The notes under the pieces: model-generated
Seen by the model: only the letters and a program-made list of their open reading frames with translations
Databases searched by the model: none
Told to the model about the DNA's origin: nothing
Part shown: positions 1 through 44,405 of the stretch, piece by piece
Position numbering within the stretch: position 1 is the first letter of the stretch
Layout of the letters: every line of letters begins with the position of its first letter
Source of the DNA: a virus
Length of the DNA stretch: 44,405 nt
Virus record (IMG/VR): IMGVR_UViG_3300045996_004589
Location: 1 to 44,405 of that record
Reading direction: 5' to 3' (one strand)
Made by a program: the position numbers and the translations under genes

Positions 1-960
1 TTAGCCTACTTTTTTGATCGCGTCGGCCAGCGTGCCGCGCACCAGGTGCGCATAGCGCTCGGTCGTTTTCTTGTCCTTGTGGCCGAGAATCCCGCCCACA
101 GTGTACAGCTCCACGCCGTTGTTCACCATCTCGCTCGCCGTGCTGTGGCGCAGGTCGTGGAAATGCAGGTGCTTGAATCCGGCCTGATTCATCGCCGCGC
201 GCACGTGCTTCTCCAGCCAGGACCGGCTCCAGGTGAAAGGCAGGTACCGCACCAGCACACGGATGCGCGGGTGCATTGGAACGAACCGGCGTTCACCATT
301 CTTGGTGTCGTCCAGGATGAAGCCGTCGTCGTGGATCTGGCCGCCTTTGCCCAGGCTCAGGACCTCACCCAGGCGCATGCCCGAGTAGAAGGCGATGCGC
401 ACTAGCGCCCTGCCCTCCTTGTCAGTGCACGCGCGCGCGATCTTGAGCATATCGGCGCGGCCGGCGTAATGGTGGCGCGCGTTGCGGACGGTGGGCATGG
501 CCAGCTCGTAAAGTTCGTTCCGGTCGCCGAGGCCGTGCTTCTTCTTGGCGTAGTTGCAGGCGGCGCGCAGGTAGGAAAGCCTGGCCTTGAGCGTGGCTGG
601 CGACCACGAGGTCTCGGTGTCGATGATTTCCTTGGCGACGTCCGCCAGTTCATCCAGGTACCGGCCATCGAAGTAGCCGTGAATGAGCGCCAGTTCCTGG
701 ATGATTTCGTTGCCGGTCTTGAGTTCCGGGCAGCGGTAGTAGGCGTAGAGGTCGACCGCCTTCTGTATGAGGATGCGTGCCTTTATGGCACCAGACGCAA
801 CGCCGTAGAGCCTGGCGGTTTCGGCTTGCTCGAACGCTTGGGCTTCGTCGCGACCCCAAGCTTCTGGAAGCAGTTTTGAGGCGCGGACACGTTGGCCCTG
901 GATGACCTTGTTGAATTCATATCGCCAGCGACGGTTGCGCTTATCGTAACGGATCGGCAT
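1..960 (-). CDS. int: Tyrosine-recombinase integrase
   Basis: This site-specific recombinase would insert and excise the phage, here presumably at tRNA-Ser. The C-terminal half carries the tyrosine-recombinase signature: the first Arg in FYSGMRLGEVL, HDLRH giving His-x-x-Arg, LGH, and the nucleophile Tyr in TTERYAHL. The N-terminal MPIRYDKRNRRWRYEF stretch looks like the arm-binding start of this family, so I start at 960 (319 aa); an in-frame ATG at 1026 would add 22 residues with no family-like features. There is no good Shine-Dalgarno at 960, and expression may rely on coupling to the overlapping excisionase. The first 178 nt also encode the excisionase C-terminus in another frame. The gene is complete and ends exactly at base 1. 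Confidence 0.93.
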   Translation of the reverse strand: MPIRYDKRNRRWRYEFNKVIQGQRVRASKLLPEAWGRDEAQAFEQAETARLYGVASGAIKARILIQKAVDLYAYYRCPELKTGNEIIQELALIHGYFDGRYLDELADVAKEIIDTETSWSPATLKARLSYLRAACNYAKKKHGLGDRNELYELAMPTVRNARHHYAGRADMLKIARACTDKEGRALVRIAFYSGMRLGEVLSLGKGGQIHDDGFILDDTKNGERRFVPMHPRIRVLVRYLPFTWSRSWLEKHVRAAMNQAGFKHLHFHDLRHSTASEMVNNGVELYTVGGILGHKDKKTTERYAHLVRGTLADAIKKVG

Positions 961-1121
961 TTGTTTTTGTAATCGAGAATATCTTGCACTTCGAATCGGA
1001 TGCATTTCCGGCCCATTCGGTAGCAAGGAATGGGGCCGGCGGGCGCCGCCAGGTCATACATTGTACGATGGTCAATGCCCAGCATATCGGCTGCTGCTTT
1101 TGCGTTGATCATCCCCATCAT
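783..1121 (-). CDS. Excisionase-like (AlpA/MerR-type HTH) DNA-binding protein
   Basis: This 112-aa protein begins with a winged-helix/HTH segment of the excisionase-AlpA type: NAKAAADMLGIDHRTMYDL, then GPIPCYRMGRKCIRFE and a DILDYK ending. It probably directs integrase toward excision and may regulate the left operon. Its start overlaps the stop of the preceding gene by four bases (1118-1121, ATGA), indicating translational coupling. The C-terminal 59 codons lie inside int in another frame. I keep the full length because the tail (FQKLG...PKP...STALRLV) resembles, as I recall, tails of other phage excisionase-like proteins. The alternative is that only about the first 60 residues matter and the rest is read-through of int DNA. 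Confidence 0.75.
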   Translation of the reverse strand: MMGMINAKAAADMLGIDHRTMYDLAAPAGPIPCYRMGRKCIRFEVQDILDYKNKCRSVTISATVAGDMNSTRSSRANVSAPQNCFQKLGVATKPKRSSKPKPPGSTALRLVP

Positions 1122-1573
1122 GGTGCTTTACCCTCCAGTCGCGCGCGGCGCGCGAAAACCCACACCGGCCCGTCCTCGCTGTCGTGGATGCTCAGGGTGT
1201 GCCACCCTTCGCGCTGGCGCCGCGGTGACCGCGCGTCCCAGGCAGCCACGCTGTTCTCACCCTTATCGTAGTAGGCAACGTAAGCAGGGTGATCAGGGTC
1301 TTCGTCTTCCAGCATTGCATAATCGATTTCGAGCTGCTGCGCCTCGATCCACTCTTTCCATGCCGTGACGTCCTCGCCAACATCGGGCACGCCTGGATTG
1401 GTCCACCATCCGCTGTCGTCGCGCGCCATCAGTACATCGATATCGATCAGTTGCGGCGCCGGCGCCGCCGGGCCCAGCGCGCGCCGCGCCCGGATGCTCA
1501 TGTGAACCGCGCCGATGGCGGCGAAGATGGCGCTGCCCGACAGCAGTAGCCCTGCGATCTGATTGTTTTCCAT
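1118..1573 (-). CDS. Phage membrane-anchored hypothetical protein
   Basis: A 151-aa protein of unknown function. Residues 5-25 form one hydrophobic segment (IAGLLLSGSAIFAAIGAVHM) followed by basic residues (RARR), which suggests a single N-terminal membrane anchor with a cytoplasmic domain. The soluble part is acidic and Trp-rich (WWTNPGVPDVGEDVTAWKEW, then DEDPDHPAYVAYY). The start at 1573 has a strong AGGAGG ribosome site; longer in-frame starts have no such support. It is the last gene before the excisionase and is coupled to it by ATGA overlap. I recognise no domain. Confidence 0.75.
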   Translation of the reverse strand: MENNQIAGLLLSGSAIFAAIGAVHMSIRARRALGPAAPAPQLIDIDVLMARDDSGWWTNPGVPDVGEDVTAWKEWIEAQQLEIDYAMLEDEDPDHPAYVAYYDKGENSVAAWDARSPRRQREGWHTLSIHDSEDGPVWVFARRARLEGKAP

Positions 1574-1608
1574 TACTTCCTCCTGCGGCCGCGCCGCTTC
1601 CATAGTAT

Positions 1609-1980
1609 TTAACGTGGTTTCGGGAAGGCCACAACGTTGGCCAGCTCGGCGGCGACGCCGCCGGCGGCCTTGAACTCTTCCCACATCTTCAGGTGCGCCG
1701 CGCAGTAGTGGACTTCCGGCGCGATCTCATTCGCGTGGTCGTCGCACATCAGGCGGTCGCAGGTCTTGCCGTCGCCGACCGGGAAATCGCACAGGAAGTC
1801 GCCGAAGCCAGCGCAGTCCGCGCAGTGATCGCCCAGGTCGCCGCAGATGAACACCCGGCCGCCCTGGTCACGCTGCTTGCTGGCGCTGTACTGCTCCCAG
1901 GTGCCGAGGTAGCCATCCTTCTGCCAGCGCTCGTATTCCTCGCGCGTCGGGCTTTTGATCTTGTCGATGCAGCACGGCAT
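1609..1980 (-). CDS. Cysteine-rich, probably zinc-binding phage protein
   Basis: A 123-aa protein of a type often seen in early regions of beta- and gammaproteobacterial phages; I do not know its function. About a dozen Cys/His residues occur in pairs: MPCC at the start, CGDLGDHCADC and FLCDFP in the middle, CDRLMCDDH, and HYCAAHL. This spacing suggests one or two zinc sites. The segment SPTREEYERWQKDGYLGTWEQY is probably helical. The start at 1980 follows GGGGAGATAGCC, a good ribosome site, and lies 2 nt after the preceding stop. A longer in-frame ORF upstream is a shadow of the neighbouring gene. Confidence 0.8.
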   Translation of the reverse strand: MPCCIDKIKSPTREEYERWQKDGYLGTWEQYSASKQRDQGGRVFICGDLGDHCADCAGFGDFLCDFPVGDGKTCDRLMCDDHANEIAPEVHYCAAHLKMWEEFKAAGGVAAELANVVAFPKPR

Positions 1981-1982
1981 GG

Positions 1983-2267
1983 CTATCTCCCCGCGGCCTG
2001 GCGCGGCGCGCGCGAATTGCCGGTCTTGACCCAGCGCGCCACGCTCAGTTCGCAACCGCTCCCGAGGCATACGCCATTGGCCATGCACAGGTGTGTTTTC
2101 GGGCCGCAGCATCCGCAGTGGCACTTTTTCTTCCTGCCCGGTCGCTTCGGGACAGGCTGGCTGTACCGGATGTGGCGCGCCGACGAGCCAACCTCGCCCC
2201 ACCCGGCCGTGCCGCCGCGCATCGCGGCCGAGAGCGCATTCTTGTGCAGTTTGGTCAGGTCGGTCAT
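1983..2267 (-). CDS. Small basic Cys-rich phage protein
   Basis: A 94-aa protein of unknown function. Its centre holds a compact basic and Cys-rich patch (KRPGRKKKCHCGCCGPKTHLC, then CLGSGC), which could bind zinc or nucleic acid. The N-terminus (MTDLTKLHKNALSAAMRGG) is probably helical. It starts with a four-base overlap on the upstream gene (2264-2267) and ends two bases before the next start, so it is a coupled operon member. No recognised domain; the call as a real gene rests on packing and composition. Confidence 0.65.
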   Translation of the reverse strand: MTDLTKLHKNALSAAMRGGTAGWGEVGSSARHIRYSQPVPKRPGRKKKCHCGCCGPKTHLCMANGVCLGSGCELSVARWVKTGNSRAPRQAAGR

Positions 2268-2548
2268 GCAGGAACTCCTGGACGTTGGGTGGCCTTCCAG
2301 GCCATAAACGGGCCGCGCACCAGCTGGTGGAACCGGTAGGCGGCGATGCTGTTCAGGTCCAGCTCGGTGCGCGTCTTGATCTGGCAGGCCGTCAGGACGA
2401 AGGCGCGGGCGAACGATTCGTCTACCAGGCCCTGCTCGATCGGCGGGCCGGCCAGGTCCTTCGCGATGGCGCGCAGGTAGGCGTGGAACAACGGATCCTT
2501 GCAGAACATGCAGGCCAGGACGCGCAGGTCTTTGCTGGCGCGGGTCAT
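2264..2548 (-). CDS. Hypothetical phage protein, helical
   Basis: A 94-aa protein with no family I recognise. The sequence (DLRVLACMFCKDPLFHAYL, then IEQGLVDESFARAFVLTACQIKTRTELD, then AAYRFHQLVRGPF) looks like a small all-helical cytoplasmic protein with two conserved-looking Cys residues near the start. It overlaps its neighbours by four bases on each side (2264-2267 and 2545-2548), so it belongs to the co-translated run of accessory early genes. Related small proteins of about this length are common in left operons of lambdoid phages, generally without assigned function. Confidence 0.7.
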   Translation of the reverse strand: MTRASKDLRVLACMFCKDPLFHAYLRAIAKDLAGPPIEQGLVDESFARAFVLTACQIKTRTELDLNSIAAYRFHQLVRGPFMAWKATQRPGVPA

Positions 2549-2949
2549 GGCGCTGCTCCCGCGATCCGGACGGCGCGGCCGCCGCGCCAGCGCCAGCCTG
2601 GGGCGATCTGGCTACGCTTGAAGCGCTCCCGCTTCTGCTGTTGCGTCATCTTCGGCCAGGGCTCGTCACCGGACTTGAAGTAGCCATCAGGCACGGCGAC
2701 CATCCAATAGTGGTGCTCGATCCAGTCGGTGCGCGTGCATTTCTCATCCCATTCGCGCCCGTCAGGGGTTGAGCTCCACCAGCCGAACACCGGGCAGCCG
2801 TCGATGCCAATACCGGTGCGGTAGTCGCCCTCCGGGTGATCCCAGCGGTCGCACTTGTACACGTCCGGAAGGCCATTGCCGTAGGCCGAATGGCTGCGCA
2901 GCAGCTCCACCGCTCGCTTCGCCTGCTTCTTGTAGATGCGCGGGTTCAA
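2545..2949 (-). CDS. Hypothetical phage protein, Trp/aromatic-rich
   Basis: A 134-aa protein of unknown function. It starts with a basic helix (MNPRIYKKQAKRAVELLRSH) and continues with an aromatic-rich centre (DYRTGIGIDGCPVFGWWSS, WIEHHYWMVAVPDG) and a basic tail (KMTQQQKRERFKR, GWRWRGGRAVR). Similar proteins occur in early accessory regions of proteobacterial phages, but no activity is known to me. It is coupled by four-base overlaps to genes on both sides. The basic ends could suggest nucleic-acid contact, which is only a guess. Confidence 0.72.
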   Translation of the reverse strand: MNPRIYKKQAKRAVELLRSHSAYGNGLPDVYKCDRWDHPEGDYRTGIGIDGCPVFGWWSSTPDGREWDEKCTRTDWIEHHYWMVAVPDGYFKSGDEPWPKMTQQQKRERFKRSQIAPGWRWRGGRAVRIAGAAP

Positions 2950-3335
2950 GGCGTCACCTCTGGCACTTCCTCGCCGAACTTACTCGCCACGTAGCAGCGC
3001 ATGGCGGCAACGAGCGGGGTTTCGCCCTTGCCGCGATGCATCTGCACTTCGGAAAGGTTGGATTCGATCAGGCCTCGCATGGTCGTGCCGTACCAGGTCG
3101 ACCCGCTTGGAAGAACTGGTTGCAGCTTGATCACTTCGCGCTGAATTATCGGCCCGCCGCGCTCCCAGTTGGTGCTGTAATCCAGGACGCGGGCGGGGCC
3201 TTGTGGCACGTTCACGCAATGGAAGACGTCGCTACGCTGGACCTGGCGCACCTGCAGCTGGCCGGCCGGCACGCCCTCGGCGCGCGCCACCCAGTAATCC
3301 AGCCAGGCGCCGGAGAGTTCGGATACGTGGATCAT
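2946..3335 (-). CDS. DUF2591 (NinX-like) family phage protein
   Basis: A 129-aa protein that fits the DUF2591 family, sometimes called NinX. The family-like features are MIHVSELSGAWLDYWVARAEG at the start, the NWERGGPIIQRE block in the middle, and the C-terminal LVAAMRCYVASKFGEEV. The molecular role is not known; members sit in the early or nin regions of many phages. Length is normal for the family. It is coupled by four-base overlaps to both neighbours (3332-3335 and 2946-2949) and therefore shares their leftward early transcription. Confidence 0.88.
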   Translation of the reverse strand: MIHVSELSGAWLDYWVARAEGVPAGQLQVRQVQRSDVFHCVNVPQGPARVLDYSTNWERGGPIIQREVIKLQPVLPSGSTWYGTTMRGLIESNLSEVQMHRGKGETPLVAAMRCYVASKFGEEVPEVTP

Positions 3336-3865
3336 GCTGGCACCTCAGATGCAGCGTGCAGGCGCAGCCCGGCCTTGACGGCTTCGATGATCTTGCACAG
3401 GTAGACATACTCCGGGTTCTGGCGCTGGGGCAGCTGGCACCACCATTCCTCGCCGAAGATATCGTCGAACAGGTCAGAATTCAGGATGACCGGTGCCTCA
3501 AGTTCAGCCCAGTCAATGCGCTCCCAAAGGGCGCGGGCGTCCTTCTTGTCGATGTCGCCGGCGCGGCGCTGCTTGATAACCTCCGCGCGGCAGCCACGAT
3601 CCAAGGCTTCCTGATCACAGACTTCACGTTCGATGCCGCTCTTCATCTTGTCCGCCAGATAACCGGTGCTGGCGCGCAGGAAGAATTCGGCCATGGTACT
3701 CTTGCTCATCGCGCCCCAATAGTTGACCCAGGCGTTATCCCAGCAGGTGATGGTGATGCGTCCTTGGCCCAGCTCAAAGTCTTCGATCATGACGCGGATC
3801 GGGTCGAGGCCTTCCGCGCCACGGATCAGGATCTGCTGGACGGTCGATGCTACGATGGAGATCAT
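3332..3865 (-). CDS. Conserved phage hypothetical protein
   Basis: A 177-aa protein of a type I have seen in several phages, without known function. The N-terminal third (ASTVQQILIRGAEGLDPIRVMIEDFELGQGRITITCW, as two segments) looks like beta strands. The middle (WVNYWGAMSKSTMAEFFLRASTGYLADKM) is followed by a charged helical part and an acidic Trp-rich region (DIFGEEWW). The start at 3865 overlaps the upstream stop (ATGA), so the much longer open frame upstream, which is antisense-like to the next gene, is not used. It is an operon member in the accessory left arm. Confidence 0.8.
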   Translation of the reverse strand: MISIVASTVQQILIRGAEGLDPIRVMIEDFELGQGRITITCWDNAWVNYWGAMSKSTMAEFFLRASTGYLADKMKSGIEREVCDQEALDRGCRAEVIKQRRAGDIDKKDARALWERIDWAELEAPVILNSDLFDDIFGEEWWCQLPQRQNPEYVYLCKIIEAVKAGLRLHAASEVPA

Positions 3866-4377
3866 GGCGTCACCCGCTTGAACTCGACCACCCACACCCA
3901 GGGGTTGGCATCCCAGCTGCCGGCGCCATAGATCGATTCCCATAATGCAGGGAAAGCAATCTCGCGCACGCGGCGCCGCGTCTCCGCCAGGCCTCGGCCG
4001 GCCAACGGCATATCCGCGCCCTCGCAAAGCGCGTCGTCTTCGCTGATATCCTGCAGCCGCTCCACACGCAACCCGACAATCTCCAACTGGAGCCCGTCGG
4101 CATCCGGCACTAGTAGGCGGTCGCCTGGCTGGCCGTAGGGGCAATAGGTGTGCACTGCCGCTGGCCAGTCGTAATGCGCTTCTTCGATGAATGGGCCGCC
4201 ATCTGGAGCTTGCCAGCCCCACAGCTTCGCGAGCTCGCCATTCGGCTGCCCTGGAGCATGCCACGCGGTTTCCCATTGCTCGGGTTGCGGCCTCATGACC
4301 CGGCGTGTCTGCGTCTTGCTGCCATCGAGGATGGCGCGCACCATCGGCGCGCTGAAGAGGATTGGGCGCTCCTTCAC
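3862..4377 (-). CDS. ASCH/PUA-like phage protein with probable internal deletion
   Basis: The first 25 residues (MKERPILFSAPMVRAILDG then KTQTRRV) are the hallmark of a widespread phage family with an ASCH-like fold, thought to bind RNA or a nucleotide. The later LEIVGLRVERLQDISEDDA block is also typical. Between them, family members usually have PGDRLWVRE followed by several dozen residues; here PGDRLLVPDADG runs straight into LEIVG, and the WVRE part is missing. The frame stays open, so the product (171 aa) may be stable, but a likely binding-site strand is lost. Coupled to both neighbours by four-base overlaps. Confidence 0.85.
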   Translation of the reverse strand: MKERPILFSAPMVRAILDGSKTQTRRVMRPQPEQWETAWHAPGQPNGELAKLWGWQAPDGGPFIEEAHYDWPAAVHTYCPYGQPGDRLLVPDADGLQLEIVGLRVERLQDISEDDALCEGADMPLAGRGLAETRRRVREIAFPALWESIYGAGSWDANPWVWVVEFKRVTP

Positions 4378-4793
4378 GCTGCACCGCCTTTCAGGAAGGC
4401 TCGGATGCGGTCAGCAACCTCGTGATCCTGGTCCAGGTTGTCGTCGAACGTTTCAAGCGCATCGCTCAACAGCGTGCGAGCCGTCGCGATCTGGTTTTCC
4501 AGGGCCTTCGCGTGCCGGCTCAAGCCTTTCGCCGTCCAGCCGCCGTCGAAGTGGTCCATGGTCAGGCCTTGGCAGGCATTCCAGCAGGCGGCAATTCGGT
4601 GCGCGTTGCCGCGGCTCAGTGCATCGTCCGGCTCACCGACCATGCCAGTCAGGGCAATAGCCTTCGCGCCGGATTCCTCCATGGCGCAATGATGAGTCCC
4701 GATCAGCCCGTCGTTCAGCGTTCCCACGATCAGCCGACCCTCGGTGTGCACCGGCGCCGCACGTGCGGGCTGTTCCATCAGTTCAGTTTCCAT
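4374..4793 (-). CDS. Hypothetical phage protein
   Basis: A 139-aa protein without a recognised domain. The middle (ALSRGNAHRIAACWNACQG then MDHFDGGW) matches a motif common in phage early proteins that contain a phrase like NARRIVACVNAC, but their function is unknown to me. The C-terminal half is an acidic helical stretch (RTLLSDALETFDDNLDQDHEVADRIRAFL). It overlaps the next gene by four bases. Upstream it is separated by 11 nt from the winged-helix gene that ends at 4805. Confidence 0.75.
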   Translation of the reverse strand: METELMEQPARAAPVHTEGRLIVGTLNDGLIGTHHCAMEESGAKAIALTGMVGEPDDALSRGNAHRIAACWNACQGLTMDHFDGGWTAKGLSRHAKALENQIATARTLLSDALETFDDNLDQDHEVADRIRAFLKGGAA

Positions 4794-4804
4794 ACAGCGC
4801 TCCT

Positions 4805-5143
4805 TCAGTATTTGGATGGGATGGCTTCACGCGCGGCCCGGATGGCGGCGATGCGCTCGGCGATTTCTTTGCGTGGCTTGAGCACCGGCCACGGGCTGAC
4901 CGGCGCCGCGGCCTTCTGGATGGATTCCAGTTGCGCTGGGGTCGGGATGTAGAAGCGCGCGGTGCGCTCCCCGCTCTGGCGGCGCACGACGCCCTGCTCT
5001 TCCAGGGTGGCGACGCACTTGCGCACCATGGCCAGGCCGAGCTTTGTTTTGCTGACGATGCTGGCCAGCGTGAAGGCGGAGCCGCCCTGGCTTTGCAGGA
5101 AGGTGGTTACGGAGGCGCGGACCAGGCCGTCGACGTTATCCAT
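4805..5143 (-). CDS. Winged-helix DNA-binding-like protein
   Basis: A 112-aa protein whose first 70 residues look like a winged helix: helix 1 (VDGLVRASVTTFLQS), helix 2 (TLASIVSKTKL), recognition helix (GLAMVRKCVATLEEQG), and a wing (VVRRQSGERTARFYI). The rest is a basic helix (RKEIAERIAAIRAAREAIP). It may be a transcriptional regulator or replication accessory factor; no specific family is clear. The start at 5143 has a strong ribosome site (AAGGAG seven nt upstream) and overlaps the end of the Ead-like gene by eight bases. A longer in-frame extension is a shadow. Confidence 0.78.
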   Translation of the reverse strand: MDNVDGLVRASVTTFLQSQGGSAFTLASIVSKTKLGLAMVRKCVATLEEQGVVRRQSGERTARFYIPTPAQLESIQKAAAPVSPWPVLKPRKEIAERIAAIRAAREAIPSKY

Positions 5144-6557
5144 GGGAGGCTCCTTTCGAGCAAGCGCAGGCCTTGCCGAAGGCAGTGCCGGTGCCGGCGC
5201 AGACCTCGCACGCGGCCGCCACGCTCGCGCAGGCGCAGCCGTGGCCCTCGTTCTCAGGGCAATTCGCTGGCTCACCGCCGCAAGCGCGCGGCTTGGAGCC
5301 CGCCGGCGGGGTCCAGCCCGCCTCGATCAGTTCGTCGTAGAACTGGCCAGAACCCTCTCCCAGCGCGCGGACTGCATCCAACACGTCGCTGGCGTCGATC
5401 TTGATGGCCAAGACTTCGGTCCGTTGCGCGGAGCGCGGCGCCGCCTGCTGGCTGGCCGCAAGGGCGGCGCCGGCAGCGATTACCTTTTCGCGGCAGTCGT
5501 TGAAGCCACGACGGTAGCCTTGGCCGTAGCTCAGGCCGTCCACCTCCGGGCCACAAACTTCGGAGATCCATTCCGGCGGCAGGTCTTGCCCGCCCGCTGG
5601 TGTGGTCGTCCCGGCCTTATGCCTATGACCACCTGTGAGCGGCGGGTGCTTCGGTGCTGGTGGGCGTGGAGTCGTCGGTAGTGGGTTGACGGTGAAATTC
5701 TGATAGCGCCCAGGAGAAAGGCCATTATCCAACTTTGCCGGTTTGACCGCGGCCACGACCTCGTGATCGATGGGCGAGGCTTGCGCTGGGGTGGCGGCAA
5801 ATATCGGTTCAGTCACGCCGATACCAGGCAGGGCCTTTCGGGTAACCGTGCACATTACTCCAGGGTCGCCAGCGGCAAGGCGTTGAAGCACGTATGCTGG
5901 CAGGTAGCCGATCGGTGCGGCGGCTGCCTTCCCGCCCTCCTGTTGCAAGGGCTGTGCGAGAAGGGCTTGCACGTCGTCAAAGAAAACCAGCGGCCCCTCG
6001 AAATGGGTATCAATGTTTCGCTCGGCATTCATTACATATCGCGTCAACTTCGACAGGTCAGGCGCTTGCCGGGCGGCGAGGGCGGCAGCTTCTTCTGCCT
6101 CGGCTTTCGACACGATACGCTCATCACGGGCACCGTTGCGACGGCCTGCGGCGTAGCCTTCCTCCCGCGCCTTGGCGAGCTGGGCGTCGTACCGCGCAAC
6201 AATCGTTCGGGCGAAACGATGCGCCGCCGCCACGTCCTGTGGGACGTTGTTCCCACGGAAAAGCAGTATTTGCTCGACAAGCCATGTCGGCGTGTTGCTG
6301 GTGCTCTCTGCTGGAGATACAGCGCGCTCGGCCAGGGCGATCAGCTCCAGCACGGCGGCAGGGCTTGCGGCGGCGATGAATTTCATGTCGGAATCGCTCG
6401 GCAAAACTTCCTCTCCGATCAATTCCTCCCCGTGATTAGCCTCCAACCCTACATGGCTGAAGTCTCCGTTGTCGGCATAATGGTCTTGCGTGTACCACGG
6501 TCCCGGCGTTGCCTTCTGCGCCAGCTCGCGCAGTTTGTTGAACTGGGTGATGTTCAT
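5136..6557 (-). CDS. Ead/Ea22-like accessory protein with C-terminal zinc-type cluster
   Basis: A 473-aa protein. The opening MNITQFNKLRELAQKATPGPWY, the SDMKFIAAASPAAVLELIALAE block, and the following helical region are typical of Ead/Ea22-like phage proteins, which are variable, early expressed and of unclear function. The middle contains a Pro/Thr-rich linker and LSYGQGYRRGFNDCREKV. The last 45 residues hold about nine Cys, including CEVCAGTG, a DnaJ-type zinc-finger repeat. The start at 6557 is chosen because the family begins with this motif; GGAAGG lies upstream. Ead-like proteins are modular, and this one looks assembled from an N-terminal Ead block and an unrelated zinc tail. Confidence 0.82.
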   Translation of the reverse strand: MNITQFNKLRELAQKATPGPWYTQDHYADNGDFSHVGLEANHGEELIGEEVLPSDSDMKFIAAASPAAVLELIALAERAVSPAESTSNTPTWLVEQILLFRGNNVPQDVAAAHRFARTIVARYDAQLAKAREEGYAAGRRNGARDERIVSKAEAEEAAALAARQAPDLSKLTRYVMNAERNIDTHFEGPLVFFDDVQALLAQPLQQEGGKAAAAPIGYLPAYVLQRLAAGDPGVMCTVTRKALPGIGVTEPIFAATPAQASPIDHEVVAAVKPAKLDNGLSPGRYQNFTVNPLPTTPRPPAPKHPPLTGGHRHKAGTTTPAGGQDLPPEWISEVCGPEVDGLSYGQGYRRGFNDCREKVIAAGAALAASQQAAPRSAQRTEVLAIKIDASDVLDAVRALGEGSGQFYDELIEAGWTPPAGSKPRACGGEPANCPENEGHGCACASVAAACEVCAGTGTAFGKACACSKGASHG

Positions 6558-6582
6558 CTTGTGCCTTCCGTTGGCGAGATAA

Positions 6583-6753
6583 TCAGCGGACATGCAGCGA
6601 CACACAGCCATGGCCGGCGCGCTTGCACTTCCAGAGGTTGAACAGGGCGGCGATCAGGCTTTCGCCGCGCCACATGGTTTGGTCGTGGTAGCCCACGGAA
6701 ACGTCGGCCGGGTTGTAGGGCACCCACGCTGTCACTTCGAACCTATTGCCCAT
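6583..6753 (-). CDS. Small hypothetical protein
   Basis: A 56-aa reading frame (MGNRFEVTAWVPY... ending CVSLHVR) with a good ribosome site, AAAGGAGA seven to eight nt upstream. It overlaps the end of the upstream 174-aa gene by 11 bases and fills the gap before the Ead-like gene. The content (beta-type start, then TMWRGESLIAALFNLWKCKR) resembles short phage proteins that begin with RFEVTAWV, which I believe recur in other prophages. Function unknown; the call rests on ribosome site, spacing and protein-like composition. Confidence 0.7.
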   Translation of the reverse strand: MGNRFEVTAWVPYNPADVSVGYHDQTMWRGESLIAALFNLWKCKRAGHGCVSLHVR

Positions 6754-7267
6754 GGCGGGTATCTCCTTTGGGCGGGTTGGCGGCGATATCCGCGCGGTCC
6801 AGGCGCTCGATTTCCGCGAGGATCAGCGCGCCGGCCTTGACCAGCTCCCGGCGCCGATCGCCGAACTTCGGGGTCCAGTCCTCCGGGCACAGGGCTTCGC
6901 CAAAGGTGGCACCGTAGCCGGTTTCCTCTGCTGGCCAGTCGCGCGCGGCTGGCGGCATGGCGTACACGGCTGCGAAGGCTGCGATTTCGCCACAGGGGTG
7001 GGCGTCGTCGTGCTCATGCGACCAGTCTTCCTGCTCGACCTGGCGGCGGCGCTCGGCCAGCACCGCCGCGGCGGCCAACGACATCGCTACTGGCGCAACC
7101 TGTGCCGCTACGCGCTCCCGGCGCCGTGCCAAGATCCCAAACAAGTTCTCGGCGGCGGTATAGAACTTCGCTTCCCCCAGGTGGACGGCGGCCAGCTTGA
7201 TGTTCAACCAGTCCTTTTCCGACAGGTCGACCGCCACCGGGGCGGCGTTTGTACTCTTCTGGTTCAT
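6743..7267 (-). CDS. Conserved phage protein, possibly MazG-like
   Basis: A 174-aa protein. The core (LAERRRQVEQEDWSHEHDDAH, GEIAAFAAVYAMP, then FGDRRRELVKAGALILAEIERLD) belongs to a widespread phage family. Its helical layout with acidic residues near the first and last helices recalls all-alpha NTP pyrophosphatases of the MazG type, but I cannot confirm the metal-binding motif, so nucleotide hydrolysis is only a possibility. The N-terminal 60 residues are helical and basic. It is coupled to the upstream regulator by a four-base overlap (7264-7267). Confidence 0.75.
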   Translation of the reverse strand: MNQKSTNAAPVAVDLSEKDWLNIKLAAVHLGEAKFYTAAENLFGILARRRERVAAQVAPVAMSLAAAAVLAERRRQVEQEDWSHEHDDAHPCGEIAAFAAVYAMPPAARDWPAEETGYGATFGEALCPEDWTPKFGDRRRELVKAGALILAEIERLDRADIAANPPKGDTRHGQ

Positions 7268-7509
7268 TGCTGGCTCCTTGGCAGGCCGGCCAGCTCACGC
7301 AGGCGGGCCATGGTCATTTCGGGGACGGCGTCCAAGATCGCGCACATCAGGCCGGCCGATACGGGCCGATGACGGTTCGCGACGGCGGAGATTCCGTGGC
7401 GCTCCACGCCCAGGGCGGCGGCAAGGTCTTTGCTGGTGCGCACGCCGAGCGCGGCGGATACGTGGTTCAGGAGCCGGCGCGGCGTGTAGAGTGGGTCGTG
7501 CAGGCTCAT
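7264..7509 (-). CDS. Small HTH protein (XRE/CI-like fold)
   Basis: An 81-aa protein with a probable helix-turn-helix: VRTSKDLAAALGVERHGISAVANRHRPVSAGLMCAILD, where DLAAALGV and GISAVANRH would be the two helices. It ends with a leucine-rich helix (MARLRELAGLP). It probably binds DNA and could fine-tune the left operon, though its target is unknown. Its first four bases overlap the stop of the RdgC fusion gene (7506-7509), so it is translationally coupled to it. A similar small HTH protein occurs on the right arm at 14480-14692. Confidence 0.78.
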   Translation of the reverse strand: MSLHDPLYTPRRLLNHVSAALGVRTSKDLAAALGVERHGISAVANRHRPVSAGLMCAILDAVPEMTMARLRELAGLPRSQQ

Positions 7510-8753
7510 GCTTCGGCTCCCAGCAGGATGTCGCGGTGGCCGTTCGACTGCATTGGGCCGACCACGCCGCCCTGCTCCATCGCCTCGAGCAGCCGGCCCG
7601 CCCGGTTGTATCCGATGCGCAGATGGCGTTGGACGAGCGAGATCGAGGCCATGCGGTGCTTCAAGACGACTTGAACGGCCTGCTCATACAGCAGGTCAAT
7701 GCCGTCTGGACCGAACTGTGCGCCGAACTGCGCCTGCACCTCGCCATTCACGGACAGCGTGGCGCTGGCTCCGGAGGCCTTGAGCATCTGGTCGAGACCT
7801 CGCGCGGCGTCCTCCACACTCTTGTTGCTGGTGGTTCGCTCACGCGCCGGCGAAACCAGGTCGTTCGCCTCGCCGCCCAGCGCTTCCATCAGGTCATCAA
7901 ACATCCGCGCCAGCTCGCCGGTCATCAGGGCGAAGTCGCTGTCGAAGCGCTCGTCGGCATTGCGGGCCACGGCGTCGTTTTCCTTCATGACGTCCAGCGG
8001 CTTGATGGACTTCAGCGACAGCGATTCGTCCAGCACGAAGGAAATCTTGCTTTCCCAGGTCATGGCCAGGCGCTTGCACTGCTTGCCGGCGGCGATGTGG
8101 CGGCGGACTTCTTCCGGCTCCAGGGTGTGGCGCTTATAGACCACGGCGGCCTTGCTTTCGCCGGTGGCCTGCATGGTGGCGTCCATGTCGACCGTGAAGC
8201 CGGCCGGCGCCTCGTCGTCCTGCAACCATGCGGTCATCACCGCGGTGGGCGAACGGGCCACGCGTACCGATTCCACCGGCATGCGCTCGATCGCCTTCAG
8301 CAGCATCTTCAGCACATCCTCGGCCTTGGCCGCGCTGGCGGCGTCGACCACCAGCCACCCATTGACCGGATCGATCCAGCACCAGGTGTTGGTGCGGATG
8401 GTGAAGGCGCGCGGCAGCAATTCGTCGTGCACGCGCTCCTTCAGCTCCTTCATGGCTTTCTTGCCGGGGGCGAAGCCTTGCTGCTCTTCCAGCTCGGCGG
8501 CGCGCGCCTTGGCAACCTGGTTGACCACGGTCGACGGCAGCAGCTTCTTCTCGGTACCCAGCACGATCAGCATTTGCTTGTTCACGGTGTGCACCAGGCC
8601 GCCGGTCGGGCGCGGCCGGTCCCAGCCCTGGCGCATCAGTTCGTTGCTGCTGGCGGGGGTAAAGGCTTGCGGCTGGAGCGCTTCTTCCAGTTTTTCGGCG
8701 GTCATCGCCCATCCGGCCGGCAGGCGGTACAGTTGTGCGTTTTTGAAGAACAT
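7506..8753 (-). CDS. rdgC: RdgC recombination-associated protein fused to FtsK gamma domain
   Basis: Residues 1 to about 297 align with RdgC, a ring-shaped dsDNA-binding protein that limits RecA filament activity (E. coli RdgC is 303 aa). Visible landmarks are FKNAQLYRL at the start, LLPRAF, WIDPVNGWLVVD, SAAKAEDVL, RFDSDFALMTGELA and ALGGEA. After a polar linker (about 300-345), residues 350-412 match the FtsK gamma winged helix: YEQAVQVVLKHRMASISLVQ, RIGYNRAGRLLEAMEQ, GVVGP. FtsK gamma reads KOPS sequences and contacts XerD. No ATPase part of FtsK is present. The open frame is continuous and the gene sits in the leftward early operon, where phages keep recombination functions. Start at 8753 fits the RdgC N-terminus; only a weak AGG precedes it. 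Confidence 0.93.
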   Translation of the reverse strand: MFFKNAQLYRLPAGWAMTAEKLEEALQPQAFTPASSNELMRQGWDRPRPTGGLVHTVNKQMLIVLGTEKKLLPSTVVNQVAKARAAELEEQQGFAPGKKAMKELKERVHDELLPRAFTIRTNTWCWIDPVNGWLVVDAASAAKAEDVLKMLLKAIERMPVESVRVARSPTAVMTAWLQDDEAPAGFTVDMDATMQATGESKAAVVYKRHTLEPEEVRRHIAAGKQCKRLAMTWESKISFVLDESLSLKSIKPLDVMKENDAVARNADERFDSDFALMTGELARMFDDLMEALGGEANDLVSPARERTTSNKSVEDAARGLDQMLKASGASATLSVNGEVQAQFGAQFGPDGIDLLYEQAVQVVLKHRMASISLVQRHLRIGYNRAGRLLEAMEQGGVVGPMQSNGHRDILLGAEA

Positions 8754-8770
8754 GGCGGGCCTGTTCGCGG

Positions 8771-9448
8771 TCAGTCGTTGTAAGGGAAGGACGTTTCGAA
8801 GTCCGCGGCGCTCGCATCAGGAGCGATGATCAACCTGGTCTTCGCTGCGTAGAGCTGGAACAGGGTGCGCTCGAATGCCCAGAACGGTCCCATGAAGATC
8901 GTCTTTTGTGCATTCTGGCCATCCAGGTCGAGCGAAAACACTTTGCCATCCTTGTCGACCGCAAGGCGGTAGGCGCACCGGTACTGTGACTTCCCAGCCT
9001 CTTTATCGAAGCAGACGTAAGTCGAGCCGTAATTGCGCTCGATATGGAGCGAAAACGGTTCGCCGAGCCGGTCTTCCTTGAACTGTTCGATGAAGCCCTC
9101 GATCAGCGCCTCAAGCTTTATTTCCGGCGGCGCTGCCTGGAGCAACTTCTCCATGTTACTTTCCAGCTGCTTTGCCGCTTCCGACTGCAAGAGGCCATCA
9201 GTCTGACGGCGGATGATCTGCAGAATCAATTCGTTATAGGATGGCAGGTTCAAGCGCTCCAGATCGACGCCTACGGCTTGCTGCACCTTAAGCTTGATGG
9301 CCTTCCCGAATTCGCTGTACTCGCGCAGGTGATCGCGGATAGCGGTAGTGATGGTGTCTGTCAACTGCTTTTCGATCGCTTGTTCAATGACGCCGGACGC
9401 GACAACATTCTCGAAGGCGGTTGCAACCGCCTGCTGCAAATCTTTCAT
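8771..9448 (-). CDS. Hypothetical phage protein, coiled-coil plus beta C-terminus
   Basis: A 225-aa protein of unknown function. The N-terminal half is strongly helical (AVATAFENVVASGVIEQAI, TITTAIRDHLREYSEFGKAI, KQLESNMEKLLQ). The C-terminal half looks beta-rich (LHIERNYGSTYVCFDKEAG, YRLAVDKDGKVFSLDLD) and ends with helices and an acidic tail. The start at 9448 has AAGGAG seven nt upstream and follows the previous stop by 10 nt. It lies directly before the RdgC fusion, 17 nt apart, so the two are co-expressed; a role linked to recombination or DNA binding is possible but not shown. Confidence 0.78.
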   Translation of the reverse strand: MKDLQQAVATAFENVVASGVIEQAIEKQLTDTITTAIRDHLREYSEFGKAIKLKVQQAVGVDLERLNLPSYNELILQIIRRQTDGLLQSEAAKQLESNMEKLLQAAPPEIKLEALIEGFIEQFKEDRLGEPFSLHIERNYGSTYVCFDKEAGKSQYRCAYRLAVDKDGKVFSLDLDGQNAQKTIFMGPFWAFERTLFQLYAAKTRLIIAPDASAADFETSFPYND

Positions 9449-9458
9449 GGTCTTCTCC

Positions 9459-9635
9459 TTAGGGTTTCTTGACTTCGGGGTCTGAAGGCGTCGTGCCGTG
9501 CTCCTTCTGCCAGTCGTCGCGCTCTTCGCGTCGGCGGTAAGAGGCGCCACGCCGAAGCTGCCGGACCGTCCGGTAGTTGCGGCTTGCCTCGCGGTCAAGG
9601 CGCGCTTGGCGCTGCTTTTCGGTCTCGTTCGCCAT
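9459..9635 (-). CDS. Small basic hypothetical protein
   Basis: A 58-aa, highly charged reading frame that starts MANETEKQRQARLDREASRN and ends DPEVKKP. It contains about 14 Arg/Lys residues and looks like one long helix. It starts two bases after the upstream stop and ends 10 nt before the next start. A GAGC sequence seven nt upstream is a weak ribosome site, so coupling is likely. The composition suggests nucleic-acid binding or a partner-binding helix, which is inference. No family recognised. Confidence 0.6.
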   Translation of the reverse strand: MANETEKQRQARLDREASRNYRTVRQLRRGASYRRREERDDWQKEHGTTPSDPEVKKP

Positions 9636-9637
9636 GG

Positions 9638-9892
9638 CTATTCGGAGCAGGACGGTTGCTTCTGGCAGAACGTTTTGCCCTCGCAGAGGCCTGGGTCGGA
9701 GCAGCGCGGTGCGTACGGGTCGCGGGCCTTTACTTCGTGCAGCACTGGAAAAGCCATGTACGGCAACCGCTCGACGCTGAGCACGCAGCCCGGCGCGATC
9801 AACTCGGCCTGTGCGCGCGCGTCCGCTTCGTTGGCGGCGCCGATGCTGCCCCGGTAGGGCTTCGTCGAGAATCTTGCCCAGTACGCGCTCAT
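9638..9892 (-). CDS. Small hypothetical protein
   Basis: An 84-aa protein starting MSAYWARFSTKPYRGSIGAA. The first 60 residues, with alternating strand and helix (ANEADARAQAELIAPG, then VLSVERLPYMAFPVLH), look like a compact alpha-beta domain as seen in several short phage proteins. The C-terminus holds four Cys (CSDPGLCEGKTFCQKQPSC), which may bind zinc. The start overlaps the upstream stop by four bases (9889-9892). An upstream in-frame extension is rejected because it reads antisense-like through two other coupled genes. Function unknown. Confidence 0.7.
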   Translation of the reverse strand: MSAYWARFSTKPYRGSIGAANEADARAQAELIAPGCVLSVERLPYMAFPVLHEVKARDPYAPRCSDPGLCEGKTFCQKQPSCSE

Positions 9893-10005
9893 ACGCACCG
9901 CCCGATCAGCTTGTTGATCTTGTGCTTCAGTGCGGCGGCGCGCACTGCCAGGGTGAACGGCAGGCCGGCGCGGCTGTAGTTCAGGATGTCGCGGGCGATG
10001 GTCAT
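9889..10005 (-). CDS. 38-aa microprotein
   Basis: A short reading frame (MTIARDILNYSRAGLPFTLA then a basic KHKINKLIGRCV end) that exactly bridges two neighbours by four-base overlaps: ATGA at 10002-10005 upstream and at 9889-9892 downstream. This exact tiling is the main evidence that it is translated. The peptide is amphipathic and basic. Similar tiny genes with an ARDILNYSRAG-like start occur, I believe, in other betaproteobacterial phages. No function can be assigned. Confidence 0.62.
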   Translation of the reverse strand: MTIARDILNYSRAGLPFTLAVRAAALKHKINKLIGRCV

Positions 10006-10121
10006 GCATGCACCTCCGCGCGCAACGCTTCAATCTTTTCCTGTGCGGCGTAATCGAGCGTGCCGGCGAGAAGGTACAGGCCCAAGATAATGGCGATCGC
10101 CACCTTGTTGTTCTTGAACAT
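10002..10121 (-). CDS. 39-aa single-pass membrane microprotein
   Basis: A short reading frame starting MFKNNKVAIAIILGLYLLAG. Residues 7-20 are hydrophobic and follow Lys, which predicts one membrane helix with the N-terminus in the cytoplasm; the rest is a charged helix (AAQEKIEALRAEV). It starts two bases after the stop of the upstream gene and overlaps the next start by four bases, so it is tightly coupled. It may be a small membrane regulator, as phage early operons often carry such proteins, but nothing specific is visible. Confidence 0.65.
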   Translation of the reverse strand: MFKNNKVAIAIILGLYLLAGTLDYAAQEKIEALRAEVHA

Positions 10122-10123
10122 GA

Positions 10124-10270
10124 TCAGCGCTCCGCTTCGCGAGTTGGTTGCGACAGGCCCCAGCCCAGCTGGCGGCGGATCTCGGCCGGCGCTGGCGGCG
10201 CGGACTTGGACTGGTGACGCCCGGTCAGGTAAGTGCGGAGCTGCTCTTTCGTCGGCTTCTTCGTTTGCAT
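10124..10270 (-). CDS. 48-aa basic protein
   Basis: A reading frame starting MQTKKPTKEQLRTYLTGRHQ and ending PTREAER. It has a strong ribosome site (GGAGG six to seven nt before the ATG at 10270), which decides the start against a much longer open frame. The peptide is basic and Pro-rich (SKSAPPAPAEIRRQLGWGL). It is the first gene after the 390-nt gene-poor interval, so the structured leader described there would lie in its mRNA. Function unknown. Confidence 0.7.
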   Translation of the reverse strand: MQTKKPTKEQLRTYLTGRHQSKSAPPAPAEIRRQLGWGLSQPTREAER

Positions 10271-10660
10271 CACTGCCTCCAGGTTGGGGTTGTTCCGGTC
10301 TTCCACCGGCTCACGGGCTCTAACTGCGCTCGTCGCAGGCCTGTGCGCCTCAGGCTGGCGTTTCACCACACAGGGACGGACTGAGGCAGGTTTCGTGCAC
10401 GTCCCCTGCTGCCTGCATTGGGTGCCTTCCCAGTCGTCTGCTGGAGCAGAGCCACGCCAACCCGTCTTTGTGTGGGCCCGGCAGACTCGCCGCCAGGCCG
10501 GTGCTGCAACTACCCTCTTCCATCTACTCACGCCGCTTGTGTGCACCCCGCGTCGGGCTTATAGACCACCGGAACGAATGGGCCGGGCCTGCATCTATCA
10601 CCGGAAGGTAAGGCCGTGATGTGCCAGCCCCTCGTCCGCGCCTTCCTCGCGCTGCGGCCC
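10271..10660 (-). other. 390-nt gene-poor interval with structured leader
   Basis: I find no convincing gene here on either strand; the open frames present lack ribosome sites. On the minus strand, just upstream of the gene that starts at 10270, two perfect five-base-pair hairpins follow one another: CTGCG-loop-CGCAG (10324-10338) and CCGGT-loop-ACCGG (10295-10309), each with a five-nt loop. More GC-rich inverted segments lie further upstream (10339-10365). The interval could be a regulatory leader, an antitermination site or a small RNA for the left operon; the sequence alone does not decide. Confidence 0.4.
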
Positions 10661-10993
10661 TTATCCCTTCAGTTCCTTCAGTTCACCGGCGGCGACCAGC
10701 GCCTCGTTCGCCAGGCGGACCAGCCGCTGCTGCCGGGACGTTGCCGCCACCTGCAGCAGCGTCGCGACCATTTCGTCCCGGCCGTTGATCGCACTGACCA
10801 GGCATTCCGCTGCCTTCATGCCCCGGGCCGACAGCTTCGACTTATTCGCCTGCTCCACTGTTAGTCCGTACTCGATGCCGAACAGGTTTGCGATGACGTC
10901 GCCGTTCGCATCCACCAGCAGATGGGCGTTGCTCCCATCCTTCATTCCCTGGCGAATCGGTAAAGCGATGGCGGTCTTGCAAATCGACTTCAT
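10661..10993 (-). CDS. First gene of left operon, hypothetical
   Basis: A 110-aa protein of unknown function, the first gene transcribed from the leftward promoter. The N-terminal part seems beta-rich (CKTAIALPIR, AHLLVDANGDVIANLFG), the rest helical (VEQANKSKLSARGMKAAECLVSAI, ATLLQVAATSRQQRLVRLANEALVA). It has a good ribosome site (AGGAG eight nt upstream). By position it corresponds to the first pL gene of lambdoid phages, where host-takeover or antitermination genes often sit, but the sequence does not resemble N proteins. Confidence 0.75.
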   Translation of the reverse strand: MKSICKTAIALPIRQGMKDGSNAHLLVDANGDVIANLFGIEYGLTVEQANKSKLSARGMKAAECLVSAINGRDEMVATLLQVAATSRQQRLVRLANEALVAAGELKELKG

Positions 10994-11030
10994 CGGCGGC
11001 TCCTGCTGCGTTCGTTACTGCAATAAGTGC

Positions 11031-11059
11031 ATCCTATACCAGAAAAACTAGCAATGCAA
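11031..11059 (-). promoter_or_regulatory. Leftward early promoter (pL-like) with operator in spacer
   Basis: On the minus strand I see a -35 TTGCAT (11054-11059), a 17-nt spacer and a -10 TAGGAT (11031-11036). Inside the spacer lies CTAG-TTTTT-CTGG (11039-11051), an operator-like repeat nearly identical to those at the repressor/cro promoters. It drives the gene starting at 10993 and probably the whole left operon. Repressor binding there would block RNA polymerase. Confidence 0.65.
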
Positions 11060-11168
11060 GAAAATATAGTATTGGAGAGCGTGAAGAATTGCATAGGTCT
11101 GTAACTTGCATTAATGAAGTGCTCGCGAGTATGCCCGATCCTGATACCTGGCTGATACCAAATAGATC

Positions 11169-11187
11169 AAGTGGAGGTGATCCACTT
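11169..11187 (+). promoter_or_regulatory. Inverted repeat around ribosome site of RHH gene
   Basis: AAGTGGA and TCCACTT form a perfect seven-base inverted repeat with a five-nt centre (GGTGA). The near-perfect Shine-Dalgarno GGAGGTGATC (11173-11182) lies across the left arm and loop. The element could be a DNA operator for the encoded protein, or an RNA hairpin that hides the ribosome site. Confidence 0.55.
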
Positions 11188-11425
11188 GCACAATTGCCGG
11201 ATGAGCAAAATCAAGAAAGTGGACTACTCGGCGATGACGCTGCGCTTGCCGAGAGAGATGATGAGCAGGCTCGACGCGGCGGCCGAGCACAACGGGCGAA
11301 CGAGATCAGATGAAATTCGAGCGCGCCTGGAGGCTTCGCCCACGGACGAACGCCTCGGCGCGGTAGAGCGCGAGCTCCAGGAAATGAAGGGGATGCTGCG
11401 GAAGTTGCTCGATGCCGCCGGATGA
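11186..11425 (+). CDS. Arc-like ribbon-helix-helix repressor
   Basis: A short DNA-binding protein. The segment YSAMTLRLPREMMSRLDAAA then NGRTRSDEIRARLEA is a classic ribbon-helix-helix: strand (MTLRLP), helix A, turn (HNGRTRSDE) and helix B. The C-terminal helix (AVERELQEMKGMLRKLLDAA) looks like a coiled coil for oligomerisation. I prefer TTG at 11186 because an almost perfect ribosome site lies eight nt upstream; the ATG at 11201 has no ribosome site close by and would give a shorter protein (74 aa instead of 79). Lone rightward gene between the pL-like promoter and the immunity gene; probably autoregulatory and active in the lysogen. Confidence 0.82.
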   Translation: MHNCRMSKIKKVDYSAMTLRLPREMMSRLDAAAEHNGRTRSDEIRARLEASPTDERLGAVERELQEMKGMLRKLLDAAG

Positions 11426-11470
11426 AAGAGAAAGGCCCTGGCTAGCAGAGCTGTGGAGAAGCTACTTTGT

Positions 11471-11881
11471 CTAGGCGGAAAGTTCGCTACCGCAATGTTT
11501 GCATTTGATCGCGGCGATCAATACCTCCTCGGCGCAGAATGGACAACTCTTCTTTTCATGGGAAGGCGTCACAGAAGGTGCATGTGGTGCTTCCACGCTT
11601 GATTCCGCTGGCTCGGGCCGTTTAAACGCCCAAACGATTGCGACAACCCACCCGATTAGCGACCACCCAAGAAGTACGTTAACCAACGCGATCGCCGCAA
11701 GGTTTGTGTGATTCTTTTTCCATGCCTCAAAAGTCGGTAAAAAATAGAGGGCAGGCGCAACCAAAAAGAACGAGGAGGCAACGAGTTTGCCGAATCCATT
11801 TAACCCGTCTGGCGGGGTTTGCCCCATTGCCCAGCTATACGCCACGAGAAAAACCAGAATTACGAAACGAAGCACGAACAT
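11471..11881 (-). CDS. Superinfection-immunity membrane protein with zinc ribbon
   Basis: A 136-aa protein. Two or three membrane helices are visible: MFVLRFVILVFLVAYSWAM, LVASSFFLVAPALYFLP, and the pair NLAAIALVNVLLGWSLIGWV/VAIVWAFKRP. The last motif (N...N..LGW..IGWV.A..WA) is that of the Imm-type superinfection-immunity family, thought to block DNA entry of related phages at the membrane. The C-terminal CPFCAEEV...CKHCGSEL is a zinc ribbon, often attached to this domain. The start at 11881 has AGAGGAG upstream; the longer open frame adds a non-membrane tail without support. It sits in the lysogeny region with its own promoter, which fits expression from the prophage. Confidence 0.85.
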   Translation of the reverse strand: MFVLRFVILVFLVAYSWAMGQTPPDGLNGFGKLVASSFFLVAPALYFLPTFEAWKKNHTNLAAIALVNVLLGWSLIGWVVAIVWAFKRPEPAESSVEAPHAPSVTPSHEKKSCPFCAEEVLIAAIKCKHCGSELSA

Positions 11882-11933
11882 GAACTCTCCTCTATTGACA
11901 GGGTGGCGCTGAGTTAGCCCAACGCGTAACTCT

Positions 11934-11939
11934 ATTATA
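11934..11939 (-). promoter_or_regulatory. Perfect -10 box (TATAAT) of immunity gene
   Basis: On the minus strand CCATATAATAG lies 52 nt upstream of the start of the superinfection-immunity gene. The -35 region is weak, so an activator or an extended contact may be needed. It supports separate expression of this gene in the lysogen. Confidence 0.5.
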
Positions 11940-12120
11940 TGGATTGCAAGCCGGTCGAATCTCGCCAATTGTTTCCGAGAGTTTAACTAGTTAGCGTGGC
12001 GTGAGAATCGAGTGAGAATTCAACAAAAAAGTAGAAGTGGAAAAGTACCCTTTTTCTCGATTTCGAACCGGAAACGGCGCTTATAGTAGAGCAATAGAGA
12101 TTACCGAGGAGTTTCGAGAA

Positions 12121-12300
12121 ATGGAAGACTATCCCAAGCTTGAGGCGGCATATCGCGCGATGAGCAAGGAGAAAAGGCAGCGGATCATCGAGCTCGCCCA
12201 AGCTTATGCCGTCACCTGGCCGGCGGCGCCCGCAGACCAGGTGGCGCAGCCGGCGCGCGCATCACATCTGCGCGTCGTCCACTCCGCGAATAAGCGATAA
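12121..12300 (+). CDS. Small hypothetical protein overlapping repressor 3' end
   Basis: A 59-aa reading frame (MEDYPKLEAAYRAMSKEKRQ... ending VVHSANKR) with GAGGAG nine nt upstream of the ATG. The first 35 residues form an amphipathic helix pair; the tail is Ala/Pro-rich. Its last 39 bases overlap, tail to tail, the 3' end of the repressor gene, so the two mRNAs would be complementary there. Possible TATAGT at 12083-12088 could serve as -10. Short proteins with YRAM-x-x-E-x-R-x-R-I/L occur in other phages near the switch. No function known. Confidence 0.62.
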   Translation: MEDYPKLEAAYRAMSKEKRQRIIELAQAYAVTWPAAPADQVAQPARASHLRVVHSANKR

Positions 12301-12702
12301 AGGTCGCTTCTTCGTGGTGCTGGCTGTGATCTCGATTTCAGTGCGACCATCCTGGAATGACAGACGATACTGCTCGAGCAGTTCAGCCTCTTTAGGTGTC
12401 ACGTATTGCAGAATCATGCGGTCAATCGGCGGATCCTCCGGCACGACGGCCGGCGCCGGCAGGTCATGTGAGTCATCCGGCGCTCCGCGGCCGGTCATGA
12501 GCCATTCGACACTGCAGCGCAAACCCTTCGCCGCCGCGGCCTGATTACTCCGGCTCGGCGCTGTGCCGCCAGCCTTCTCCCATTGTTGAATCGTCTGCCA
12601 GGCGATCTTCTTTCCTGACTCAGCCTGAATAGCTTCCGCCAGCTTCTCGTAAGAGAGGCCCAGCTGTGTTCGACGCGCTCGGATTCGTTCGTGCATATCC
12701 AT
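12262..12702 (-). CDS. CI-type HTH repressor without S24 peptidase domain
   Basis: This 146-aa protein starts with an XRE/lambda-type HTH: MHERIRARRTQLGLSYEKLA, EAIQAESGKKIAWQTIQQWE, then GGTAPSR and LRCSVEWLMTGRG, a standard ending of such domains. The remaining 60 residues (ending in the beta-like RTEIEITAS segment) are too short for the S24 self-cleavage domain found in lambda CI, and no Ala-Gly cleavage site or Ser/Lys dyad is apparent. It is divergent from the cro-like gene with operators between, so it is the lysogeny repressor by position. The ATG at 12702 lies six nt after the predicted -10, so the mRNA may be leaderless. Alternative start: 12696. Confidence 0.88.
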   Translation of the reverse strand: MDMHERIRARRTQLGLSYEKLAEAIQAESGKKIAWQTIQQWEKAGGTAPSRSNQAAAAKGLRCSVEWLMTGRGAPDDSHDLPAPAVVPEDPPIDRMILQYVTPKEAELLEQYRLSFQDGRTEIEITASTTKKRPLSLIRGVDDAQM

Positions 12703-12708
12703 CCCGTA

Positions 12709-12737
12709 ACTATGCCCGCTAGTTTTTCTAGCACCAA
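12709..12737 (-). promoter_or_regulatory. Repressor promoter (pRM-like) with operator in spacer
   Basis: On the minus strand: -35 TTGGTG (12732-12737), 17-nt spacer, -10 CATAGT (12709-12714), then six nt to the repressor ATG. The spacer contains the perfect inverted repeat CTAG-AAAAA-CTAG (12719-12731; extended to GCTAG...CTAGC). Binding here would shut off the repressor's own promoter. The predicted transcript starts at or next to the ATG. Confidence 0.6.
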
Positions 12738-12749
12738 CACATATTTTTC

Positions 12750-12777
12750 TTGCATCTGCTAGAAAAACTAGTAGAAT
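12750..12777 (+). promoter_or_regulatory. Rightward early promoter (pR-like) with operator in spacer
   Basis: -35 TTGCAT (12750-12755), 16-nt spacer, -10 TAGAAT (12772-12777; five of six consensus bases). The spacer holds CTAG-AAAAA-CTAG (12759-12771), a perfect inverted repeat. The cro-like ATG at 12785 lies seven nt after the -10 box, and no ribosome site is present, so this mRNA may also be leaderless. Confidence 0.68.
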
Positions 12778-12784
12778 GCGCCTT

Positions 12785-13021
12785 ATGGAGAAAACAGATT
12801 CGTCAAAAGCCTTAGGGAAAGCGATCGAGTGCTACCGCACCTTGAACGCCTTCGCCACGGCCCTCGGCGTTCCGTACCAGACCGTGCAGCAGTGGATGAA
12901 GAACGGCGTACCGGAAAAGTGGTGCGTCGAGATCGAAAAGCTCACGAGCGGCCAGGTGCGATGCGAAGAGCTGAACGACAAGGTGGACTGGTCTTATCTC
13001 CGTAACAGCCAAGCCGCATAG
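12785..13021 (+). CDS. Cro/YdaS-like HTH regulator
   Basis: A 78-aa protein with a YdaS/Cro-type helix-turn-helix: KALGKAIECYRTLNAFATAL, GVPYQTVQQWMKNG, VPEKWCVEIEKLTSGQVRCEEL. The fold and its place divergent from the repressor identify it as the Cro equivalent, which would act at the same CTAG-N5-CTAG operators and favour lytic growth. An in-frame ATG at 12776 lies inside the predicted -10 box and cannot be used by that promoter, so I start at 12785. No ribosome site precedes it. Confidence 0.87.
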   Translation: MEKTDSSKALGKAIECYRTLNAFATALGVPYQTVQQWMKNGVPEKWCVEIEKLTSGQVRCEELNDKVDWSYLRNSQAA

Positions 13022-13104
13022 CGGCAGTTGTACCAGCAGTAGAAGCACCGACACATAGGAGAGACGCATGGCCGGCACTTTGTACCAGGTAAGACGGACG
13101 AGGG

Positions 13105-13335
13105 TTATCCCTCTGGCGACCAGTCCTTCAGTGTCATTTGAAGTAGTTGAATTGCGCGACGGACAGCATCCTCTTGGGCGCCCAGTACTGAAAGCGGCTC
13201 TTTCCGAGGAACTAGCACCTTCAGAAGAACAGATTCTTCGAGAGGTCCTTCTGTCAGCCGCACGGCGAATTCGATCTGGTTCTTCTCGCCAAGCGTCTCG
13301 ATCGTGATTTTGTTGTAGTGCAGTTTTGAGTCCAT
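13105..13335 (-). CDS. Small minus-strand hypothetical protein in right arm
   Basis: A 76-aa protein (MDSKLHYNKITIETLGEKNQ start, LKDWSPEG end) encoded against the direction of the early right genes. It has a protein-like pattern: three predicted strands (KITIETL, IEFAVRL, ESVLLKVLVPR) and a C-terminal helix (AQEDAVRRAIQLLQMTLK). A ribosome site AAGGG lies seven to eight nt upstream of the ATG. Base composition is less GC-rich than around it, which suggests an independently acquired gene. The opposite strand has a 79-aa frame starting at 13068 with a good ribosome site, but its sequence is less protein-like. Confidence 0.58.
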   Translation of the reverse strand: MDSKLHYNKITIETLGEKNQIEFAVRLTEGPLEESVLLKVLVPRKEPLSVLGAQEDAVRRAIQLLQMTLKDWSPEG

Positions 13336-13456
13336 GGGCATCCCTTCTGACGATTGTTGTTGAGGAACGCCAATCGTACCCCAGTTGGGGCGCCCGCCAA
13401 AAATGCAGTAGATGTACCCCCTGAAAGCCAGAAGTTAGATTTACCGGGAGAGTTTT

Positions 13457-13729
13457 ATGAGCACCAATAGCAGTAGTGCTGTTCGCGACGTTTTGATCAA
13501 GAGCTACGTGGATCCGGACTCGTTCATCGAGTTTCGAGACCTGTGTAAGGAAGTAGGACTTGCTCATAGCGCCGCCGTTAGGACCTTGATCAGTGAGTTT
13601 ATTTGCCTCCATCGTAAGCGCAGGCATGCGCGGATTGAAGGTCCCAAACTGGGCCAGGTCATCGGAGTGCCGGGCAGCTTTGGCAGTCGGGTGAACTACG
13701 GCGGCGCTCCAGCTCGCTTACGTCCCTGA
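13457..13729 (+). CDS. Small protein, possible ribbon-helix-helix
   Basis: A 90-aa protein. Residues 9-50 (VRDVLIKSYVDPDSFIEFRD then CKEVGLAHSAAVRTLISEFI) have the strand-helix-turn-helix rhythm of ribbon-helix-helix regulators, including a SAAVR-type turn into the second helix; the match is suggestive only. The C-terminal part is basic and Gly-rich. GGGAG lies eight nt upstream of the ATG. It is the first clear rightward gene after cro, so it belongs to the pR transcript or has its own promoter. Confidence 0.66.
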   Translation: MSTNSSSAVRDVLIKSYVDPDSFIEFRDLCKEVGLAHSAAVRTLISEFICLHRKRRHARIEGPKLGQVIGVPGSFGSRVNYGGAPARLRP

Positions 13730-13823
13730 AGCGATCGAACTGGAAGGCCTATCCGCTGACTGCCAGCTGGTGTGGAAGCAAAGGGAATCCGCTGAATAGC
13801 GGAGCGAAAAAAAGGATTCGCCC

Positions 13824-14009
13824 ATGTGCCAACAGGGATGTGAGGGGGAAGGCGAGAAGCCCTCCCCCGCCGAGGACAGGGTGATTGTGATGGCGAAGAA
13901 GTGGCGCGAGGCGGATAAGGCCTTTGCGGCATCGAAGGATAAGCGGGACGGGACCAAGGAGTACCGGGCCCGTCAGGCACTTCGCGACGCCATCGACAAG
14001 TTGCCCTGA
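13824..14009 (+). CDS. 61-aa charged hypothetical protein
   Basis: A small protein starting MCQQGCEGEGEKPSPAEDRV, followed by a long amphipathic helix (VIVMAKKWREADKAFAAS, KEYRARQALRDAIDKLP). AAGGA lies eight nt upstream of the ATG. The two Cys at the start could bind metal in a dimer. A six-base-pair hairpin (TCCGCT/AGCGGA, 13788-13803) precedes its ribosome site. No family recognised; its role in the early right region is unknown. Confidence 0.65.
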   Translation: MCQQGCEGEGEKPSPAEDRVIVMAKKWREADKAFAASKDKRDGTKEYRARQALRDAIDKLP

Positions 14010-14064
14010 GAGATTGAAGTGCACGGCGGCTTCGGCCGCCACCTTTTCACACCGCGAGGACGCT

Positions 14065-14406
14065 ATGAAAGACAACTGGCTTCTGTGGGCATTCTTCTAC
14101 GGCACTCTCGCAGGCATTCTGTATTTCGTGTGGCGCGGAGTCGATTTCGCGCCGACCGCTTTCCGTGCGGTGATCTGGTCCCGCATCGTGATCACCTGCC
14201 TGGCGTGCTACGCGATGCACAACCCAAACCGCGTGCTGCCTGCCGCGCCGCGCAGCTGGCCCTTTGGGGCGGCGATCCTGCTCGCCGAGGTGGGCGTCTG
14301 GCTGGCGATGTGGCACCTGAACCTGGCTTCCGAGCTCATTTGTACGCTGCTGGTGCTGCTGGTCTACGAAGACTACCGCCGCGGCGCCCTGATCAAGAAC
14401 CCCTAA
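14065..14406 (+). CDS. Four-helix membrane protein
   Basis: A 113-aa integral membrane protein. Four hydrophobic segments are visible at about residues 5-22 (WLLWAFFYGTLAGILYFV), 36-52 (VIWSRIVITCLACYAM), 65-84 (WPFGAAILLAEVGVWLAMW) and 89-103 (ELICTLLVLLVYED). The start at 14065 has GAGGA upstream. Early phage membrane proteins of this type can affect host membrane processes or exclusion, but this one matches nothing I know. It is the second gene of an early rightward cluster. Confidence 0.75.
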   Translation: MKDNWLLWAFFYGTLAGILYFVWRGVDFAPTAFRAVIWSRIVITCLACYAMHNPNRVLPAAPRSWPFGAAILLAEVGVWLAMWHLNLASELICTLLVLLVYEDYRRGALIKNP

Positions 14407-14479
14407 TTTAAGCAAACGTCTTGGGCGCGCGTACCGCGCAGGGATCGTCACGCCCCTAACACTTAAGAGGAACGAAAAA

Positions 14480-14692
14480 ATGGCTGCTACCCACGTACTT
14501 GACCACGTTGCCCAACTGAAGCGATGCAAGAACGATGCCGCGCTGGCGCGCCTGCTGGACGTGGCGCCGCCGGTCGTCAGCAAGTGGCGCCATGCCCGTC
14601 TGCCGATGGGCGCGACCCACATCCTGCGCATCCACGAGCTGGAGCCGAACCTGCTGCCTGTGTCCGAAATTCGCCAGCTGCTGGCCGCCTGA
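14480..14692 (+). CDS. Small HTH regulator (possible CII-like role)
   Basis: A 70-aa protein with a compact helix-turn-helix: HVLDHVAQLKRCKNDAALAR, LLDVAPPVVSKWRHARL, MGATHILRIHEL. The DAALARLLDV-PPVVSKWRHAR motif is the two-helix DNA-reading unit. In lambdoid phages a small HTH activator (CII) often sits in this position between cro and replication genes, so a regulatory role in the lysis/lysogeny decision is plausible but unproven. The ribosome site (AGAGGAA) is eight to nine nt upstream of the ATG. Confidence 0.8.
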   Translation: MAATHVLDHVAQLKRCKNDAALARLLDVAPPVVSKWRHARLPMGATHILRIHELEPNLLPVSEIRQLLAA

Positions 14693-14694
14693 CC

Positions 14695-14883
14695 ATGATC
14701 CATTCCATCGTAACCATCGTAACCATCGAGGCCATTCAGGCCAAAGCGCGCGCCGCGCACGCCGCCGGCGCCGGCCGTGACGATCACGAGATGAACTGGC
14801 ACTCCCCTGCCCTGGCCACCTGGCAGGAAGAGTGGGACCGCTGCGAAGCGGCCAAAATCAACGCCGAGGCGCTGGTGGCATGA
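14695..14883 (+). CDS. Small phage protein (weakly RMF-like)
   Basis: A 62-aa protein starting three bases after the previous stop and overlapping the methyltransferase start by four bases (ATGA, 14880-14883). After a hydrophobic start (MIHSIVTIVTIEAIQA) it has AHAAGAG and NWHSPALATWQEEWDRCEAA. Such G/N-P-W-W arrangements occur in short phage proteins related to ribosome-modulation factor, but the match is weak. Its coupling to the methyltransferase suggests the two are made together. Confidence 0.65.
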   Translation: MIHSIVTIVTIEAIQAKARAAHAAGAGRDDHEMNWHSPALATWQEEWDRCEAAKINAEALVA

Positions 14884-16817
14884 GGCGCGACGAATTCACG
14901 CTCGCCCTGGACCTGGGCAACGAGCTGATCATCGACAACTTCGCCGGCGGCGGCGGCACGAGCACCGGCCTGGAAGCCGCCTTCGGGCGCCCGGTCGACA
15001 TCGCGATCAACCACGACCCCGAAGCCCTGGCGATGCACGCCATCAACCACCCTCACACGAAGCACCTGTGCGAAAGCGTGTGGGACATCGACCCGATTGA
15101 GGTCACCGGCAATCGCCCAGTCGGCCTGGTCTGGCTCTCCCCGGACTGCAAGCACTTCAGCAAGGCCAAGGGCGGCAAACCCGTCGAAAAGCGGATTCGC
15201 GGCCTGGCCTGGGTGACGTTGCGCTGGGCGGCCAAGTGCAAGCCCCGCGTCATCATGCTGGAAAACGTCGAGGAGTTCAAAACCTGGGGCCCGCTGCTGG
15301 TCGATGCCGACGGCACGGCGCGGCCGGACCCTGCAAAGCGCGGCAAGACCTTCGAAAGCTTCATCCGCCAGCTGCGCGGCCACGGCTACTCCGTGGATTA
15401 CCGCGAGTTGCGCGCCAGCGACTACAACACCCCCACGATCCGCAAGCGGTTCTTCCTGGTCGCGCGCCGCGATGGCCTACCGATCTGCTGGCCGGAACAG
15501 ACCAACGGGGCGCCGACGTCGCCGGCCGTCCTGGCCGGGAAGCAGCGCCCATGGCGCACCGCGGCGGAATGCATCGACTGGTCCCTGCCCTGCCACAGCA
15601 TCTTCGAGCGCAAGAAGCCGCTGGCCGAGGCCACGCTGCGCCGGATTGCCAAAGGCATCATGCGTTACGTGGTTGAGGCGGACAAGCCGTTCATCGTCGG
15701 CCAGGGCGGCCCGATCTATTCCGGCAAGCCGGTGTCGACCGAGCAGCCACTCGGCACCCTGACCACCGAGAATCACCGATCACTGGTCGTGCCGAGCATT
15801 GTCCCGGTGACGCACCAGGGCGGCGACCGCAACGAATCGGTGCATGAACCATTCCGCACGATCACCGGCGCGCAGCGCGGCGAGAAGGCGCTGGCTGTGG
15901 CCACGCTGGTGCAGAGCGGATACGGGGAGCGTGACGGCCAGGCACCGCGCGCGCTGGACATCGAAAAGCCGCTGGGCACCGTCGTTGCCGGCGCCAGCAA
16001 GGCGGCGCTGGTAACCGCCTTCCTGAACGAGCACGCCAACGCCAGCAATCAGCGCGTGATGCCGGCCGACGAGCCGCTGCGCACTATCTGCGCCCAGGTG
16101 AAAGGCGGCCACTTCAGCATGGTGTCGGCGTCGCTGGTGGGCGTTGGCGGCCGCGCCGGTGACAGCCGCCCGCGCGGCGCCGACGAGCCGACCGCCACGA
16201 TCACGGCGAAAGGCGATACCGCGATTGCCACTGCATTCCTGGCGAAGCACTACACGGGTGTGGTTGGGTCGGATCTGGACGCCCCCATCGGCACCATCAC
16301 CTCGTCCGATCATCACAGCTTGGTCACAAGCAGCCTGGTCAAGCTCCGCGGCACCAGCACGGCGGCTGGCCTGGAAGAACCGCTCCACACGGTCAGCGCC
16401 GGCGGACAGCACCACGCTGAGGTGAGGGCCTTCCTGCTGGCCTATTACGGTCAGGAGCAGTCTCAAGGCGTCGATGGTCCTCTCGCTACGGTCACCAGCC
16501 GGGACCGTTTCGGCCTGGTCACCATCAGCGGCCAGGACTACCAGATTGTGGACATCGGCCTTCGCATGCTGGCGCCTCACGAGCTGTACGCAGCCCAGGG
16601 CTTCCCCAAGCACTACATCATCGACGAAATCCCTGATCCGGCCCTGCTGTTCAAGGACGGGCACCAGGCCGAGGGCGACCCGCTGGCCCTGCCGCGCGTG
16701 CCGCTCACGAAGTCGGCCCAGGTGCGCATGTGCGGCAACAGCGTGTGCCCTCCCCTGTCAGAGGCGCTGGTGCGCGCGAACTTCGTGCACGAGCACCAGA
16801 TTGCGAGGGTGGCATGA
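14880..16817 (+). CDS. DNA cytosine-C5 methyltransferase with eight-repeat target region
   Basis: A 645-aa C5-cytosine methyltransferase. Motif I is DNFAGGGGTSTGLEAAFG (residues 19-36), motif IV holds the catalytic Cys90 in SPDCKHFS (an unusual SPDC in place of PPC), motif VI is ENVEEF (128-133), motif VIII includes RKRFFLVARR, and motifs IX-X are MLAPHELYAAQGFP and MCGNSVCPPLSEAL. Between residues about 285 and 555 a 32-40 residue unit with the core EPLGTITA...LVTAFL is repeated eight times; this replaces a normal target-recognition domain. The enzyme probably protects phage DNA from host restriction; no restriction partner is encoded nearby. It starts by ATGA overlap with the previous gene. 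Confidence 0.93.
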   Translation: MRRDEFTLALDLGNELIIDNFAGGGGTSTGLEAAFGRPVDIAINHDPEALAMHAINHPHTKHLCESVWDIDPIEVTGNRPVGLVWLSPDCKHFSKAKGGKPVEKRIRGLAWVTLRWAAKCKPRVIMLENVEEFKTWGPLLVDADGTARPDPAKRGKTFESFIRQLRGHGYSVDYRELRASDYNTPTIRKRFFLVARRDGLPICWPEQTNGAPTSPAVLAGKQRPWRTAAECIDWSLPCHSIFERKKPLAEATLRRIAKGIMRYVVEADKPFIVGQGGPIYSGKPVSTEQPLGTLTTENHRSLVVPSIVPVTHQGGDRNESVHEPFRTITGAQRGEKALAVATLVQSGYGERDGQAPRALDIEKPLGTVVAGASKAALVTAFLNEHANASNQRVMPADEPLRTICAQVKGGHFSMVSASLVGVGGRAGDSRPRGADEPTATITAKGDTAIATAFLAKHYTGVVGSDLDAPIGTITSSDHHSLVTSSLVKLRGTSTAAGLEEPLHTVSAGGQHHAEVRAFLLAYYGQEQSQGVDGPLATVTSRDRFGLVTISGQDYQIVDIGLRMLAPHELYAAQGFPKHYIIDEIPDPALLFKDGHQAEGDPLALPRVPLTKSAQVRMCGNSVCPPLSEALVRANFVHEHQIARVA

Positions 16818-16822
16818 GCTGG

Positions 16823-17038
16823 CTACTTGATCCGCCCCAGGCCGTTGTCCGTGATGTGCGTAGCGTAGTTCGTTGCGATAAGTTGCGCCATTGCGATCAA
16901 AAGTTCAGGGGTGGTCGTTTTGACGTGGAGATGGTCCCGCAGGATTTCTCCAGCGGTGTCCAACTGCTCAATGGTCACGGTCTTCGCACGGGCGGTGTAG
17001 ATTTCTTGACGCTTAGTCAATTCATTCGGGTCGGACAT
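16823..17038 (-). CDS. Small minus-strand helical protein
   Basis: A 71-aa protein encoded against its neighbours, tail to tail with the methyltransferase (five nt apart). It has a strong ribosome site, AAAGGAGG five nt before the ATG at 17038. The sequence (MSDPNELTKRQEIYTARAKT, then QLDTAGEILRDHLHV, PELLIAMAQLIATNYATHI) is clearly amphipathic and helical. It is probably an independently expressed accessory gene. A plus-strand frame from 16814 covers the same DNA but has no protein-like pattern. Function unknown. Confidence 0.68.
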   Translation of the reverse strand: MSDPNELTKRQEIYTARAKTVTIEQLDTAGEILRDHLHVKTTTPELLIAMAQLIATNYATHITDNGLGRIK

Positions 17039-17070
17039 TCTGCCTCCTTTGTTAAAAAGGCAATCCTACC

Positions 17071-17229
17071 ATGACCCGCGCCCGCAAACTCACCGACGCC
17101 CAGGTGCGCGAGATCCGCGAGACCTACCAGTATCGCAAGCATGGCTTCGGCTATGGCGCGCTGGCCAAGAAATTCGGCGTGAGCGAATCGTGCATCCGTG
17201 ATGTGTTGACCTGCCGAGTGCGTTACTGA
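17071..17229 (+). CDS. 52-aa HTH protein
   Basis: A short basic protein, MTRARKLTDAQVREIRETYQ then GYGALAKKFGVSESCIRDVL, which forms a homeodomain/resolvase-like helix-turn-helix of the kind found at the ends of phage HNH or nin-region proteins. It overlaps the ninG start by one base (TGATG at 17227-17231). A modest ribosome site (AAGG) lies 10 nt upstream. It would bind DNA; its target is unknown. The gene is too short for ordinary gene finders. Confidence 0.72.
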   Translation: MTRARKLTDAQVREIRETYQYRKHGFGYGALAKKFGVSESCIRDVLTCRVRY

Positions 17230-17927
17230 TGAACCGCTCCAGTGAACTGAAGCGCAAGACCCCGATGAATCGCACCGGATTCGCGCGCTGCGATCGTGTC
17301 GAGATCCGTGACGTGGCGAGGGTCGAGCTGGCGCCGGCCAAGCCGAAGAAGATCAAGCCGAAGAAGTGCAAAAACGCCGCCTGCCGCGGCCCGTACATGC
17401 CAGACCCGGCCAAGCCCTTTATCGAGTGGTGCAGTCCTGACTGCGGCGCCGTGATCGCGCTGGCGCGCCTTGAGAAACGCAAGGAGGCCCAGGCCAAGGC
17501 CACGCGCGCCGAGGAGAAGCGCAAGAAGGAGGCCGGCCGCACGGTCAAGGAATGGCTGAAGTTGGCCGAGAAGCTGGTGAACCAGTACGTGCGCCTGCGC
17601 GACGCGAACGACGGCTGCATCAGCTGCCACATGCCCTCCCACTACGACGGCATCTGGACCGCCTCGCACTTCAAGTCGGTGGGCAGCAACTCCGCCCTGC
17701 GCTTCAACACCTGGAACATCCACAAGGGCTGTGAGCAGTGCAACCTGTTCAAGTCCGGGAACATCGCCGAGTACGAGAGGCGCCTGGTGCTCAAGATCGG
17801 CGCCGAGCGCGTGGAGTGGCTCAAGAGCCACGAGCGCGTGCGGAAGTACGACGCCGAATACCTGCAGCGCCTGTGCGCCATCGCCCGCAAGAAGATTCGC
17901 CGCATGACGGCAAGGAACTCTAAATGA
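17229..17927 (+). CDS. ninG: NinG/Rap recombination protein
   Basis: A 232-aa member of the lambda NinG (Rap) family, an endonuclease that acts on recombination intermediates such as branched DNA. The N-terminal zinc-like motif (CKNAACRG, then WCSPDCG), the long basic helix (residues about 75-105) and the C-terminal HNH-like part (CISCHMP, ASHFKSVGSN, NTWNIHKGCEQCNLFKSGN) are all present. Length is near the usual 200-230. It sits upstream of the replication genes instead of downstream as in lambda. The end overlaps the next start by four bases. Confidence 0.93.
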   Translation: MNRSSELKRKTPMNRTGFARCDRVEIRDVARVELAPAKPKKIKPKKCKNAACRGPYMPDPAKPFIEWCSPDCGAVIALARLEKRKEAQAKATRAEEKRKKEAGRTVKEWLKLAEKLVNQYVRLRDANDGCISCHMPSHYDGIWTASHFKSVGSNSALRFNTWNIHKGCEQCNLFKSGNIAEYERRLVLKIGAERVEWLKSHERVRKYDAEYLQRLCAIARKKIRRMTARNSK

Positions 17928-18895
17928 CCACTGAGCTGTTTGAACCGCTCACCCCGGCCGACTGCGACCTGCAGGACTTCGCGTTCATGCCGCTGGACGT
18001 CGGCCGCCTGCGCGACTCCGACCTGGCCGCCGATGAAACGCCGGAAGCCTGCTGGGCGGCGGTGCTGCTCTGGGCGGCGTCCTGGCACCAGGTGCCGGCC
18101 GCATCCATCCCAGATAGCGACGTTTGGATTGCCAAGCAGGCCGGCTACGCCCAGCGCGGCAAGATCGATCGAGGCTGGGCCCAGGTGCGCGACGGTGCGC
18201 TGCGGGGCTGGGTCAAGTGCGCCGACGGCCGCCTGTATCACCCGGTGGTCGCCGAGAAGGCGCGCGAAGCGTGGCAGGCGAAGCTGGCGCAGCGCTGGCG
18301 CTCCGAATGCGCGCGCATCAAGAAGCACAACCAGCGCAACAAGACATCCGTTCCCACCCCCGACTTCGATACGTGGACAGCGCAGGGACGTCCCACGGGA
18401 CACCAGCTACCTGTCCCTAGGGACAATACACAAAGTCCCGAATCTGTCACCAGGGACGAGGCATCCAAGAGACAGGGAGAGGGACAGGGACAGGGAGACC
18501 TTAATACTTCCGTTCCTGACGGAACGGGCGCCGAAGCGCCCAAGGCTCCCGCCGAACTGACCAAGCAGGAGCTGTGGGCTGCAGGTAAGTCGCTGCTGCT
18601 GCAGGCCGGCATGCCTGCTGCCCAGTGCGGAAGCTTCGTGGGCAAGCTGGTCAAGGACTACACCGACACGATCGTGGTGGAGGCTGTCCGCAGCGCCGTG
18701 GTGCAGCAGCCGGCCGACCCTGCCTCGTTCCTGAAAGCGACCTGCCAGCGCCTCGCGGGCGAACGCCGCGCCGGCGCCAGCGACGACAAGTTCTCGGTGG
18801 CCGGCAACGACTATTCCGCCAGCCGTGCCGCAGCGGAGGCCTCGATGGCGCGCGCCGGCATCACCGTCCCGGAAACGGACGACATTCCCCTGTAG
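17924..18895 (+). CDS. DUF1376-type replication protein (O-like)
   Basis: A 323-aa protein. Residues 10-125 match the DUF1376 domain: FMPLDVGRLRDSDLA, CWAAVLLWAASWHQVPAASI, WIAKQAGYAQRG, GWVKCADGRLYHPVV, then a basic helix. The middle (about 145-200) is polar and of low complexity, encoded by repeat-rich DNA. The C-terminal part (QELWAAGKSLLLQAG, AQCGSFVGKLVKDY, DPASFLKATCQ) is a helical region seen in phage replication initiators. Next to a DnaC-like loader, it would be the origin-binding initiator, equivalent to lambda O. Overlaps ninG by ATGA. Confidence 0.87.
   Translation: MTTELFEPLTPADCDLQDFAFMPLDVGRLRDSDLAADETPEACWAAVLLWAASWHQVPAASIPDSDVWIAKQAGYAQRGKIDRGWAQVRDGALRGWVKCADGRLYHPVVAEKAREAWQAKLAQRWRSECARIKKHNQRNKTSVPTPDFDTWTAQGRPTGHQLPVPRDNTQSPESVTRDEASKRQGEGQGQGDLNTSVPDGTGAEAPKAPAELTKQELWAAGKSLLLQAGMPAAQCGSFVGKLVKDYTDTIVVEAVRSAVVQQPADPASFLKATCQRLAGERRAGASDDKFSVAGNDYSASRAAAEASMARAGITVPETDDIPL
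18384..18497. repeat. GGGAC repeat cluster, candidate replication origin
   Basis: Within about 115 bp inside the initiator gene there are around nine copies of GGGAC(A/G) in both orientations, including a perfect 10-bp palindrome GGGACGTCCC (18385-18394) and a perfect 14-bp palindrome TGTCCCTAGGGACA (18412-18425). Direct GGGACA copies follow at 18481 and 18487. Lambda carries its origin iterons inside gene O; this cluster has the same relative position. Confidence 0.55.
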
Positions 18896-18904
18896 GAGGC
18901 GACG

Positions 18905-19672
18905 ATGGAAGAAGTGAGCAGCCTGACACCCTTCAAAGCCGTGATCAACTGGCCGCAGGCCGAGGGCGTTTGCCCTACGCACGGCCCGAGTACCGCCCTG
19001 CTCCACCCTCGCTCGGGCCGCTCCGAGTGGTACTGCGGCGACTGCGCCTTAGAGGCTAAGGCCAAGGAAGTCGAGGAGGCGCGGAAGCGAGAGCGGAAGA
19101 GCACCCTTGACGCCGCGGCATGCCTGCCAGAGCGCTATGCCAATGAGCGCTTTGAGGTAGCCACGGCAGCGCAGAAAGAGGTGCGCCTCACCGTTCGTGC
19201 TTTCCGCGATCTGATCGCGGCCGGCGGCCAGTGGGCTGCGCTTGTCTTGGTCGGCGGCACCGGGACGGGCAAGACGCTGCTGGCATGTGAGCTGGCTCGA
19301 TCGGTGATCGACAACCTCGGCCTGTCGGTCCGCTATTGCACTGCAAACCAGATGATCGCCGAGATCCAGGCGGCCTACAGCACGGAAGGCAAGACCGAGG
19401 AAGGCGAGCTGCTGCGATTCACGAGCTATGACCTGCTGGTCCTGGACGAGGTGGACGCGATTCGAGACAGCCAGAGCGGCAACGCCAAACTGCTGCTCAC
19501 TGAACTGGTGAACCGCCGCTATAACGCGCACAAGCCGGTGGTCGCGATCAGCAATCAGCCGCTGGAGAAGCTGGCGAAATTCGTCGGCGACCGCGTATTC
19601 AGCCGGCTGCAGGAGAACCGCCTGCTATGCGTGCACGACTGGGCAGACCAGCGGCCATTGTCCGCAAGCTGA
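18905..19672 (+). CDS. DnaC-like helicase loader (AAA+ ATPase)
   Basis: A 255-aa ATPase of the DnaC/IstB type that would load the host DnaB helicase at the phage origin. Walker A is GGTGTGKT (about residues 118-125), Walker B is LLVLDEVD, and the sensor region includes KPVVAISNQP. The C-terminus has VGDRVFSRLQEN, a typical arginine-finger segment. The N-terminal 60 residues carry a small zinc site (CPTH, CGDC) as in other phage loaders. It follows the initiator gene by nine nt and has a strong AGGAGG ribosome site. Confidence 0.92.
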   Translation: MEEVSSLTPFKAVINWPQAEGVCPTHGPSTALLHPRSGRSEWYCGDCALEAKAKEVEEARKRERKSTLDAAACLPERYANERFEVATAAQKEVRLTVRAFRDLIAAGGQWAALVLVGGTGTGKTLLACELARSVIDNLGLSVRYCTANQMIAEIQAAYSTEGKTEEGELLRFTSYDLLVLDEVDAIRDSQSGNAKLLLTELVNRRYNAHKPVVAISNQPLEKLAKFVGDRVFSRLQENRLLCVHDWADQRPLSAS

Positions 19673-19700
19673 CGCAAACCTTCAACACACAAGGATGACG

Positions 19701-20114
19701 ATGAATTCCAAAGCCCAGCCAACCGTACGTCGCGGCCCGCCCGCTGCTCGAACTGCCGAGCATAGCCACGATCCCGTGGACCTTTGCCTGGAACTATGGA
19801 AGGAGTGGATGCAACAGTGCGACCGTGACCTGGGCGCCCATACCATGCGCGGCCTGGCCGGCGAAGGTGACGGCTATGGCTCGGGCGACGTCTACGAAGC
19901 GCAGCGGCGGACCGACATGCGCATCGGCGAGGCGACCAACGCGCAGATCGAGAACCTGAGCCGGATCCACTATTGGGCCATCTACCGCGCGTGCTCGATA
20001 GCCACGGCGTGGCGGTTCCCCAACGCCGACTTTATCCAGGTGCTGGCCGAGGCACGCGACGAACTTGAAACGAAATTGCGCAAAAACATTTGCACCGCAG
20101 TTCTTTTCGGATAA
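19701..20114 (+). CDS. Phage protein at antiterminator position
   Basis: A 137-aa protein of a conserved phage type: MRGLAGEGDGYGSGDVYEAQ, then IHYWAIYRACSIATAWRFPN and DELETKLRKN. I do not know a proven function. Its place is that of a Q-type late antiterminator: last early gene, directly followed by a promoter and an intrinsic terminator before the late genes. HYWAIYRACSIATAWRF could be a helix-turn-helix. The start at 19701 is chosen because AAGGA lies five nt upstream; an in-frame ATG at 19695 lies too close to it. Antitermination is an inference from layout. Confidence 0.72.
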   Translation: MNSKAQPTVRRGPPAARTAEHSHDPVDLCLELWKEWMQQCDRDLGAHTMRGLAGEGDGYGSGDVYEAQRRTDMRIGEATNAQIENLSRIHYWAIYRACSIATAWRFPNADFIQVLAEARDELETKLRKNICTAVLFG

Positions 20115-20118
20115 TAAT
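20090..20118 (+). promoter_or_regulatory. Candidate late promoter (pR'-like)
   Basis: TTGCAC (20090-20095), 17-nt spacer, AATAAT (20113-20118; five of six bases). It overlaps the end of the preceding gene, and the predicted start near 20125 lies about 55 nt before the terminator. The -35 box is weak, which is common for promoters controlled by antiterminators. Confidence 0.45.
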
Positions 20119-20155
20119 TGCGGCACTGGGTGACTTCGCTCGCCCAAAGAAAAGT

Positions 20156-20185
20156 AAAGCCACCCTAACCCGGTGGCTTTTTTCG
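20156..20185 (+). terminator. Intrinsic terminator before late genes
   Basis: AAAGCCACC (20156-20164), seven-nt loop, GGTGGCTTT (20172-20180), then more T residues: a nine-base-pair stem with a U-tract. It separates early from late genes, so late expression needs read-through or another promoter. Confidence 0.85.
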
Positions 20186-20208
20186 TTTACGCCACCCGCG
20201 AGGCGCAC

Positions 20209-20436
20209 ATGATTCAATGGTTCAAGAACCTCCTGGCCCCAGTCCCAAGGATGCAGGTCGCGCGCATTAAGCCCGGCGACACCCTGGTGCTGACGTACGC
20301 TGGCAGGCTCACCAGCAACCAGCGTGACGTCCTCGTTCGTGCGTTGAAGATGTCGGCTCCCGTCGATGTGAAGTGCCTGATCCTCGATGGCGGCATGGAG
20401 CTGAATGTGTTGAGTGAGGCATGCCACCAAAGCTGA
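20209..20436 (+). CDS. Small hypothetical protein upstream of HNH gene
   Basis: A 75-aa protein (MIQWFKNLLAPVPRMQVARI then GDTLVLTYAGRLTSNQRDVL) with beta-strand and helix alternation; the end LILDGGMELNVL recalls STAS-like folds only loosely. Short proteins of this kind commonly lie just before the HNH/terminase block of cos phages. GAGG lies eight nt before the ATG. Its last 16 bases overlap the HNH gene. First gene of the late transcript. Confidence 0.7.
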   Translation: MIQWFKNLLAPVPRMQVARIKPGDTLVLTYAGRLTSNQRDVLVRALKMSAPVDVKCLILDGGMELNVLSEACHQS

Positions 20437-20747
20437 CTTCCCTCAAGCCGCGCATCACCACCCAGCCGGGCAGCAAGGTGCAGATCCTTGCCCCTGCGGC
20501 CGGCACGGTGCAGCGCAAGCGCGGCTATGCAGGCGTTATCGACCGCAACCGCATCCGCGCGCGGGACATGGGCCTGTGTCAGGAATGCGTCCGGCAGGGA
20601 GCGCCTGGTCCGGGTTGGCTGGTCGACCACATCGTCGCCCTGTGGGAAGGTGGTAGCGATGAGGACGAGAACAAGCAGACCCTTTGCAAACGTCACCACG
20701 ACGCGAAGAGCGCGGCGGAAGCGGCGCGGCGCGCCAGCGGCGGCTGA
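20421..20747 (+). CDS. HNH endonuclease (packaging-associated)
   Basis: A 108-aa HNH nuclease. The motif is complete: CQECVRQG, WLVDHIVALWEGGSDEDENKQ (in shorter pieces VDHIVALW and GGSDEDEN), TLCKRHHDAKS. In HK97-like phages an HNH protein next to the terminase assists cos cleavage and packaging together with the terminase. It overlaps the preceding gene by 16 bases and is followed by the 126-nt candidate cos interval and the small terminase gene. Confidence 0.93.
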   Translation: MPPKLTSLKPRITTQPGSKVQILAPAAGTVQRKRGYAGVIDRNRIRARDMGLCQECVRQGAPGPGWLVDHIVALWEGGSDEDENKQTLCKRHHDAKSAAEAARRASGG

Positions 20748-20774
20748 TCGGCGCATGTTGGCGTCGATGCAATA

Positions 20775-20873
20775 GAGCAAGGTGGGGGGTGTAAAAGTCC
20801 AGGCGTGCCCCGGGCGACACCGACATGTACCCCACGCGCAAAAAAATCACCCCGTTTTGAAAAGAGAAATCAA
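20775..20873 (+). other. Candidate cos region
   Basis: This non-coding interval between HNH nuclease and small terminase is where cos lies in HK97-type phages. It contains a G-run (GGTGGGGGG), then GTAAAAGTCCAGG, a GC-rich block with CCCGGG, and an A-run (CAAAAAAATCACCCC). The cut site cannot be placed from sequence alone. Confidence 0.4.
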
Positions 20874-21239
20874 ATGGCCGGCGTAAAAGGGCGCAGCGGC
20901 GGCGCTCGGACCGGCGCCGGCCGCAAGCCAGAGCTCAACCCTGACGGGACCAGGAAGAATCCACCAAAGTCCGGCGGGAACTCAAAGCTGAAGACCGTCC
21001 CGGTTGACGAAATGGACATGCTCGAACTCCTCAAGCAGATCGCTTTGGGACGTATCGAGGTGAGCAACACCCAACTGCGGGCTGCGTCGGTGGCGGTGCA
21101 ATACACCCACCCGAAAAAAGGTGAGAGCAGCGGGGCCAAGGAAGCGAAGGAAGCGGCGGCCAAGGCGGCAGCGTCCGGCCGGTTCGGCCAGCGGCGCGGC
21201 CCGACTCTAGCGGCGAACGGCGGAAAGGTCGTTGAGTGA
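20874..21239 (+). CDS. Terminase small subunit
   Basis: A 121-aa DNA-recognition subunit of the packaging motor. MAGVKGRSGGARTGAGRKPE is a typical opening of small terminases in HK97-type phages. The middle (EMDMLELLKQIALGRIEVSN, LRAASVAVQYTHP) is the helical oligomerisation part, and the C-terminus is Ala/Lys/Gly-rich and basic. The stop overlaps the large-subunit ATG by one base. The start at 20874 matches the family N-terminus; the longer in-frame start lies in the candidate cos region. Confidence 0.87.
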   Translation: MAGVKGRSGGARTGAGRKPELNPDGTRKNPPKSGGNSKLKTVPVDEMDMLELLKQIALGRIEVSNTQLRAASVAVQYTHPKKGESSGAKEAKEAAAKAAASGRFGQRRGPTLAANGGKVVE

Positions 21240-22921
21240 TGGACTGGACGACGGCGTGCATAGACTGGGAAAAGCGGATTGTCAACCGCGAAAACCTGCT
21301 GCCGTGCGGGCCGCTGTTTCCCGAAGTGGCGGCAGACGCCTGGACCATCTGCCAGGAGTTCGTGCTGACCGATGTTATGGGTCAGCCGACCATGGGCGAG
21401 GCCACCCTGCCCTGGATGCGCAACCTGATTGAAGTCATCTTCGGCGCGGAAAGCCCCGAGGATGGCCGCCGGCACATTAACGAGTTCTTCTGGCTGGTGA
21501 GCAAGAAGAACGCCAAGTCGACCGGCGCCGCGGCGATCATGCTCACCGCGCTGCTGATGAACTGGCGCCAGTCGGCGGAGTTGCTGATCCTCTCCCCGAC
21601 GAAGGAAATCGCGGACAACAGCTACAAGCCGATTCGTGACTTCATCAAGGCCGACGAGGAGTTGTCCGCCCTGCTGAAGGTGCAGGACTACTTCCGGACC
21701 ATCACGCACCTGGAGACTGGCGCCACGCTGAAGGTTGTGGCCGCAGACTCGGACACGGTGTCCGGCAAGAAGGCTTCGTTCGTGTTCGTGGACGAATTGC
21801 ACGAATTCGGCAAGCAGGCGAAGGCCAGCAACATGCTGCTGGAGGCAACCGGCGGCCTGGCGTCGAGGCCTGAAGGCTTCGTGATCTACGCCACGACGCA
21901 ATCGGCGGAGCCGCCGGCGGGCGTGTTCAAGGCCAAACTGGACTATGCCCGCAAGGTACGCGACGGCCAGGTGGTCGACCGGAAGTTCCTGCCGCTGATC
22001 TACGAATTCCCGAAGGCGATGTTGGACGCTGGCGCCCACATGGACCTGCGCAACGCCTACGTGACCAACCCGAACTGGGGCGCTTCGGTGGATATCGAGC
22101 GCATCACCCAGTTGCACAGCCAGGCGAAGGAAAGCGGCGAGCAGCAATTTAAGGAGTTCCTGGCGAAGCACCTGAACGTCGAGATTGGCCTGAATCTGCG
22201 CTCCGACCGCTGGGCCGGCGCGGACTTTTGGGAGAAATCGGCCGACGCTTCGCTGGCCGACCTGGATTCCCTGCTGGCGCGCTGCGAAGTGGCGGTCGTC
22301 GGCATCGACGGCGGCGGGCTGGACGACTTGTTGGGCCTTGCCGTGGTGGGCCGCGAGCGCGACACCGGCAAATGGCTCATGTGGTGCCACGCCTGGGCGC
22401 ACGAAATCGTGCTCGAGCGGCGCAAGGAGATTGCGCCACGCCTGCTGGACTTCAAGAAGCAGCGAGACCTGACCATCGTCAAGCGCCCGGGCGACGACGT
22501 GCAGCAAGTGGCCGACGTGATCTGTCGCGTGCGTGACTCGGGTCTGCTGCCAGAAGAAAAGGGAATCGGCGTTGACGCTGCCGGCATCGGCGATGTGGTT
22601 GACGAGCTGATCACCGAAGCGCGCGGCATCACCATGGAGCAAATTGTCGCCATATCGCAGGGCTATCGGCTCAATGGGGCGATCAAGACGACCGAGCGGA
22701 AGGTTGCGGCGCGCGAGCTGCTGCACACCGACAGCGCCATGATGAATTGGTGCGTCGGCAACGCCCGGATCGAGGACAAGGGGAACGCCATCCTGATCAC
22801 GAAGGCCGCCTCCGGGAAGGCAAAGATTGACCCGCTGATGGCGGGCTTTAACGCGGTGTCGCTGATGGCCCTCAATCCTGTAGGCCAGGCGATGCCGGAA
22901 ATTATTGACTTGGGCTGGTAA
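21239..22921 (+). CDS. Terminase large subunit
   Basis: A 560-aa packaging ATPase and nuclease of the Terminase_1/HK97 type. Walker A-like WLVSKKNAKST is at residues 86-95, Walker B FVFVDELHE at 181-189, and ATTQSAEPPAGVF carries the coupling motif. The C-terminal nuclease part starts with VVGIDGGGLDDL at about 352, with further acidic residues at GIGVDAAGIGD. Length is normal. GTG at 21236 is an alternative start, but ATG at 21239 overlaps the small subunit stop in the usual way. It is directly followed by the portal gene with no gap. Confidence 0.95.
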   Translation: MDWTTACIDWEKRIVNRENLLPCGPLFPEVAADAWTICQEFVLTDVMGQPTMGEATLPWMRNLIEVIFGAESPEDGRRHINEFFWLVSKKNAKSTGAAAIMLTALLMNWRQSAELLILSPTKEIADNSYKPIRDFIKADEELSALLKVQDYFRTITHLETGATLKVVAADSDTVSGKKASFVFVDELHEFGKQAKASNMLLEATGGLASRPEGFVIYATTQSAEPPAGVFKAKLDYARKVRDGQVVDRKFLPLIYEFPKAMLDAGAHMDLRNAYVTNPNWGASVDIERITQLHSQAKESGEQQFKEFLAKHLNVEIGLNLRSDRWAGADFWEKSADASLADLDSLLARCEVAVVGIDGGGLDDLLGLAVVGRERDTGKWLMWCHAWAHEIVLERRKEIAPRLLDFKKQRDLTIVKRPGDDVQQVADVICRVRDSGLLPEEKGIGVDAAGIGDVVDELITEARGITMEQIVAISQGYRLNGAIKTTERKVAARELLHTDSAMMNWCVGNARIEDKGNAILITKAASGKAKIDPLMAGFNAVSLMALNPVGQAMPEIIDLGW

Positions 22922-24229
22922 ATGACCGCAAAGCTACTGAACTTGGAAGCAGCGCGCCATGATTCCCGTGTGCTTGGCGCGTGGATCGCGCAAGACGCCG
23001 GGCGCGGCGCCCGTGCTGGTGTTCAGGCTTTCGGTGAGAACTCGTCCCAGCAACTGAATGTTGACGAGCTGGCCAATCTGCTGGGCGCGGCGAACCGTTC
23101 CGTCACGGGCTACGCGGTCACGGAAGACACAGCCATGCGCGTGTCGGCGGTCTATGCGTGCGTGTCGCTGATCGCTGGCGCTATCGCCTCTCTGCCGGTT
23201 GGCATCTTCAAGCGCGAAGGCAATGAGCGCAGCGCCGCGGATCACGACTACTGGTGGATGTTCAACGAGCTGGCGTCCGATGGCTGGACGGCGTTCGATG
23301 CGTGGAATGCGATCCTGACATCGAAGCTCCTTTCCGGCGATGGCCTGGGTGAGCTGATCCGCCCGAACAAGTATAGCAATCGGGTCATCGGTTGGAAGCC
23401 GATTCCGCGCGCGAACTGGACCGCGTTCCGCAACCCGAAGAACCGTGCCGAAGTCCTCTACTTGGTCTCGCCGGAGGATGGTAGCCCGTCCTACGTGCTG
23501 ACACGTGACGACGTCATCCACCTGAAAAGCCCTGGCTATGACGGTCTGACCAGCCCAAGCCCGATCACCTACGCCGCGCGCGACGCGATCGGCACCGCCC
23601 TGGCGTCGCAGGACTACACCGGCAAATTCTTCGCCGGCGGCGGCAACTTCGACTATGCGCTGAAAACTGCCGCCAAGCTGGACAAAACCCAGCAGGACAT
23701 GCTGAAAGCCTCGCTGATCGCCCGCGCGCAGACCGGCGGCCGGGGCCCGCTGATCCTGACTGGCGGACTCGAGCCGGCGCAGCTCTCGGTCAACGCGAAG
23801 GACGCAGAAGTGCAGGCCGCGAAACTGTTCACGGTCGAAGAAATCTGCTCAATCCTGGGGGTTCCTCCCTACATGATCGGGCACACGACCAAAGCAACCT
23901 CCTTCGGGACCGGTATCGAGCAGCAAGGGATCGGCTTCGTCCGGTACACCCTGCAGCGCCACCTGACGCCGGTGGCGCAGGAACTGAACAGCAAGCTGTG
24001 GCCAACCCGAGAGCGCTATTTCGTGGAGCACATCACGGACGCCCTGGTAGCCGCCGACATGAAGGCGCGGTACGAGTCGTATCGCATCGCCCTGGGCCGC
24101 GCCGGCGAGCAGCCATTTATGACCACCGACGAAGTGCGCCGCAAGGAGAACCTGGCGCCCAACGCGGACCTGAACATCAACCAAGGGGCAAACGATGCCG
24201 CACCAACTGATCAAACTGCTAGCGAGTAA
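22922..24229 (+). CDS. Portal protein, HK97 family
   Basis: A 435-aa portal subunit forming the ring through which DNA enters the head. Family landmarks: TAMRVSAVYACVSLIAGAIA, LPVGIFKR, LLSGDGLGELIRP, DVIHLKSPGYDGLTSPSPI, FTVEEICSILGVPPYMIG, and FVRYTLQRHLTPVAQELN. Length is typical of HK97 portals. It starts at the first base after the terminase stop and overlaps the protease gene by 35 bases at the end, so the two are coupled. The acidic polar C-terminus is usual for this family. Confidence 0.95.
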   Translation: MTAKLLNLEAARHDSRVLGAWIAQDAGRGARAGVQAFGENSSQQLNVDELANLLGAANRSVTGYAVTEDTAMRVSAVYACVSLIAGAIASLPVGIFKREGNERSAADHDYWWMFNELASDGWTAFDAWNAILTSKLLSGDGLGELIRPNKYSNRVIGWKPIPRANWTAFRNPKNRAEVLYLVSPEDGSPSYVLTRDDVIHLKSPGYDGLTSPSPITYAARDAIGTALASQDYTGKFFAGGGNFDYALKTAAKLDKTQQDMLKASLIARAQTGGRGPLILTGGLEPAQLSVNAKDAEVQAAKLFTVEEICSILGVPPYMIGHTTKATSFGTGIEQQGIGFVRYTLQRHLTPVAQELNSKLWPTRERYFVEHITDALVAADMKARYESYRIALGRAGEQPFMTTDEVRRKENLAPNADLNINQGANDAAPTDQTASE

Positions 24230-24959
24230 CAAGGCGCGCCCTGCGCATGTTCCTCAGTCCTGCATCGTCAAGAACGCTGCTGGTGAGCCCGAGATCCTGA
24301 TCTACGACGCCATCGTGGCCGACGATATCACAGCCGAATGGTGGGGCGGCGTGTCGGCGGAAACGCTGGTTCCGGAGATCCGCAACATCAAGGGCGGCAA
24401 TGTGCACCTGCGCATCAATTCCCCCGGCGGCGACGTATTCGCCGCCCAGGCCATCGCGCAGGCCATCAAGGACACCGGCGCCAAGGTGATCGCGCACATC
24501 GACGGCTATGCGGCATCCGCCGCCACCGTGATCGCCATCGCCGCCGACGAGGTGGACATTTCCGAAGGCGGCTTCTTCATGATCCACAACGCCTGGACTT
24601 TCGCCATGGGCAACGCGTCGGACATGAAATCCACCGCGGCCCTGCTGGATAAGGTGGACGGCACCCTGACGGCGCAGTACGCCAAGAAGTCCGGCATGAA
24701 GGTCGACGACGTGAAGGCGGCTATGGACGCTGAAACCTGGTACACCGCCGACGAGGCGGTTGCCTGCGGCCTGGTCGATCGCATCGCCACCGGCGCCAAA
24801 GCCAAGAACCAGGCGGCCTGGAACCTGTCGGCCTATGCCAAGGCCCCGAAAGTCGAGCCAGACCAGCCGGAAGAGCCGGACACCGTCCACGCATCTGAAG
24901 AACATCGCGCGCGCCAGCGGCAACGCATCGCCATGATGGCGCGCCTCCAAGTTAGCTGA
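24195..24959 (+). CDS. ClpP-like prohead protease
   Basis: A 254-aa serine protease of the S14 (ClpP-like) head-maturation type. INSPGGDVFAA (residues 75-84), the nucleophile Ser108 in GYAASAATVIA, and His131 in FFMIHNAW form the active site; the Asp is probably in LLDKVDGTL. It would cut the scaffold-like N-terminus off the capsid protein during head assembly. The tail (about 220-254) is polar and basic. Its start lies inside the portal gene's last 35 bases. An intrinsic terminator follows 22 nt after its stop. Confidence 0.94.
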   Translation: MPHQLIKLLASNKARPAHVPQSCIVKNAAGEPEILIYDAIVADDITAEWWGGVSAETLVPEIRNIKGGNVHLRINSPGGDVFAAQAIAQAIKDTGAKVIAHIDGYAASAATVIAIAADEVDISEGGFFMIHNAWTFAMGNASDMKSTAALLDKVDGTLTAQYAKKSGMKVDDVKAAMDAETWYTADEAVACGLVDRIATGAKAKNQAAWNLSAYAKAPKVEPDQPEEPDTVHASEEHRARQRQRIAMMARLQVS

Positions 24960-24981
24960 CGCTCTCGCGTTACTAAACCAG

Positions 24982-25004
24982 CCGCCCTCGAGGCGGTTTT
25001 TTTT
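24982..25004 (+). terminator. Intrinsic terminator or attenuator before capsid gene
   Basis: CCGCC (24982-24986), five-nt loop, GGCGG (24992-24996), then eight T residues. It lies within the late operon between protease and capsid genes. It may limit upstream transcript reaching the capsid gene or act as a processing site; with Q-type antitermination it would be bypassed. Confidence 0.7.
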
Positions 25005-25052
25005 CGCCACTTAACCGGGCCGCGAGAGCGGAACCTGACAGAAAGGTACGAA

Positions 25053-26306
25053 ATGAGCAAGCTTGCACAACTGCGCGAACAGCGCGACCTGAAGGCCAAG
25101 GCAGCCAACGAGCTGAACAACAAATACCCCGCAGACCAACGCATGCCGTCGGCAGACGCCGAAAAGCTGGACCAGATCCTGGCGGAAGTCACCGCGATCG
25201 ACAGCGAAATTTCGCGCGAGCTGAAGCTGGTCGAGCTGGCCGGCCAAGACCCTCAAGCGCAGCACGAAGCGCTGCTGAACAAGCACACCAAGGAAGAGAG
25301 CCGCCAGTCCGACGAATCCCGCGGCTTGCGTGCCTTCCTGACCGGTGGCCTGATGAACATGTCGCAGGAAGACCGCAATCGCATCATCGCGCGCCAGACC
25401 CCGGATATCCGCGCTGCGATGTCCACCACCACTCCGGCGGAAGGCGGCTACACCACCGCGCCGGAATACCAGAAGGCGCTGGAGCAGCTGATGAAGGCCT
25501 ACGGCGGTATGCGCGCCGTGGCCACCCGCATCCAGACCGGTACCGGCACCCAAATGAACTTCCCGACCACCGACGCGACGGCGGAGGAAGGTGAAATCGT
25601 GGCGCAGAACACTGCGGTCACCGGTCTGGATACCACCTTCGGCAACACCACCCTGGACGTCTACAAGTACTCGTCCAAGAAGATCGCGCTGCCGTTCGAA
25701 CTGATCCAAGACAGCTTCATCGACATCGAGGGCTACATCCGCGAACTGCTGGCAATGCGTCTCGGCCGCATCGGCAACAAGCACCACACCATCGGCACCG
25801 GCTCCAGCCAGCCGCGCGGCATCGTGACCGCGTCTACCGTCGGCAAGACCGGCACTACCGGCCAGACCCTGACCGTGACCTACGATGACTTGGTGGATCT
25901 CGAGCACTCCGTCGACCCGGCCTATCGCGGCCTGCCTGGCGTCGGCTTCATGATGCACGACTCGTCGTTGAAAGTCGTTCGCAAGCTCAAAGACAGCCAA
26001 AACCGTCCTATCTTCGTGCCGGGCTACGAGCAGGGCAACCCGGGTGGCGCTCCGGACCGCCTGCTGGGCCGCCCGATCTACATCAACCAGGACATGCCGG
26101 TCATGGCGGCCAACGCCAAGTCCATCCTGTTCGGCGCCTACAGCAAGTACCTGATCCGCGACGTGATGGACCTGACCTTGTTCCGCATGACCGACTCGGC
26201 CTTCACGCTGCTCGGTCAGGTGGGCTTCGTTGCCTTCCAACGCATGGGCGGCAACTTGGTCGACGCCGGCGGCGCGGTCCGCCACTACGCCAACTCGGCG
26301 TCCTAA
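25053..26306 (+). CDS. Major capsid protein, HK97 fold
   Basis: A 417-aa capsid protein. The N-terminal about 100 residues (SKLAQLREQRDLKAKAANEL, AEVTAIDSEISREL) form the coiled-coil delta domain that serves as scaffold and is probably removed by the neighbouring protease. The rest has HK97 landmarks: GGYTTAPEYQKALEQL, MNFPTTDATAEEGEIV, FELIQDSFIDIEGYI, GFMMHDSSLKVVRKLKDSQ, GRPIYINQDMP, ILFGAYSKYLIRDV, VGFVAFQRMGG. AAAGG lies seven to eight nt upstream of the ATG. The length equals that of an uncleaved HK97-type precursor. Confidence 0.95.
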   Translation: MSKLAQLREQRDLKAKAANELNNKYPADQRMPSADAEKLDQILAEVTAIDSEISRELKLVELAGQDPQAQHEALLNKHTKEESRQSDESRGLRAFLTGGLMNMSQEDRNRIIARQTPDIRAAMSTTTPAEGGYTTAPEYQKALEQLMKAYGGMRAVATRIQTGTGTQMNFPTTDATAEEGEIVAQNTAVTGLDTTFGNTTLDVYKYSSKKIALPFELIQDSFIDIEGYIRELLAMRLGRIGNKHHTIGTGSSQPRGIVTASTVGKTGTTGQTLTVTYDDLVDLEHSVDPAYRGLPGVGFMMHDSSLKVVRKLKDSQNRPIFVPGYEQGNPGGAPDRLLGRPIYINQDMPVMAANAKSILFGAYSKYLIRDVMDLTLFRMTDSAFTLLGQVGFVAFQRMGGNLVDAGGAVRHYANSAS

Positions 26307-26354
26307 GCAACCGGCGCCCCGGCCGCGGCTGGGGCGCATCTCCTGGAGTAAGAC

Positions 26355-26531
26355 ATGGCAAAAGCCAAAACACAAGAAGGCAAAGTCAAGGCCCGCGTGC
26401 TGGTGGACTGCGCCCATGGCAAGTGCAATGAGGTGGTGGAAGTCGACGCGATCGAGCTCGAAGGACTGGCCGGCGTGCTGGATGCTGATCCTGCCGCTGT
26501 CGCTTACGCCGAATCGCTGGCAACCGAGTAA
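26355..26531 (+). CDS. 58-aa protein downstream of capsid gene
   Basis: A short reading frame starting MAKAKTQEGKVKARVLVDCA and ending AYAESLATE. Two Cys three residues apart around HGK (CAHGKC) suggest a small zinc or beta-hairpin site. The segment VVEVDAIELEGLAGVLDADP looks like the small proteins that follow capsid genes in many HK97-type phages. CTGGAG lies about seven nt upstream of the ATG; a GC-rich hairpin precedes it. It ends nine nt before the next gene. Confidence 0.72.
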   Translation: MAKAKTQEGKVKARVLVDCAHGKCNEVVEVDAIELEGLAGVLDADPAAVAYAESLATE

Positions 26532-26540
26532 GGAGCCGCC

Positions 26541-26939
26541 ATGGCCTTGCAATATTCCGTCGCGGTAAACAATGCCAGGCTCGATCAGGTCGAGGCGATC
26601 ATCGGCACCTCGCCGAAGCTTCGCATCTTCAGCGGTTCCGCGCCGGCCAACTGCGCGGCCGCCGACACCGGCACGCTGCTGGCCGAGCTCTCCCTACCTT
26701 CCGATTGGATGGCCGCGGCGGCATCGTCCAGCAAGGCCTTGGCCGGCTCGTGGACGGGCACCGCCTCCGCCGGCTCCAGCACGGCGCCAACGCACTTCCG
26801 TATCACCAACACCGCCGGCTCGGCGGTGGGCATGCAGGGCTCGGCCGGCGTCGGCTCGGGTGACCTGCAGGTGAACGGCTCGATTACGAATGGCCAGACG
26901 GTCACCGTGACGAGCTTCAACCTCACTTCGCCGACCTAA
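26541..26939 (+). CDS. Head-associated structural protein (decoration-like)
   Basis: A 132-aa protein of a family common in siphoviruses between capsid and connector genes. The start (NNARLDQVEAIIGTSPKLRI, FSGSAPANCAAADTGTLLAE) and beta-rich, Ser/Thr/Gly-rich rest (HFRITNTAGS, SGDLQVNGSITNGQTVTVTS) fit a surface decoration or fibre-like role. No enzyme motif. AAGGAG lies seven nt upstream of the ATG. Function within the virion is inferred from position and composition. Confidence 0.78.
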   Translation: MALQYSVAVNNARLDQVEAIIGTSPKLRIFSGSAPANCAAADTGTLLAELSLPSDWMAAAASSSKALAGSWTGTASAGSSTAPTHFRITNTAGSAVGMQGSAGVGSGDLQVNGSITNGQTVTVTSFNLTSPT

Positions 26940-26951
26940 CGGGAGAACGCC

Positions 26952-27119
26952 TTGCACATCAATAAGAAGCTGGAATACGTGTTGATCCACATGGACGGCA
27001 TTGCCACGCACGACGATGCGCCGGCCGCCGAGGTGATCGAAGCGCTGACTCGCGTGCGCGATGCGGCCAACAAGGCTATCGCGGATGTGGCTGAGCGCCG
27101 CGCCGACGAACAGCAGTAA
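26952..27119 (+). CDS. 55-aa protein with TTG start
   Basis: A short reading frame beginning at TTG (26952), five to six nt after GGGAGA. The sequence (MHINKKLEYVLIHMDGIATH, then PAAEVIEALTRVRDAANKAI) predicts two helices and a basic/acidic tail. It fills the gap between two structural genes and starts 12 nt after the upstream stop. A later in-frame ATG (26991) lacks a ribosome site and would remove a quarter of the protein. Function unknown. Confidence 0.62.
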   Translation: MHINKKLEYVLIHMDGIATHDDAPAAEVIEALTRVRDAANKAIADVAERRADEQQ

Positions 27120-27133
27120 CCGGAACCGCAAAT

Positions 27134-28012
27134 ATGCTGGCCAACTGGGTATATCAGAAGACCACGACCACCGGGACGGGGGACCTGACGCTGACGACGG
27201 TGAGCGGCTTCTCCAAGTTTTCCGACCAGTTCGTCATCGGCCAGCCGTTCTACTACGAGATCCTGAAGGATGCCGACGGCACGCCTGTGGAGGTCGGGAT
27301 CGGCAAGCTGACGAATTCCACCACGCTGCAGCGCGTGACCGTCATGCAGACCATGTCCGGCGGCGTGTTGACCAACACGGGCGCGACCGCGGTCGACCTG
27401 GCGGCCGGCACCTATCGTGTGATCTGTTCCATTCCCATGCAGGCTGGTATCGGCATCGCGCCGCCCGGCGCCAATAGCTTGGCGGCGAACCGCGGCGGCC
27501 TGCCGTACCCTCTTGTGCCCAACGTGAATAGCCGCGCGCTGACCGCCAACACGATGCACTTAGTTGCCGGGCGCGTGGACGCAGGCAAAGGCATTTCGGC
27601 CCTGGGCGCCCACGTCACCACCGCAGCCGGCACGTCGAGCGATGTGCTGCGGATCGGGCTGTACCCGGTCATGCCCGATGGTTCGGCGGGCCCGTTGGTG
27701 GCAGAGTCGGGCGATCTGCGCTGCGACACGACTGGCGTGAAGTCGGCATCGGTCGTCGACGGGAAAACAAACATCCCGCCAGGCTGGTACTACTTCGGCA
27801 TGCTGTGCAGCGCGGCGCCGAGTTTGCGAGCTGGCAACACCACCACCTTCGCGCAGATTGGCCCACTCGGCATGCTGGATGCCGGCGCGCCGTACGTGTA
27901 CGCCACCTGCGCAGCGGTATCGGCCGGCTGGACCTCGATGCCAAGCTCGATGCCAACCATCAGTTCGCTGACCCAGGCGCAATTCCCTGCCCTGCCAATC
28001 GTTTATTACTGA
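27134..28012 (+). CDS. Fibre-like structural protein in head module
   Basis: A 292-aa protein. The first 100 residues (NWVYQKTTTTGTGDLTLTTV, VEVGIGKLTNSTTLQRVTVM, GTYRVICSIPM) are an N-terminal module found in many phage fibre or head-attachment proteins. The rest (LTANTMHLVAGRVDAGKGIS, DVLRIGLYPV, PPGWYYFGMLCS) looks like a beta-sandwich that could bind carbohydrate. A gene for a possible fibre-assembly protein follows. Its place between capsid and connector genes suggests a head fibre instead of a tail fibre. No clear ribosome site is visible. Confidence 0.75.
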   Translation: MLANWVYQKTTTTGTGDLTLTTVSGFSKFSDQFVIGQPFYYEILKDADGTPVEVGIGKLTNSTTLQRVTVMQTMSGGVLTNTGATAVDLAAGTYRVICSIPMQAGIGIAPPGANSLAANRGGLPYPLVPNVNSRALTANTMHLVAGRVDAGKGISALGAHVTTAAGTSSDVLRIGLYPVMPDGSAGPLVAESGDLRCDTTGVKSASVVDGKTNIPPGWYYFGMLCSAAPSLRAGNTTTFAQIGPLGMLDAGAPYVYATCAAVSAGWTSMPSSMPTISSLTQAQFPALPIVYY

Positions 28013-28013
28013 C

Positions 28014-28514
28014 ATGATCACGTACACCGAAAAAGGCGCAGGGCTGCACGAGGCCATCACCAAGGCGGGGCACTGGCTGCGCGAGGCCGACGGCCAATGG
28101 ATTTCGTCGAACGACGCAGCAGTCCAGGCGATCATCGACGGGTACACCCTCGCCGATGCGAAGGCGGCGCGCATTCAGCAAGTGCTTGCCCATGCCAAGG
28201 CGCTGCGCGACAAAGTCGTGGCGGCCGTCAGCCCGGGCGAAATGTCTTGCTGGGCCATCAAGCGTGCCGAGGCAGTGCAGTTCCGCGCCACCGGTGATGC
28301 CGCGCAATGCCCGGTACTTTCATTGGAGGCACAGCACCGCCAAGTCACGCTGGATACTCTCGTTTCCAAGGTCGAAGCGAATGCAACGCGCCTCTCCAGC
28401 GTTGAGGCCGTGATTGGCGGCGTCGACGGCAGGCATCGTGATGCCATCGCCTCATTGACCACCTTCGAGGCCGTGGCCGCCTACAACTTCAACACCGGCT
28501 GGCCGGAAGTCTAA
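28014..28514 (+). CDS. Fibre-assembly-like protein (DUF4376-like C-terminus)
   Basis: A 166-aa protein. The middle helices (AKAARIQQVLAHAKALRDKV) and the C-terminal part (VTLDTLVSKVEANATRLSSV, HRDAIASLTTFEAVAAYNFN, ending GWPEV) resemble the DUF4376-type ends of tail-fibre assembly or fibre-accessory proteins, in which a helix with HRDAI and a final GWP-like motif recur. It directly follows the fibre-like gene, as chaperones usually do. It starts two bases after the previous stop and overlaps the next start by one base. Confidence 0.7.
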   Translation: MITYTEKGAGLHEAITKAGHWLREADGQWISSNDAAVQAIIDGYTLADAKAARIQQVLAHAKALRDKVVAAVSPGEMSCWAIKRAEAVQFRATGDAAQCPVLSLEAQHRQVTLDTLVSKVEANATRLSSVEAVIGGVDGRHRDAIASLTTFEAVAAYNFNTGWPEV

Positions 28515-29038
28515 TGTCGCTGGGGCTTACCTCTCTTGGCCTCACCCCTCTCGGGATTGCAGCCGAGCCAGAGGGTGCCACCGGCGTCACGGCCACCGCG
28601 TCGATCACGGAGGCGGCCGACACCGCTTCGGCTGCTGCGGCTGTTGCTGTAGCGGGTACCGCGGCGATCACCGAAGCCGCAGACTCGGCAGCCGGGGCGG
28701 CGCAGATCGCGGTTGGCGGTTCGGCCTCAGTGATTGAGCCTGGCGACACCGCGGCCGCATCCGCCGCAGTCGCAATCTGGCTGGCGGCAGACATCACCGA
28801 GGCCAGCGATTCGTTGGCAGCCACGGCGACGGCTGTCAGCGGCATTGTTGCGAACGCAAGCATTATTGAACAAGGCGACACCCTGGCCGCAGTCGCGGAG
28901 CTTGGTGCTCCGCCGGCGGAGATATATGCCCGCGCGCCAGCTGGCGCCGGTTATGCGCCGCGGCGGATGGTGACCACCTCGCGCCCCGCAATGACAGCCA
29001 CGCGTCGCCCATCCGCAATACAGGACAACAACAGATGA
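28514..29038 (+). CDS. Low-complexity repeat protein in head module
   Basis: A 174-aa Ala-rich protein. From about residue 25 to 130 it has five degenerate repeats of roughly 20-25 residues with the core ASITEAADTASAAAAVAV (for example SVIEPGDTAAASAAV, DITEASDSLAATATAV, SIIEQGDTLAAVAEL). The start is MSLGLTSLGLTPLGI and the C-terminus is basic (YAPRRMVTTSRPAMTATRRP). The repeats look like a regular beta or collagen-like rod; they may be part of the head fibre. Similar TEAADT repeats occur in other phages. It overlaps the neighbours by one and four bases. Confidence 0.75.
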   Translation: MSLGLTSLGLTPLGIAAEPEGATGVTATASITEAADTASAAAAVAVAGTAAITEAADSAAGAAQIAVGGSASVIEPGDTAAASAAVAIWLAADITEASDSLAATATAVSGIVANASIIEQGDTLAAVAELGAPPAEIYARAPAGAGYAPRRMVTTSRPAMTATRRPSAIQDNNR

Positions 29039-29592
29039 CCACTCGACTGATCACGCCGCCGGCTACGCCCGCCCTGAGCCTGGCTGACGCCAAAGATGCG
29101 CTGAAAATCGACACGAGCGACCAGGACGCGCAGGTCGAGGCCTGGGTGGCCGGCATTACCGCGCACGCCGAGCACCTGACAGGCCGCGCATTCGTTACGC
29201 AAACCTGGCGCGTCACCTTGGACGCATTTCCGGATGCGATCGAGCTGGCGCACCCGCCGATCAGCGCCGTGTCGTCGGTCAAGTTCATCGATACCAACGG
29301 AGTGCTGCAAACGCTGGATCCGCAGGACTACGTGCTGGACAAGGAGAGCGAGCCCGGCTACGTCGTGCCGGCGCCCGAGAAATCGTGGCCCTCGACCGCC
29401 AGCCAGATCAACGCGGTGAAGGTTGAATACACCTGCGGCTATGGCGTGGATACCGACATCCCCGAAAGCATCCGCCTATACCTGATTGCCAAGCTGCGCG
29501 AGCAGTACGATCCCGCGATCAAGGCGGACAAGGGGACTGTGCAAAGCAGCTTCCTCGATCGCCTGCTGGACCGTGAAACGGTGTTTGCATGA
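29035..29592 (+). CDS. Head-tail connector (HK97 gp6 / phiE125 gp8-like)
   Basis: A 185-aa connector subunit that would form a ring below the portal. LSLADAKDALKIDTSDQDAQ, VAGITAHAEHLTGRAFVTQT, PISAVSSVKFIDTNG, YVLDKESEPG and VKVEYTCGYG, then IPESIRLYLIAKLREQYDP are typical features of this family. The long helix bundle at both ends with a beta insert in the middle fits known connector folds. Coupled to both neighbours by four-base overlaps. Confidence 0.9.
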   Translation: MTTRLITPPATPALSLADAKDALKIDTSDQDAQVEAWVAGITAHAEHLTGRAFVTQTWRVTLDAFPDAIELAHPPISAVSSVKFIDTNGVLQTLDPQDYVLDKESEPGYVVPAPEKSWPSTASQINAVKVEYTCGYGVDTDIPESIRLYLIAKLREQYDPAIKADKGTVQSSFLDRLLDRETVFA

Positions 29593-29909
29593 GCCTGTCC
29601 GCGAACCTGCGCCATAAGGTGGCGATCCAGGCCCGGGCGGGCTCGACGGACGACCTGGGGCAGCCGAACGACACCTGGAGTACCGTCGCTGAGCCCTGGG
29701 CAGACATCCGCTACCTGAATGGCATGTCGGCCATCAAGACCGGCGCCGACCATTCGGTGGTCCAGGCGTCGATCCGTTTGCGCTACCGCACCGGCCTGAA
29801 CGCAGGCATGCGCGTTGTGTACGGCGCGACAGTGTTCGAAATCCAGGCGATCCTGCCTGACGAGCACGGCCGCGTCTATATGGACCTGACGTGCAAGGTG
29901 ATCCAGTGA
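29589..29909 (+). CDS. Head closure protein (SPP1 gp16-like)
   Basis: A 106-aa protein of the head-closure/head-tail joining family. LRHKVAIQARAGSTDDLGQP, TWSTVAEPWADIRYLNG, HSVVQASIRLRYRTGLNAGM, RVVYGATVFEIQAIL and YMDLTCKVI are the usual strand pattern of this small beta-barrel. It seals the capsid after packaging and provides the attachment site for the tail. It overlaps neighbours by four bases at each end (ATGA at the start, GTGA at the end). Confidence 0.92.
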   Translation: MSLSANLRHKVAIQARAGSTDDLGQPNDTWSTVAEPWADIRYLNGMSAIKTGADHSVVQASIRLRYRTGLNAGMRVVYGATVFEIQAILPDEHGRVYMDLTCKVIQ

Positions 29910-30442
29910 GTTTCCTTCGCGTCGACCTGGCGGGCCTGAATGGCCTGCTCGACACCATGGGCGAGCGTGCAGAGGAAGGGGCGCGCCCCAGCGCGCAGGC
30001 CGCTAGCCAGGTGCTGTACGACGAAGTAAAGAAGAACGTCAGCGCGATCGGGCGCAGGTCCGGCAACCTGGATCGATCAATCTACCAAGCCTATTCGGAA
30101 GCGAACAGCGGCGCCGGCCGCGCGACCTACCACGTGAGCTGGAACCCGCGCAAGGCGCCGCACGGCCACCTGCTGGAGTTCGGCTATATCCAGCGCTACG
30201 TATCGTACATGGGCAAGGACGGCAACTGGTACACGGCTGTACGGCCATCGATGCGCGGCAAGAAAGCCCCGAGCCGCACCGCCTCGCCGGCGGTGAAGGC
30301 CGCGTACTACGTGCCCCTGGCGACGCCGAAGCAGGTAGCCGCCCGCCCCTTCGTGCGCAAAGCGCAATCCGCGTTCGCGATCGCTCAACTGGCCGCCGAA
30401 CAGAAACTGCTGGAGATCATCAACCATGGCCCTGGAAAGTAA
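29906..30442 (+). CDS. HK97 gp10-like tail completion protein
   Basis: A 178-aa protein of the HK97 gp10 family, involved in joining or completing the tail. Landmarks: VDLAGLNGLLDTMGER, ASQVLYDEVKKNVSAIG, YHVSWNPRKAPHGHLLEFGY, and PFVRKAQSAFAIAQLAAEQK. The HGHLLEFG block is diagnostic. The start is GTG at 29906, overlapping the previous stop (GTGA). It overlaps the next gene by 17 bases. Confidence 0.92.
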   Translation: MSFLRVDLAGLNGLLDTMGERAEEGARPSAQAASQVLYDEVKKNVSAIGRRSGNLDRSIYQAYSEANSGAGRATYHVSWNPRKAPHGHLLEFGYIQRYVSYMGKDGNWYTAVRPSMRGKKAPSRTASPAVKAAYYVPLATPKQVAARPFVRKAQSAFAIAQLAAEQKLLEIINHGPGK

Positions 30443-30782
30443 GCTGACCACCGCGCTCAAGGCCGTGTGCACGCGCACGTTCCCCGACTTCGCGCCATTC
30501 GACACCGCGCGCCCGTACGTGACGTATCAGCAAATCGGTGGCGCCGTGATCAAGCCGCTGGCGCGCGAAGTGCCGAACATGGAAAACGCGGAGATCCAGG
30601 TCAACGTCTGGTCGAACACCCGCGCCGAAGCCAAGGCGCTGATCAAGCAGATCGAGGAGGCGATCATCGTGGAGACCGGTTTCGTCGGCAAGCCGAGCGC
30701 GGCCGCCGTTTCCGACTTCGACGCCGATATCCCCGTCTATTGCAGCAGGCAGGACTTCAGCATTTGGTGCGAACGCACCTAG
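30426..30782 (+). CDS. Tail completion protein, DUF3168-like
   Basis: A 118-aa protein resembling the DUF3168/gp17-type tail terminator. LESKLTTALKAVCTRTFPDF, RPYVTYQQIGG, MENAEIQVNVWSNTRAEAKA, LIKQIEEAI, and the C-terminal strand VYCSRQDFSIWCE fit the alpha-beta pattern. It would cap the tail tube and help attach it to the head. Its start lies within the last 17 bases of the gp10-like gene. Confidence 0.87.
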   Translation: MALESKLTTALKAVCTRTFPDFAPFDTARPYVTYQQIGGAVIKPLAREVPNMENAEIQVNVWSNTRAEAKALIKQIEEAIIVETGFVGKPSAAAVSDFDADIPVYCSRQDFSIWCERT

Positions 30783-30796
30783 TTTTTCGTAGTAGC

Positions 30797-30864
30797 GCCC
30801 GCAAGGGCTTCAAACCAACCCGCCGATCGAAAGAGACGCGGGTTTTTTTATGCCCCTTGCGGGC
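30797..30864 (+). terminator. Terminator nested in an 11-bp inverted repeat, before tail tube gene
   Basis: The inner hairpin is AACCCGC (30817-30823) with GCGGGTT (30838-30844) and a T-tract (to 30849), an intrinsic terminator. It is flanked by a perfect 11-bp inverted repeat, GCCCGCAAGGG (30797-30807) and CCCTTGCGGGC (30854-30864). The left arm alone can also fold as GCCC-GCAA-GGGC with a GNRA loop. Confidence 0.75.
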
Positions 30865-30887
30865 CTATCCAATAGAAAGGAAGCACC

Positions 30888-31529
30888 ATGGCGTACAACG
30901 TACCCGAGGGGAGCTTGCAGCAGTTCTCCGCAACCTTTGCTTCGGCAAAGACCATTACCGCAGTGACGAACGCCAACCCGGCGGTGGCCACCAGCACCGC
31001 GCACGGCTACACGACCAACGACGAGATCCTGCTGACCTCGGGCTGGGAAGATGCAACGGACACGGTTTTCCGCATCGAAGTGGTCGACGCAAACAGCTTC
31101 AAGATCCTGGGCCTGAACACCACCAACACCAGTTTCTTCCCCGCTGGCACTGGCACCGGCACCGCGCAAAAGATCTCGGCATGGCAGACCATTCCGCAGG
31201 TGCTGACCATTGCCAGCTCCGGCGGTGATCCGAAATTCACCGAGGTCAACCCTCTGTCGAAGCGCAACGGTCTGAGCATCCCGACCGGCTTCAACTCCTC
31301 CAATCTGACCCTGACCTTGGGTCACGATGCCACGAACGCCACCTATCAGCAAATGCTGGACATCAGCCGCTCGCTGTCCAAGGTGGCATTCCGCCAGGTG
31401 CTGTCCGGTCCGTCGTACCAGTACGGCTATGGCTACATGGCCACCTCGGAAGTTCCGCAGTTGAACGCCGGCCAGGTCAACCAAGTGACCTCCTCGCTGG
31501 CCTTCCAAGGCCGCGTCATCTCTTACTAA
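30888..31529 (+). CDS. Major tail (tube) protein
   Basis: A 213-aa beta-rich protein at the usual position of the tail tube subunit. It begins MAYNVPEGSLQQFSATFASA, has a Thr/Ala-rich strand region (AVATSTAHGYTTNDEILLTS), SLSKVAFRQVLSGP, and ends VTSSLAFQGRVISY, a typical final strand of the tube fold. AAAGGA lies seven to eight nt upstream of the ATG. It is followed by a strong hairpin and then the tail chaperone genes, as in other long-tailed phages. Confidence 0.9.
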   Translation: MAYNVPEGSLQQFSATFASAKTITAVTNANPAVATSTAHGYTTNDEILLTSGWEDATDTVFRIEVVDANSFKILGLNTTNTSFFPAGTGTGTAQKISAWQTIPQVLTIASSGGDPKFTEVNPLSKRNGLSIPTGFNSSNLTLTLGHDATNATYQQMLDISRSLSKVAFRQVLSGPSYQYGYGYMATSEVPQLNAGQVNQVTSSLAFQGRVISY

Positions 31530-31547
31530 GCAGTAACCGAGCATAGG

Positions 31548-31582
31548 CCGGAGTGTGTCGCCTTCGCGGGCGCGCACTCCGG
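31548..31582 (+). other. Strong hairpin after tail tube gene
   Basis: CCGGAGTG (31548-31555) pairs perfectly with CACTCCGG (31575-31582), and the inner bases also pair in part (GTCGCC/GGGCGC region). No T-tract follows, so it is less a terminator than an RNA-stabilising or processing hairpin behind a highly expressed gene. Confidence 0.55.
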
Positions 31583-31621
31583 TACTAGCAATCACATCCT
31601 CCCGCGAAAGGAAACCGCAAC

Positions 31622-32059
31622 ATGGCAAAGCTGATCCTGGGCAAACCGCCCAAAACCATTTCCAAAGACCTGACCTTCCCAATGCTGGACGGCACCACCG
31701 GCAGCATCAAGGTCGATTTCAAGTATCGCACCCGATCCGACTACGCCAAGTTCGTTGACGACCAGGCCGAGAAGGTCAAGGTTCAGGCCGAGGCCGAGCT
31801 TGCAGCGATGAAGGCCAAGGCCGCCGAGCAGAAGGAGGCCGGCACGTCGATCGATCTGGGCATGCCGGAAGCCGACATGCAGGCGCGCAAGACCGAAAGC
31901 CAGGCCGATTTCATCCTGGGTGCGCTGGACGGCTGGAACCTCGATATTCCGTTCGACCGCGAGGCCGTCGTGCAGCTGGTCGATGAAGTGCCGCAAGCGG
32001 CGCAAACCATCATCGCCGCGTACCGCGAGGCGATGACCGAGGGCCGGCTGGGAAACTAA
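31622..32059 (+). CDS. Tail assembly chaperone G
   Basis: A 145-aa protein at the position of lambda gpG, which coats the tape measure protein during tail assembly. LILGKPPKTISKDLTFPMLD, GSIKVDFKYRTRSDYAKFVD, a long charged coiled coil (KVKVQAEAELAAMKAKAAEQ), then FILGALDGWNLDIPFD and AAQTIIAAYREAMTEGRLGN. The last codons read CTG-GGA-AAC-TAA, so GGGAAAC precedes the stop and allows a -1 shift into the GT extension. AAAGGA lies nine nt upstream of the ATG. Confidence 0.92.
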   Translation: MAKLILGKPPKTISKDLTFPMLDGTTGSIKVDFKYRTRSDYAKFVDDQAEKVKVQAEAELAAMKAKAAEQKEAGTSIDLGMPEADMQARKTESQADFILGALDGWNLDIPFDREAVVQLVDEVPQAAQTIIAAYREAMTEGRLGN

Positions 32060-32388
32060 AAGCGGCCGCCAAGGCGTACTACGAAACGACGGACAAGAAG
32101 CAGGAAGCGAATCCTTTCGTCGCAGCCGTAGTCGCCGCCGGCGGCATCTTGAAGGAGTTCGAGGTATGGCCTGAGAACTGGCCGGCGGCGCTTCTCTTCT
32201 GCCACCTCCAGACCCAGTGGGTACCGGGCCCCAACGGCGTGTTGGGGATCAATTACCTGGTCCTGTACCACAAGCTCGATCGCATGAACCTGGAGCCCGC
32301 CGAGTATGAACAGCTCGAAATGGACATCCAGGTAATGGAACTTGCCGCACTCGAAAAAATGCAGGAACAAAAGGAGCAGGCAGCATGA
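31622..32388 (+). CDS. Tail assembly chaperone GT fusion (-1 frameshift product)
   Basis: The T part is open in the -1 frame from 32056 to 32388 (110 residues) and begins LKAAAKAYYETTDKKQEANP. It continues FVAAVVAAGGILKEFEVWPE, WPAALLFCHLQTQWVPGPNG, YLVLYHKLDRMNLEP, and EQLEMDIQVMELAALEKMQE, which fits the small T-like partner (DUF1799-type) found after G in siphoviruses. The fusion would be 255 aa. An independent start for the T part would have to be TTG at 32149, without a ribosome site. Its end overlaps the tape measure start (ATGA). Confidence 0.87.
32050..32056 (+). promoter_or_regulatory. -1 frameshift slippery site GGGAAAC
   Basis: The heptamer G-GGA-AAC is in the correct X-XXY-YYZ phase at the last two sense codons of gene G, with the stop TAA directly after it. 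Lambda uses GGGAAAG for its G/GT shift. Slippage to GGG-AAA lets translation continue from C32056 to 32388. Confidence 0.88.
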
Positions 32389-35300
32389 CGGAAGAACGGC
32401 GCGTCCAGCTTGTTGCGGAGGTTGACACCACCCGCACCAAGCAAGGCTTCAATGAGATCGGCCAGCAGGCCGAGAGCATGGCCACCAAAGTCAAGGCCGC
32501 CGGCGACCGTGCACAGAAAGGCGTCGACAACATCGGCGGCGGCGCCGAGCGCTCCGCCGCGCAGGTCGACCGTGCCCAGCGCAGTATCGCCAACGCCATC
32601 CAGCGCACTGCGGTGGCCATGGAGTCCGGCAGCCGCACCAGTGCCGCCTACTACGAGGCGCTGGCGCAGCAGCGCGGCGTGGATCCGCAAAAGCTGACGC
32701 CCTACCTGAATCAGCTACGCGCCATCGAGGCGCAACAGAAAAACGTCGGCGTATCCGCCGCCCAAACCGCCGCCGCGCTGCGCGGCGTTCCCGCCCAGCT
32801 GACCGACATCGTCACCTCCCTGCAAGGTGGGCAGCAGCCGCTGACCGTCTTCCTGCAGCAGGGTGGCCAGCTGCGCGACATGTTCGGGTCGGCGGGCGCC
32901 GCCGCCAAGGCGCTGGGCCAGACCGTGGCCGGCCTGATCAATCCGTTCACCGTCATCGCTGCCGCGCTGGTGGCGATCGGCGTCGCCTACAACCAGGGCA
33001 GCAAAGAGGCCGACGAGTTCAACAAGTCGCTGGTGAAGTCCGGCAATGTGGCCGGTACGACGACGGCTCAGCTGACCGACATGGCGGCCAGCATCCGGGC
33101 GACTGGCGCCGCCACGCAGGGAGCCGCCACAGAATCTCTGGCCGCGCTGGCGGGCACCGGCAAAGTGGCGCGCGACAATCTCGAGGCATTTGCGGTCACC
33201 GCGATCAAGACCAACAAGTACCTGGACCAGAGCATCCAGGATACGGCCAAGAATTTTGCTGACCTGGGCAAGTCGCCCGTCAAAGCGTCCGAGCAGCTGA
33301 ACGAATCGCTCAACTACCTTACGTCGTCGGTCTACGCGCAGATCAAGGCCCTCGAGGAGCTGGGCAAAACGAACGAGGCCGCCGAAGTCGCGCAGAAGGC
33401 CTACGCCTCGGCGCTGGACGAGCGGGCCGACAAGATCAAGGGGCAACTCGGCACCATCGAGAAGGCCTGGCAAGGCGTTACCGGCTTCGCGAAGAAGGCA
33501 TGGGACGCGATGCTTGACGTCGGCCGCGACGACACGCCAGAAGACAAGCTCAAGAAGGTGCAGGAGCAGATCGCGAAGCTGCAGGCGAACCGCTTCAGCT
33601 TTATCGGCGCCGGTGAGGCGCGCGAACGCCTACCAGGCCTGAAGGCCGAAGAAGCTTCGATCGAGCGACAGATTGCGCTGCAGAAGACCATCGCCGGCCT
33701 GGATGCGGAGAAAGCCCGCTTCAATGCCGCTGACATCGCCTGGATGAAGGCTGGCGAGGAATTCCTTACCAAGAAGGAAAAGCTCGAGCGCGAGATTGCC
33801 AAGACTCGCCAGCAGGGGCTGGACGCCGGGATTTCCGATTCCGATATCGAGGCCCGCGTGGCCAAGGTGCGCGAAAAGTTCACCGAGAAGGGCAACAGCG
33901 AGGCGAAGGCCGCATTCAACGACCTGATCAACAGCCAGATCGAGGCCATCAAGCGCCGCGGCGACGTGGAAGATGCCGTCGCCCAGCGCTCCACGGACGC
34001 CCTGGAAGCAAATCGCGCTGCTGGGCTTGTGACCGAGCGCGAATATCTGAAGGCAGTGGCTGACCTGCAAGAGGCCGCCTTCGTGCGTGAAAAGGCCCGG
34101 CTCCAGGAAGAACTGGAGATTTACAAGGGCAAGGCCGACAGTCAAAAGGAGCAGGCGGCGCTGCGCGGCCAGATTGCGGCGCTGGACGAAAAGTCCCTGA
34201 CGCGCCGCCTTAAGCTGCAAGGGGATTTGATGGCTTTGGACATCAACTCCGCCAAGAAGGCCGCCAAGGAATATAACGATCTGATCGCGAAGCGCGAGGC
34301 TGATAACGAGGCAATCCGCCGACAAATTCAAGCCCAGCAGCAAGCGAACGCCTTGATCGGCTTGAGTAAGGGCGAGGTCGCAGAAATGACGGTGGCGCTC
34401 GCCGAGGAGGCTGCTGTCCGGAAGGAACTTGAGGCAACTATCCTGGAGTCCAACCATGGTCGCAGCGAAGAGACCGTCAAGCTCCGTGAAAACGCCGAGC
34501 TGATTCGCAAGCTAGCCAAAGAAACCCGCGATGGCATGCTCAAAGCGCAGGACTTCCAACAGCAAGAGGCGCTGTGGGATTCCATCGAGCGCACGGCCCA
34601 TGACACGTTTGTAAGCATCGCCGACGGCGGCAAGAGCGCCGCGCAGCGCCTGAAGGAATCCTTCAAGAACATCTTCTTCGACTGGCTTTATCAGATGACG
34701 TTGAAGAAGTGGCTGTTTAACGTCAAGGCCCAATTGACCAGTTCCGGCGCTGGCGCGTCTGGTGCGGATGGTGGCCAAGGAATTTTCGGCAGCGTGAGCA
34801 ACCTGCTTTCCATCGGCAAGACCATCTACAACGGCTTTGCTGGTGGTATCGCGTCCTCGCTCGGCGGAATTGTCACTTCGCTGGGCAATACTTTCGGCTC
34901 GCAAGCGGTTTCAGCTTTCGGCACAGGCATGCGGTTGACCAGTTCGCAGGCTGCAGCGGCTTCCAGCGCCTTCTCCACGGCTGGCAATACCACCGCAGCC
35001 GGTGGGATTTCTGCGGGCTCTAGTGCGGCTTCGGTCATCTCCGTTGCTGGTTGGATTGCGGCCGGCATGGCGCTTTCGCGTGGGCTGATGAAAAGCGGGT
35101 TCGATCCAGGGAACGGAAGCACCAATACCGCGCTGACCAATCCGCTGATACCGGGCGCCATGCACGGTTACAAAACCCTGCAAACCCTGGGGCTAAGCGA
35201 TCGGCTGGCCGGCATGATATCCGGCGCGCCAGTTGTGACCGCCCTGTTTGGCCGCAAGAGCCCCGTCATCGAGTCCCAGGGCATCCGGGGAACGATCACA

Positions 35301-37238
35301 ACAGGCGGGTTCTCCGGCGAGGACTTTGCCAACATTCTGCAAAAGGGTGGCCTGTTCCGGAGCGACAAGCGCTCGGTGAAGACATCGCCCATTACCGGCG
35401 CGCGTGACACGGAATTCGATACGTTCGTGACCGGCGCCGTCGACGCGATCCGCGCGCTGGGCAAGGCGCTGGGCGCCGAAACGTCAGTCATCGATGGCTA
35501 CAGCAAGCAGATCAACCTGACGTTGGGCAAGGACGAGGCGGAGAACAAGGCCGCTATCGAAAAGGCGTTCGGCGGTATCGCCGATGACCTGGCGAACCTG
35601 TTGGTGCCGAACCTCGCACAGTTCAGCATCGAGGGCGAGACCGCCGCGACCACGCTGCAGCGCGTCGCCACCGAATTCCAACTGGTCGGCGCCTCGCTGG
35701 AAGCGATCGGCGCGAATGTCGACAATGCGTTCGGGGCCATCGGCGTTGCCTCGCTGGCCGCGCGCGAGCGACTGATCACGCTGGCCGGCGGCATCGAAGC
35801 GCTTGTCTCGCAGACAGACTTCTTCTCGCAGAACTTCCTAACCGACGAGCAGCGCATTGCCCCGATCCAGAAACAGGTGAACGAGGCGCTGGCAGCCCTG
35901 GGGCAATCGAGCCTGAAGACCACCGCACAGTTTAGCGAGGCGGTGCTGGGGCTGACCAATTCCGGCGCGCTGGCGACCGAGGCCGGCGCGAAACTCTACG
36001 CTGGCCTGCTGGCGATTGCGCCGCAGTTCAAGGCAGTTGCCGACTATGCGGAGCAGGCCGGCCGAGCAGCATCTGAATTCGCCAAGCAGCTTGCCGAGCA
36101 ACGATCCGCCCTGGAGGGCCGGATTTTCGACCTGTCGCACACGCCGGGCGAAGCGCTCGCGCGCCAACGTCAGGCGGAACTGGCGGCCATGGATGCCAGC
36201 CTGCGCCCGCTGCAAGAGCGCATCTACCTGCTGCAGGACGAGAAGACGGCGGCGGAGGCAGCGCGCAGCGCTGCCCAGTCCGCCTTCGGCAACCTGCAAG
36301 ACGCCATCGGCCGCGAGCGGCAAAAGGTCATCGACCGGTTCTCCCCGCTGGTCAACGCCTTCAGCAATTCGATAAACAGCATCGGCCAGTCTATCGACCG
36401 TACCCGCAGCATCATCAAGCTGGCACGCGACACATTCAATAGCTTCGCGCTATCTGGCGACGAGGCAGCATCTCGCGCGCGTGCCCGCCAGCGCTTGAGC
36501 AATATGGCGCGCGGCGGCGGCATGCTGGACGAGGACGAGGTGCGGCAAGCGATTGCCGATGCGACCCAGTTCAACGAAAGCGATTTCTCCAGCGCTTTCG
36601 AATTCGAAAAGGCGGTTGCACAAACCCGCAACGACCTTTTGTCCATCGGCGACCGGGCTGAAAAACAACTGGACGGGCAGCAGCAAACATTGTTGTTGAT
36701 CCAGTCTTGGAAGGCAGAGCAAGAAGCAGCGCAGGCGAAGGAGCTAGGTGTCCTAGATCGGCAGCTAGAGTCGGCGCAAGCGCAGATCGATGCGATCAAC
36801 GGGGTGAATACATCCGTGCTGACCGTACGCGATGCCCTCTCCGCCTTTTCCTCCGCAGTGAGTGCGGCGCGCGGTGTCGGGGCCACGCCAGTAAGCAACG
36901 TTGGCGGCGCCGGGTCGCGCCCGATCGTACCCGTTACCGGTGGCATCCTGACCGGCGCCATCCCGAGCGGCGGCAACGACTACATGACGCGCTTCTGGGA
37001 GGGCACCTCCCTCGACGCCTTCCGCAACGGGCTGATTAAGACCGAGGCGCGTGTCGCGCCTGAGCGCGTGGCTTCCGCCATGGCGCCGATAAGCGCCGTC
37101 GCTGGATTGGAAAAGCGCATGGAATCCCTGGAGACGGTGATGACGACCAGCATGGCGAATCTCGTTACCGCCAGCCAGTCCACCGCCGCCACGCTTGAAC
37201 AGTTCAACCTGCAAGGCATGCCGGGCGAACGCACATAA
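32385..37238 (+). CDS. Tape measure protein
   Basis: A 1617-aa protein that sets tail length and is ejected with the DNA. The N-terminus (VQLVAEVDTTRTKQGFNEIG, then RGVPAQLTDIVTSLQGGQQP, LTVFLQQGGQLRDMFGSAGA) matches lambda gpH-type tape measures. Residues about 185-200 are hydrophobic (LINPFTVIAAALVAIG). Long coiled coils cover about 370-720. A second Gly/Ser/Ala-rich hydrophobic zone at about 790-900 precedes a helical C-terminal half. Tail length by lambda's rule of about 1.5 angstrom per residue would be near 240 nm; this is an estimate. Starts by ATGA overlap with GT. Confidence 0.95.
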   Translation: MTEERRVQLVAEVDTTRTKQGFNEIGQQAESMATKVKAAGDRAQKGVDNIGGGAERSAAQVDRAQRSIANAIQRTAVAMESGSRTSAAYYEALAQQRGVDPQKLTPYLNQLRAIEAQQKNVGVSAAQTAAALRGVPAQLTDIVTSLQGGQQPLTVFLQQGGQLRDMFGSAGAAAKALGQTVAGLINPFTVIAAALVAIGVAYNQGSKEADEFNKSLVKSGNVAGTTTAQLTDMAASIRATGAATQGAATESLAALAGTGKVARDNLEAFAVTAIKTNKYLDQSIQDTAKNFADLGKSPVKASEQLNESLNYLTSSVYAQIKALEELGKTNEAAEVAQKAYASALDERADKIKGQLGTIEKAWQGVTGFAKKAWDAMLDVGRDDTPEDKLKKVQEQIAKLQANRFSFIGAGEARERLPGLKAEEASIERQIALQKTIAGLDAEKARFNAADIAWMKAGEEFLTKKEKLEREIAKTRQQGLDAGISDSDIEARVAKVREKFTEKGNSEAKAAFNDLINSQIEAIKRRGDVEDAVAQRSTDALEANRAAGLVTEREYLKAVADLQEAAFVREKARLQEELEIYKGKADSQKEQAALRGQIAALDEKSLTRRLKLQGDLMALDINSAKKAAKEYNDLIAKREADNEAIRRQIQAQQQANALIGLSKGEVAEMTVALAEEAAVRKELEATILESNHGRSEETVKLRENAELIRKLAKETRDGMLKAQDFQQQEALWDSIERTAHDTFVSIADGGKSAAQRLKESFKNIFFDWLYQMTLKKWLFNVKAQLTSSGAGASGADGGQGIFGSVSNLLSIGKTIYNGFAGGIASSLGGIVTSLGNTFGSQAVSAFGTGMRLTSSQAAAASSAFSTAGNTTAAGGISAGSSAASVISVAGWIAAGMALSRGLMKSGFDPGNGSTNTALTNPLIPGAMHGYKTLQTLGLSDRLAGMISGAPVVTALFGRKSPVIESQGIRGTITTGGFSGEDFANILQKGGLFRSDKRSVKTSPITGARDTEFDTFVTGAVDAIRALGKALGAETSVIDGYSKQINLTLGKDEAENKAAIEKAFGGIADDLANLLVPNLAQFSIEGETAATTLQRVATEFQLVGASLEAIGANVDNAFGAIGVASLAARERLITLAGGIEALVSQTDFFSQNFLTDEQRIAPIQKQVNEALAALGQSSLKTTAQFSEAVLGLTNSGALATEAGAKLYAGLLAIAPQFKAVADYAEQAGRAASEFAKQLAEQRSALEGRIFDLSHTPGEALARQRQAELAAMDASLRPLQERIYLLQDEKTAAEAARSAAQSAFGNLQDAIGRERQKVIDRFSPLVNAFSNSINSIGQSIDRTRSIIKLARDTFNSFALSGDEAASRARARQRLSNMARGGGMLDEDEVRQAIADATQFNESDFSSAFEFEKAVAQTRNDLLSIGDRAEKQLDGQQQTLLLIQSWKAEQEAAQAKELGVLDRQLESAQAQIDAINGVNTSVLTVRDALSAFSSAVSAARGVGATPVSNVGGAGSRPIVPVTGGILTGAIPSGGNDYMTRFWEGTSLDAFRNGLIKTEARVAPERVASAMAPISAVAGLEKRMESLETVMTTSMANLVTASQSTAATLEQFNLQGMPGERT

Positions 37239-37248
37239 GGAAAACAGC

Positions 37249-38190
37249 ATGAGCTTGCGCGTGATCCGTCCCGCCTTCGAAACAGTGGAGGCGGTCTTCC
37301 CTAAGCTTGTCTCGTCCGACTTCGCGGAGTCGGTTGACGGAACCGTCTGGAGCAATGTGACCGCCTACGCGGTCGGCCAGCGCGCCTACATATCGGGGTC
37401 CGTGCATAAGCTGTATGAATGCCTGGTCGCGCATACCGACAAGTACCCGCCCAGCAATGTCGAGGGCGCCACGACGGGCACTATTTATTGGGCCGAGGTG
37501 AGTTACACGAATACCTATCGCATGTTCGATACGGTCAATTCCAGCGTCAGCACGGCGACCGGCCCTGCCAATAAAGTCGTGGTATTCGACCCAGGCCGAA
37601 TTAGCGCACTGTTCCTCGGCAACATGGCTGGCATCAACAGCGTCGACGTGGTCATGACCAGTGGCGCCACGACGGTGTACAACAAAAGTTACGACCTGAC
37701 TGTAAAGAACGTCTTCAACTGGTACGACTTCTGGTTTGCGCCGATCCTGCTGCAGCAGGCGCTGGCGATCTTCGACTTGCCTCCCTATGCCAATGGGCGT
37801 GTGACGCTGACCTTCCACGGCGCCGGCACGATGACGCTCGGCACACTGCAATGCGGGATGTTCTCGCAAATCGGAGAAGTGCAGTGGCAACCAGAAGTGC
37901 GTCACCTCGATTATTCCACCTACAAGCCTGACCCGTACGGCAACGTCAAGATCACGGCGCGCCTGCCGGCTAAGGTCATCACCGCCAAGGTCTTTGTGCC
38001 GTTCGCTTCTGGTGGCTTCGATGAAGTGAACCGCCAAATGGAAGACCTTACCGGAAGCGTAGTCGTCTGGTCGTTCCTGGGCGACAAATACCCATCGCTG
38101 AATGCCCTGGGCTTCAAAAACGATTTCACGCACGTGCTGGACAACTCGGCCGGCTCTCTCTTCAACCTCAAAGTACAGGCGCTGATCTAA
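37249..38190 (+). CDS. Tail tip-region protein
   Basis: A 313-aa protein directly after the tape measure gene. Residues 30-90 (DGTVWSNVTAYAVGQRAYIS, VHKLYECLVAHTDKYPPSN, YWAEVSYTNTYRMFD) resemble a small carbohydrate-binding type module. The remainder is beta-rich (VVVFDPGRISALFLGN, ANGRVTLTFHGAGTMTLGTL) and includes VVWSFLGDKYPSLNALGFKN. It may serve as distal-tail or tip component, since no other tip gene is present. AAGGA lies nine nt upstream of the ATG at 37249. Function by position only. Confidence 0.72.
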   Translation: MSLRVIRPAFETVEAVFPKLVSSDFAESVDGTVWSNVTAYAVGQRAYISGSVHKLYECLVAHTDKYPPSNVEGATTGTIYWAEVSYTNTYRMFDTVNSSVSTATGPANKVVVFDPGRISALFLGNMAGINSVDVVMTSGATTVYNKSYDLTVKNVFNWYDFWFAPILLQQALAIFDLPPYANGRVTLTFHGAGTMTLGTLQCGMFSQIGEVQWQPEVRHLDYSTYKPDPYGNVKITARLPAKVITAKVFVPFASGGFDEVNRQMEDLTGSVVVWSFLGDKYPSLNALGFKNDFTHVLDNSAGSLFNLKVQALI

Positions 38191-40232
38191 TGGCTTATCC
38201 TCTTACTCCCGTGACCGCTTATGAAGGCCTGAGCATACCTGACCGCAGCGATCCGGCAACTTTCCCCGACCGGGGCGACTTGTGGGTTGCGGCCGAGGCC
38301 GCCGCGCAAGAACAGTTCAATACGCTTGCCGGCCAGGTCAACACGATGGCTGTAGCGGCGGAAGCTGCAGCCAGCAGTGCCGACGAAAGCGAGGCGGCAG
38401 CCGAAGCTTATGCTGCCATCGCTTCCGCCGCTGCGAATGCCACCATCTTTAATCCGGCGACCAACTATGCGCAAGGGCAAGCTGCAATCAGTGGCGTCAA
38501 CTTCCAGTCCTACCGCCGTAAGACGGCCGGCACAAGCGCAACTGATCCAGCGAACGACGGCACGAACTGGGAACGCACGATAGTCGGCGTTGGCGTTGGC
38601 GGAGCGCTGGCCAGCGTGAACGCCGTCCTGACAAGTTCGAGCGGGGGATCTCAGACCTTCACTCCTACCGCTCCAGGACAGAGCGTGTACCTGCCGAACG
38701 CAATGAGCATGACCAAGGGGGCGGGGGTGTTTAACCTCCACAATGCTGGTGAATACGACTTCGCCATCCGCAACTTCTTCGGAACGATCAAGGGATTCAT
38801 TCGTCCGTTTTCGAACGTGATCGTAGGGCTGTCCGACAATTCCACCTCGGATGGCGTGTGGAGCCTGGACGGATCCCAGTTGCTGGGCATCGTCGGACAG
38901 CGCGAGCTGTCCACTATCCCTTCCAACTCTAGCTCCAGCATCGTAGCGGTGCCCCTCGATGCAAACCGCACCTGCTTGATCTATGGCAGCACCACGCTAT
39001 ATGCCGTTGTATATGACAAGTCTACTCAACAGTGGGGTGGCACAACTACGATCGCGACCACGGTGTCGGGCGCTTCGCCCAACTTCAATTTCCGCGCCTT
39101 GCTTGCCTCGACCAACCTGGTGCTTGTCGCCTTCACGGGGACAGCTCAGCCGACGCAGGGGTTGACGCTCTCCATCTCTGGTACTGGTATCACGCCCAAT
39201 GCAATTGCCAATGGCACAGGCGGGTCCGCTTCCGGCGTAATGCTTGACCTTGTCCAGCTCGGCTCATCCTACGCCATGGCCTGGAATGATGGCACCACCT
39301 GCCGCCTGAATGGCATCACCGTCAGCGGCACCACGGTAGCATTCGGGTCGACCCCGACTTCAGCCACTACGGCGTCCTTCCAAACGGGCTCGACGCTGCT
39401 CTATGCGAACTCTTCGACGGTGGCCCTCCTCATAGGCGCCGCTTCCGGGGACCTGGTTGCCCAGTGCTTCACCCTGTCCGGCGCAAACCTGACTCCCGGG
39501 ACCGAAAACAAAGTCACGCCGGGCGGCGCGACGGGTCTCAGGAAAGTTCAGCTCATGGGCAGCGGCCGCTATGCCGCGCTCTACACGGGAGCGACGCCGG
39601 GCAGCTTGGTGCGGCTGTACACCATCAGCGGCGCGTCCATCACGGCCACCGAGGTGAACGTCTCGTCTGAAGCGTTCAATTCTGCTCAGTTCGATTGGTT
39701 TGCCACCTCGAGCACGAAGATCCTGCTCGGGTATGGACTGACCGGCGACGCGAACTTCTACACCCGCATCCTCACCGATACCAGCGGCACGGTGTCCACA
39801 TCCGCTGCCGTATCCGTCGCCATGACCGGCGCCGTGACGTCGGTTGTCGCCCTTCCTCAGTCCTCGGGCACGACCGCGAAGATGCTCTCCAATACGGCAG
39901 GTACTGCGCAGCTCAACCACATCGATGCGAGCGGTGCAAGCCCGTCCATCACCGTCAAGCAGCGCGCTCCAGTCGCGACATTCCTCGACCCGATCGTCGC
40001 CACCACGATCCGCTCGGCCCGGGATCCTCGTGCCCTCAACAACGGGACCCTGGCAGTAGCTGCCCCAAATAATGGCCGCGACCGCACTACGGTGATCGGG
40101 GAGCGATTCAACATCACCCGCGACGCGCCAATGACCCTCGGCGCTCCTTCGGCAAGCGGACAGAACAGCCGCGAGTCGTGGATCACGGCTTTTAATGGCG
40201 GGGCTCTACAACTTTTGGAGATGGCAGCATGA
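38190..40232 (+). CDS. Tail fibre / receptor-binding protein, beta-propeller-like
   Basis: A 680-aa Ser/Thr/Gly-rich protein. The N-terminus (MAYPLTPVTAYEGLSIPDRS, PATFPDRGDLWVAAEAAAQE) and helical Ala-rich segment (NTMAVAAEAAASSADESEAA) are typical of a virion-anchoring part. Residues about 245-660 hold repeated beta units with motifs like GSGRYAALYTG, SSYAMAWNDG, STKILLGYGL, SNLVLVAFTG, which suggest a propeller used to bind the cell surface. It would determine host range. The start overlaps the previous stop by one base (TAATG) and its end overlaps the next gene (ATGA). Confidence 0.82.
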   Translation: MAYPLTPVTAYEGLSIPDRSDPATFPDRGDLWVAAEAAAQEQFNTLAGQVNTMAVAAEAAASSADESEAAAEAYAAIASAAANATIFNPATNYAQGQAAISGVNFQSYRRKTAGTSATDPANDGTNWERTIVGVGVGGALASVNAVLTSSSGGSQTFTPTAPGQSVYLPNAMSMTKGAGVFNLHNAGEYDFAIRNFFGTIKGFIRPFSNVIVGLSDNSTSDGVWSLDGSQLLGIVGQRELSTIPSNSSSSIVAVPLDANRTCLIYGSTTLYAVVYDKSTQQWGGTTTIATTVSGASPNFNFRALLASTNLVLVAFTGTAQPTQGLTLSISGTGITPNAIANGTGGSASGVMLDLVQLGSSYAMAWNDGTTCRLNGITVSGTTVAFGSTPTSATTASFQTGSTLLYANSSTVALLIGAASGDLVAQCFTLSGANLTPGTENKVTPGGATGLRKVQLMGSGRYAALYTGATPGSLVRLYTISGASITATEVNVSSEAFNSAQFDWFATSSTKILLGYGLTGDANFYTRILTDTSGTVSTSAAVSVAMTGAVTSVVALPQSSGTTAKMLSNTAGTAQLNHIDASGASPSITVKQRAPVATFLDPIVATTIRSARDPRALNNGTLAVAAPNNGRDRTTVIGERFNITRDAPMTLGAPSASGQNSRESWITAFNGGALQLLEMAA

Positions 40233-40636
40233 AGGCACTGATCACCGCAGCCGGCCCACTCGGGCCATTCCAAAGCATCGACGTCGAGGCGGACCGGTAT
40301 CGGGCCGACGGTATGGAGTTTCCATTTTCCGTTATCGGCACGGCCGAAGTAGTGGATGCAGAAACCGTCTCGTGGCCGAGTCTTTCTCCAATGGTTCCGA
40401 AGGTAGTCACGCGGCGGCAAGCGCTCCAAGCGTTGCTGTTGGCCGATCTGCTCGATAGCGTGCAACCCGCGATCGATGCCATTCCAGATCCAACGGCACG
40501 CCGATTGGCGCAGATCGAGTGGGACGATTCCCTGGAATTCCAGCGCGACCGGCCATTGGTGATCAGCATTGCTGCCCAATTGGGCCTTACTCCGGAAGGG
40601 CTCGATGAGCTTTTCGTTCACGCATCTGGCCTGTAA
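40229..40636 (+). CDS. Fibre-associated small protein
   Basis: A 135-aa protein coupled to the fibre gene by a four-base overlap. The N-terminal half is beta-rich (SIDVEADRYRADGMEFPFSV, IGTAEVVDAETVSWP). The C-terminal half (VTRRQALQALLLADLLDSVQ, LAQIEWDDSLEFQRDRPLVI, LGLTPEGLDELFVHA) is typical of short proteins that follow phage fibres, probably accessory or assembly factors. No catalytic motif. A 57-nt gap follows before the next gene. Confidence 0.78.
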   Translation: MKALITAAGPLGPFQSIDVEADRYRADGMEFPFSVIGTAEVVDAETVSWPSLSPMVPKVVTRRQALQALLLADLLDSVQPAIDAIPDPTARRLAQIEWDDSLEFQRDRPLVISIAAQLGLTPEGLDELFVHASGL

Positions 40637-40693
40637 AGATATTCATTGAAGCACCGAAGTTCTTGCACCACTTCAGCGATAAGGAATATTGAC

Positions 40694-41167
40694 ATGGTAT
40701 TTCGCGCGGCATTCTACAAGGGGACCCGGCCAGGCCTGCCCGGCGTTTACAACAGGGTGGTGAGGTGGTGGACGCGCTCCAAGCATTCGCACATGGAGCT
40801 GATCTTCAGCGATGGTCTGTCTGCCTCGTCATCGTTCGAAGATGGCGGCGTACGCTTCAAGCGGATCAACTACAGTTCGGACAACTGGGATTTCCGCGAG
40901 CTGCCTCAATGGATGGAGGCGCCTGCCCGGCGGTACTTCGAGGATCGCAAGGGCTGGCGCTATGACCTCCTTGGCCAGCTGCATTTCATTATTTCCCCCA
41001 TCCGCGGCGCGGTGCGCAAGCTGTTCTGCTCGGCCGCCGGACTTGGTGCCCTGATGATCGAGGAATCGTACCGCTACAGCCCCGGCGAAGCGTATTTCAT
41101 CCTCGGATGCCCTGCCTTCACGGAACGCCAACCGACCATCGTCAACTTCGACTTTTCCAAACCATGA
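40694..41167 (+). CDS. Permuted NlpC/P60-like (YiiX-type) cysteine hydrolase
   Basis: A 157-aa protein. The order His first (SKHSHMELIFSDG) and Cys later (RKLFCSAAGLGALMI), with YDLLGQLHFI between, is that of circularly permuted NlpC/P60 (YiiX/LRAT-like) hydrolases. Candidate catalytic residues are a His in HSHMEL and the Cys in FCSAA. It may cut peptidoglycan peptides or another amide at entry or lysis; the substrate is unknown. It lies between fibre and holin. AAGGA lies eight nt upstream of the ATG. The stop overlaps the holin start (ATGA). Confidence 0.78.
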   Translation: MVFRAAFYKGTRPGLPGVYNRVVRWWTRSKHSHMELIFSDGLSASSSFEDGGVRFKRINYSSDNWDFRELPQWMEAPARRYFEDRKGWRYDLLGQLHFIISPIRGAVRKLFCSAAGLGALMIEESYRYSPGEAYFILGCPAFTERQPTIVNFDFSKP

Positions 41168-41559
41168 AAGCCCCAAATATGAGCGAACCAATTTCCAGCG
41201 CAGCTGGTGCAGCTGCCGGGTGGAAGGTACTCGGCGGCGCTGCAGGCGCTGGCGCGATCGGCGCCGGCCTAGCGGCCGTAGTCGTGATGTGTCTCACCAC
41301 TCCGCGTAGCCCGCGCGAATGGGCCGTGGGCCTGATCAGCACGCTGGTCGGATCGTTCGGCGGCGGAGCCTCACTGATCATGCACTTGCAGCTGCAGACC
41401 TGGGCGCACACGCCGATCGGGCTGGTGGCGCTGCTGGGCGTCGCTTTCGCCTGTGGCCTGCCGGGCTGGGCGGCCGTGCGCTTCCTGTTCAACTACATCG
41501 AAAAGCGCCGCAACGCCGACTTGGCCGACGTGGTGAAAGAGATCAAGGAGGTACTTTGA
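41164..41559 (+). CDS. Holin-like membrane protein
   Basis: A 131-aa protein with three likely membrane segments: KVLGGAAGAGAIGAGLAAVV/VMCL, WAVGLISTLVGSFGGGASLI, and PIGLVALLGVAFACGLPGWA. A charged C-terminal tail follows (NYIEKRRNADLADVVKEIKE), as is usual for holins. It would form the hole that releases the endolysin. It starts by ATGA overlap with the preceding gene; an internal ATG at 41179 (MSEPISS) is a possible second start, interesting because lambda uses two starts for holin and antiholin. Confidence 0.85.
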   Translation: MKAPNMSEPISSAAGAAAGWKVLGGAAGAGAIGAGLAAVVVMCLTTPRSPREWAVGLISTLVGSFGGGASLIMHLQLQTWAHTPIGLVALLGVAFACGLPGWAAVRFLFNYIEKRRNADLADVVKEIKEVL

Positions 41560-42014
41560 GCACCCAACTGACTGCCTTCCTGGATATGATCGCCTGGAGT
41601 GAAATCGGCCCGGCGCTGCTCGCCAAGAGCGACCGCGGCTATAACGTGTGCGTCGGGTCGAGCCCACAGAAGCCGATCCTTTTCAACAGCTACGCCACCC
41701 ATCCGCGCATTCGTAGCGAGACCCATAACAGCGATGCAGCCGGCCGCTACCAGTTCATGGGGCGCTACTGGGATCATTACCGCAAGCAGCTCAAGCTCGC
41801 CGACTTCAGCCCTATCTCGCAGGATAAGTGGGCGGTGCAGCTTATCCGTGAATGCGGCGCGCTTGAGGACATCGAAGTTGGCTGGTTTGACGTGGCCGTA
41901 CACAAGTGCCGGAGCCGCTGGGCCAGCCTGCCAGGCGCCGGCTACGGCCAGCGTGAGAACAAGCTGGCCGACCTGCGCAAGGTATTTGTCGCCGCCGGCG
42001 GGAGGATCGTATGA
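41556..42014 (+). CDS. Endolysin, lambda R-like transglycosylase
   Basis: A 152-aa muralytic enzyme. FLDMIAWSEIG contains the catalytic Glu (about residue 16), YNVCVGSSPQKPILFNSYAT and HPRIRSETHNSDAAGRYQFM are typical of the lambda R-type lytic transglycosylase, as is WDHYRKQLKL. There is no signal sequence, so it depends on the holin. The start is TTG at 41556, overlapping the holin stop and preceded by AAGGAGGT at five nt. It overlaps the Rz gene by four bases. Confidence 0.92.
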   Translation: MSTQLTAFLDMIAWSEIGPALLAKSDRGYNVCVGSSPQKPILFNSYATHPRIRSETHNSDAAGRYQFMGRYWDHYRKQLKLADFSPISQDKWAVQLIRECGALEDIEVGWFDVAVHKCRSRWASLPGAGYGQRENKLADLRKVFVAAGGRIV

Positions 42015-42505
42015 ACCTGATCAACGCCATCCCCGCGCCCTATCGTCTTGGGCTTCTGGCCCTGTCGGCTGCCGCCCTGGTGGCGATCGCGTGGGCGAAG
42101 GGCGCGCAGCACGTCCAGGCAAAGTGGGACGCTGCCGAAGGCGCGCGCGCGCGCGCCGAGGCATCCGCTGTACTGGCGCGCATTGCCGAGAACAAGGTTG
42201 AGGCGGCCCGGCAGGCTGCGGCGAACCGGAAAATTACCGAAAGGAAAGACAATGAAATTGCTGAACTTACTGCTCGGCTCAATGCTGCTGGCCGGCTGCG
42301 CGTCGGCTCCGCCATCTGTGGTGGACCTCCCGGCGCCACCCAAGCCGACCTTCCCGGCCGCGGCGATGGCGCCGATTCATCCGCCGGGCTGGTTCGAGAA
42401 GACGTTGACCGAGATCTTAAAGCGCTGATTCTGGCCGTAGAAACCGACTTGGCCACCGGCCGCGCGTGCCAGGCTGCTGCGCGCGACCACGGGCTGGCGC
42501 AATAG
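42011..42505 (+). CDS. Rz: Inner-membrane spanin (Rz-like)
   Basis: A 164-aa i-spanin. One N-terminal membrane helix (YRLGLLALSAAALVAIAWA) is followed by a long periplasmic coiled coil (HVQAKWDAAEGARARAEASA, NRKITERKDNEIAELTARLN) and a C-terminal globular part with Cys residues and a final helix (LILAVETDLATGRACQAAAR). With Rz1 it fuses inner and outer membranes in the last lysis step. It starts by ATGA overlap and contains the whole Rz1 gene in the +1 frame. Its stop TAG directly abuts the stop of the convergent gene. Confidence 0.9.
   Translation: MNLINAIPAPYRLGLLALSAAALVAIAWAKGAQHVQAKWDAAEGARARAEASAVLARIAENKVEAARQAAANRKITERKDNEIAELTARLNAAGRLRVGSAICGGPPGATQADLPGRGDGADSSAGLVREDVDRDLKALILAVETDLATGRACQAAARDHGLAQ
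42252..42428 (+). CDS. Rz1: Outer-membrane spanin lipoprotein (Rz1-like), embedded in Rz
   Basis: A 58-aa lipoprotein fully inside the Rz gene in another frame. The signal peptide MKLLNLLLGSMLLAGCAS has a perfect lipobox (LAGC, Cys16). The mature 43 residues are Pro-rich (SAPPSVVDLPAPPKPTFPAA). It has its own ribosome site, AAAGGAAAG, three to eleven nt upstream of the ATG. This embedded arrangement is the same as lambda Rz/Rz1. Confidence 0.93.
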   Translation: MKLLNLLLGSMLLAGCASAPPSVVDLPAPPKPTFPAAAMAPIHPPGWFEKTLTEILKR

Positions 42506-42808
42506 TCACTGCCCGGCTTCTCCCGCCGGAGGCGGGCCGTCGTGGAACGTGATCTCCCACATCTGCTGGACAGGACCATTCTTCCCTTGCTGCCACCCCT
42601 TCCAGTTCTGTCGGTTGCGGAAGAAGCCGACGCACTCCGCAAACCACAACGTCGGGAGCAGCTTGCCCTGCTGCCCGTTGCCCGGGCTGACGACCAGGCG
42701 GGGCTGTTCGTTCCACCAGTGCATGGTCACCTCGCCATAGACGCCGGGCCCCGCGTTGCGGAGCTCCTTCCCGTCTTTCATCAATTCGCGGACTTGGATA
42801 CTGTACAT
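42506..42808 (-). CDS. LexA-controlled small protein at prophage right end
   Basis: A 100-aa protein encoded convergently to the lysis genes. It starts MYSIQVRELMKDGKELRNAG, continues VYGEVTMHWWNEQPRLVV, and has an aromatic core (LPTLWFAECVGFFRNRQNW, KGWQQGKNGPVQQMWEITF). Five Trp in 100 residues is unusual. I believe related proteins occur in other betaproteobacterial prophages; no function is known to me. The ATG at 42808 lies inside a perfect LexA box and six nt after TATACT, so the mRNA may be leaderless. The open frame continues upstream through the tRNA gene, which is not coding. Induced by DNA damage by inference; an antirepressor role is a hypothesis. Confidence 0.8.
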   Translation of the reverse strand: MYSIQVRELMKDGKELRNAGPGVYGEVTMHWWNEQPRLVVSPGNGQQGKLLPTLWFAECVGFFRNRQNWKGWQQGKNGPVQQMWEITFHDGPPPAGEAGQ

Positions 42809-42820
42809 GCATACAGTATA
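42799..42820 (-). promoter_or_regulatory. LexA (SOS) box overlapping promoter -10 and start codon
   Basis: TACTGTACATGCATACAGTA (42799-42818) has perfect seven-base arms and matches CTGT-N8-ACAG, the LexA consensus of gamma- and betaproteobacteria. On the minus strand it overlaps a good -10, TATACT (42815-42820), and contains the ATG (42806-42808). LexA binding would block transcription of the 100-aa gene until DNA damage. Confidence 0.88.
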
Positions 42821-42885
42821 GCGCAGCTGGTGAGCCGGCGGTAGCGCCAGGCGGCCCTGCATAAATGGCAAAAAAATCCGCACAA

Positions 42886-42916
42886 AACAAAAAAGCCACC
42901 GGGTTTCGGTGGCTTT
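42886..42916 (-). terminator. Intrinsic terminator downstream of tRNA-Ser
   Basis: Reading the minus strand: AAAGCCACC, seven-nt loop, GGTGGCTTTTTTG, a nine-base-pair stem with U-tract. It ends the tRNA-Ser transcript. As it lies on the phage side of the tRNA 3' end, it is probably supplied by the phage. It uses the same stem arms as the terminator at 20156-20185. Confidence 0.85.
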
Positions 42917-42942
42917 CAGGATGACGTAAGTCATTGAATTCA

Positions 42943-43033
<91 letters not shown>

Positions 43034-43072
43034 AGGTACTGCATTTAACGGTGGTCGCCGTTGAGAGCCAAG

Positions 43073-43078
43073 ATTATA
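43073..43078 (-). promoter_or_regulatory. -10 box (TATAAT) of tRNA-Ser
   Basis: A perfect TATAAT on the minus strand, 40 nt upstream of the tRNA 5' end, with a small leader hairpin (AACGG/CCGTT, 43047-43062) between. The -35 region (CTTCCA at 17 nt) is weak. It allows transcription of the tRNA separately from serS. Confidence 0.5.
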
Positions 43079-43080
43079 GC

Positions 43081-43111
43081 AGCCCTTCCGAAAAATGGAA
43101 GGGCTATTTTT
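43081..43111 (+). terminator. Hairpin between serS and tRNA-Ser
   Basis: AGCCCTTCC, seven-nt loop, GGAAGGGCT, followed on the plus strand by ATTTTT. As an intrinsic terminator it best fits rightward transcription, protecting serS from antisense read-through from the prophage; for serS itself the U-tract is on the wrong side, although the stem may still end or stabilise its mRNA. Confidence 0.6.
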
Positions 43112-43115
43112 AAAA

Positions 43116-44405
<1,290 letters not shown>

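Follow-up and report, generated by a model that had tools for sequence, protein, structure and literature searches.

A compact cassette at the 3' end of a gene from a new protein family is very likely a Q-type late gene switch in a phage genome

A 137-aa gene and the promoter, hairpin and terminator that overlap it or follow it closely form a compact cassette that is very likely a Q-type late gene switch, in which RNA polymerase loaded with the 137-aa protein would become resistant to termination. The cassette is in IMG/VR virus record IMGVR_UViG_3300045996_004589, which was analyzed as one stretch of 44,405 nucleotides, positions 1 to 44,405 (hereafter "the window", by which we mean this whole stretch). 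In the lambda layout of pR' and tR', Q turns a short terminated RNA into the late transcript, and a pR'/tR'-like late switch had been proposed for this site in the initial annotation. That proposal was strengthened by our analyses, as the layout proved to be conserved across a divergent family and to stand before terminases of several PHROGs. The sequence has the features of such a switch, namely a promoter, a close terminator, a position before the late operon and a candidate antiterminator gene next to them (Table 1). From these features we infer promoter activity, termination, a role of the 5' hairpin in loading and antitermination by the 137-aa protein.

Table 1. Positions in the window of the predicted cassette elements and of the surrounding features.
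Feature	Positions	Strand	Basis or remark
Block common to the window and IMGVR_UViG_3300044648_000049	19680-20183	+	503 of 504 bases identical
137-aa gene, candidate antiterminator of a new family	19701-20114	+	Translated open reading frame and family comparison
-35 element TTGCAC	20090-20095	+	Inside the last codons of the gene
-10 element AATAAT	20113-20118	+	Overlaps the TAA stop
5'-terminal RNA hairpin, 7 bp, loop CTTCGC (predicted)	20127-20146	+	Folding and family conservation
tR'-like intrinsic terminator, 9-bp stem and six T	20156-20183	+	Conserved in relatives
HNH endonuclease	20421-20747	+	Early in the late operon; Pfam/PHROG match
Terminase small and large subunits	20874-22921	+	PHROG match
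Intrinsic terminator before the major capsid gene	24980-24998	+	In the late operon
Intrinsic terminator before the major tail protein gene	30817-30849	+	Stem ~30817-30843, then T run

In the window alone, the promoter and terminator are no better than chance. A 20-kb scan found 2 promoter-like sites, versus 3.2 in shuffles, and 18 terminator-like sites, versus 16.6 in shuffles. It is conservation in 103 distinct relatives that makes these sites significant. A total of 159 loci with a family hit were gathered from genomes and viral contigs, of which 111 were distinct below 90% identity and 103 were used. The eight distinct loci left out were L102, L110, L125 (broken frame), L030 (weak) and L133-L136; the last four, L133, L134, L135 and L136, are divergent, weak relatives in which no cassette was seen. 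The loci come from related phages and the counts reported here are not counts of independent events.

The TTGCAC/AATAAT promoter noted at the outset near the end of the 137-aa gene was confirmed in its position and in its conservation among the relatives. Its two elements are separated by a spacer of 17 nt, the -35 element reads TTTGCA if taken one base earlier, and transcription is predicted to start at ~20125. A promoter-like site (score of at least 8 out of 12) overlapped the gene end in 91 of 103 loci. The corresponding rates were 18.9% for dinucleotide shuffles and 5.4% for the ends of other ORFs in these loci (n = 709). With a stricter procedure, the promoter was placed in 92 of the 103 loci; in 72 of these the -10 element started exactly at the stop codon, in nine it started 3 nt later, and in nine (L108, L121, L152, L154, L155, L163, L176, L180 and L182) the promoter was outside the gene, 21-42 nt past the stop. 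The -35 element in L121, one of these nine, is TTGACA. Placement was not possible in 11 of 103 loci, including L097, L098, L106 and L109, whose gene ends lack the promoter or hairpin and may represent decayed or rewired switches. Codon usage at the -35 element indicates selection on the DNA itself, beyond the protein code. Among loci with I/V/L-Ala at this site, which were not chosen by their TTG, the I/V/L codon was NTT in all 73 cases and the Ala codon was GCA in 52 of the 73, compared to 14.9% and 18.5%, respectively, elsewhere in these genes. As the spacer between the -35 and -10 elements is coding sequence in most loci, conservation of a binding element there is not separately readable.

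The stem of the tR'-like terminator is formed by AAAGCCACC (20156-20164) and GGTGGCTTT (20172-20180), with the T tract at 20178-20183, and given the predicted start the terminated RNA would be ~59 nt in length. This agrees with the nine-base-pair terminator and short RNA of about 60 nt in the initial annotation; its distance of about 55 nt between start and terminator, on the other hand, needs revision, as the stem begins ~31 nt after the start. With an energy-based detector, an intrinsic terminator was found at most 227 nt past the stop in 90 of 103 loci, versus 60 of 689 other ORF ends, and this detector found none in the other 13 loci. A detector that does not allow bulges found a terminator in 70 of 103 loci (5.1% of 692 controls). 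Promoter and terminator occurred together in 85 of 103 loci. The U tract lies a median of ~53 nt past the predicted +1. We noted also that the stem of the tR'-like terminator, AAAGCCACC / GGTGGCTTT, recurs in a terminator-like site on the minus strand at the end of the late region (42891-42917). Separately, many members of one clade (L201-L239) show conservation just past the T tract, in sequence where no gene was identified.

By sequence comparison, the 137-aa protein is a new sequence family, undescribed in the libraries searched. The coding part of its gene is 19701-20111 and its TAA stop is at 20112-20114. The window protein had zero matches in Pfam or PHROGs at E values up to 1, and no credible match to either library was obtained for 41 family members, whose best E values (0.001 for Pfam and 0.022 for PHROGs) were to scattered families. 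The earlier statement that the protein is unlike known Q families is borne out by these searches. In tblastn searches, four members representing different branches had no hit among 50,697 phage records, and the window protein was not found in 72,556 plasmid records. A near-identical stretch is present in a Pseudoduganella metagenome-assembled genome (MAG), and prophage-borne relatives were found in 50 of 392 genomes of the bacterial family to which this MAG belongs (four-row profile, E up to 0.001). With a 41-row profile and E up to 1e-5, relatives were found in 3 of 399 genomes drawn at the order level and in 1 of 398 drawn at the phylum level, both counts including the Pseudoduganella MAG itself. 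No description of this protein family, or of a Q switch with a 5' hairpin, was found in the open-licence PMC literature.

The protein is predicted to consist of an N-terminal W-x2-W helix, a flexible loop and a sigma-region-4-like C-terminal part. Its model, based on an alignment of 84 rows, had a mean pLDDT of 73.4. In none of the searches, whether with the window protein or with a relative, did Foldseek give a match at E up to 0.001. In a second structural comparison, the best seven rows for the window model were sigma factors (Z 5.0-5.8), with the C-terminal part of the model falling on region 4; the Q protein of phage 21 (21Q) was not among the rows for this model. A shorter relative (L192, m6d598d8640b2) was modeled with a pLDDT of 79.4 and a pTM of 0.67, and the second row for this model was 6jny_A, the crystal structure of phage 21 Q, at Z 6.3 and 2.9 Å over 78 residues (model residues 17-109), a value that, like any Z below 8, is only suggestive, and helical proteins may share a common arrangement. 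The alignment to 6jny_A spans the N-terminal helix as well as the C-terminal part; most of the other top rows were sigma region 4. The "new type of antiterminator" first suggested is thus new as a sequence family, while its fold, judging by the relative's model with its moderate Z, is probably of a known kind, the sigma-region-4 and phage 21 Q class. The structure of 21Q has been described as a sigma region 4 with a packed helix, like an anti-sigma factor (PMC6606751), and AlpA as 21Q-like without sequence homology (PMC9371919); published systems are represented here and below by excerpts of the papers cited.

Sequence links to 21Q-type proteins were faint. The family profile had no match among PDB chains at the sequence level, PF06530 was absent from the families matched by the 41 members (E up to 1), and hhalign against PF06530-type proteins gave a probability of 0.2% at best, the set being nine loci from a PF06530 search minus L325 (wrong frame) and L330 (sigma-like). 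With a home-made profile of eight PF06530-type proteins, the best member was L112 (E 0.0059 in a set of 107). A scan for E. coli QuuD gave 80 loci, all of 100% identity and as such unfit for a profile. Since testing with the family profile did not place the 137-aa protein in PF06530 (Phage_antitermQ), we have not filed it there.

The position of the cassette in the genome is what would be expected of a late switch. Genes for NinG, a replication protein and a DnaC-like loader are located upstream of it, and those for HNH, TerS, TerL, portal, protease, capsid and tail are located downstream. (An unusually long protein of 661 aa is encoded at 14832-16817, with a Pfam cytosine methylase match to residues 33-218 only and PHROG methyltransferase matches in its C-terminal part.) In 76 loci, the cassette is followed by 2.5 kb or more of sequence; among these, the terminase large subunit was downstream on the same strand in 52 and upstream or on the other strand in none. 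TerL, TerS or HNH was found downstream in 53 of the 76, and none of these three queries in 23. The downstream terminases belong to PHROGs 9, 15 and 2, and the cassette therefore appears to serve different late modules. Upstream of TerS in kin phages, 124 ORFs (of 156 found) had no match to a Pfam antitermination family, with 14 families matched in all, so that direct replacement by a known Q was not observed. Further terminators had been noted within the late operon at 24982 and 30797, and both are present, before the major capsid and major tail protein genes (Table 1). No promoter-like site was found in 24405-44404, in which 3.7 were expected by chance, and read-through of these two terminators is accordingly expected to be needed. 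Each of them is enclosed by an outer inverted repeat of at least 10 pairs (24961-25030 and 30798-30865). These repeats can form only after read-through, and are possible processing or stabilising stems.

The location of the gene raises an alternative explanation. RinA, ArpU and Ltr are sigma-region-4-like regulators of Gram-positive phages that are encoded just before terS. If the 137-aa protein were an activator of this kind, it would act on the promoter at its gene's 3' end, and the terminator would merely close the early operon. The predicted sigma-region-4-like fold, the place of the gene directly before the terminases and the off-consensus -35 element TTGCAC would all suit an activator. 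Nevertheless, we consider this explanation improbable. This is because the terminator is ~53 nt past the start in most loci, and activation alone would give only a short RNA, and because two further terminators have to be passed before the capsid and tail genes. Additionally, one top row in the fold comparison was the antiterminator 21Q, with the N-terminal helix spanned too.

Comparison of the window with IMGVR_UViG_3300044648_000049 (L001) revealed, for this one pair of phages only, a nearly identical block of 504 bp that encloses the gene, promoter, hairpin and terminator. The upstream flank, in a replication gene, has 67-83% identity per 60 bases in the nearest 360 bases, and the flank behind the terminator has 40-58% identity per 60 bases. 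Further downstream the two genomes are similar again (HNH up to 95%, TerL 93.9%), which points to ordinary mosaic exchange, the borders of which still enclose all four elements. That the element is shared together with the gene in this pair argues against its being the source of a ~59-nt small regulatory RNA, or an early-operon terminator with a fortuitous promoter, with the protein unlinked to either. A discrete promoter-hairpin-terminator transcript is indeed predicted, as a small RNA would have, but late genes follow the element, no further promoter-like site was found in 24405-44404, and the element has been retained in loci where the promoter drifted out of the gene. We regard such an unlinked element as very improbable. 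A phage moron has its own promoter upstream of the gene and a terminator behind it; this arrangement was ruled out, as the promoter at the 3' end of the 137-aa gene reads away from the gene.

The promoter and terminator in the original list of parts were both correct, and the hairpin between them had been missed. Folded alone it has a free energy of -10.3 kcal/mol, and in most loci its stem starts ~7 nt past the -10 element, at the predicted transcription start. A hairpin score of at least 15 was obtained in 51 of 103 loci, versus 10.1% of 692 controls, and in 53 of 92 loci the fold of the region ranked in the bottom 5% relative to shuffles of the same sequence. Several features suggest that the hairpin has probably been selected as RNA. 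In 73 of 92 loci the transcript strand folded more stably than the complementary strand, and in 19 less stably (Wilcoxon p 4e-12, for loci that are not independent). In alignments A8 and A9, representing 37 and 29 of the 92 promoter-placed loci, G-U outnumbered A-C among the non-Watson-Crick pairs (53 vs 14 in A8, 40 vs 18 in A9), a bias that would be expected of RNA but not of a DNA palindrome. Within one clade, members differ in loop length (5 or 9 nt; L115 and L120 vs L118) but retain the stem, which is unlike a DNA site with fixed half-site spacing. Pairing was specific to its register, with 88.5% of cells paired versus at most 48.4% when slid, and 71.8% versus at most 46.6%, but covariation within either clade was not above that of shuffled columns, so the case for RNA rests on strand asymmetry, including the G-U excess, and on the change in loop length.

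A hairpin at the very 5' end that is more stable on the transcript strand would also be compatible with antitermination by RNA only, as in HK022 put, with the hairpin modifying the polymerase and the protein doing something else, but this is extremely unlikely, as the hairpin has 5-7 bp and a variable sequence in the family (put, as excerpted in PMC9378689, has ~70 nt and two stem-loops), no Rfam family reached its gathering score for the cassette RNA, and the protein gene travels with the hairpin. Identity with put itself was rejected, the cassette having a single 7-bp hairpin and a terminator.

Overall, our data favor a Q-type switch that would operate as follows. The promoter in the 3' end of the gene would be constitutive, yielding the terminated ~59-nt RNA in the lysogen. 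Once the early operon is on, the 137-aa protein would accumulate and load on RNA polymerase at this promoter, and the loaded polymerase would resist the terminator 31-59 nt downstream as well as those before the capsid and tail genes. The late operon could then be read, from HNH, TerS, TerL, portal, protease, capsid and tail to lysis. The protein probably acts like 21Q and AlpA, with a sigma-region-4-like helix-turn-helix and with an N-terminal helix plus loop positioned at the RNA exit channel. As for the 5' hairpin, it may serve as a recognition site, induce a hairpin pause or keep a ring-forming protein locked on the RNA.

Loading may differ from that of classical Q proteins. The characterised Q proteins and AlpA need a -10-like pause signal (excerpts of PMC6606751 and PMC9371919). 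A search from about -1 to +21, relative to the predicted start sites, found no -10-like NANNAT pause motif in the window nor in 79 of 92 loci, and the cassette has the 5' hairpin. We tentatively raise the possibility, which we hold to be somewhat doubtful, that this Q-like system loads without a sigma-dependent pause and that the hairpin at +1/+2 replaces the -10-like sequence. At the RNA exit channel, the hairpin would in that case be read by a 21Q-like protein that forms a ring, or would lock this protein, for example by acting as a stop behind the ring through which the RNA is threaded. If the hairpin does replace the sigma pause, Q-type proteins would have a second loading route, and pausing and loading, which occur together in the systems studied so far, would become separable. 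For the Q-type switch as a whole, the significance is that a likely function can be proposed for a protein family that was unrecognised by Pfam, PHROGs and a large phage collection.

The cassette has both similarities to and differences from known systems. HK022 put RNA likewise features a hairpin close to the 5' end of an RNA on which antitermination acts; it is larger, with its two stem-loops, is found at early promoters and, in the excerpted description, has no dedicated protein (PMC9378689). GafZ of the Caulobacter gene transfer agent differs in that it acts with GafY and IHF, its binding palindrome is between the -10 and -35 elements, and the terminator is behind the first gene, versus at +31 in the cassette (excerpts of PMC11150451). 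VG_p50 of phage VarioGold is, like the 137-aa protein, a small Burkholderiales phage protein encoded slightly upstream of an HNH gene, and its authors placed it in PF06530 via HHpred and called it Q-like (excerpts of PMC9658991). It has weak blastp similarity to L119, from one branch of our family (E 0.005 in a set of 107). Unlike our family, VG_p50 groups with the PF06530-type proteins (E 9e-28 with the home-made profile of eight), and inspection by eye of its stop codon revealed no such promoter-hairpin-terminator arrangement.

The closest parallels are AlpA and 21Q. AlpA of Pseudomonas aeruginosa is an antiterminator that shares the fold of 21Q but has no sequence homology with it (PMC9371919), and a terminator is predicted to begin 26 bp past one of its target starts. 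It differs from the 137-aa protein in controlling the alpBCDE lysis genes and a second locus, and not a phage late operon, and its binding element has been mapped between the -35 and -10 elements (excerpts of PMC7969949 and PMC9371919). As in the cassette, the gene of 21Q (PF06530 type) adjoins its own late promoter and terminator, and 21Q is a small protein with an N-terminal helix, a flexible loop and a sigma-region-4-like domain, as is predicted for the 137-aa protein; the predicted fold match of the relative to 6jny_A was moderate. Unlike 21Q, the 137-aa family has no significant sequence match to the 21Q type, its -35 and -10 elements are within the end and stop codon of the gene, and most of its cassettes have a conserved 5'-terminal hairpin instead of a -10-like pause motif. 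The 137-aa family would thus fit the picture that 21Q and AlpA have given, in which unrelated sequences share one sigma-region-4-like antiterminator fold.

Follow-up and report, generated by a model that had tools for sequence, protein, structure and literature searches.

Small LexA-controlled genes lying outside the immunity region of phages whose repressor has no cleavage domain have been described for Tum (phage 186), AntC (N15) and GfoA/GftA (Gifsy; PMC3121763). The LexA-controlled unit of Gifsy also includes homologues of dinI and irsA that are not required for induction (PMC3121763), a precedent that warns against equating LexA control with antirepression; DinI and irsA homologues are SOS-induced accessory genes of LexA-controlled prophage units in both Gifsy and Fels-2. 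SRAP (YedK/HMCES) and ImuB-C are SOS-associated families, of which ImuB-C is predicted to be mainly beta (Aravind et al. 2013, PMC3765255). In addition, hypA and hypB have been predicted as LexA-regulated hypothetical genes of Betaproteobacteria (Burkholderiaceae/Comamonadaceae; PMC3323433).

The gene studied here, predicted to be under LexA control, resembles those encoding Tum, AntC and GfoA/GftA in its small size, its location outside the immunity region and the presence of a repressor without a cleavage domain. It differs from them in that its product shows no sequence or PHROG match to these proteins and is predicted to be all-beta, in that members of its family also accompany S24 repressors or sit in chromosomes without a phage, and in that it forms a single-gene unit at the att end. 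With the DinI and irsA homologues it shares the likely status of an SOS-induced prophage accessory gene, and with SRAP and ImuB-C that of a small beta-rich protein in an SOS context. The hypA and hypB genes are likewise predicted LexA-controlled hypotheticals, a parallel to the chromosomal clade of the family (below) that is drawn from descriptions and not from sequences.

The window analysed (44,405 nt) is an IMG/VR provirus record (IMGVR_UViG_3300045996_004589), a prophage of a soil bacterium of the Massilia group, and its relevant features are collected in Table 1. The gene, hereafter the SOS gene, and the Rz-like spanin gene are convergent and their stop codons abut (42505/42506), so that the SOS transcription unit consists of a single gene. 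Embedded in Rz in another frame is a probable Rz1 lipoprotein gene (42048-42428, plus strand; MKLLNLLLGSMLLAGCASAPP...).

Table 1. Coordinates of the features discussed, in window positions (strand: +, -, or. where none applies).
Feature	Position	Strand	Basis or remark
Tyrosine integrase (int)	1..1026	-	translation read; left end of prophage; adjoins attP junction in circle
HTH_17 gene, candidate excisionase	783-1121	-	overlaps int start
Lysogeny repressor, 146 aa	12262..12702	-	HTH_3 only, without S24 domain; DicA-like
Two exact CTAGAAAAACTAG repeats, candidate operators	12719..12771 (12719-12731, 12759-12771)	.	in 73-bp repressor/Cro-like gap
Cro-like gene (YdaS / P22 Cro families)	12776..13021	+	faces repressor
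Terminase and portal	21-24 kb		
Lysis genes	up to 42505		followed by SOS gene, tRNA-Ser(CGA) and host serS
Rz-like spanin	42011..42505	+	PHROG Rz-like spanin matches; end of lysis/late operon
Predicted SOS-controlled gene, 100 aa (MYSIQVRELMKDG...)	42506..42808	-	ORF, homologues, AlphaFold; predicted six-strand all-beta
Predicted LexA (SOS) box TACTGTACATGCATACAGTA	42799..42818	.	perfect CTGT-N8-ACAG core
Start codon, within LexA box	42806..42808	-	family similarity starts at MYS
-10 hexamer TATACT	42815..42820	-	sequence and conservation
26-bp repeat TGTGCGGATTTTTTTGCCATTTATGC, candidate integrase arm site	42859..42884	-	second copy on int side of attP
Terminator-like hairpin, phage-borne	42891..42917	-	between SOS gene and tRNA-Ser
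tRNA-Ser(CGA)	42943..43033	-	42943-43002 common to circle, att core inside; att stretch up to 60 bp

The excised form of this phage is represented by contig JAJTCO010000022.1 from a Pseudoduganella sp. MAG bin, the only gene-bearing contig found in the scan of genome contigs. It is 100% identical to window positions 1-43002 and links int to the SOS-gene end via 116 new bases; the contig ends overlap by 60 bp, so that it closes into a 43,118-bp circle containing attP (L002 8544-8730 against window 42859-43002). In the circle int lies upstream of the SOS gene and is co-oriented with it. On the chromosome of that MAG nothing occupies the tRNA-Ser site, and the serS genes of MAG and window share only 91% identity; the circle therefore possibly originates from virions or from another strain. 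The phage is mobile, and the circle demonstrates excision, not what caused it.

An earlier note on this DNA had described the lysogeny repressor as lacking an S24 peptidase part and had placed the SOS gene 30 kb from the switch at the att end, and both statements were confirmed: HTH_3 is the sole domain of the 146-aa repressor, and the distance and the tRNA-Ser (att) position agree. One further copy of the candidate operator, with one mismatch to CTAGAAAAACTAG, was observed at 11039-11051, before a ribbon-helix-helix gene (11171-11425). Together with the two exact copies in the repressor/Cro-like gap it makes up a candidate operator set of the repressor.

The same note had reported a 20-bp SOS box with perfect arms that overlaps a TATACT -10 and holds the ATG of the SOS gene, and the coordinates in Table 1 bear this out. 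The exact CTGT-N8-ACAG core occurs once in the window, where the box is also the sole near-match to the 20-bp E. coli consensus (three mismatches; 0.00 matches expected in shuffled sequences). Read on the gene strand, the box region is TATACTGTATGCATGTACAGTA, which holds both the -10 and the ATG. Since the last base of the -10 lies seven positions ahead of the ATG, a spacing that is fixed in the family, and since the 28 aligned members show no consistent Shine-Dalgarno sequence, transcription is predicted to start at the ATG or 1-2 nt from it, and the mRNA is probably leaderless.

This arrangement is conserved across a divergent family. At the same offset, TATACT is found in 23 of the 28 aligned members; of the two half-sites, the non-coding one (CTGT) is present in 20 members and the coding one (ACAG) in 25. 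A perfect core keeps its position around the ATG in 19. In two members that have lost the embedded box it is replaced upstream, by a perfect box at 26 bp in G208 and by one box in G191, and three distant homologues (L114-L116, in G660 and G755) carry a box upstream of the homologous start. The host LexA motif was read from the MAG (G001), a relative and not the exact host strain: seven TACTGTN8ACAGTA sites were found, including those at splB-like, nadK-recN and imuA-imuB loci, and lexA itself has tandem boxes upstream. Because the position of the box is conserved, lost boxes are replaced upstream and matching boxes occur at these host-group loci, the LexA control proposed in the earlier note stands as a prediction, and on these sequence comparisons the gene is very probably under SOS control.

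Profile searches of three genome sets identified homologues: within the genus of the MAG they occur in 12 of 75 genomes (a count that takes in the two weakest matches, the doubtful or partial L022 and L023), within the family in 43 of 394, and in a sample drawn from the class in 3 of 369. With the single protein as query, no homologues were found among viral contigs, phages or plasmids, and divergent members as queries found none among phages and plasmids. Conserved residues comprise the initial MYS, DPG..G, an LLP.L stretch, a later glycine and QEW. Neither the window protein nor its relatives matched Pfam, PHROG, NCBIfam or PADLOC models or PDB sequences. AlphaFold predicts the window protein as a six-strand all-beta fold without helices (pLDDT 91), and a chromosomal member as the identical six strands plus one short helix (pLDDT 85). 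Foldseek searches of the PDB and of viral models gave no reliable relative; RanBD/PH-like and lipocalin-like matches were rejected (E 0.03 or worse, poor superposition). The DinI fold is alpha/beta, in contrast to the helix-free model of the window protein, and the DinI profile of Pfam matched none of 27 members. ImuB-C, which we take to be the family labelled DUF6504, was rejected as an identity for lack of a profile match: DUF6504 was not matched in family members and was also absent from ten host genomes.

In most cases the member is prophage cargo that sits beyond the lysis genes, where the late operon ends, directly behind holin, endolysin and Rz and bordering on host DNA. These cargo sites also contain HicB-like, HipA-like or Dam-like genes (named by eye from their translations). 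At five loci (L031, L032, L033, L036 and L089; the genus-level set accounts for four of them and a more distant member for one, and the member at L032 is broken) a SRAP (YedK) gene is divergent from the member. A monophyletic clade (support 100/99) from seven genomes occupies one chromosomal locus between metabolic genes, with an amidohydrolase and an ABC transporter as neighbours; no phage genes were found in the 10-20 kb read around it, and five of its seven members keep a perfect box.

Fourteen prophages were sorted by S24 searches and gene lists. A perfect box without an S24 repressor was found in the window, G017, G126, G049, G208 and the Mu-like prophages of G383 and G043, a perfect box with S24 in G070 and G045, and a lost or imperfect box with S24 in G148, G350, G304 and two prophages of G362; S24 was verified by single-protein Pfam searches for G070, G045, G148 and G350. 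The box was thus kept in 7/7 prophages without S24 and in 2/7 with it (Fisher p=0.021, uncorrected, framed post hoc and ignoring kinship; four of the five box-less prophages seem to form a single group). The MYG/TACACT group is otherwise box-less, and its one member from an S24-less prophage, G208, has the upstream box. Left out of the comparison were G328 (surroundings not phage) and G258 (start apparently lost), together with G257, G093, G067, G238, G293 and G351, which have contig ends or unclear borders. The family is not confined to phages with non-cleavable repressors, as S24 is present in seven member-carrying prophages and the chromosomal clade adds phage-free genomes: the gene is not tied to such repressors, though all examined S24-less prophages keep the box. 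In the S24-bearing prophages, the members with a lost or imperfect box run with the late operon; their products may appear late during lytic growth, a timing more in keeping with a host-directed protein than with an antirepressor. A comparison of the promoters of box-less members for phage-repressor operators gave no convincing common motif.

We propose that the SOS gene is accessory (moron-like) cargo of a functional temperate phage and that the SOS repressor of the host switches it, independently of the repressor that the phage itself encodes. As long as the lysogen is healthy, LexA bound to the palindrome over the -10 and the start codon would, to judge from the sequence, block transcription; DNA damage would remove LexA, RNA polymerase would start at the ATG or immediately beside it, and the leaderless mRNA would yield a small all-beta protein. 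This protein would act in the DNA-damage response of the host, in tolerance, repair or SOS modulation, and not specifically on the phage repressor. We give this reading of a host-directed, LexA-controlled damage-response protein a probability of about 0.5. It is favoured because LexA control of the family appears to be kept in phage-free chromosomes and next to repressors that cleave themselves, and because members are paired with SRAP in several cases. On the other hand, this pairing concerns a minority of members, the neighbours of the chromosomal clade are unrelated to repair, no domain, fold or literature match points to a repair function, and the presence of a box in every examined S24-less prophage hints at a role in induction.

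The earlier note had proposed such a role, namely that of an inducing antirepressor. Made upon damage, such a protein would bind the non-cleavable repressor and thereby trigger the prophage. For this phage the proposal keeps its footing, in that the repressor has no S24 domain and is DicA-like, as is the group of Gifsy repressors (PMC3121763), and that the gene carries the sole LexA box, 30 kb from the switch, much as the Gifsy unit is distant from the immunity region; the gene is thus the candidate if induction goes through LexA. The retention of the box in S24-less prophages (with the limits on the Fisher test given above), the upstream box of G208 and the excision of the phage also agree with it. 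As a role for the whole family, however, the explanation is weakened by the intact boxes beside S24 repressors in G070 and G045, by five more S24 prophages and by the seven phage-free chromosomes. Moreover, box-less members of late operons would come after the stage at which a repressor needs inactivating, one protein family would have to serve alongside very different repressors, those of Mu-like phages included, the Gifsy unit itself holds dispensable dinI and irsA homologues, and no PHROG, Pfam or NCBIfam similarity to modelled antirepressor families was found. Antirepression is a possible but rather unlikely function. An SOS-triggered inhibitor of growth or division (SulA/Kil-like), or another toxin that arrests or kills damaged host cells, appears unlikely as well: the small gene, its promoter, predicted to be tightly shut, and the HicB-like and HipA-like neighbours in other prophages, at typical cargo sites, would fit it, but toxin families of PADLOC, Pfam and NCBIfam were unmatched, a linked antitoxin is absent and the gene has long been retained in chromosomes. 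It is very improbable that the palindrome is free of LexA control and arose by chance or as a by-product of the conserved first codons (ATG TAC AGT). Its right half-site does lie within codons 2-3, but the left half-site is non-coding and still conserved in 20/28 members, against a chance of about 1/256 each, and boxes reappear upstream where the embedded one was lost.

The family, predicted to be LexA-controlled, is absent from all library models, yet occurs in about one in nine of the sampled genomes of the host family, and its operator is fused to a start that is probably leaderless. The gene is a concrete candidate for damage sensing by phages without a cleavable repressor. The occurrence of the same protein beside S24 repressors, beside non-S24 repressors and in phage-free chromosomes offers a natural comparison between service to the phage and service to the host. 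More speculatively, and in our judgement improbably, these genes may constitute a new all-beta SOS family of Burkholderiaceae, common to phages and hosts, with operator, -10 and start codon fused in one 22-bp element, which alongside non-cleavable repressors became or remained the link from damage to induction, as a structurally new class of antirepressor.

An orphan C5-cytosine DNA methylase gene (661 aa) lies in the early region of the window (14832-16817), and a similar gene is present in the G049 prophage. In a Mu-like prophage, at the member L136 (G383:C1:467456), a second small ORF begins with TATACTGAATATATTTGTATGTACAGC, a start that resembles the fused layout with an imperfect box.
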